Source of the DNA: Desulfobacula sp.
GTDB lineage: Bacteria; Desulfobacterota; Desulfobacteria; Desulfobacterales; Desulfobacteraceae
Reading direction: 5' to 3'
DNA: 32,224 nucleotides
Assembly: GCA_021647625.1 (NCBI GenBank)
Contig: JAKIUJ010000024.1
Location: forward strand, 1 to 32,224
Shown here: positions 1 to 32,224 of the stretch, in pieces
How the letters are laid out: each line of letters starts with the position of its first letter
Numbering within the stretch: the stretch's first letter is position 1
Notes under the pieces: generated by a model
The model's input: only the letters and a program-made list of their open reading frames with translations
Told to the model about the DNA's origin: nothing
Database searches by the model: none
Program-made: the position numbers and the translations under genes

Positions 1-11
1 TATAAATCGGG

Positions 12-106
12 CCTCATGTACTATAGTACACTCCGGTTTCAGCATTTCTTGCGCCTTGCATATGGGCAACTTTGTGAGCTTTGCTCCTCTACGAGCCGCC
101 CAAACA
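12..106 (+). repeat. Dispersed palindromic repeat, copy 1 (left arm degraded)
   Basis: This stretch shares the core CCTCATGTAC-N4-GTACACTCCGG-TTTCAG, the following TTGCATATGGGCAACTTT arm and a terminal CCCAAACA with two other copies (18310-18445, inverted, and 29171-29294). In this copy the left stem is missing: the bases before CCTCATG do not pair with the right arm. Extra sequence also separates the GGGCAACTTT arm from CCCAAACA. It looks like a decayed or rearranged member at the left edge of the defence island. The core identity is seen directly; the decay reading is inferred. Confidence 0.75.
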
Positions 107-228
107 CGGGTTTTCGGTCAGCCACTAATTATCTTGGGCTTGCAACCAACTGTATCAACCTCTCTTTATTGCCCGTAATATTTTAATCCCGCCTCCTCTT
201 GGAATGCCCCATTCTAAAGGAGGTCTGC

Positions 229-374
229 ATGCCTGATAAAGACTTCCCTACACCAAAAAATCATATCCGCCGCCTTTTTCTATGAGGCTAAATCAAGAAG
301 AACGTGATGAATTAAAAAAATTAGCAGCTGGTTTGCCAATAGGCAGATTTATAAAAGATGCCATTTTTAATTAA
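229..374 (+). pseudogene. Frameshifted, truncated MobC-like ribbon-helix-helix protein
   Basis: A strong Shine-Dalgarno (AAAGGAGG) sits 5 bases before ATG 229. That frame gives MPDKDFPTPKNHIRR and then stops. The overlapping frame carries PPPFSMRLNQEERDELKKL and GLPIGRFIKDAIF before TAA at 372-374. The pattern PFS-RL-EER-L-AAG-P-G-IRD is typical of small plasmid or integrative-element MobC-like proteins, which act with the relaxase at oriT. The join of the two frames implies a frameshift near 270-285. The usual downstream half of the family is missing. I read it as a dead mobilisation gene left by the element that brought the island. Family membership is inferred from the motif alone. Confidence 0.55.
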
Positions 375-589
375 CAACGCTCACGGCATCCAATCGGCGT
401 ACGGTTGGTGCATGGTTCAGTCCAGATAGAGAGGCACTTCTCCAAGCTCTGGTCGATAGGGATACAAGGGGATAATCGAAATATCACCCTTTTCCATGGG
501 GTTCTTAGGGGCAGCTCGGAGGCTCCCTTAAATGGTGATCAAACGGCCATACGTTTGTGGTTCATTTACGGCTCAATTCCATTAGGAAA

Positions 590-680
590 TACCGCATTGA
601 CACAAGCAATCAGAAAAAACATAAAATTCTTGGCATTCCTGATTTCCGTCCGCATGATCTAAGGCGCACGGGTGCAAAAT
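590..680 (+). pseudogene. Tyrosine recombinase (phage-type integrase) fragment
   Basis: One frame reads ILGIPDFRPHDLRRTGA. This is the HxLRRT box around the second catalytic Arg of tyrosine recombinases, where His and Arg of the H-x-x-R motif are visible. Just upstream a second frame reads TQAIRKNIK, which fits the segment normally preceding this box, so a frameshift near 625-640 is likely. Nothing matching the C-terminal Tyr box or the N-terminal domains is visible, and both local ORFs end in meaningless sequence. It is a remnant of an integrase, probably from the mobile element that delivered the restriction operon. Confidence 0.6.
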
Positions 681-1053
681 TCGCGTTCAATGGGAGGTTT
701 GATATACCTTGTGACCTCTGTAACCATGCTTACCCCACCTATATCTTTCCAAGTAATGGTAGTGATCTGGATGTCATGGAGAGTCTGATTTTTACTAGAA
801 AACGCTCGTGCTTAACTGTTTCTTGTAAAAGTGATCAACGACAATTATTTTTTTCCACATGACAACATTCTTCTAATAAATACTGAAACAGTAAAAAAAT
901 CGGTCAAACTCGGTTTAATTAGGAAAGAAATCTTGTTTTTTTCATTAGATCTTTATATCTTAAATTCTGTTTAGCCCAAAGTAACTGGATGATCGTTTGA
1001 ATCTTATCTGGTTGAATAACTTGAAGAGCCCTTTAAGTGGCCCTTAAAGAATA
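681..1053. other. Non-coding stretch upstream of the defence operon
   Basis: I see no credible gene here. The sequence is AT-rich and should hold the promoter of the HTH-restriction operon, but no -35/-10 pair stands out. The only clear structure is the tandem 10-bp repeat at 1028-1049, listed separately. Confidence 0.5.
1028..1049 (+). promoter_or_regulatory. Tandem direct repeat GCCCTTTAAG / GCCCTTAAAG before the HTH gene
   Basis: Two 10-base units differing at one position lie 2 bases apart, ending 16 bases before the chosen start of the small HTH gene. The 12-base spacing is close to one helical turn, so two protein protomers could bind the same face. This would suit an operator for the HTH protein itself or a host regulator. 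The repeat is seen directly; the function is inferred. Confidence 0.35.
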
Positions 1054-1065
1054 ATGGAGTCCAAA

Positions 1066-1266
1066 ATGGAAGATAGATGGTTGTCCGTAGACGAAATTGG
1101 AGACTATCTCGGGGTCAAACGAGATACTGTCTATAAATGGATAAGTGACAAGAATATGCCTGCCCATAAAGTCGGTCGTCTTTGGAAATTTAAAAAAGAC
1201 GAGGTTGATCAATGGGTGCGTAAAGATGGAGCTAATTCTTCTGATGAATCCGGCAAAAGAAAATAA
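1066..1266 (+). CDS. Excisionase-type (MerR-fold) helix-turn-helix DNA-binding protein
   Basis: A 66-aa protein that is a single winged HTH of the excisionase/AlpA type: WLSVDEIGDYLGVKRDTVYKW forms the helices, followed by MPAHKVGRLWKFKKDEVDQW, the wing and recognition segment. The family includes phage excisionases and small regulators. The Lys/Ser-rich tail is probably disordered. I take ATG 1066 rather than 1054 because GGAG at 1056-1059 is well spaced only for the later ATG. It lies 34 bases before the helicase gene and on the same strand, so it is probably the first gene of the defence operon and either its regulator or a leftover recombination directionality factor. The role is inferred. 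Confidence 0.8.
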   Translation: MEDRWLSVDEIGDYLGVKRDTVYKWISDKNMPAHKVGRLWKFKKDEVDQWVRKDGANSSDESGKRK

Positions 1267-1300
1267 TAAAAAAATGATGGAAAGATAGGCGGCTGACAAC

Positions 1301-4300
1301 ATGCAAATCTTAGACAACATAAACACTCTTTGGGGCAATGATTTAAAACAAACCCTGAAGCCAGGTACAAAATTGAAAATTGCAGCCTCTTGCTTTTCTA
1401 TATATGCATTTGAAGCTTTAAAAAAAGAACTAGAAAAAGTTGATTCCCTTGAATTTATCTTTACAGCTCCGGCATTTATTCCAAATGAGGTGACTGACAA
1501 GGTTTCAAAAGAACGGCGTGAATTTCATATACCCAAACAAGAGCGGGAGCGTAGTTTGTATGGAAGTGAGTTTGAGATACAGCTAAAGAACAAACTCACA
1601 CAAAGAGCTATAGCCAGAGAATGCGCCGACTGGATTAAACGTAAGGCCCGGTTTAAATCAAACGCCACAAAAGCTCCAATGCAGCAATTTGCATGCTTAA
1701 ATAAGAAGGATGACGCTACAGCATATATGCCTCTTCAAGGATTTACAGCAGTCGATCTTGGCTACCAGCAAGGAGACGCTGTTTCTAATCTTATAACGAA
1801 ATTTGAAGATACCCCATCAACCCAAACCTGGCTAAATCTTTTTAATCAAATTTGGGATGATGATACCAAGTTAAAAGATGTCACCGATGCCATCTGTTCA
1901 CATATTGAATCTGTGTATCAGGAAAATTCCCCTGAAAAAATCTATTTTCTTATGCTTTACAATATCTTCAATGAGTTTCTTGAAGATTTGAATGAAGATG
2001 TTTTGCCGAACGACCTGACTGGATATAAAAACAGCGTTATATGGAATAAGCTGTTTAATTTCCAGAGAGATGCCGCTACCGGCATCATCAATAAACTTGA
2101 AAGCTACAATGGCTGTATATTAGCTGATAGCGTCGGTCTTGGAAAAACGTTCACTGCACTGGCTGTTATCAAATACTACGAGCTCCGCAATCGTTCTGTA
2201 CTGGTATTATGCCCGAAAAAACTTGCCGATAACTGGCTGAATTACAATCGGAACCTCAAGACCAATATTTTTACCAAAGACCGTTTGAACTATGATGTCC
2301 TTTGCCATACGGATTTACAACGCACCAGTGGTGAGTCCTTTGGAACACCTTTGAATAAAATCAACTGGGGTAACTATGATCTCGTTGTTATTGATGAATC
2401 TCATAACTTCAGAAATAACGACACATACAAGGATAAAGAAACCCGATATAAAAAGTTGATGAATTCTGTTATTCGTGATGGGGTTAAAACAAAGGTCCTC
2501 ATGCTTTCAGCTACACCTGTTAATAACCGCTTCAATGACCTCAGAAATCAACTGGCATTAGCCTACGAGGGTGAATCTGAAAATCTTAGTAGCAAACTTA
2601 AAACTGGGAAATCAGTTGAAGAAATATTCCGTCAAGCGCAGACCGTTTTTAATTCATGGTCAAAGCTGCCGCCTGAAGAGCGAACAGCCAGAGCGATACT
2701 GGATGCCCTTGATTTTGATTTTTTTGAGTTGCTTGATAGCGTCACCATTGCCAGATCCAGAAAACATATTGAAACCTTTTACGACACAACAGATATCGGA
2801 AAATTTCCAGTAAGACGAAAACCTCTATCCTTCCGTTGTCAATTAACGGAGCGTCAAGATGTCATGGGCTTCAATGATATCTACACACAGCTATCGCTGC
2901 TAAAATTATCTGTCTATGCACCGGTAAGCTATATTCTCCCAAGCCGCTTGAAAAAATATGAAGAACTTTATGATACAGCTGTTGAGGGCAGCAAAGTAAC
3001 GTTTCGGCAGACTGATCGTGAAAAGAGCCTGCAATCACTCATGACAACCAATCTACTTAAACGCCTGGAAAGTTCAGTTGAATCGTTCAGACTGACTCTA
3101 AGCTCGCTTGAAGAAAAGCACAAAGGGATGCTGAGCAAAATTGAACAGTTTAAGCAATCAGGTACGGATCTCTCTATTCATGATCTTGCAAATTCTCTTG
3201 GTGATCTTGAAGCGGAAGATGATGATTTGATAGGTCTTGATGATTTTATGATCGGAAATAAGATCAAGGTGAGCTTAACTGATATGGACTTACCATCATG
3301 GAAACATGATTTAAATTCAGATCTTGTGATCATTTCATCATTACTTGATGAAATGAAAAAAGTTGGTCCACAAGAGGATTTCAAACTTCAGCATCTGAAA
3401 AAACATATTGAAAAAAAGATCCAGCACCCGATTAACGCCGACAACAAAAAGATCATTATATTCACAGCCTTTGCCGATACAGCCAACTACCTCTATGAAA
3501 ACCTGTCAGGCGAATTACTTTCAATCGGCATACATTCTGGACGCGTTACGGGTAAAGATGCCCCAAAAACAACATTAAAAAAGGGCTATGATTTTCAATC
3601 CATCCTAACCTTGTTTTCACCGATTTCTAAAGAAAAGGCTCTCATCCTTCCAGAAGAACCAGGTGAGATTGATTTACTAATAGGAACCGATTGCATATCG
3701 GAAGGGCAAAATCTTCAGGATTGTGACTACTTGATAAATTATGACATTCACTGGAATCCGGTCCGCATCATTCAAAGGTATGGTCGCGTGGATCGAATTG
3801 GATCAACGAATGAATCCATTCAGCTGGTGAACTACTGGCCTGATATCTCTCTGGATGAATACATCAATCTGAAAGAACGTGTGGAAAACCGGATGATTAT
3901 TGCCGATGTCACTGCCACGGGAGATGATAACGTATTATCAGCACGGGCGAATGATGTAAGCTACCGTAAAGAGCAACTGAGACGTCTCCAGGATGAGGTG
4001 ATTGAGCTTGAAGATCTAAAAACCGGCGTTAACATTACCGATCTTGGCCTAAATGATTTCAGAATGGATCTTCTTAACTATATTAAAAACAATGGTGATT
4101 TAGGCCATCTACCAAACGGTCTGCACGCCATTGTTTCAGCAAATGAAACCATTGGATTGAAGCCGGGGGTAATCTTTACACTCAGAAACAGAAACTCGGG
4201 CGTTAATATCAATCAACACAATCGGCTGCACCCATATTACCTGATATATATCGGTAATGACGGAGAAGTTATCACCGACCACACACAGGTAAAGCCTCTT

Positions 4301-4570
4301 CTGGATTTGGTAAGAGCCGGCTGTAAGGGACAAGAACTACCCATTGAACTGCTATGCAAGGCGTTTAATGCTGAAACTAAAGATGGAAGAAACATGAAGA
4401 AATATTCTGATCTTCTCGGGCAAGCTATTCACTCAATGATCGAAATAAAAGAAGACAAGGATATAGACAGCTTGTTCTCAGGTACGAACACAACTGCCTT
4501 GGTCGATACAATATACGGTCTGGATGATTTTGAATTGATTTCCTTCCTCGTTGTTAAGGAGAACGAATGA
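1301..4570 (+). CDS. SNF2-like superfamily 2 helicase of a restriction-modification island
   Basis: A 1089-aa ATP-dependent DNA translocase or helicase. An N-terminal region of about 250 residues (KIAASCFSIYAFEALKKEL and onwards) resembles the phospholipase-D-like domain often fused to such helicases, but I find no HxK catalytic motif, so it may be inactive. The SF2 core follows: Walker A GLGKT near 279, DESH box near 365, LSATPVNN near 400, then the C-terminal RecA lobe with LIGTDCISEGQNLQ and QRYGRVDRIGS near 825. The segment between lobes is long and partly helical (about 450-680). The stop overlaps the DUF4391 start (ATGA), so the two are translationally coupled. Its position before mod and res suggests it works with the type III enzymes. 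Its DNA target and polarity are unknown. Confidence 0.85.
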   Translation: MQILDNINTLWGNDLKQTLKPGTKLKIAASCFSIYAFEALKKELEKVDSLEFIFTAPAFIPNEVTDKVSKERREFHIPKQERERSLYGSEFEIQLKNKLTQRAIARECADWIKRKARFKSNATKAPMQQFACLNKKDDATAYMPLQGFTAVDLGYQQGDAVSNLITKFEDTPSTQTWLNLFNQIWDDDTKLKDVTDAICSHIESVYQENSPEKIYFLMLYNIFNEFLEDLNEDVLPNDLTGYKNSVIWNKLFNFQRDAATGIINKLESYNGCILADSVGLGKTFTALAVIKYYELRNRSVLVLCPKKLADNWLNYNRNLKTNIFTKDRLNYDVLCHTDLQRTSGESFGTPLNKINWGNYDLVVIDESHNFRNNDTYKDKETRYKKLMNSVIRDGVKTKVLMLSATPVNNRFNDLRNQLALAYEGESENLSSKLKTGKSVEEIFRQAQTVFNSWSKLPPEERTARAILDALDFDFFELLDSVTIARSRKHIETFYDTTDIGKFPVRRKPLSFRCQLTERQDVMGFNDIYTQLSLLKLSVYAPVSYILPSRLKKYEELYDTAVEGSKVTFRQTDREKSLQSLMTTNLLKRLESSVESFRLTLSSLEEKHKGMLSKIEQFKQSGTDLSIHDLANSLGDLEAEDDDLIGLDDFMIGNKIKVSLTDMDLPSWKHDLNSDLVIISSLLDEMKKVGPQEDFKLQHLKKHIEKKIQHPINADNKKIIIFTAFADTANYLYENLSGELLSIGIHSGRVTGKDAPKTTLKKGYDFQSILTLFSPISKEKALILPEEPGEIDLLIGTDCISEGQNLQDCDYLINYDIHWNPVRIIQRYGRVDRIGSTNESIQLVNYWPDISLDEYINLKERVENRMIIADVTATGDDNVLSARANDVSYRKEQLRRLQDEVIELEDLKTGVNITDLGLNDFRMDLLNYIKNNGDLGHLPNGLHAIVSANETIGLKPGVIFTLRNRNSGVNINQHNRLHPYYLIYIGNDGEVITDHTQVKPLLDLVRAGCKGQELPIELLCKAFNAETKDGRNMKKYSDLLGQAIHSMIEIKEDKDIDSLFSGTNTTALVDTIYGLDDFELISFLVVKENE

Positions 4571-5247
4571 AGACCCTTTACAACTTTCCCAAGGCGGCGG
4601 CTTTTGGCCGGAGGCTTGCCAAAAGCAAGATTTACGAACACACTTCGCCAAGTACCAAAGTAAAAAAATTATTTATTCAGCAGGTCGAAAAGATAACCTG
4701 GGCCTATAAACTATCTCCGGCAACTATCAACCTTCCCGCCAGTGATGGAGTGCAGGAAATCCAGGTTTTTACCATAGACTTAAGAGTCGGAGAACTGTCA
4801 CCGGATGTCTTGCAAACCATAGACAAAGCAATCCCCTCACCCATTCTTTTTGAATTGAAGTATGGCAGCAAAACCAAGTATGCTGCCAGCTATAAGAGAC
4901 CGAGTGAGGCAGATAAGAACAAATGGGTTGTCAGCAGTTATTTTCAATCAGACTGGCTGAAAGAGAACACACTAACATCAAAGCTTCCGGTAGTACTAAA
5001 CATGGGAGCACTCTATCAATCCTTTTTAACAAGCTTAAGTCCCCTCCCCTTTAAGAAAGGGGAAAATCTGGATGGTTTAGTATCAAGAATTGACCTTTTA
5101 CAGTTTAAAGAGCGTGAAGCTGGAAAACTGGAGAACCGTATAAACAAAGAAAAACAATTCAACCGGCGCGTGGGGCTGAACAGTACATTGAATAAACTGA
5201 AACAGGAAATTAAGAATTTAAAACGCCGAAAACTGCAGGCGGAATGA
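4567..5247 (+). CDS. DUF4391 domain protein
   Basis: A 226-aa protein without signal peptide or membrane segments. The N-terminal half carries family features: WAYKLSPATINLPA, then EIQVFTIDLR, then IDKAIPSPILFELKYG. A helical, Lys/Arg/Glu-rich tail from about 175 onward (KEREAGKLENRINKEKQF) is predicted to be a coiled coil. DUF4391 proteins have no biochemical function that I know of. They are seen beside large helicases and type III-like methylases. Here the start overlaps the helicase stop by 4 bases and mod follows after 16 bases, which supports a stoichiometric partner of the helicase. The family call is from recalled sequence pattern and is fairly sure; a bridging role is inference. Confidence 0.8.
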   Translation: MKTLYNFPKAAAFGRRLAKSKIYEHTSPSTKVKKLFIQQVEKITWAYKLSPATINLPASDGVQEIQVFTIDLRVGELSPDVLQTIDKAIPSPILFELKYGSKTKYAASYKRPSEADKNKWVVSSYFQSDWLKENTLTSKLPVVLNMGALYQSFLTSLSPLPFKKGENLDGLVSRIDLLQFKEREAGKLENRINKEKQFNRRVGLNSTLNKLKQEIKNLKRRKLQAE

Positions 5248-5263
5248 TACAGGAGTCTTACAA

Positions 5264-7144
5264 ATGGAAAAATTAAAAATGCACAGCCCTAATTTTGCTG
5301 AAGAAAATATCGAGAAGCTTTCAGCACTGTTTCCGGGTTGCATTACAGAATCAACCTATGAAGATGGAACCCTGAAGAAATCTATTGATTTTGATCTGCT
5401 CAGACAGGAACTATCAACCACTATCGTAGAAGGTCCACAGGAGCGCTATCACCTGAATTGGCCAGGCAAGCGAGAAGCTTTACTCACTGCCAATGCACCC
5501 ATCGCTAAGACACTTCGCCCCTGCCGTGAAGAGAGCGAATATTTTGACACAACAGAAAACCTCTTTATTGAGGGTGACAACCTTGATGCACTAAAGCTCC
5601 TGCAGGAAACTTACCTCGGTAAGGTCAAAACGATCTATATCGATCCGCCCTACAACACTGGCAAGGACTTCATCTATTCCGACAATTTTGCTGAATCTAC
5701 TGAGGAATACCTGCTTGATTCAGGCCAAAAAGATGAAGAAGGAAACCGCCTTGTAGCCAACACAGATTCCAATGGCCGCTTCCACTCCGACTGGCTGAGT
5801 ATGATGTATTCACGACTGAAATTAGCCAGAAATCTACTCAAGGATGATGGGGTAATTTTTATCAGTATTGATGATGGAGAACAGGCTAATCTTAAAAGGA
5901 TGTGTGATGAGGTTTTTGGGGAAGAGAATTTTGTCGCTACAATATGCTGGCAAAAACGTTATTCACGTGAAAATCGGGGGTCTATTGGAGATGCACATGA
6001 GTACGTTATAGTATTTGCAAAACAATCCTCTCTGTTTGCAAATCAGTCAGGTAGAATCCCGTTAACAGAACAACAGGCTAAAATTTACAGAAATCCCAAT
6101 AATGATCCTAAAGGTCGATGGCGCGGTATTCCAATGACAGCACAAGGCTATAGGCCTAATCAAATGTATGAAGTTGTTACCCCAACAGGAAATGTTATTA
6201 CGCCGCCTGAAGGCCGTTGTTGGAGTACGATAGAGTCTGAATTTAAAAAATTGAAGGAAGCAGGCAGAATATATTTTGGTAAAGCTAATGATTCTCAGCC
6301 TCAAGTTATTAGGTATCTTTCTGAAGTAAAAGGATTAGTGCCATGGACATGGCTTCCACATGAAGAAGGAGGCCATACTGATGAGTCAAAAAAAGAAATG
6401 TACAGCTTTTTTGGAAAGGGGTTTGCCTTTGACACTCCTAAACCAACTAGATTACTTGAACGACTTATTACAATAGGGTCAAAAGAAAAAGATGGTATCA
6501 TCCTTGATTTCTTTGCGGGATCAGCCACTACAGCCCATGCGGTCATGCGGCTGAACGCTGCCGATGGAGGCAAACGCAAGTTTATAATGGTACAGCTTCC
6601 AGAGACCTGCGATGAGAAATCTGGCGCATATGAAGAAGGATACACAACTATTGCCGAAATCAGCAAGGAGCGTATCCGTCGGGCTGGTAAAAAAATTAAA
6701 GAAGAAAACGCATTGACAGCACCCGACTTGGATACAGGTTTCCGCGTTCTCAAGGTGGACTCCGGTAATATGGAGAACGTCTACTACGCACCCGATTCTG
6801 TTGAGCAAGACCTGCTGACTCTCCAGACCGATAACATCAAAGACGACCGAACTTCAGAAGATTTGCTATTCCAAGTCTTGCTGGACTGGGGTGTAGATCT
6901 AACCCTGCCAATAACCAAAGAAACCATCAAAGATCGTGAAGTTTTCTTTGTAGATGGCAATGCGTTGGCAGCTTGCTTTGCAAAGAATGGCCAAATTACT
7001 GAGAATTTCTGCAAAGAGCTTGCCAAACACCAGCCGTTGCGGGTGGTTTTCCGAGATTCCGGGTTCAAAGATGACAGCATAAAAATCAATGTAGAGCAGA
7101 TATTCAAGCTTATGAGCCCGCACACGGATGTAAAAACAATTTAA
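5264..7144 (+). CDS. Type III-like adenine-specific DNA methyltransferase (Mod)
   Basis: A 626-aa beta-class amino-methyltransferase expected to form N6-methyladenine in an asymmetric site and to supply sequence recognition for Res. The order of motifs is that of type III Mod: ENLFIEGDNLDALKLLQETY, then catalytic DPPYNTG at 127-133, HSDWLSMMYSRL near 170, and the AdoMet-binding DFFAGSATTAHAV near 415. The segment between about 225 and 395 (YSRENRGSIG to LPHEEGG) is the likely target-recognition region. Start ATG 5264 has CAGGAGT upstream. The C-terminal part after 480 would contact Res. All catalytic motifs are intact. The recognition sequence cannot be read from the protein. Confidence 0.92.
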   Translation: MEKLKMHSPNFAEENIEKLSALFPGCITESTYEDGTLKKSIDFDLLRQELSTTIVEGPQERYHLNWPGKREALLTANAPIAKTLRPCREESEYFDTTENLFIEGDNLDALKLLQETYLGKVKTIYIDPPYNTGKDFIYSDNFAESTEEYLLDSGQKDEEGNRLVANTDSNGRFHSDWLSMMYSRLKLARNLLKDDGVIFISIDDGEQANLKRMCDEVFGEENFVATICWQKRYSRENRGSIGDAHEYVIVFAKQSSLFANQSGRIPLTEQQAKIYRNPNNDPKGRWRGIPMTAQGYRPNQMYEVVTPTGNVITPPEGRCWSTIESEFKKLKEAGRIYFGKANDSQPQVIRYLSEVKGLVPWTWLPHEEGGHTDESKKEMYSFFGKGFAFDTPKPTRLLERLITIGSKEKDGIILDFFAGSATTAHAVMRLNAADGGKRKFIMVQLPETCDEKSGAYEEGYTTIAEISKERIRRAGKKIKEENALTAPDLDTGFRVLKVDSGNMENVYYAPDSVEQDLLTLQTDNIKDDRTSEDLLFQVLLDWGVDLTLPITKETIKDREVFFVDGNALAACFAKNGQITENFCKELAKHQPLRVVFRDSGFKDDSIKINVEQIFKLMSPHTDVKTI

Positions 7145-7156
7145 AGGAGGCCTATA

Positions 7157-10100
7157 GTGAAACTCAAGTTTAAGAAACAGGCCTACCAGACACGTGCCGT
7201 TGAGGCGGTGGTGGATTGTTTTAAAGGCCAACCAAATACAGCAGGAATCAGCTATCGAATTGACCCAGGTTTGGATAAGGCCAATTTACAAGGTTATAGG
7301 CAACAAAGTCTTATTGAAGAGTCCGGTTTTAAAAATGGGGATATTGTTTTACCCGAGGAACAGATCCTTGAAAATATTCAAGGGGTTCAGCGTATTCAAA
7401 ATTTACCGCAAAGTTTATCACTGAACGAATTTAAAACGATCAAAAAAAATACTTTTGTGTCAGATAAAAACTACACGAAAAAAGCTTTGGCAATTGCGCC
7501 ATTTCACTTTGATGTGGAAATGGAAACCGGAACTGGAAAGACATACTGCTACATCAAAACAATGTTTGAGATGAACAAACGGTTTGGCTGGACCAAGTTC
7601 ATAGTTGTGGTTCCAAGCATTGCTATTCGTGAAGGTATATACAAATCCCTTGAAATCACGGCAGAGCATTTTCAGGAATCTTACAACAAAAAAGCAAAAT
7701 TTTTCATCTACAACTCAAAACAGCTTCATAACCTCGAAAGCTTTTCTTCAGATGCCGGAATCAATGTCATGGTTATTAATGTTCAGGCATTCAATGCCCG
7801 AGGTAAGGACAACCGCCGCATCTATGAAGAACTCGATGATTTTCAGTCCCGCCGTCCCATCGATGTAATTAAGGCCAATCGACCGATACTAATTTTGGAT
7901 GAACCTCAAAAAATGGAAGGTGCAAAAACATTAGACTCCCTCAAGGAGTTTAATCCTCTGTTTATTCTGCGCTATTCAGCTACACATAAAACCCAGCACA
8001 ATAAGGTTCACAGGCTGGATGCATTAGATGCTTATAGCCAAAAACTTGTAAAAAAAATTGCAGTACGGGGTATCTCCGTAAAGGGTCTTTCAGGGACAAA
8101 CGCATATCTCTATCTTGAATCAGTCGAAGTCTCCAAACAGACTCCTGTTGCCAGAATTGAAATTGAAATAAAACAGAACAATGGTATTAAGCGAATAATC
8201 CGGAAACTAAAAAAAGGTGACAATCTTTACGACCTTTCAGGTGAACTTGATCAATACAAGGGATTTGTCATTACTGACATCAGTGCCATTACGGATACTG
8301 TTGAATTTACAAACGGCCATCAACTACAGGCCGGAGAAGCAACCGGCGATGTTAATGAGGCCGCTCTTAGAAGAATTCAGATAAGAGAGGCTATCAAGGC
8401 TCATTTTGAAAAGGAACAAGTCCTTTATCATCAGGGCATCAAAGTCCTGACACTCTTCTTTATCGATAAAGTCGCCAAATACCGTGTTTACAGCGATGCC
8501 GGAGAAGATGAAGGCGGTGAATATGCCAAAGTATTTGAGGAGGAATATACAGAAGCTTTGAAAGAGCTCAAACAAGACATGTTCCTGCCTGAAGATTACC
8601 AAAAGCATCTGGACAGCATTCCTGTTGACCGTACGCATAATGGCTACTTTTCCATCGATAAGAAGGGAAAAATGGTTGATGCAATCAAGACCACAAAAAG
8701 TGAACGAGAAGAAAGCACCGATCAAAGTGCCTATGACTTAATTTTGAAAGACAAAGAACGTCTACTCTCATTTGAGGAACCAATCCGGTTTATTTTCTCC
8801 CATTCTGCTCTCCGTGAAGGATGGGACAACCCGAATGTTTTTGTTATTTGTACCTTAAAGCACAGTGACAATACTATCTCCCGCAGGCAAGAGGTCGGTC
8901 GAGGGCTTCGTATATCGGTCAATCAGTTGGGTGAACGCCAAGATGAACCAGCCACAGTTCATCAAACAAACGTTTTAACGGTTGTTGCCAGCGAAAGCTA
9001 TAAGGACTTCGTCACGGCTTTGCAGAAAGACATCAGTGAGTCGCTCTCAGAACGGCCACGGGTGGCCGATGTAAAATATTTTACTGGAAAAGTAATGCAG
9101 ACTTCTTCCGGTACGGTTGAAGTGACACAGGACATGGCAGCGGGCATCGAGTTTTATCTAATTCAGAACGGATATGTTGATCGCAAGAAAAACATTGCCC
9201 AGAAATATCATGATGCAGTGAAGAATGAAGAAATAGCTGATTTGCCAGAGGATTTGCAGCCATACAAAGAGCAAGTTTTTCAATTAATAGAAAGCGTTTA
9301 CAGCGATGAAAAACTTCCTCAAATTGAAAATGATCGCAGCGCTAAGATGAATCCGTTAAATGCCAACTTTGAAAAAAAGGAATTTAAGGAGCTTTGGAAT
9401 AGGATTAATCGCAAAGCAGCCTATAGCGTACATTTTGACAGCGCTGAACTTGTTAAAAAATCCATCCAGACTCTGAACAAAGAATTGCGGGTTTCTCCCC
9501 TTAAATACACAATTCAGTCGGGTGAGCAAGCTGATGGAATAAATTATGACCAGATGAAATCGGGTGACAGCTTCAAAGTAAAGAAAACCTCTACCGAATA
9601 TGATGCTCACTCGATCCATTCAGCGGTAAAATACGACTTAATTGCTAAAGTTGCTGAGAATGTGCAATTGACAAGAAAAACCGTCACCGAAATTTTATCG
9701 GGTATTGAAAAGTCAGTATTTGCTCAGTTTAAAACCAACCCGGAAAATTTCATTTCCGAAGCTACACGGCTCATTCAGGAACAAAAAGCGACTGTTATTA
9801 TTGAACACCTGAGTTATGATGCTGTTACCGAGACGCATGGTATCGATATTTTTACCGAAAGCCAAAGCAAACAGGATTTCAGCAAAGCCGGTGAGTCACT
9901 CAAACGCCATATTTATGATTATGTTATAACTGACTCGAAAACGGAACGAACCTTTGTCCAGGAGCTTGATACCAGCTCTGAAGTGGTAGTTTATGCAAAG
10001 CTCCCCAGAGGTTTCTCAATCCCCACACCAGTTGGCAACTACAATCCAGACTGGGCAATCTCTTTCAAGGAAGGTTCAGTAAAGCACGTATACTTTGTCG

Positions 10101-10282
10101 CTGAAACTAAAGGTTCCATGTCCACCATGGAGCTCCGGGAGATTGAAAAGACAAAAATAGAATGCGCCCGTAAATTTTTCAATGAAATCAACCGCAAGAT
10201 TAACCCAGACAATGTGAAATACGACGTAGTTAACAGTTTCAGTAAATTGATGGATATCGTTGGAGCAGGAGCTACAGCCTAA
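7157..10282 (+). CDS. Type III restriction endonuclease subunit (Res), helicase-nuclease
   Basis: A 1041-aa ATP-dependent restriction subunit. SF2 motifs: METGTGKT at 122-129, LDEPQKM near 249 (the DEPQ variant of motif II is typical of type III Res), LRYSATH near 272, and [13 protein letters not shown] with [12 protein letters not shown] near 555-590. At the C-terminus a PD-(D/E)xK nuclease is visible: NPDWAISF near 963 and VAETKG near 982, which would cut DNA after translocation or diffusion between sites. Start is GTG 7157 with a perfect AAAGGAGG; the first A of that SD falls within the mod stop codon. No frameshift is seen, so the enzyme should be active with Mod. Confidence 0.92.
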
Positions 10283-10298
10283 TATACATTATTCGCAT

Positions 10299-10316
10299 CC
10301 AAGGACGGTTCCTTGG
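10299..10316 (+). terminator. Hairpin after res, possible terminator
   Basis: CCAAGGA-CGGT-TCCTTGG is a perfect 7-bp stem with a 4-base loop, 16 bases after the res stop. There is no strong T-run after it, so it is at best a weak intrinsic terminator or an mRNA-stabilising end. Confidence 0.45.
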
Positions 10317-10380
10317 TTGACATCCACTGACAAAACAGTCGAAGGTATGGATGTTCAACCTCCAGAAATAAAGGGGATAG

Positions 10381-10815
10381 CGTCTGCTCCAACAAAAAGA
10401 CTATAAAGGCCAGTGTGTTGGAAGATACTGTGTTGAAAGAGAAGATGAATTAAAAAATCTGATTAAAAATCAGAGAAAGGATGTGCGCCCTGTGCTTCAT
10501 CCGTCAATGGCGCTTCGATATCAAAAAGCCATCACTGGACTGAGGGAGTCTTTAAAAAGCGGCAAGGCGGCAGGAGCAAAAGAACACATAAGAGCTCTAA
10601 TTGAAAAAATTGTACTGACCCCAAAAGAAAACCGTAAGGAGTTATCAATCGATCTTTACGGGAATCTGGCAGGAATCTTAAAAATTGCTTCGGAGGATAA
10701 ATTTATGAAAAACATGACCCAAAAAACAAAAAGGATCGAAAAGAAAGTTGCCAATGACAATTTTATTTTCGAGCCGTCTGTTCAAGTGGTAGCGGGGGCA
10801 GGATACCAAAGGTAG
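10381..10815 (+). pseudogene. C-terminal remnant of a large serine recombinase
   Basis: The frame is open from after the TAG at 10378 and contains EDELKNLIKNQRKD, VLHPSMALRYQKAITGLRESL, HIRALIEKIVLTP and LSIDLYGNLAGILKIAS. This is the pattern of the C-terminal end of large serine recombinases (HP-LA-Y--KV--L--AL ... I--L---I-LTP ... I-L-G-LA-IL). The N-terminal catalytic resolvase domain, the recombinase domain and the zinc ribbon are absent. A 110-aa ORF from GTG 10483 exists but is unlikely to be functional. The natural C-terminus overlaps the 3' end of the opposing alkyltransferase-like gene. It marks the right border of the defence island and suggests a recombinase-carried insertion that later lost its integration gene. 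Confidence 0.7.
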
Positions 10816-11105
10816 ATATTAAGATCCACGGTGTCCTGCTTTGAAAAACAGATCCCCTCTGATTCCAGCAACGCTTTTTGCAATTCAAATCCATTGGCGG
10901 GCTTCAAAGAGATTTTCCCCTTGGCATTGATCACCCGATGCCAGGGCAGGTCATATTTTTTTGACATTGAGTGAAGCAGACGGGACACCTGCCTTGCACC
11001 ATTCGATTTCCCCGCCAGTGCCGCAATTCGGCCATATGTCAGCACCTTTCCTTTAGGTATATCCTTAATAATACATAGGACATCTCTTGTAAACGGTAAC
11101 ATCAT
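10782..11105 (-). CDS. Alkyltransferase-like protein (ATL, MGMT fold)
   Basis: A 107-aa protein of the O6-alkylguanine-DNA alkyltransferase C-terminal domain: PFTRDVLCIIKDIPKGKVLTYG, then GKSNGARQVSRLLHSM (HTH and Arg finger), then LPWHRVI. The active-site PCHRV of true MGMT is PWHRV here, so the methyl-accepting Cys is Trp. This is the mark of ATL proteins, which bind O6-alkylguanine without repairing it and hand the lesion to nucleotide excision repair. I place the start at ATG 11105 (AGGGTG six bases upstream) instead of the GTG at 11114. The 3' end overlaps the serine recombinase remnant on the other strand by 34 bases. Confidence 0.85.
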   Translation of the reverse strand: MMLPFTRDVLCIIKDIPKGKVLTYGRIAALAGKSNGARQVSRLLHSMSKKYDLPWHRVINAKGKISLKPANGFELQKALLESEGICFSKQDTVDLNIYLWYPAPATT

Positions 11106-11191
11106 GCCGGACACCCTGCCATATTTAACTTTTTTTTACAATCTTAATGCCGTCACAAAAACTCAGATCTACTGCGTTGCAGCTTTTTGAC

Positions 11192-11227
11192 CTGATTGAC
11201 TTGTATCCAATCGGTTGTACCAATCAG
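11192..11227. repeat. Inverted repeat in the ATL-EamA intergenic region
   Basis: CTGATTG (11192-11198) and CAATCAG (11221-11227) form a 7-bp stem around a loop containing GTA and GTAC. The architecture (AACTCA and GCGTTGC to the left, then a stem CTGA...TCAG) loosely resembles the dispersed palindromic repeat of this window, so it may be a diverged relative. The inverted repeat is seen; the relationship is a guess. Confidence 0.3.
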
Positions 11228-11364
11228 TTCAGACTATATACGGACGCTACGCCGAGCCAGTATGCAAATTTATAATTTCGATCATCCGTTGGGGAAAAGC
11301 ATTATTTTTCAATACGCGGAAAATTTGGTTTGATTAAACTTGCGCAATCTAATATGGAGGGGCA

Positions 11365-12255
11365 ATGATTTCGCAAGTAAAAAATATTTTGCCGGTTCTT
11401 TCCATACTCGGGGCTGTTTTTTTATGGGGAAGTTCTTTTTCCGCCATGCGGCTTTTATTGATGGATTTGTCACCATTTGCCGTCATGTTCTGTAGGATTT
11501 CTATCGCTTTTTTATTTATTATCCCGATATCAAGAAAAATTATCCCGAAATCGTATGTAAAAGGTGATTGGAAAATCATCCTGCCCATGGTGCTGTTTCA
11601 GCCCTGTCTCTATTTTTTATTTGAAACAAATGCCTTAACCTATACCACATCCTCACAGGCCGGCATCATCTCGGCATGCCTGCCCTTGATGGTTGCTGTC
11701 ACCGCCTGGATGTTTCTTTCTGAATCAATCCGGAAAAAAACCGTTGTCGGTCTTGTTCTTTCCATCACCGGCGTTGTTTTGCTGACCCTATTCCAGAGTC
11801 AGGGAAGTACGGCATCCAGGCCTATATTGGGCAATTTTCTTGAAATGCTGGCCATGGGCAGTGCCTGCGGGAATATGATCCTGGTTAAAAAACTCAGCGC
11901 ACGCTATGACACCTGGTCTTTGACCGGTATGCAGGTTTGCGGTGGTATGCTGTTTTTTCTACCGGGCGTTGTACAGGTTTCACAGACCGATCCATCGGTC
12001 TTCACCACAAAAGTCATCGTCATTCTCATCTATCTTGGTGTCTGTGTCTCCTTTTTTTCTTTTGGCCTGTATAACTGGGGAATCAGCAAGATAGAAGCCT
12101 CCAGGGCATCCATATTTATTAACCTTATTCCGGTTACTGCAATTACCCTGGGCTGGTTGATTTTAGGCGAGACCTTGAATGTCAAACAAATCCTGGCTGC
12201 CGGTATTGTCATCGCAGGAGTCATCATTTCCAATCAAAAACAGGGTCAAAAATGA
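11365..12255 (+). CDS. EamA/DMT family inner-membrane transporter
   Basis: A 296-aa protein of the drug/metabolite transporter superfamily with two EamA repeats of five membrane helices. The first repeat opens with LSILGAVFLWGSSFSAMRLLL, the helix-1 signature (WGSSF), and contains QPCLYFLFETNALTYTTSSQAGI. The second opens near residue 150 and closes with LGWLILGETLNVKQILAAGI (GE near the last loop). DMT members export amino acids, purines or other small metabolites; the substrate cannot be told. ATG 11365 follows GGAGGGG. The gene runs into the opposing hydrolase gene, overlapping it by 10 bases at the 3' ends. Confidence 0.88.
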   Translation: MISQVKNILPVLSILGAVFLWGSSFSAMRLLLMDLSPFAVMFCRISIAFLFIIPISRKIIPKSYVKGDWKIILPMVLFQPCLYFLFETNALTYTTSSQAGIISACLPLMVAVTAWMFLSESIRKKTVVGLVLSITGVVLLTLFQSQGSTASRPILGNFLEMLAMGSACGNMILVKKLSARYDTWSLTGMQVCGGMLFFLPGVVQVSQTDPSVFTTKVIVILIYLGVCVSFFSFGLYNWGISKIEASRASIFINLIPVTAITLGWLILGETLNVKQILAAGIVIAGVIISNQKQGQK

Positions 12256-13163
12256 GTCATTGGCCCGGATTCAATTCTTTTGACAAGGTGGGCAATTAAG
12301 GATTCATCCTCAAGTATCCGTATGTGCCCCAGCCCGTTTGTCGGGAAAAGACTGATATTATTCTGTAAAAGACTTGCATTCCATGATTCTTCATAGGGAA
12401 CGGCCTTATCTTTTGTGTCATGGACAATTAAAATATTCTGGGTCACCTTTGACAACAGATCAATTGGATTTTCCAATGCAAAACTGCGGCCGGAGTTTAC
12501 CTCAATCTCGTCTATTAAGGCATTAAACGCAGCAATCGGCACACCGTATCGTTCAAACGTCACATTCAACATTTCGATTAGATTTAACGCAGGAGCGATA
12601 AGAATAGTATTTATTTTCCTTTTTGATCGCCAAAGATAATTAATTACCGCAGATGCGCCCAATGAGTGGGCAACTATCGTGTGAACATCCAATTGGGGTC
12701 GGGTTTCCAAAAAATCATACACTGCATTTGAAAATCTGAAATAATTGGCGGTTTTACCATCGGATTCTCCATGACCTATATGATCAAAAGTCAACACAGA
12801 AAACCCGGCCTGTGTCAGAGAAGAGATATATCGAGAAAACTGAATTCCTCTTCCTGCCCACCCATGGATAAACACAACAGCAGGGCCTTTCCCCCACTGG
12901 TATGCTTTAAGTATTTTATCATTTCCAACTTCTACATTGGACTGAAAATAAAAGACCTTGGCCTTTGACAATATACGTTTTTGATTTTCCGATAAGGTAT
13001 AAACCAGGGGCCTGAAAAATAACCGCTGGATAATAAGCCGACTCAAGGCGCTTGAAACAAGCCAGATAAAAGAAAAGAAAAACTTGATGAACCGTTGTCG
13101 AAAATCCAAATTGAGACGAACGTTCGTGCTTTTAATAGGTGTTTGCTTATAGCTGATTGTCAT
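12246..13163 (-). CDS. Alpha/beta hydrolase
   Basis: A 305-aa alpha/beta-hydrolase. A hydrophobic stretch near residues 27-45 (FIKFFFSFIWLVSSALSRL) suggests membrane anchoring. The core shows VVFIHGWAGRGIQFSRY (oxyanion HG), FDHIGHGESDG, the nucleophile elbow IVAHSLGA, the acid in ILIVHDTKDKAVPYEES and the catalytic His in NGLGHIRIL. The elbow is AHSLG, as in several esterase and lipase-like groups. Substrate is unknown. It lies 21 bases after the tetR stop and starts at ATG 13163 with GAGGTGG. A copy of the TetR operator is embedded about 36 bases inside the gene, so transcription elongation through it could be controlled directly. Confidence 0.85.
   Translation of the reverse strand: MTISYKQTPIKSTNVRLNLDFRQRFIKFFFSFIWLVSSALSRLIIQRLFFRPLVYTLSENQKRILSKAKVFYFQSNVEVGNDKILKAYQWGKGPAVVFIHGWAGRGIQFSRYISSLTQAGFSVLTFDHIGHGESDGKTANYFRFSNAVYDFLETRPQLDVHTIVAHSLGASAVINYLWRSKRKINTILIAPALNLIEMLNVTFERYGVPIAAFNALIDEIEVNSGRSFALENPIDLLSKVTQNILIVHDTKDKAVPYEESWNASLLQNNISLFPTNGLGHIRILEDESLIAHLVKRIESGPMTHF
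13116..13127. promoter_or_regulatory. TetR-type operator inside the hydrolase gene
   Basis: ACGAACGTTCGT is a perfect 12-bp palindrome. On the minus strand it is preceded by AGC, giving the same AGCACGAACGTTCG 14-mer found at the tetR start. It lies in codons 13-16 of the hydrolase. The match is seen directly; TetR binding is inferred from the shared asymmetric flank. Confidence 0.6.
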
Positions 13164-13184
13164 TACACCACCTCTTTTTAACGT

Positions 13185-13775
13185 TTAATGATCTGATTTA
13201 TAGGAATCAATGAGCCGATCAAATGATTTGAACATGAGTTGTCTTGCACCGTTATATTCAAGGGAACTTTGATATAAAAAAAATCCAAGAATCAAGGCAT
13301 ACAATTCAAAAGCAAATTGTTCACAATCTGTATCAGCTCTAAACTCACCTACCCTGACTGCGGATTCGGCAATTTTGCTTAGGCATTTTATCCATTCATC
13401 TTGTTGTTCCCGGATAAAGGCCCTGACAAGCCCTGGTCGATCAGAATACTCAGCTGCCGCAGAAACAAAGATACAACCGCCTGAAAGATCCTGTGTCCAC
13501 TGCATCCAGTTTTCCATGATTTTTCTTACCCTGGGTATACCCGCCCGGGTCATCAATGCCGGGATAACAACACCTTCATTAAAAACTTCTCCGGCATGGG
13601 ACATCACCTGGAGCTGAAGATTTTCTTTTGATTGAAAATGACCAAACAGCCCGCTTTTAGACATATTTGCAGCTTTTGCCAGCGCACCGATGGTTAAGCA
13701 TTCCAGACCCAGCTTGGATGCCAGTTCAAACCCAAGACTTAAAATTTTTCTTTTTGTTTCATCTCCTTTTTTCAT
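13185..13775 (-). CDS. TetR/AcrR family transcriptional regulator
   Basis: A repressor of about 196 aa. The N-terminal HTH is clear: KRKILSLGFELASKLGLECLTIGALAKAANMSKSGLFGHFQSKENL in the protein matches the TetR pattern (residues 6-50). The C-terminal ligand domain has WTQDLSGGCIFVSAAAEY and LYALILGFFLYQSSLEY. The ORF track extends to a TTG at 13811, but the palindromic operator lies in that extension, so I take ATG 13775. The hydrolase follows after 21 bases, probably as one transcript. The gene should be autoregulated through the operator just upstream. The inducer is unknown, perhaps a hydrophobic compound acted on by the hydrolase. Confidence 0.88.
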   Translation of the reverse strand: MKKGDETKRKILSLGFELASKLGLECLTIGALAKAANMSKSGLFGHFQSKENLQLQVMSHAGEVFNEGVVIPALMTRAGIPRVRKIMENWMQWTQDLSGGCIFVSAAAEYSDRPGLVRAFIREQQDEWIKCLSKIAESAVRVGEFRADTDCEQFAFELYALILGFFLYQSSLEYNGARQLMFKSFDRLIDSYKSDH

Positions 13776-13789
13776 AATTTTAAAATAGC

Positions 13790-13801
13790 ACGAACGTTCG
13801 G
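13790..13801. promoter_or_regulatory. TetR operator upstream of tetR
   Basis: CGAACGTTCG is a perfect 10-bp palindrome with flank AGCA, 15 bases before the tetR start on the minus strand. The AGCACGAACGTTCG 14-mer recurs within the hydrolase gene. Placement over the probable promoter or leader fits autorepression. Confidence 0.65.
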
Positions 13802-13917
13802 TTTTAATCAATGCTTTTATTTTTTTTATAAATCACTGGTATCTTACTAAAAAAAAGAGTAATTGTTAAAACTTAACCTAAAATCGGGGCTTCACAAAAA
13901 TTTTCAATTTATTAAAA

Positions 13918-15042
13918 TTGAGAAAGGAGAGTACGAAGAAAAAAGTCGGAATTGTTGGCTGGCGCGGAATGGTTGGTTCTGTATTAATGGAAAGAATGTT
14001 GGAGGAAGATGATTTCAAACGGTTCACACCGCTTTTTTTCACCACCTCCCAGGCAGGCCAAAAAGCACCTGATATTGGTATTGAAACACCGCCATTGGTT
14101 GATGCTTATGATATTAATGCCCTGTTTGACATGGACATTATTATTTCATGCCAGGGCGGATCATACACCCAGGTCGTCAGACCCAAACTTGCTGAACAAA
14201 ACTGGGACGGCTATTGGATTGATGCGGCATCCACCTTGAGAATGGATGATCAAAGTGTCATTGTCCTGGATCCTGTTAACAAAACGGTTATCGACAACGC
14301 GTTAAATAACGGTATTAAAAACTATATTGGCGGTAATTGTACCGTATCCTTGATGCTCATGGCATTGGGTGGCCTGTTTGAAAGCGGCCAGATTGAGTGG
14401 TTAACCTCCATGACCTACCAGGCAGCCTCCGGTGCCGGTGCGAAGAACATGGAAGAACTGGTTACCCAGATGCGGGCCATTGGGAACCTGGCATCTCCAA
14501 TACTGGATGACACGGCATCCGCCATTTTAAGCCTTGATAAAAATGTCATTGAAACCATGCGATCAGATGCCATGCCGACTGCCAACTGGGCAGTGCCGCT
14601 TGCGGCAAGTCTGATCCCCTGGATCGATCGTGCCATGGATAATGGACAGACAAGAGAAGAATGGAAAGGCTTTGTTGAAACCAACAAAATCATTGGTCGG
14701 TCTGATAACCCGATCCCCATTGACGGGCAATGCGTAAGAGTGGGCTCCATGCGGTGTCACAGCCAGGCATTTACCATCAAGCTGAAAAATGATCTTCCGT
14801 TAAACGAAATCGAATCCATGCTGGCCCGGAACAATGATTGGGTCAAAGTGGTTCCGAACAAAAAGCAAGCGAGTATCACCGATTTGACACCTGCCGCTGT
14901 TACCGGGACATTAACTGTTCCAGTCGGTCGTATCCGAAAAATGAACATAGGTGAAAAATACCTGACTGCATTTTCTGTTGGAGATCAGCTGCTTTGGGGC
15001 GCTGCCGAACCCTTAAGGCGCATTTTAAATATCATCCTTTAG
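13918..15042 (+). CDS. asd: Aspartate-semialdehyde dehydrogenase
   Basis: An NADPH-dependent enzyme that makes L-aspartate 4-semialdehyde from aspartyl phosphate, on the way to Lys/diaminopimelate, Thr and Met. It is the enterobacterial-type Asd of about 370 aa: [20 protein letters not shown] (nucleotide binding), [25 protein letters not shown] with the catalytic Cys, [16 protein letters not shown], and [13 protein letters not shown] with the active His. The start is odd. TTG 13918 has no ribosome site. A good AAAGGAG at 13923-13929 points to ACG 13933, exactly where relatives begin MKKKVGIVG. The gene stands alone. Its stop is followed by TGTTTGA, which resembles the end of the dispersed repeat. 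Confidence 0.93.
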
Positions 15043-15086
15043 TGTTTGATATTTGTCTTTTTTTAATATACTGAAACTTTGATCGT

Positions 15087-15973
15087 ATGAGCAGACTGAG
15101 ACTTGGGTATCCCAAATTTAACAGGTTAATATTGTATATTGTTAAGGTGGACAATAAAATATTTGTTTCAAGGCATGGAATCAATATTTCCTGCCTGGTT
15201 CTTCTCCTGGTGCTTGTCTTTGTAACGGGCGGATGCATTCAAAGCCAGGCAGACCCCATAGCCCAGGACGGCCATCTGGATCTATCCGGGTGGGACTTTA
15301 GTCAAAAAGGCCCTGTGGAACTGAAAGGAAAGTGGGAATTTTATTGGGAAAAATTGCTCCTGCCAAAAAATTTTTCCATTGACACCGATTGGAAGAAAAC
15401 CAACTATATTCAAGTGCCGGGGCTCTGGAAAAAAAACGCTTCAACCACGGGGCCGCTGCCGGCACAGGTCTCGGTCTTGCCATTTCAAAGGAGTTGGTGG
15501 GCCTGCCACGGCGGTAAAATCGGGGTTTCCTCCAGAAACGGACGGGGCTCTGTTTTCTGGTTCACCCTGCCCCTGGATTCTTCGAAAATGGATGTTTTGA
15601 CAAAGACAGACACCTCCCCGGCTAATATACCTGTTTTTACCGGCCCGGATGAATTTTTGCCTCCTTTAAAAATGAAAAGTAACGGACCAACATGCGATAG
15701 TGCCTGCATCCTGGCTGTGGATGATGATCCAGTCAATCTTGAGGTGGTGGTCAACCACCTGGACTGTTTTAATGTCCTGACCTGTATCAGCGGACAGCAG
15801 GCCCTTGATCGGATTGAAAAAGCCCCCTGCCGGATCTCATCTTGCTGGATATCATGATGCCGGGACTGTCGGGGTATGATGTCTGCCGTAAAATCCGGGA
15901 AACTTATTCTCCTTCCCGGCTGCCAGTGATCCTGCTTGGGTGTGGGGTTTGCTTGCTGGTTCCTATTCTTTGA
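15087..15973 (+). pseudogene. Collapsed hybrid histidine kinase (7TMR-DISM type)
   Basis: The pieces of a long sensor kinase are squeezed into under 900 bases. The N-terminal part has a membrane or lipoprotein-like signal (LVLVFVTGGC) and DGHLDLSGWDF ... GKWEFYWEKLL, typical of 7TMR-DISM extracellular domains. It then jumps to the end of a HATPase domain: one frame reads GTGLGLAISKELVG, and one base later another reads HGGKIGVSS and GRGSVFWFTLPL. A receiver domain follows (ILAVDDDPVNLEVV); a second shift near 15825 moves PDLILLDIMMPGLSGYDVCRKIRE to another frame. The transmembrane, PAS and HisKA parts are deleted. At least one large deletion and two frameshifts make it non-functional. Confidence 0.85.
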
Positions 15974-16009
15974 GACGGAAGAAATATAATAATAATCAAT
16001 AAAAAAAAG

Positions 16010-16170
16010 TAAGGGCGCACTCAAAAAATTATTACCGATTTTGTAAGTTGAATCACCTGACCGGTAAGGCGTGGAAACCACGGCATATCAAGATATGTCG
16101 TGGTTTCATAACGTAACCTGCGAGATGAATCGGCTCTCAAAATGTAAAATTATTTTTAAGTGAGCCCTTA
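16010..16170. mobile_element. MITE-like element with TA flanks
   Basis: Left end TAAGGGCGCACTCAAAAA and right end (reverse complement) TAAGGGCTCACTTAAAAA match at 16 of 18 positions, and similarity continues inward to ATTTTG. Inside is a strong hairpin, GAAACCACGGCATATC (16074-16089) against GATATGTCGTGGTTTC (16092-16107), with 15 of 16 positions paired. Both ends sit on TA, which fits the TA target duplication of IS630/mariner-type elements. No ORF of transposase type is inside. It lies between the dead kinase and the end of amt, and may also end the amt transcript. Structure is seen; the family is inferred. Confidence 0.6.
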
Positions 16171-16199
16171 TCATTATTCTTGGTATAAATTCTTGATTT

Positions 16200-17609
16200 T
16201 TAAGTTTCGTTGACCAGCGGTTTTGTGGCATAGCTTGACTTTGGTTCATAACTTGACCCACCAGATCCACCTGACGTTCTCAGTGTGCCATGATTGATTG
16301 TGGTAAAATCAGGGTACGCATTACCACCATGTTCTATGGCATCCAGCCCTTCGAGCTCTTCTTGTCTGGACACTCTCAATCCTATGGTCATATCAATCAA
16401 TTTAAAAAGCAGGTAAGCCAATGGAAATGTCCATGCAAAACATGAAACAATGCCTGTCATCTGAACTGCCAGTATTTTCAAAGTCATACCATTGATATTA
16501 AAAAGGCCGGCAGCCAGGGTTCCCCAGGCACCGCACACCCCGTGGACGGATATGGCTCCAACAGGATCATCAATTCTAAGTTTATCAAAGAACAAGACTG
16601 AAAAAACAACGATCACGCCGGCAACAGCGCCAATAACAATCGCACTTGAGGGAGTCACATTAGCACACCCGGCGGTAATCCCGACAAGCCCGGCCAACGC
16701 ACCATTCAAAGTCATACCCACTTCCGGTTTTCCAAATTTGAACCAGGAAACCATCATGGCAAAAATTGAACCGCTGGCAGCGGCCAGATTCGTATTAACA
16801 AAAATCATGGCAATATCTTTAGAAGCCGCAGTTGTTGATCCCGGATTGAACCCGAACCATCCCAACCATAGAATAAATACACCAACCGCTGCCATTGGGA
16901 TATTATGACCCAATATCGGCTTAACACGACCTTCTTTTGTATATTTGCCAAGGCGAGGTCCAAGAACGATGGCCCCGGCGAGTGCTGCCCAGCCACCGAC
17001 GGAATGAACAACGGTGGAACCTGCAAAATCGATAAATCCAAGTCCTTCAAGCCAACCTGCACCGTTAAACAGACTTCCCCAGGCCCAGCTGCCAAAAACA
17101 GGGTAAATAAGCCCTGTAATAAAAATTGAATATAAAAGATAACCGATAAATTTTGTTCTTTCAGCCATTGCACCTGAAACAATGGTTGCAGCCGTTGCTG
17201 CAAAAACCACCTGGAACATCCAGAAAGCCAGAACCCAAGGATCTCCTCCCACTTTAAAATCACTTAAGAAAAAACCGGTTGTTCCAAAAAGACCGGTTTT
17301 TGAAACACCAAACATCAGGCCAAACCCCACAGCCCAGTAAACAATGGAACCCATTGAAAAATCCATAAGATTTTTCATCATGATGTTGACTGCATTTTTG
17401 GCTCGTGTGAAACCTGCTTCAACCATGGCAAACCCTGCCTGCATAAAAAATACAAACATGGCCGCAATGAGCGTCCAGATATAATCGGCATGTGTCTGAA
17501 CAGCTGCGATGGCAGCTTTATTTGTTAGTGCGGTGGGTACGTCATCTCCTGCCCAGACGGTCCCAGCGTACGCCAAAAAAAATATTAATATCATTCCAAG
17601 TTTCTTCAT
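16200..17609 (-). CDS. amt: Ammonium transporter Amt
   Basis: A 469-aa inner-membrane ammonium channel/transporter. A signal peptide (MKKLGMILIFFLAYAGTVWA) precedes the mature N-terminus. About eleven helices follow with family landmarks: FVFFMQAGFAMVEAGFTRAKN in helix 1-2, the DFAGSTVVHSVGGWAALAGA segment with the first pore His, and DDPVGAISVHGVCGAWGTLA with the second pore His. The cytoplasmic tail after about 405 (EELEGLDAIEHGGNAYPDF) matches the tail that P-II proteins regulate. SD AAGGAG lies before the ATG, 54 bases after glnK. It is co-transcribed with glnK from the sigma-54 promoter, so it should be expressed under nitrogen limitation. Confidence 0.96.
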   Translation of the reverse strand: MKKLGMILIFFLAYAGTVWAGDDVPTALTNKAAIAAVQTHADYIWTLIAAMFVFFMQAGFAMVEAGFTRAKNAVNIMMKNLMDFSMGSIVYWAVGFGLMFGVSKTGLFGTTGFFLSDFKVGGDPWVLAFWMFQVVFAATAATIVSGAMAERTKFIGYLLYSIFITGLIYPVFGSWAWGSLFNGAGWLEGLGFIDFAGSTVVHSVGGWAALAGAIVLGPRLGKYTKEGRVKPILGHNIPMAAVGVFILWLGWFGFNPGSTTAASKDIAMIFVNTNLAAASGSIFAMMVSWFKFGKPEVGMTLNGALAGLVGITAGCANVTPSSAIVIGAVAGVIVVFSVLFFDKLRIDDPVGAISVHGVCGAWGTLAAGLFNINGMTLKILAVQMTGIVSCFAWTFPLAYLLFKLIDMTIGLRVSRQEELEGLDAIEHGGNAYPDFTTINHGTLRTSGGSGGSSYEPKSSYATKPLVNET

Positions 17610-17663
17610 TTCATCTTCTCCTTATTGCTATAATTCACCTTAACTTTATACTGTGCCAAAACT

Positions 17664-18017
<354 letters not shown>

Positions 18018-18056
18018 TTAAAATTGTAACTCTTTCCCCATTTGGGTTCTTATAAA

Positions 18057-18072
18057 AGCAAAACAGGTGCCA
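18057..18072 (-). promoter_or_regulatory. Sigma-54 promoter of glnK-amt
   Basis: On the minus strand the sequence reads TGGCAC-CTGTT-TTGCT, a full match to the -24/-12 consensus TGGCAC-N5-TTGCW. The start of transcription should fall near 18046, giving a leader of about 45 bases before glnK. It requires RpoN and an enhancer-binding protein such as NtrC. Confidence 0.88.
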
Positions 18073-18161
18073 AGATCACAAAAGGAATCATTTAACATCA
18101 TAACCACTTGAAATATCAACAAAACATCTATATACAAAATATCAAACTATATTTTCCTAAT

Positions 18162-18197
18162 TTACATATTTGTAATTACGAACTCACAAATTTGTAA
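18162..18197. promoter_or_regulatory. Two palindromic sites upstream of the sigma-54 promoter
   Basis: TTACATATTTGTAA (18162-18175) and TCACAAATTTGTAA (18184-18197) share the pattern TNACANATTTGTAA, and their centres are 22 bases apart, about two helical turns. They lie roughly 115-150 bases upstream of the predicted start, the usual range of enhancer sites for sigma-54 activators. They do not match the enterobacterial NtrC consensus. Sequence and spacing are seen; enhancer function is inferred. Confidence 0.55.
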
Positions 18198-18309
18198 GTT
18201 ATGTCTTTTGGTAATAAATTCCAAGGAGATTAATTACAAAAATGGAATTCTATCGAATTGAGGTATAAATGCGGGTATTCTCATTTACTACCTGACTGAA
18301 AGGCTCCGT

Positions 18310-18445
18310 ATTTGGACGAAAAGTTGCCCATATGCAAGGCGCAAGAAATCCTGAAACCGGAGTGTACTGCTGTACATGAGGATTTCAGGATTTTGCAGCA
18401 ACGAAGCAGATGGGCGCTGCCGACGGGTGGGTTTTCGCTCAAACA
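18310..18445 (-). repeat. Dispersed palindromic repeat, copy 2
   Basis: Read on the minus strand it starts TGTTTGAGCGAAAAC directly after the TAG stop of the GGR-like gene and ends TATGGGCAACTTTTCG. The centre is a stem AAATCCTGAAA / TTTCAGGATTT around the conserved CCTCATGTAC-N4-GTACACTCCGG core. It has about 12 extra bases in the first arm compared with copy 3. It fills most of the gap between the GGR-like gene and the glnK regulatory region. Confidence 0.85.
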
Positions 18446-19528
18446 CTATTTAAAAAGAATCCGGGAGATGGTCTTACCTGCGGCATATCCCCTGGCAAAT
18501 CGCCAGTGAAAAAATGACGAGGATACCATTTTTAATGAAAGGTTTGGGAATCTGTAAAACCAGTGGGCACCTAAATTATAAATACTCAAATCCCTTTGCA
18601 TGGTTTTAAGTTTTCTGTGATAGATTATTCCTGCTGATTCAAGGCGGTTTTTAGATGCTTCAAGGATTGCTTTTGCTGCATCCTGACCACTTTTGATCGC
18701 AAAATAAATCCCTTCTCCTAAAAGGCGCTCTGCAAGCCCGGCTGCATCACCAGCAAAAAGAATCCTTTTGTTTTCAAAAGAATACCTCCCGGTACAAATG
18801 GGATACCCCTTTATTGCACGCAATGATTGCGTGCCCATTTGCGTTCCGAAGCGGTGATTTGCATATTCAAAAAGCTGCTGTGTTCTAAGTTTTTTCCGGG
18901 TTTCAATAGAATAAATACCAATATTGACATGATCACCCTTAGGAAATATCCAATGATATCCTTTATGCTTTCCGGAAAAATCGAACTCCATTTTATATTG
19001 TTCCGGATGGTCGACTAAAACATCCGCCTCAAGGGCCCACTGCTGTTGCCACATTCTCTTTTTTATGACCATTCTGCGAACCCGGCTGTTGGCACCATCC
19101 GCTCCGATAAGATAGGATGCTTTAAAGGAACCGATATCCGTTACAATCTGCACACCCGTTGATGTTTCATGAATTTGATGTATTTTTTTTGCAATTTTAA
19201 ACTGTCCGCCCTTTTTGATCACCTCATTTAAAGAAAACGCATCCAGGTCTTCTCTTTTTGTCATGTAACAAAGAATGTTATCGCTTTGGATTAAAAAAGA
19301 TTGTTTATTGGTTTTACGAATTTTGACGGATCTACACACTCTTCTGATAACCGAAGAGATATCATATTGAAACAATTGAATACCCTTGGGAGTAATACCA
19401 CCGGCACATGCTTTTTTTCTGGGAAACGCCACCTTATCTATGATCAGCACACTGGCACCTGCTGTTAAAAGATCAAACGCTGCAGCCGTACCAGCCGGCC
19501 CCGCCCCTATGATGGCAACATCAAACAT
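18446..19528 (-). CDS. Geranylgeranyl reductase family FAD-dependent oxidoreductase
   Basis: A 360-aa flavoprotein. The N-terminal Rossmann motif is FDVAIIGAGPAGTAAAFDLL, followed by the family box FPRKKACAGGITPKG. Further on come IGADGANSRVRR and the second FAD motif ILFAGDAAGLAERLLGEGI. Members reduce isoprenoid double bonds of lipids or chlorophyll side chains, but many bacterial ones are uncharacterised. In an organism of this type it might act on menaquinone or membrane lipid isoprenoids (inference). It follows the flagellin gene by 45 bases on the same strand. Its TAG stop touches the end of repeat copy 2. Confidence 0.85.
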   Translation of the reverse strand: MFDVAIIGAGPAGTAAAFDLLTAGASVLIIDKVAFPRKKACAGGITPKGIQLFQYDISSVIRRVCRSVKIRKTNKQSFLIQSDNILCYMTKREDLDAFSLNEVIKKGGQFKIAKKIHQIHETSTGVQIVTDIGSFKASYLIGADGANSRVRRMVIKKRMWQQQWALEADVLVDHPEQYKMEFDFSGKHKGYHWIFPKGDHVNIGIYSIETRKKLRTQQLFEYANHRFGTQMGTQSLRAIKGYPICTGRYSFENKRILFAGDAAGLAERLLGEGIYFAIKSGQDAAKAILEASKNRLESAGIIYHRKLKTMQRDLSIYNLGAHWFYRFPNLSLKMVSSSFFHWRFARGYAAGKTISRILFK

Positions 19529-19573
19529 GTATCTTTCTTTAGCAGGTTAGGGGCTTAAATACAACAGGCCAGG

Positions 19574-20407
19574 TTAACCCAAGATATCAAGAACTCTTAT
19601 GGCATTTGTATTGGCCTGGGCCTGGGCAAATGCTTTTGCCTTGCCCAAAAGTTTGATCCGTTCCAAATTCATAGACTCTTCGGCGAAATCCAAATCCCGA
19701 ATATCAGATTCTGCTGAAAGGGTATTGATCATGGCAGTTGAAAGGTTATTGATGGTGGACTCCAACTGGTTTTGAGTTGATCCCGCCCGGGATCGTTGTT
19801 GAGAAATATAATCAAGTGCGACGTCAGCCAACCCAATGGCAGACTGGGCACCTTCCATTGTTGTCACATCAATATTCATCAATGACCCTGTTTCATCCGA
19901 AATCCGGGAAGGATCAACAGAGCCAAGTGAAATTTCAACAGTTTCGCCGGAAGACGTCCCCACCTGAAACGTTTGATCAGTAAATACACCGGATAATAAT
20001 TTTTGACCATTATACGATGTGGTTTGTGCTATATCCTGCAAATTTGCTAATGACTGACTAATTTCATCCTGTATGGCCTGTAGGCTTTGTGGGGACTGTG
20101 CAGCACTTGCAGCCTGAATTGCTTTTTCACGGATTCCCTGAACAAGATCGGTGGCCTGACCTAAAGCGCCATCCGCAATCTGGGTAATGGATATGGCATC
20201 ATTGGCATTTTTAACGGCCTGGCCAAACCCACGGGCCTGGGAAGCCAATCTATTCGCTATAACCATTCCGGCGGCATCATCAGAGGCTTTGTTTATTCTT
20301 TTACCCGTGGACAGCCTTTGAAGCGATTGAGATAAGGCTTCCTGGTTTTTGTTTAACTGGTAACTTGAATAAAGGCTATTGGTATTTGTATTTATTCGAA
20401 AACTCAT
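19574..20407 (-). CDS. Short flagellin
   Basis: A 277-aa filament subunit, shorter than the roughly 500 aa of enterobacterial FliC. The conserved D0/D1 N-terminus is complete: SLYSSYQLNKNQEALSQSL, RLSTGKRINKASDDAAGM. The C-terminus is also present: SQQRSRAGSTQNQLESTINNL and ending ANTNAIRVLDILG. The middle is only about 60 residues, so the surface-exposed D2/D3 domains are missing, as in other minimal flagellins. SD AGGAGG stands before ATG. No other flagellar gene is nearby and I could not find a sigma-28 or sigma-54 promoter in the 67-base gap to the upstream gene. It is exported by the flagellar type III system. Confidence 0.93.
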   Translation of the reverse strand: MSFRINTNTNSLYSSYQLNKNQEALSQSLQRLSTGKRINKASDDAAGMVIANRLASQARGFGQAVKNANDAISITQIADGALGQATDLVQGIREKAIQAASAAQSPQSLQAIQDEISQSLANLQDIAQTTSYNGQKLLSGVFTDQTFQVGTSSGETVEISLGSVDPSRISDETGSLMNIDVTTMEGAQSAIGLADVALDYISQQRSRAGSTQNQLESTINNLSTAMINTLSAESDIRDLDFAEESMNLERIKLLGKAKAFAQAQANTNAIRVLDILG

Positions 20408-20474
20408 AGCAGTCCTCCTAAATCTTTTATGTCCACTTATAAGTATAAGGAAATATAATAATAAATCAATAAAA

Positions 20475-21194
20475 TCATAAAGAAAATCGATCCATTTCTT
20501 TTTTCAGCGTTCTCCATTGGGGAATATATTGATCCATATATTGGTTGAAACGAGCATTGTGAAGTCTCTCCAAAAGATGAACCATTTCATGAACGACTAC
20601 ATATTCAAGAAAAACAGGCGGCAGGTGTATTAACACCGCATTCAGCCATATTCGCTTCACATTGATATTGCAGCTTCCCCATCGCGTTCTCATCTTCCTT
20701 ATTCGGCAGTCATTAATTTTTACATTTAAAACAGGTTCCCATTTTTTGATTAAGCCTCGAATTTCCTGCCTTAGTTCTTCTCGCAGCCAGTTTATTATCA
20801 GTTTTCGAATTGATGACGCATGATTTTTTTGTTTCACAAACACATGAACGTGATTGTCATTAACAGGATATACTTTGGGACGTCCGTTTAAAAAAAACAC
20901 CCTGAGTGTTCTTGGTTTGCCCTTAAACCATACCGTATCAGAATTCAAGTATTGTATTCTGGGCGATTTAATTTTCCGGACTGGTTCTTTGATTTTTTTT
21001 TGAAGCCATTCTTTTTTTGATAGAATGGCTTTGTGTAATGTTTGTGCATCTATTTGATACGGCGCGGATACAACGATTTTTTTTTGCTTAGGATAGACCC
21101 TGAAATAAATGTGCTTAATTTTTTTGCGGTTTATTTCAAAAGAAAAACCCGCAAGATCAAGATCTACTGAGCGTTGACTAAAAATTTGCTGCAT
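20475..21194 (-). CDS. YgjP-like (DUF45/M48-type) zinc metallopeptidase
   Basis: A 239-aa protein of the YgjP-like metallopeptidase domain family. The zinc motif is VVHEMVHLLERLHNARF (HExxH with a downstream third ligand His), preceded by the family motif KMRTRWGSCN. The N-terminal part is a beta-rich, basic region (IRRKKIKHIYFRVYP-like). No signal peptide, so it is cytoplasmic. Relatives are widespread and often sit beside restriction or toxin genes, but the substrate is generally unknown. It ends 67 bases before flagellin and lies downstream of the TPR gene. Confidence 0.85.
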   Translation of the reverse strand: MQQIFSQRSVDLDLAGFSFEINRKKIKHIYFRVYPKQKKIVVSAPYQIDAQTLHKAILSKKEWLQKKIKEPVRKIKSPRIQYLNSDTVWFKGKPRTLRVFFLNGRPKVYPVNDNHVHVFVKQKNHASSIRKLIINWLREELRQEIRGLIKKWEPVLNVKINDCRIRKMRTRWGSCNINVKRIWLNAVLIHLPPVFLEYVVVHEMVHLLERLHNARFNQYMDQYIPQWRTLKKEMDRFSL

Positions 21195-21216
21195 CCTGTC
21201 TGATTATATTTGTTCG

Positions 21217-21240
21217 GTCAGTCAATAGTTAGTGGCTGAC
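21217..21240 (-). terminator. Hairpin between the TPR and metallopeptidase genes
   Basis: GTCAGTCA and TGGCTGAC pair over 8 positions with one G-T and an 8-base loop, directly after the TPR stop. There is no T-run, so termination is uncertain; it may only stabilise the mRNA end. Confidence 0.3.
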
Positions 21241-21244
21241 ATTA

Positions 21245-21862
21245 TTATTTTTTTGTTTTCATCTTCTGAATAAGGGCATCTACAGAGTCTCCATTAGGTG
21301 CCATGGCCACAGGATTCATCTCAACAATTTTTTCCCAGGCCCGAATACCACCCTCAATATCATTTAAATCATGCAGCAAAACAATGCCTTTGTTAAACCG
21401 TGATGTTTCGTAAGTGGGATCAATCAAAATGACTTTGTCAAAGGCTTCAATCGCTTTTTGGGGTTGTTTGTTTCTGCGATACATTACGCCCATATCAGTG
21501 ATTACACCAACCTGATCCGGTGTTATTGCCAACGATTTTTGATACGCATCAATGGCATTAGTATACTGATCACTGTCAAAAAACATATTACCCAATTGAG
21601 CCCATGCTTTTGCATCTTTGGAATTTGTTTTAAGGTATTGTTCAAGGCTTAAAATCTTTGAAGAAATTTCATCGGATTGATCCTGGCTGATATTTGCCTG
21701 ATTAACATTTGCAGGATTGCTTGTTTTCACGGACGTATTGCCAAGTTTTATTGAGGAGTAGACTGTTCCGCCGATAAAGCCGATAATAAGGGACAATATC
21801 ACTGCCCCGATCAGAGTTTGTTTTTTTACAGCGTCATTTTCAGGTTTATCTCTATTTTTCAT
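21245..21862 (-). CDS. Membrane-anchored tetratricopeptide repeat protein
   Basis: A 205-aa protein. A basic start and one membrane helix at about 15-35 (LIGAVILSLIIGFIGGTVY) anchor it, with the rest outside the cytoplasm. After a Ser/Asn/Gln-rich linker come three TPR units: DAKAWAQLGNMFFDSDQYTNAIDAY, VGVITDMGVMYRRNKQPQKAIEAF and ETSRFNKGIVLLHDLNDIEGGIRAW. TPRs mediate protein contacts. The layout resembles CcmH/NrfG-like TPR proteins, but nothing nearby supports cytochrome c maturation. Function is unknown. Confidence 0.8.
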   Translation of the reverse strand: MKNRDKPENDAVKKQTLIGAVILSLIIGFIGGTVYSSIKLGNTSVKTSNPANVNQANISQDQSDEISSKILSLEQYLKTNSKDAKAWAQLGNMFFDSDQYTNAIDAYQKSLAITPDQVGVITDMGVMYRRNKQPQKAIEAFDKVILIDPTYETSRFNKGIVLLHDLNDIEGGIRAWEKIVEMNPVAMAPNGDSVDALIQKMKTKK

Positions 21863-22172
21863 TTTTCAGCTTATGCCTTTTTTAAAAAAAAAGTTAATAT
21901 TGATGAGAATATATACATCATCTTAAGCAAGCGCAATATCTAAGAAACATTCTTGCCCGCTTAATAATATTTCAATTAGGCAATATTGCACAAGTCTCAC
22001 CGCCATAATCAGGAATAATTTCAATCTAAAAATATAGAATTTGTTTCCTAAATTGAACCTTTTTATAAAAATTTTTTAAATTCTGACAATAAAAGTTGAC
22101 AAACAGTAAACTTATATTCTATTGCTCTTTCAGGCTGATCTATACTGTAACATCTTTTTTTAGGATATGGAT
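21863..22172. other. Divergent promoter region, AT-rich, no gene
   Basis: This 310-base gap separates the leftward TPR gene from the rightward hydroxyacid operon. It is very AT-rich. The one candidate promoter for the operon is listed separately. I see no ORF, RNA gene or clear operator. Confidence 0.5.
22096..22123 (+). promoter_or_regulatory. Candidate sigma-70 promoter of the hydroxyacid operon
   Basis: A perfect -35 TTGACA (22096-22101) is followed after 16 bases by TCTATT, a 4-of-6 match to the -10 box. Transcription would start near 22130, about 43 bases before the first gene. The -35 is strong and the -10 is only fair. Confidence 0.45.
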
Positions 22173-23546
22173 ATGCTGGATGAGAACATAAAGAATCAAC
22201 TCTTAACAATCATAAATCCTGAACGATATCTCGACCAACCAGAAGCACTTGCCTGCTATGCCTATGATGCCTTTGTCGAAGAAAGCCTTCCGGATGCTGT
22301 TATTTTTCCAAAAACAACCAATGAAGTCTCGGGTATTCTAAAAATTGCATCCCAATTTAAAGTGCCTGTCACGGCCCGGGGTGCCGGCACCAGTGTTTGT
22401 GGTGCACCTATCCCGGTAAAACACGGCATTATTGTGTGCTTTTCCAAAATGGATACCATACTTGATGTGAATACTCGCGATCGGTACATTATCGTTCAAC
22501 CGGGTGTTGTGAATGCAGACATTCAAAAAGCCCTTGCGCCTTTTGGATTCTTTTATCCACCTGATCCGGGTTCAATGAACACTGCCACCATTGGCGGGAA
22601 CATAGCCCAGAATGCCGGGGGCCCACGGTGTTTGAAATACGGGGTAACAGTAGATTATGTCCTTGGCTTGGAAGTTGTCCTGGCATCGGGTAAAATTATC
22701 CGATTCGGCAGTAAAAATGTGAAAGATGTCACCGGCTATAAACTGACCTCCCTTTTTTGCGGCTCGGAAGGAACTCTTGGCATTGTTACCGAAGCCATAT
22801 TAAAAGTACGCCCCCTGCCTGAAACTACCAAAACATTAATGGTCATGTTTGATGATCTTGATAACACAGCCAGGGCTGTCACCGATATTATCGGCTCGGG
22901 TATTTTACCGGCAGCCATGGAATTGATGGATCAAATGACCTTGACTGCCATTGAAGATGCCGCCAATCTAGGATTGGACAAAACCGCCCAGGGATCATTG
23001 CTCATTGAACTCGACGGTGTAGAAGAAGCCTGTGAAAAAGAGATGAAACAGATCATTGAAAAAGTAAAAGAAAATGGCGCCACCCACATTCAGGAAGCCA
23101 ACTCGGAAAGTCAACGCCAGAATATCTGGACAGCCCGGCGTGCGGCCTATGGTATTTTTGCCAAATTAGCGCCGGATATCATGTCTGAAGATGTCACCGT
23201 ACCTGTGAGCAAGGTTCCGGCTATGATTCGAAAAATTGTCGCGATAGCCCATAAGTATCGCCTCAAGGTGGGTGTACTGGCCCATGCCGGAGATGGCAAT
23301 ATGCACCCAATGATTCCGACAAATAAGGCAGACAGGGATGAATGGCACAGGGTAAAAAAAGCGTTTGACGAAATTTTTGAGGCAGCAGCCCAGCTTGACG
23401 GCACCTTGTCCGGGGAACATGGCATAGGACTTGCCAAATCTAAGTATCTCCCCCTGGTCATGAACCAGGACACCATTGACTTTATGAAAATCATTAAAAA
23501 AGCGGTTGATCCTGACAATATCTTAAATCCAGGGAAATTTGCATGA
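22173..23546 (+). CDS. FAD-linked 2-hydroxyacid dehydrogenase (GlcD / D-lactate dehydrogenase type)
   Basis: A 457-aa flavoprotein of the FAD_binding_4 / FAD-oxidase C family, expected to oxidise a D-2-hydroxy acid such as D-lactate or glycolate to the 2-oxo acid. FAD-domain motifs: VTARGAGTSVCGAPIPVKHG, PPDPGSMNTATIGGNIAQNA, and GGPRCLKYGVTVDYVLGLE. The C-terminal lid has GVLAHAGDGNMHPM with metal or substrate His and LSGEHGIGLAKSKYL. ATG 22173 is preferred over 22167 because AGGA at 22162 is 7 bases from it. The stop overlaps the iron-sulfur partner start. Electrons would pass through that partner to quinone or another carrier. Confidence 0.92.
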   Translation: MLDENIKNQLLTIINPERYLDQPEALACYAYDAFVEESLPDAVIFPKTTNEVSGILKIASQFKVPVTARGAGTSVCGAPIPVKHGIIVCFSKMDTILDVNTRDRYIIVQPGVVNADIQKALAPFGFFYPPDPGSMNTATIGGNIAQNAGGPRCLKYGVTVDYVLGLEVVLASGKIIRFGSKNVKDVTGYKLTSLFCGSEGTLGIVTEAILKVRPLPETTKTLMVMFDDLDNTARAVTDIIGSGILPAAMELMDQMTLTAIEDAANLGLDKTAQGSLLIELDGVEEACEKEMKQIIEKVKENGATHIQEANSESQRQNIWTARRAAYGIFAKLAPDIMSEDVTVPVSKVPAMIRKIVAIAHKYRLKVGVLAHAGDGNMHPMIPTNKADRDEWHRVKKAFDEIFEAAAQLDGTLSGEHGIGLAKSKYLPLVMNQDTIDFMKIIKKAVDPDNILNPGKFA

Positions 23547-24856
23547 CCCCAAAAGTGCCCCCAAATTGTGGAAAGTGCGGTTTATGTCTCAATGTCTGCC
23601 CGGTCTACAAGCAGATGAAAGAAGAGCAGGCATCTCCACGGGCCCGCATGCAGTTAATACGGGCGCATAAGAATCAAACCATTGCGTCTTCTCCATATCT
23701 GAAAGAAATCATGTCAAAATGTTTGATGTGTGGTTCGTGTACTGCCAACTGCCCGTCAGGCATTGATCATTACTCAGCTTTCATGAAAATGAGAGAACAG
23801 ATGGCCGAGGATCACGGAGAGCCCGCGGCCGTTAAAAGCCTGATCTATCTTTTGGCCCGGGACTATCGCACAAGATGGGGGTCTACCCTTGCCCGGACCG
23901 GACAGAAGCTTTTACCGAAAAAAATTGCCGAATCATACAAACTTGGCAACATTGCCTTAAAAAACATGCCCCGACTCAATGCGGTTCCGTTCCGAAACAC
24001 CTGTGAAGAGATTATTCTTCCAGATACCCAAAAACCAGACAGACAAAAACCGGATACCCCGAAAACAGATACAAAGTGGCAAAACATTCAAAGACAAGGG
24101 TCTGATAAAGAGACCGGGACCGTTGCCTATTTCACCGGTTGTGCCACAAACTATATATATGATGACGTAGGTTTGGCCACCGTTGGTATCTTAAAAAGAA
24201 TGGGGTATAAAATCATTATCCCAAAAAATCAAACCTGCTGTTCCATTCCTTTATTATTTCATGGTGCAAAAAAACAGGCACAAAAAAACATTGAAACCAA
24301 TATCGAGGCATTAAAGGGTCTCAAGGTTGATGCCATTCTTGTGGATTGTTCCACCTGTGGAGAAGCACTCAAACATATCTATCCTTCTTTTTTTAATAAA
24401 AACGACCCGGCATCGCACCATGCAATTGCAATTGCCCAAAAGATTGGAGATGTTTTGTCTTTTATTGATGATCATTTTGACCGACTTACATTTAATGCAT
24501 CACCAAAAGAAAAACCCGTTGTCACCTATCATGCACCGTGTCATTCAAAAAACAGCTTCCAATCCCATACCACGATTGAAAATTTAATTAAGAAACTGCC
24601 GTTTGTCATCTATAAAAAAACCTGTGATACAGAAGAATGCTGTGGTGGTGGCGGAACTTTTTTTTATGAATTTCCAAAAGTCTCTAAAGAAATGACAGAC
24701 AAAAAAATTAATAATGCAAAAGCAATTCATGCAACACAATGGCTGACCGATTGCCCGGTATGCAGAATGAATCTTTCAGGCAATCTCAAAAAAGAGGACA
24801 ACCTGATTATCAAGCATCCTTTATCCCTAATTTATTCGGCATTAAAACCCCTATGA
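23543..24856 (+). CDS. (Fe-S)-binding oxidoreductase subunit (GlcF/LutA/GlpC type)
   Basis: A 437-aa electron-transfer partner of the flavoprotein. Two [4Fe-4S] motifs near the N-terminus: CGKCGLCLNVCPVYK (residues 9-23) and CLMCGSCTANCPSG (near 60-75). Two CCG-type cysteine-rich domains follow: TGCATNYIYDD ... CCSIPLLFHGA and HAPCHSKNSF ... EECCGGGGTFF, then CPVCRMNLSG. The CCG repeats bind a further cluster in relatives such as heterodisulfide reductase B and succinate dehydrogenase E. A Pro/Asp/Lys linker around 155-175 (PDTQKPDRQKPDTPK) is low-complexity. It overlaps the genes on both sides by 4 bases (ATGA), so the three subunits are translated together. Confidence 0.92.
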   Translation: MTPKVPPNCGKCGLCLNVCPVYKQMKEEQASPRARMQLIRAHKNQTIASSPYLKEIMSKCLMCGSCTANCPSGIDHYSAFMKMREQMAEDHGEPAAVKSLIYLLARDYRTRWGSTLARTGQKLLPKKIAESYKLGNIALKNMPRLNAVPFRNTCEEIILPDTQKPDRQKPDTPKTDTKWQNIQRQGSDKETGTVAYFTGCATNYIYDDVGLATVGILKRMGYKIIIPKNQTCCSIPLLFHGAKKQAQKNIETNIEALKGLKVDAILVDCSTCGEALKHIYPSFFNKNDPASHHAIAIAQKIGDVLSFIDDHFDRLTFNASPKEKPVVTYHAPCHSKNSFQSHTTIENLIKKLPFVIYKKTCDTEECCGGGGTFFYEFPKVSKEMTDKKINNAKAIHATQWLTDCPVCRMNLSGNLKKEDNLIIKHPLSLIYSALKPL

Positions 24857-26124
24857 AAATCGAATTCAATAAAGGCCGGACCGTTCTTAACCTTGACATA
24901 CCGGATGAAAAAATTCTGGATATCCTTGTCGGGAAAGATATACCGGGCCTGGGACTTAGAAAAATCAGCCGTATCATTGAAAATGGTATAAATAATCATT
25001 CACCTAAAGACATCTCAAACAAAAAAACAGCCATTATTATCCCGGATGATACCCGGCTCTGGGCCCGGGGAGATATTTTTGTCCCGCAAATTGTAAAATC
25101 ATTGATGACGCTCGGGGTCCCAAAAGATAATATCACCATTATTATTGCGCTGGGTACACATAGTGACATGGACAAAGACACCCTGCCAAAACTTGCAGGA
25201 AGCTTTTGTGCCGAAAATATTAAAATTCTTAATTCAGCAAACAAAGATACCCGTCGCCTGAGCTTTATCGGTGACACCCGTAAAAAAACAGCGTTGACCA
25301 TTACCAAAGAGGCTGCCGAGGCTGATCACATCATAATATTTGGTGGTGTTCTTCATCACATGCTTGCCGGATTTGGTGGTGGACGCAAATATATTCTACC
25401 CGGTATTGCCGGGTATGATGCCATCCAGCAAAACCATTTATTGGCCATCCAAAAGGATGGGTCCCCCCATCCGCTGGTTCGCCAGGGCATATTGCTCCAA
25501 AATCCGGTTAACGAAGATATGGAAGATGCTGCACACCTGTTTTTAAAAAATAAGACCTGTTCATATGTTGCCATTGCCGCCAATGGTACTGGTGATATTT
25601 TCCATGCAGATGTAGGAGATCTTGACACAACCTTTATTAGCGCCTGCAGCAAACTTACCCAGGCCTGCTGTATATCTGTTTTTCAAAAGTCAGATTTTGC
25701 CATAATTTCCACAGGCGGGCATAGAGCAGATACCCAATTGTACCAATCCACAAAAGCCTTGTTCAATGCAATTAATGTTGTAAAACAAGGAGGGGACATC
25801 CTCTTTATTGCAGGGTGCTCAAAAGGTGCAGGGAATGATCAGTTTGCCGATACACTAACTAATTTTAAGCATGATCCTGGAAAAACAGGCAAAAATCTGG
25901 TCAAAAAGTTTAATATGCCCATTTACGTTGCGCTCAGGGTCATGGATATTTTAAAGCGTTTCAATGTAACCCTGTATTCTGATTTTTCACAGCAAGACAC
26001 TTTGGATCTGGGGTTTTGTTTTACTCATGACATTGATCACACGATTAAAAGTTTATCCGGCAAAGGCTTTATTATCCCGTTTGCTGAAAACATTTTGCCG
26101 GTTTTAACAGAACCAATAACTTAA
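24853..26124 (+). CDS. larA: LarA-family nickel-dependent 2-hydroxyacid racemase
   Basis: A 423-aa LarA homologue. The residues that hold the nickel-pincer cofactor and do catalysis in the Lactiplantibacillus plantarum enzyme (His108, His174, Lys184, His200) appear at His103 (GTH), His169 (LHHMLAGFGGGRK), Lys179 and His195 (QQNH), with identical spacing. The phosphate-binding DDTR motif is at 65-68. So it should be an active racemase or epimerase of a 2-hydroxy acid. LarB, LarC and LarE, which make the cofactor, are not in the window. The ORF track starts 38 codons early, inside the Fe-S gene; ATG 24853 overlaps its stop. In this operon it would convert the L-enantiomer to the D-form used by the GlcD-type enzyme. 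Confidence 0.9.
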   Translation: MKIEFNKGRTVLNLDIPDEKILDILVGKDIPGLGLRKISRIIENGINNHSPKDISNKKTAIIIPDDTRLWARGDIFVPQIVKSLMTLGVPKDNITIIIALGTHSDMDKDTLPKLAGSFCAENIKILNSANKDTRRLSFIGDTRKKTALTITKEAAEADHIIIFGGVLHHMLAGFGGGRKYILPGIAGYDAIQQNHLLAIQKDGSPHPLVRQGILLQNPVNEDMEDAAHLFLKNKTCSYVAIAANGTGDIFHADVGDLDTTFISACSKLTQACCISVFQKSDFAIISTGGHRADTQLYQSTKALFNAINVVKQGGDILFIAGCSKGAGNDQFADTLTNFKHDPGKTGKNLVKKFNMPIYVALRVMDILKRFNVTLYSDFSQQDTLDLGFCFTHDIDHTIKSLSGKGFIIPFAENILPVLTEPIT

Positions 26125-26139
26125 CTTTAAGGAGGAATC

Positions 26140-27225
26140 ATGGAAAGACGGACATTTTTAAAAACTGCAGGTATTACAACCGCAACTGCAGCCGCATCTC
26201 TATCGATCGGCGCTCCAGCAGTCATTGCCTCGAACAAAAAAATCCGGTGGCAGGCCACAAGCTTCTGGAATCCAAAAGTCAAGATCATGTTCGATGGAAT
26301 AAAAGAGTTTTGTGAAAATGTAAAAGTCATGTCCGATGGTCAGCTTGATATCAAGCTGTACGGCGGCGGAGAGCTTGTTCCCCCGTTTGGTGCCTTTGAT
26401 GCCGTGTCCAATGGTACTGTTCAGATGGGTACGGGATCGCCCTATTTCTGGGCGGGTAAATCTACAGCCTTTAACTGGTTTGGTTCCATTCCATTTGGTA
26501 TGAATGCACAAAGCATCAATGCCTGGTTTTATCAGGGCAACGGGATGAATTTAATGACCGAGCTATATGATCAATTTAATCTTGTTCCAAGAATTATCGG
26601 CAACTCAGGTATGCAGATGGGTGGCTGGTATAGAAAAAAAATAAATTCTCTGGAAGATTTCAAAGGGTTAAAAATGAGAATCGGCTCCATTGCCGGTAAA
26701 GTGCTTTCAAAAGTAGGCGTGACAACTGTTATGGTGCCGCCTGCGGAAATCTTCCCATCCCTTGAAAGAGGTGTGGTGGATGCCGCCGAATTTGTAGGCC
26801 CCGTGCATGATATCCTGTTAGGACTCTACAAAGTTGCCAAATATTATTACACACCAGGCTGGCATGAGCCCGGACCAGTTCTGGACATTTTTTTTAATAA
26901 AGAAGCCTACACAAAACTTCCGGTTCACCTGCAGAAAATCCTTGATATTGCAGCGGCTGATATTAATGTCAAAACACTTGCCAAATTTGATGCCCAAAGT
27001 GCCATAGCATTGAACACACTGGTTAAAGATCATGGCGTTGATGTACAGATCTACCCGGATGATATAATAAAAAAACTAAAAACGATTTCAAAAGAAGTGG
27101 TTGAAGAAGAGGCCAAAAAAGATCCGTTTGCCCAAAAGGTTCATGATGACTATAAGACGTTCCAGGCCAATACGGCAATCTGGGGTAATATGAGTGAAAA
27201 AGTTTATTGGAACACAATGGCATAG
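26140..27225 (+). CDS. dctP: TRAP transporter substrate-binding protein (DctP, TakP-like)
   Basis: A 361-aa periplasmic receptor. The N-terminus MERRTFLKTAGITTATAAAS has a Tat twin-Arg motif and a cleavage region GAPAVIAS, so it is exported folded. The mature protein looks like the TakP branch, whose members bind 2-oxo acids or lactate with a metal ion: IRWQATSFWNPK, MGTGSPYFWAGKS, SGMQMGGWYRKKINSLEDFKGL, KMRIGSIAGKVL (ligand-carboxylate Arg) and VVDAAEFVGPVHD. SD AAGGAGG precedes ATG, 15 bases after larA. With the dehydrogenase and racemase upstream, a 2-hydroxy monocarboxylate such as lactate is the probable ligand. The family is clear; the ligand is inferred. Confidence 0.92.
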   Translation: MERRTFLKTAGITTATAAASLSIGAPAVIASNKKIRWQATSFWNPKVKIMFDGIKEFCENVKVMSDGQLDIKLYGGGELVPPFGAFDAVSNGTVQMGTGSPYFWAGKSTAFNWFGSIPFGMNAQSINAWFYQGNGMNLMTELYDQFNLVPRIIGNSGMQMGGWYRKKINSLEDFKGLKMRIGSIAGKVLSKVGVTTVMVPPAEIFPSLERGVVDAAEFVGPVHDILLGLYKVAKYYYTPGWHEPGPVLDIFFNKEAYTKLPVHLQKILDIAAADINVKTLAKFDAQSAIALNTLVKDHGVDVQIYPDDIIKKLKTISKEVVEEEAKKDPFAQKVHDDYKTFQANTAIWGNMSEKVYWNTMA

Positions 27226-27230
27226 GGCTT

Positions 27231-27776
27231 ATGGAAACTATAAAAAAAGCCATTTCAACCTGTGATAAAGTCAATGAATGGGTGGGCAGCGTTGTTGTTA
27301 CAAGTGCTGTCTTCCTGTTCATTGGTATTATTTTTTCCAATGTGGTTTTGCGGTATGTATTTAATACCAGTTTTGTTTTCATGGCTGAATTGGAATGGCA
27401 TGTATTTGCTTTCATTTTTTTAATGGGCGCAGGGTTTACCCTGCTGCACGACGGTCATGTCCGGGTGGATATTTTCTATTCCATGATGAATCAAAAAAAA
27501 CAGGCATGGATCAATTTATTCGGCGTATTGTTCTTTTTGATCCCCTCCTGCTATCTGGTTTTAACCACGAGCATTCCCTGGGTGATTGATGCGTATAAGG
27601 TGGGTGAAATATCCATTGATCCCGGTGGAATTCCTGCCCGATTCGTAATTAAAGCCACGGTACCGGCAGGCTATCTTCTCATGCTGATCCAGGGGCTTGT
27701 TTTATTGTTTAAAAGTGCCTTTGTCATTATAGGAAACCCCATTAAAGATATACCGGCAACAAAACCACAAGATTAA
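27231..27776 (+). CDS. dctQ: TRAP transporter small membrane subunit (DctQ)
   Basis: A 181-aa protein with four membrane helices, the size and topology of DctQ. Helix 1 is VVVTSAVFLFIGIIFSNVVL, followed by the family segment TSFVFMAELEWHVFAFIFLMG (Glu-rich entry to helix 2), LLHDGHVRVDIFY between helices 2 and 3, and GYLLMLIQGLVLLF as helix 4. The ORF track starts inside dctP; I take ATG 27231, five bases after its stop. DctQ and DctM together form the sodium-driven transport unit. Confidence 0.9.
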   Translation: METIKKAISTCDKVNEWVGSVVVTSAVFLFIGIIFSNVVLRYVFNTSFVFMAELEWHVFAFIFLMGAGFTLLHDGHVRVDIFYSMMNQKKQAWINLFGVLFFLIPSCYLVLTTSIPWVIDAYKVGEISIDPGGIPARFVIKATVPAGYLLMLIQGLVLLFKSAFVIIGNPIKDIPATKPQD

Positions 27777-27826
27777 CTTTAAAATGATGCTTTATCCCCA
27801 TAGCGGGGTTTACACTGGAAAACAAT

Positions 27827-29170
27827 ATGCTGATTGAATTTTTACCATTCTGGTTTGCTAACTATCTGGCGGCCTGGTTGTTTTTAGCACTGACCATTGC
27901 TTTGATGATGGGATTCCCCGTCACATTTACCATGATGGGGACATCCTTTCTTTTTGGTTTGATCGGGTTAAACCCCTCTTTTTTTGACCTGCTGCCGCTT
28001 CGCATGTGGGGCATCATGAACAACACCATGCTCATGGCGGTTCCTTTATTTATCTTTATGGGGCTTGCCCTGGAAAGATCCGGGCTTGCCAAAGAACTTT
28101 TGGAAACAATGGAAGAGTTGTTTCGCAATATCAGGGGCGGACTTGCTATCTCTGTTGTTCTCGTGGGCGCATTATTAGGTGCGTCCACCGGCATTGTCGG
28201 AGCAACCGTGGTCACCATGGGACTTATGTCCCTGCCCACCATGCTCAAGCATAACTATTCAAAATCATTTGCTGCAGGAACGGTGGCGGCTTCGGGTACG
28301 CTGGGTCAAATCATACCGCCCAGTATTGTTCTTTTGCTTTTGGGACCGGTCATGGAAGTTCCCGTAGGTGATATGTTCATGGGCGCTGTCATTCCGGGAC
28401 TGATCCTTGTGGTGCTTTATTGCCTGTACATCTATTTTTCCAGCTTTTTTAGCACCAAACATATACCAAGAGCCCAGGATAAGGGTGCTACCTTTGACAA
28501 AGCCTTTATCTTAAAAATATTTAAAGCACTTATCCCGCCGCTATTTCTAATCCTGGCTGTCCTGGGATCTATTTTTGCCGGTATTGCCACCCCCACTGAG
28601 TCCGGTTCCATGGGGGCTGTGGGGGCGATTATTTTAACAGCCTTTAATAAAAAACTTTCTTTCAAGCTGCTCCATGAAGTGGCAAAAGGCACCATAAAGA
28701 TGACCTGCATGGTCTTTATCATCATTATGGGAGCCTCTTGTTTTGCTCTTGTTTTCAGAGGGCTTGGCGGAGATGATTTGCTGCGTGAATTTATAACAAG
28801 CCTCAATTTGACCGGGTGGCAGCTGGTAACCATGGTTATGATCTTTATTTTTATTTTGGGATTTTTCCTGGATTTTATTGAAATCACTTATATTCATATC
28901 CCCATCATTGCCCCCATTGTTGTGGAATATGGATATGATCCTTTATGGTTTGGGATCATGTTTGCCGTTAATCTGCAGACATCATTTATGACACCACCGT
29001 TTGGGCCTTCTTTATTTTATCTTAAAGGCGTTTGTCCGCCCGAAGTAAAAACCACCCATCTGTACCGGGGGATTATCCCATTTGTAATTTTACAGATCAT
29101 AGGATTAATGATTATTGCTGCCTGGCCGAGCCTTGTTACCTGGCTTCCCGGCATTGTTTACGGTAACTAG
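27827..29170 (+). CDS. dctM: TRAP transporter large membrane subunit (DctM)
   Basis: A 447-aa inner-membrane transporter with 12 or more helices. Landmarks of DctM: ALMMGFPVTFTMMGTSFLFG, LGASTGIVGATVVTMGLMSL, GTLGQIIPPSIVLLLLGPVM, ATPTESGSMGAVGAIIL and LQTSFMTPPFGPSLFYLKG. It imports the DctP-bound acid using a sodium gradient. The 50 bases before it hold a small CCCC/GGGG hairpin (27796-27808) and only a weak ribosome site, which could set the Q:M ratio. Its TAG stop is directly followed by the terminal TGTTTG of repeat copy 3. Confidence 0.95.
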   Translation: MLIEFLPFWFANYLAAWLFLALTIALMMGFPVTFTMMGTSFLFGLIGLNPSFFDLLPLRMWGIMNNTMLMAVPLFIFMGLALERSGLAKELLETMEELFRNIRGGLAISVVLVGALLGASTGIVGATVVTMGLMSLPTMLKHNYSKSFAAGTVAASGTLGQIIPPSIVLLLLGPVMEVPVGDMFMGAVIPGLILVVLYCLYIYFSSFFSTKHIPRAQDKGATFDKAFILKIFKALIPPLFLILAVLGSIFAGIATPTESGSMGAVGAIILTAFNKKLSFKLLHEVAKGTIKMTCMVFIIIMGASCFALVFRGLGGDDLLREFITSLNLTGWQLVTMVMIFIFILGFFLDFIEITYIHIPIIAPIVVEYGYDPLWFGIMFAVNLQTSFMTPPFGPSLFYLKGVCPPEVKTTHLYRGIIPFVILQIIGLMIIAAWPSLVTWLPGIVYGN

Positions 29171-29294
29171 TGTTTGAACGAAAACTCACCCATCTGCGGC
29201 GTTGCTGTGGAACTCTGAAATCCTCATGTACCGCAGTACACTCCGGTTTCAGAGTTCCTTGTGTCTTGCATATGGGCAACTTTTCGCCCAAACA
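29171..29294 (+). repeat. Dispersed palindromic repeat, copy 3
   Basis: A 124-bp element running from TGTTTGAACGAAAACTCACC to CAACTTTTCGCCCAAACA. Outer arms are imperfect inverted repeats. The inner stem GGAACTCTGAAA / TTTCAGAGTTCC is perfect over 12 bp. It encloses a conserved mismatched block (TCCTCAT against ACTCCGG) and GTAC-CGCA-GTAC at the tip. It begins directly after the dctM TAG and ends 23 bases before the regulator start, so it could act as operon terminator or attenuator. Confidence 0.88.
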
Positions 29295-29317
29295 AAGATT
29301 TTCATGATGAGGCCCAT

Positions 29318-29890
29318 ATGGATGAAAAGCTAATTTGCCAAAATATTAAAAAACTTCGAAAACAAAACCACTTGACCCTTGAAAAACTTGCATTCAAAAC
29401 AGGGCTGACAAAGGGATACTTATCAAAGGTAGAGCGTTCCCAAAAAGCACCGCCCTATTCCACGTTAAACAAAATTGCCGGTGCATTAGGGATTGAAGTG
29501 ACCCAGATTTTTGAGAAAAACATTGAACCCCTGGATGATATAAAAATCAGCTTTCATAAAGCAAATTCACTAAACATCATCAAGGCCACCTCGCAATTTT
29601 CCGGATATGATTATCAGGTGCTTGCCCCGGATAAACCCGGCAAAAACATGGAACCCTTTATTATCTATTCTCCAGACGAGATTACCAAAATGTATTCCCA
29701 TGAGGGAGAAGAATTCATGTATGTCATGGATGGAACCCTTGAATTTATATATGGAAAAGAGACCTATATATTAGAAAAAGGAGACCATGTTTATTTTGAT
29801 TCCTGTATTCCCCATGCCGGGAAAAGCCTTGGGGAAAAAAAAGCAACCTTGATGGTGGTCATCTATTTTTATAAAAGGAATCGAAGATAA
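29318..29890 (+). CDS. XRE-family regulator with C-terminal cupin
   Basis: A 190-aa transcription factor. The HTH_3 domain at about 5-60 reads IKKLRKQNHLTLEKLAFKTG and LTKGYLSKVERSQKAPPYST. A cupin_2 domain follows: MYSHEGEEFMYVMDGTLEF and LEKGDHVYFDSCIPHAG hold the putative metal or ligand His/Glu residues. Such XRE-cupin proteins often sense a metabolite of the operon they adjoin. ATG 29318 has GAGG before it; the ORF track start at 29261 lies in the repeat and is rejected. Placement after the TRAP operon suggests it regulates hydroxyacid uptake. It converges with the PAS gene, 6 bases away. Confidence 0.88.
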   Translation: MDEKLICQNIKKLRKQNHLTLEKLAFKTGLTKGYLSKVERSQKAPPYSTLNKIAGALGIEVTQIFEKNIEPLDDIKISFHKANSLNIIKATSQFSGYDYQVLAPDKPGKNMEPFIIYSPDEITKMYSHEGEEFMYVMDGTLEFIYGKETYILEKGDHVYFDSCIPHAGKSLGEKKATLMVVIYFYKRNRR

Positions 29891-29896
29891 TGCAAT

Positions 29897-30970
29897 TTAA
29901 TCCTTAACAAGGCCGGGATAGAGCGTTTTGACACAATCAGGGCAGATACCGTGGCTGAATTCTGCCTTGGAATGCTTTTGGATATATGTTTCAAGATGAT
30001 TCCAGTGCCCTTTGCCATCCCTTATTTTTTTGCAATTAGCACAAATGGGGACGATCCCTTTTAACGTTTTAATTTCATCCAGCGCTGTTTTGAGATTGAG
30101 AATAAGTTGTTCTTTTTCTTTTTCAATAATTTTACGTTCTGAAATATCTCGTACTATTCCAACAGTATTCCAAATATCGTGCGCTTTAAATGAAGATAAG
30201 GAGAGTTCAATTTCAAATTCAGAGCCATCTTTTCGCATGGCAAACAATTCTACTTTTTTCCCGATTACGGCTCCCCGGCCTGTGTGTTTAAATTTTTTAA
30301 ACCCCTTGACAAAATTCAGCAGATACCTTGCCGGTACCAGCAGTTGATGAAGATCTTTATTAATCACCTCTTCTTTAGTATACCCAAATATCTTTTCTGC
30401 GGCCGGATTCCAAAACACGATCTCTCCGTTATGATTCATCTGTATAATGGCATCATTGGCAGAAAAACTTATTTTTTCAAATCTCTCTTTGTTGATATTT
30501 ACAGCTTCCTCCTCCTTTTTGCGATTTGTAATATCCGTAATGATACCTATCAAACCGGAAACGGCTCCATCATCACTAATAAGGGCTGCTTTGTCAAAGA
30601 TAACGTCCAATATCCGGCCGGCTTTATTTTTTACTTTCCATTCATATTTCTGGGTACCGCCTTTACAAAAAAGCTGGTCATCCATTTCATGATATTTGTC
30701 CGCAATCCGTTTTGATCCCATATTATATACAGTCTTGCCGATAATATCGGTTCGATTCCTGCCGACAAACCGTTCAAATGCCTTGTTACACCCGAGATAA
30801 ACGCCTTTTTCATCTTTATAGAATATCGGATTGGGCAGTGTTTCAAAAAGCAAATTCAAAAAATTAAATTTCAACCGTAATTGGTTTTCAGTTCTCTTTA
30901 GAGCATTCAATTTCTGCTTCAACCGGTCTATTTCAAAAATCAAGGCCTCTGTTTTGTTATTTGCCATCAT
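29897..30970 (-). CDS. PAS-domain sensor without kinase, with C-terminal Cys4 module
   Basis: A soluble protein of about 357 aa. A short N-terminal coiled coil (EIDRLKQKLNALKRTENQL) leads to two PAS domains: LPNPIFYKDEKGVYLGCNKAF with VSGLIGIITDITNRKKEE, and ANDAIIQMNHNGEIVFWNPA with GIVRDISERK. A helix then leads to LKGIVPICANCKKIRDGKG and HGICPDCVKTLYP. The last part, with CxxC pairs, is a recurring tail of kinase-less PAS proteins and probably binds zinc. There is no HisKA, HATPase, GGDEF or EAL domain, so output must be through partner proteins. Start ATG 30970 has GGTGAT upstream; the track start at 30979 is a TTG. Confidence 0.82.
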   Translation of the reverse strand: MMANNKTEALIFEIDRLKQKLNALKRTENQLRLKFNFLNLLFETLPNPIFYKDEKGVYLGCNKAFERFVGRNRTDIIGKTVYNMGSKRIADKYHEMDDQLFCKGGTQKYEWKVKNKAGRILDVIFDKAALISDDGAVSGLIGIITDITNRKKEEEAVNINKERFEKISFSANDAIIQMNHNGEIVFWNPAAEKIFGYTKEEVINKDLHQLLVPARYLLNFVKGFKKFKHTGRGAVIGKKVELFAMRKDGSEFEIELSLSSFKAHDIWNTVGIVRDISERKIIEKEKEQLILNLKTALDEIKTLKGIVPICANCKKIRDGKGHWNHLETYIQKHSKAEFSHGICPDCVKTLYPGLVKD

Positions 30971-31210
30971 TATCACCAAACCTTTATGTGGATATGCTTT
31001 TTACAGCACAACAAATTATTTTATCACGGATATTTCATGAAATACCCGAATAAATAATGTGCTTCCAATCTATCTCTATCCGGAATAAAAATCCTTGATA
31101 TGAAACATATACAAATATTTATTTTTTTGATAAGCTTGAAAAGATGTGGATTGCATATCCCCTTCTCCCACCCATCAAAAAAAAACATATCAATTTAATA
31201 ATGAATCAAT

Positions 31211-32224
31211 TTACAAGTTCTCAGATAATGTGCGGATCAGATTTTCAGGCGGACGATCATAAAACACACCGTATTTTGATCCAAATGATGGGTGCATGCC
31301 CCGGATAAAAAGATAAAAAATGCCACCAAAATGAGTAGCATAATTATATTTTTTTATCCTGTGGGACAAGTACCGATGCAAAGCTAAAAGATAAATGTGA
31401 TATTGCAGATAATAATGGTGGTCTGCCATTGCCTGTTTCATATTTTTTTTTGAGTAGCACCCATAGGTACTGCCAAGATAATTGGATTTATAATCAATAA
31501 TGTAATATCGGCCGTCATGCTGGATTATAAGATCAATAAATCCTTTTAAATAGCCTGTGAGCTTTGGTATATTAAGCAAAGAAAGCTGATTGAGATATCC
31601 TGAGGACCCAAAGCCTTGATTGGACAAATCCAATGCCCGTACTAATTTTGGCACATCCAATGACTGTACCGGAAAAGTAAACGCCAGTTCATTGAGCCGT
31701 TGGGAATCTTTGATATCTTTGAGTTTGAATGCCTGCGGCCTGATCCCAGGTTCGGTTTCATTCTCAGTTTCAAGCGGAGTTTCTATGACCTGCCTGACTG
31801 AATTTTGAGCCAATATGGCAAGTGCATCATCTGTAAAGCCGAACCGGTTGAACCGCAGGTTAACCTGGTTCGTGATATCCTCATCCGTTCCGGTAAAATC
31901 AATATTTTCAAAAACTGCATGAAAAAAATCTCCAGAGGCAGCTCCTTTTGGAAAGGACTCAAGTTCAATGACAGGTGTTGCATCGGATGTGATCTTCTCT
32001 ATATCCGGCACTTGATGGCTGTAACCTGCTGAATTACCAATAGCTGAATGAACAAGGGCCGAAAAACTGGACATTTTCCAGGCCGGTAAAATTTCGTGTG
32101 ATATTTGTCGGGCCACACTGGGTGGATATGGATCTGCGCTTTCTTGATACAATGGAACCTGCAAATCATCCTGGAGTGTGTCAATCAAAATACTGTGAGG
32201 GCCATTAACTGCCAGGAGTTCTAA
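31211..32224 (-). CDS. recB: RecB-like exodeoxyribonuclease V beta subunit, C-terminal part (partial)
   Basis: The 3' portion of a larger gene; the frame stays open to the window edge, so the 5' end lies beyond 32224 and the TTG at 32188 is not a real start. The C-terminal RecB-family nuclease domain is complete: SGDFFHAVFENIDF (GxxxHxxxE), LKGFIDLIIQHDGRYYIIDY with DYKSN (GxxD...DxK), and YYLQYHIYLLALHRYL (QxxxY), ending in GGIFYLFIRGM. In RecBCD it digests DNA at double-strand breaks until Chi. Lack of the helicase half in view leaves AddA as a lesser alternative. Confidence 0.85.
   Translation of the reverse strand, partial: LELLAVNGPHSILIDTLQDDLQVPLYQESADPYPPSVARQISHEILPAWKMSSFSALVHSAIGNSAGYSHQVPDIEKITSDATPVIELESFPKGAASGDFFHAVFENIDFTGTDEDITNQVNLRFNRFGFTDDALAILAQNSVRQVIETPLETENETEPGIRPQAFKLKDIKDSQRLNELAFTFPVQSLDVPKLVRALDLSNQGFGSSGYLNQLSLLNIPKLTGYLKGFIDLIIQHDGRYYIIDYKSNYLGSTYGCYSKKNMKQAMADHHYYLQYHIYLLALHRYLSHRIKKYNYATHFGGIFYLFIRGMHPSFGSKYGVFYDRPPENLIRTLSENL

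What the first reader, a model, noticed from the sequence alone, without database searches (positions are those of the whole stretch)
22173..29890. Self-contained hydroxyacid module: TRAP uptake, LarA racemase, D-specific dehydrogenase and cupin regulator
Three catabolic genes overlap by ATGA at each junction and are followed at once by all TRAP subunits and an XRE-cupin regulator. LarA keeps all four cofactor/catalytic residues at the exact spacing of the lactate racemase, and DctP belongs to the branch binding lactate or 2-oxo acids. Together they predict use of both enantiomers of one acid through a single D-dehydrogenase. The true substrate could be lactate or a larger 2-hydroxy acid, since many LarA homologues act on other substrates.
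Basis: partly seen in the sequence, partly recalled or inferred. Interest (0 to 1): 0.52.

Follow-up and report, generated by a model that had tools for sequence, protein, structure and literature searches.

The report
Self-regulated 2-hydroxy-acid uptake and racemase module
A marine sulfate-reducing bacterium (Desulfobacula) carries a compact gene set that appears to import a small organic acid, convert its mirror-image form with a nickel enzyme and burn it; the genes are real and conserved, but sequence evidence suggests the acid is probably not plain lactate, and which acid it is remains to be measured.

Summary
Window 22173-29890 (Desulfobacula sp., draft genome) holds a GlcD-type FAD dehydrogenase, its CCG Fe-S subunit and a LarA homologue joined by two ATGA overlaps, then DctP-DctQ-DctM and an XRE-cupin regulator. 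LarA keeps every NPN/catalytic residue at lactate-racemase spacing. It is not in the lactate-racemase group: best NCBIfam model is LarAH10, below every cut-off, and the positions equivalent to LarA1 F175/F176/W358/T359 are M/L/Y/V, the pattern described for hydrophobic 2-hydroxyacid racemases. It belongs to a well-supported, uncharacterised clade. The core (GlcD-FeS-LarA, usually XRE-cupin) is conserved while the TRAP transporter is swapped between two unrelated cassettes (14 vs 14 loci). A 17-bp near-palindrome on the promoter -35 box travels with the promoter in both layouts and occurs once in the 4.27-Mb genome: a candidate dedicated operator. The same genome has a separate canonical L- plus D-lactate locus without larA, and TakP-type DctP has a near-invariant cation/2-oxo-acid pocket, so I favour a C4-C6 aliphatic (or other hydrophobic) 2-hydroxy acid over lactate (about 0.6 vs 0.25). 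larC and larE are present; larB is missing here but present in 24/26 relatives, so probably an assembly gap.

The parts
22095..22111 (+). Candidate operator GTTGACAAACAGTAAAC (near palindrome GTTGAC-N5-GTAAAC) overlapping a sigma-70-like -35 box TTGACA (22096-22101)
   Evidence: Phylogenetic footprint in both operon layouts; only match of GTTGACAANNNGNAAAC in the genome, reversed control 0; 1 match in the window allowing 1 mismatch, 0.05 expected. Binding itself is inferred.
22173..23546 (+). GlcD-type FAD-linked D-2-hydroxyacid dehydrogenase
   Evidence: PF01565+PF02913; TIGR00387 glcD 519 bits, below its 568 cut-off; closest solved: 9qgz glycolate oxidase, LctD 7qh2, LDHD 8jdc
23543..24856 (+). 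Fe-S (CCG, GlcF/LutA-like) electron-transfer subunit of the dehydrogenase
   Evidence: PF13183 plus two PF02754 stretches; ATGA overlap with the upstream gene
24853..26124 (+). LarA homologue (nickel-pincer 2-hydroxyacid racemase), uncharacterised clade with hydrophobic pocket residues M170, L171, Y358, V359
   Evidence: PF09861+PF21113; NCBIfam order LarAH10 > MAR > LarA, none over cut-off; residues; tree; AlphaFold pLDDT 92, TM 0.83-0.88 to lactate-racemase structures
26140..27225 (+). DctP, TakP-type TRAP solute receptor with Tat-like signal peptide
   Evidence: PF03480; best solved relatives 4yzz, 4pet, 5cm6, 2hzk (TakP), 7ug8; Q159, R180, E217, F218, E243 match the TakP cation/2-oxo-acid site; 17 pocket positions identical in 14 of 15 orthologous copies
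27231..27776 (+). DctQ small TRAP permease
   Evidence: PF04290
27827..29170 (+). DctM large TRAP permease
   Evidence: PF06808; TIGR00786 over cut-off
29185..29300 (+). Dispersed palindromic repeat inserted between dctM and the regulator (not part of the mechanism)
   Evidence: At least 40 copies, the others at 84-91% identity, in the genome; inverted arms 29209-29231/29236-29258; orthologous gaps checked are about 30-91 bp without it
29318..29890 (+). XRE-cupin transcriptional regulator, predicted ligand-sensing regulator of the module
   Evidence: HTH_3 + Cupin_2; directly follows LarA or DctM in nearly all loci whichever TRAP is present

Best explanation
A dedicated operon for taking up and oxidising both enantiomers of a hydrophobic 2-hydroxy monocarboxylate, most likely a linear C4-C6 aliphatic acid such as 2-hydroxybutyrate or 2-hydroxyvalerate, possibly an amino-acid-derived one. 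DctPQM imports the acid (DctP binds carboxylate and 2-OH through a cation and R180). The NPN-loaded LarA homologue interconverts L and D forms by proton-coupled hydride transfer. GlcD with its Fe-S partner oxidises the D form to the 2-oxo acid and passes electrons on (presumably to menaquinone). The XRE-cupin senses the acid or its 2-oxo product and controls one promoter through GTTGAC-N5-GTAAAC. Shown by sequence: gene set, residues, conservation, transporter exchange, unique motif. Inferred: substrate, direction of flux, electron acceptor, regulator-operator pairing.
For: LarA: complete catalytic set, non-lactate specificity positions across the clade, pattern matched to the HHR rule of PMC11770544. 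Carboxylate-binding R, H, H, Q, K set of PMC11851776 conserved. No K at the malate position, no gluconate or 2-hydroxyglutarate pattern. DctP is TakP-like; TakP prefers longer linear 2-oxo acids and does not bind 2-oxoglutarate (PMC1839085; residues). Separate canonical lactate locus C329: LdhH, LUD protein, TRAP, GlcD, FeS, FCD/GntR regulator. Spirochaetia orthologue (54% id) sits with a 2-hydroxyisocaproyl-CoA-dehydratase-like subunit, an activator-type ATPase, a class III CoA-transferase, an acyl-CoA dehydrogenase, a PP-loop (LarE-like) protein and LarC. Alternative TRAP cassette's DctP is nearest to the pantoate/erythronate SBP group (PMC11668362). Conserved motif, once in the genome.
Against: The HHR residue rule is weak: its authors say HHR specificity differences are not apparent from structural models. 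TakP itself binds pyruvate, and the structural branch includes lactate-binding TTHA0766. In Desulfopila (L093) LarA-DctPQM lies convergent to LutCBA, an L-lactate oxidation complex. DctP has F103 where TakP has Y100. A Desulfosporosinus 'lactate racemase' is reported as induced by lactate plus sulfate (PMC6372793); a LarAH of that MAG (L127) has HHR-like residues, and I could not tell whether it is the same gene. No biochemical data.
Confidence: 0.6

Rival explanations
1. It is a second lactate module: lactate imported by DctPQM, L-lactate racemised to D-lactate, and D-lactate oxidised by GlcD-FeS.
For: GlcD relatives include LctD and mitochondrial D-lactate dehydrogenase; DctP branch includes lactate/pyruvate receptors; Desulfopila LarA-TRAP next to LutCBA; lactate is a very common 2-hydroxy acid in sediments (own knowledge).
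Against: Not a LarA (lactate) member by model score or the four specificity positions; a complete L- and D-lactate locus without larA exists in the genome and LdhH/LutB-type genes in about 19 of 22 genomes with the module (my reading of LdhH/LutB-type versus CCG-only matches), making a racemase redundant; the C329 DctP has a different pocket.
Confidence: 0.25
2. The substrate is a polar 2-hydroxy acid (pantoate, erythronate, 2,3-dihydroxyisovalerate, glycerate) handled by the same layout.
For: The alternative DctP is nearest to the pantoate/erythronate group; LarAH10 epimerised gluconate unexpectedly (PMC11770544).
Against: Pocket positions are hydrophobic in LarA and mostly hydrophobic in DctP; the alternative DctP is only distantly related to those receptors.
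Confidence: 0.1
3. DctPQM mainly imports 2-oxo acids, and LarA-GlcD-FeS deal with a 2-hydroxy acid made inside the cell; the clustering reflects shared regulation, not one linear pathway.
For: TakP binds 2-oxo acids with high affinity; the TRAP cassette is exchangeable while the core is not.
Against: Two unrelated TRAP cassettes, and SSS symporters in Spirochaetia and Synergistetes, are each placed in the same cluster, which fits import of the pathway substrate.
Confidence: 0.05

Closest known systems
LarAH10/52/66 hydrophobic 2-hydroxyacid racemases (HHR; Megasphaera elsdenii Plr and relatives; PMC11770544)
   Same: LarA fold, NPN set, aromatic F/Y at the LarA1 W358 position, hydrophobic neighbours; best NCBIfam score
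   Different: 279 bits against a 540 cut-off; separate well-supported clade, 27% identity to the genus's own LarAH10-model member (L071); no member assayed as far as I know
Lactate racemase LarA (Lactiplantibacillus plantarum LarA1, EC 5.1.2.1)
   Same: R75/H108/H174/K184/H200 set at identical spacing; same fold
   Different: F175, F176, W358, T359 replaced by M, L, Y, V; about 24% identity in the structural alignment; 189 bits against a 460 cut-off
TakP TRAP receptor (Rhodobacter sphaeroides, PDB 2HZK; PMC1839085)
   Same: Q156, R177, E214, E240 site conserved; hydrophobic cavity; alignment end to end
   Different: Y100 is F103, W215 is F218 (main-chain ligand only), W43 and M50 in the cavity
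Desulfovibrio lactate operon DVU3025-3033 (dld-II, lldGH; PMC6456213)
   Same: Two-gene D-lactate dehydrogenase (DVU3027-3028) in a sulfate reducer
   Different: No LarA reported, permease instead of TRAP, other regulators; in this genome its counterpart is the separate C329 locus

Membership tests
LarA / NPN-dependent racemase superfamily | Lar_N and LarA_C domains with LarA fold | tested here: met
   PF09861 1e-45, PF21113 5e-10; Foldseek TM 0.83-0.88 to lactate-racemase structures
LarA / NPN-dependent racemase superfamily | NPN-binding and catalytic residues R75, H108, H174, K184, H200 at LarA1 spacing | tested here: met
   R68, H103, H169, K179, H195, kept in intact clade members
LarA / NPN-dependent racemase superfamily | Cofactor synthesis genes larB, larC, larE in the genome | tested here: inconclusive
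   larC and larE found; larB not found in this 93%-complete draft but over cut-off in 24/26 relatives
Lactate racemase (LAR group) | NCBIfam NF033504 above cut-off (460 bits) | tested here: not met
   189 bits
Lactate racemase (LAR group) | F, F, W, E/Q(T) at LarA1 positions 175, 176, 358, 359 | tested here: not met
   M, L, Y, V
Malate racemase (LarAH5/LarAH6) | H/Q and K at positions 358/359 | tested here: not met
   Y, V; 241 and 201 bits against 500 and 462
Hydrophobic 2-hydroxyacid racemase (HHR, LarAH10 model) | NF052525 above cut-off (540 bits) | tested here: not met
   278.8 bits; three orthologues 284-312
Hydrophobic 2-hydroxyacid racemase (HHR, LarAH10 model) | F/Y at position 358 with hydrophobic pocket | tested here: met
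   Y358 in every clade member covering the position, followed by V/I
Hydrophobic 2-hydroxyacid racemase (HHR, LarAH10 model) | Racemisation of hydrophobic 2-hydroxy acids | not testable with these tools
   Needs enzyme assay
TakP-type TRAP solute receptor | Cation and 2-oxo-acid site Q156, R177, E214, E240 (TakP) | tested here: met
   Q159, R180, E217, E243, identical in all 15 orthologous copies
TakP-type TRAP solute receptor | Tyr100 hydrogen bond to the carboxylate | tested here: not met
   F103 in 14 of 15 orthologous copies, Y in L109

The most novel reading that the evidence does not exclude
The clade is a new NPN-racemase specificity group (sulfate reducers, with relatives in Spirochaetia, Synergistetes and an Asgard archaeon) for a 2-hydroxy acid not yet known as a main LarA substrate, embedded in a transporter-exchangeable regulon with a single-copy XRE-cupin operator.
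Probability: 0.35. Interest if true: 0.55.

Novelty: new variant of a known kind. Interest (0 to 1): 0.42.

Why it matters
Lactate racemase annotations are spread by homology over a superfamily whose members act on many acids. Here gene context, residue positions, transporter type and a second lactate locus together argue that one such annotation would be wrong, and they give a tractable, self-contained system for finding the real acid. If confirmed, it shows how sediment sulfate reducers use both enantiomers of 2-hydroxy acids released by fermenters, and it provides a regulator-operator pair and two unrelated receptors that should recognise the same ligand, a strong internal test of substrate.

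Tried and rejected
L003 (C183) matched Lar_N weakly but reads as a DUF362-type ferredoxin protein, not LarA. AIRC/LarB hits in the genome are PurE fused to PurD. The paper with SBP ligand assignments (bi501388y) was not held, so ligands of 4yzz, 4pet and 5cm6 are not used as evidence. The Had/Fld comparison in L101 cannot separate lactoyl-CoA from 2-hydroxyisocaproyl-CoA dehydratase, since few such structures are solved. Branched-chain-type (Liv) ABC transporters beside LarAH10-type clusters in Desulfosporosinus concern a different clade and are only suggestive. Long branches (L069, L138, L106) make deep positions in the tree uncertain. Some reverse-strand ORFs in the ortholog maps are shadows of altDctP, corrected by tblastn.

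Full report
What is there. The window is the whole contig C268 of a 4.27-Mb draft genome (92.9% complete, 3.4% contamination); the nearest named loci carry the name Desulfobacula. Between a TPR gene and a PAS-domain gene, both on the minus strand, lie seven plus-strand genes: a GlcD-type FAD dehydrogenase, a CCG Fe-S protein, a LarA homologue, DctP, DctQ, DctM and an XRE-cupin regulator. The two ATGA junctions are real, and spacing is otherwise operon-like. The only large gap, 147 bp before the regulator, contains a dispersed palindromic repeat with at least 40 copies in the genome; the four orthologous gaps I checked are about 30-91 bp.

Conservation shows it is a unit. A LarA search over 390 genomes of the order found about 30 relatives at 53-70% identity. 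In 28 of 29 Desulfobacterales loci where the upstream side of LarA is on the contig, GlcD-FeS directly precede it. Two unrelated TRAP cassettes alternate: the TakP-type DctPQM downstream of LarA (14 loci besides the window) or a different DctPQM upstream of GlcD (14 loci), by my tally. The XRE-cupin follows LarA or DctM in nearly all complete loci of either layout. In Desulfosarcinaceae (L065/L100) the two-gene dehydrogenase is replaced by a fused GlcD-CCG protein of 977 aa lying upstream, while LarA-DctPQM-XRE and the motif persist.

A candidate operator. Upstream regions of the first gene do not align except for one block, GTTGACAAA(T/C)AGTAAAC, containing TTGACA. It moves with the promoter: in front of GlcD when the TRAP is downstream, in front of the alternative DctP when it is upstream. 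The pattern GTTGACAANNNGNAAAC occurs once in the genome, at 22095-22111, and its reversed control not at all. In L050 and L051, where no XRE-cupin was found, the block is degenerate; L044 (no XRE-cupin found, one mismatch) and L053 (no XRE-cupin found, intact motif) do not fit as neatly. That the XRE-cupin binds it is inference.

The racemase. Catalytic and cofactor residues match LarA1 in identity and spacing, and the AlphaFold model (pLDDT 92) superposes on lactate-racemase structures with TM 0.83-0.88. By group it is not a lactate racemase: NCBIfam scores rank LarAH10 (279) above malate racemase (241, 201) and LarA (189), all below cut-off. Positions equivalent to F175, F176, W358, T359 are M, L, Y, V here and M/L/V/I, A/T/L/I, Y, V/I over the clade, matching the hydrophobic 2-hydroxyacid racemase description and not the lactate, malate, 2-hydroxyglutarate or gluconate patterns (PMC11770544). 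The clade of 32 sequences in the tree is supported 100/99 and extends to Synergistetes, an Asgard archaeon (Borrarchaeum), Spirochaetia and Desulfopila.

The transporter. DctP aligns end to end with TakP; Q159, R180, E217, F218 and E243 match the cation/2-oxo-acid site, with F103 in place of Y100 (with PMC1839085). Seventeen pocket positions are identical in 14 of 15 orthologous copies (L109 has Y instead of F103) and several differ in the DctP of the genome's lactate locus. TakP binds longer linear 2-oxo acids better than pyruvate and does not bind 2-oxoglutarate. The alternative cassette's DctP is nearest to receptors some of which were solved with pantoate or erythronate.

Why lactate is not favoured. 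Contig C329 of the same genome holds LdhH (1026 bits, over cut-off), a LUD protein, a TRAP transporter, another GlcD with Fe-S partner and an FCD/GntR regulator, and no LarA in the stretch read. This resembles the known L- plus D-lactate arrangement (compare DVU3025-3033, PMC6456213). All 22 tested genomes with the module have some match to the LdhH model; counting only LdhH/LutB-type matches, about 19 do. A lactate racemase would be redundant there. Independent context: the Spirochaetia orthologue sits among genes like those of 2-hydroxyisocaproyl-CoA dehydration. Against this, the Desulfopila orthologue lies beside LutCBA, so lactate is not excluded.

Cofactor supply. larC (C145) and larE (C203) are present; larB is not found but is over cut-off in 24 of 26 relatives. 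A gap in the draft is the simplest reading.

Known versus new. Neighbouring COG0277/COG0247 genes were noted for several LarAH groups before (PMC7583248), so the general kind is known. New here, as far as I could check, are the clade, its residue signature, the exchange of TRAP cassettes around a fixed core, and the single-copy motif. The substrate remains a prediction.

Noticed in passing
window 29185-29300 (+) and 18311-18414 (-): Dispersed palindromic repeat (arms of about 22 nt, 4-nt loop) with at least 40 copies in the genome; one copy sits inside this operon between dctM and the regulator.
   Followed up: partly
L069 (G000:C59) 2723-6380: Second LarA homologue of the genome, Y/F/H/K at the specificity positions (malate-racemase-like, 382 bits, cut-off 500), preceded by another GlcD and an HdrA2-like Fe-S protein.
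   Followed up: partly
L101 3398-17316: Spirochaetia cluster: 2-hydroxyacyl-CoA dehydratase subunit, activator-type ATPase, AMP ligase, class III CoA-transferase, SSS symporter, LarA, unknown 378-aa protein, FMN reductase, acyl-CoA dehydrogenase, PP-loop (LarE-like) protein, LarC: apparently a reductive 2-hydroxy-acid pathway using a racemase.
   Followed up: partly
L127 2642-11278: Desulfosporosinus SbF1: Liv-type ABC transporter genes, GlcD, FeS and a LarAH10-like racemase in one run; the published lactate racemase annotation of this MAG may deserve rechecking.
   Followed up: partly
L071 9536-17413: A third LarA type in the genus (over the LarAH10 cut-off, 610 bits), followed by genes whose sizes resemble an oligopeptide-type ABC transporter (not confirmed by family search).
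   Followed up: no
window 1301-10282: Run of four genes that read like helicase, small protein, DNA methyltransferase and type III restriction-like helicase, probably a restriction or defence island.
   Followed up: no
window 15087-15857: 256-aa ORF that reads like an N-terminal sensor region fused directly to a kinase C-terminus and a truncated receiver; looks like an internally deleted sensor kinase.
   Followed up: no
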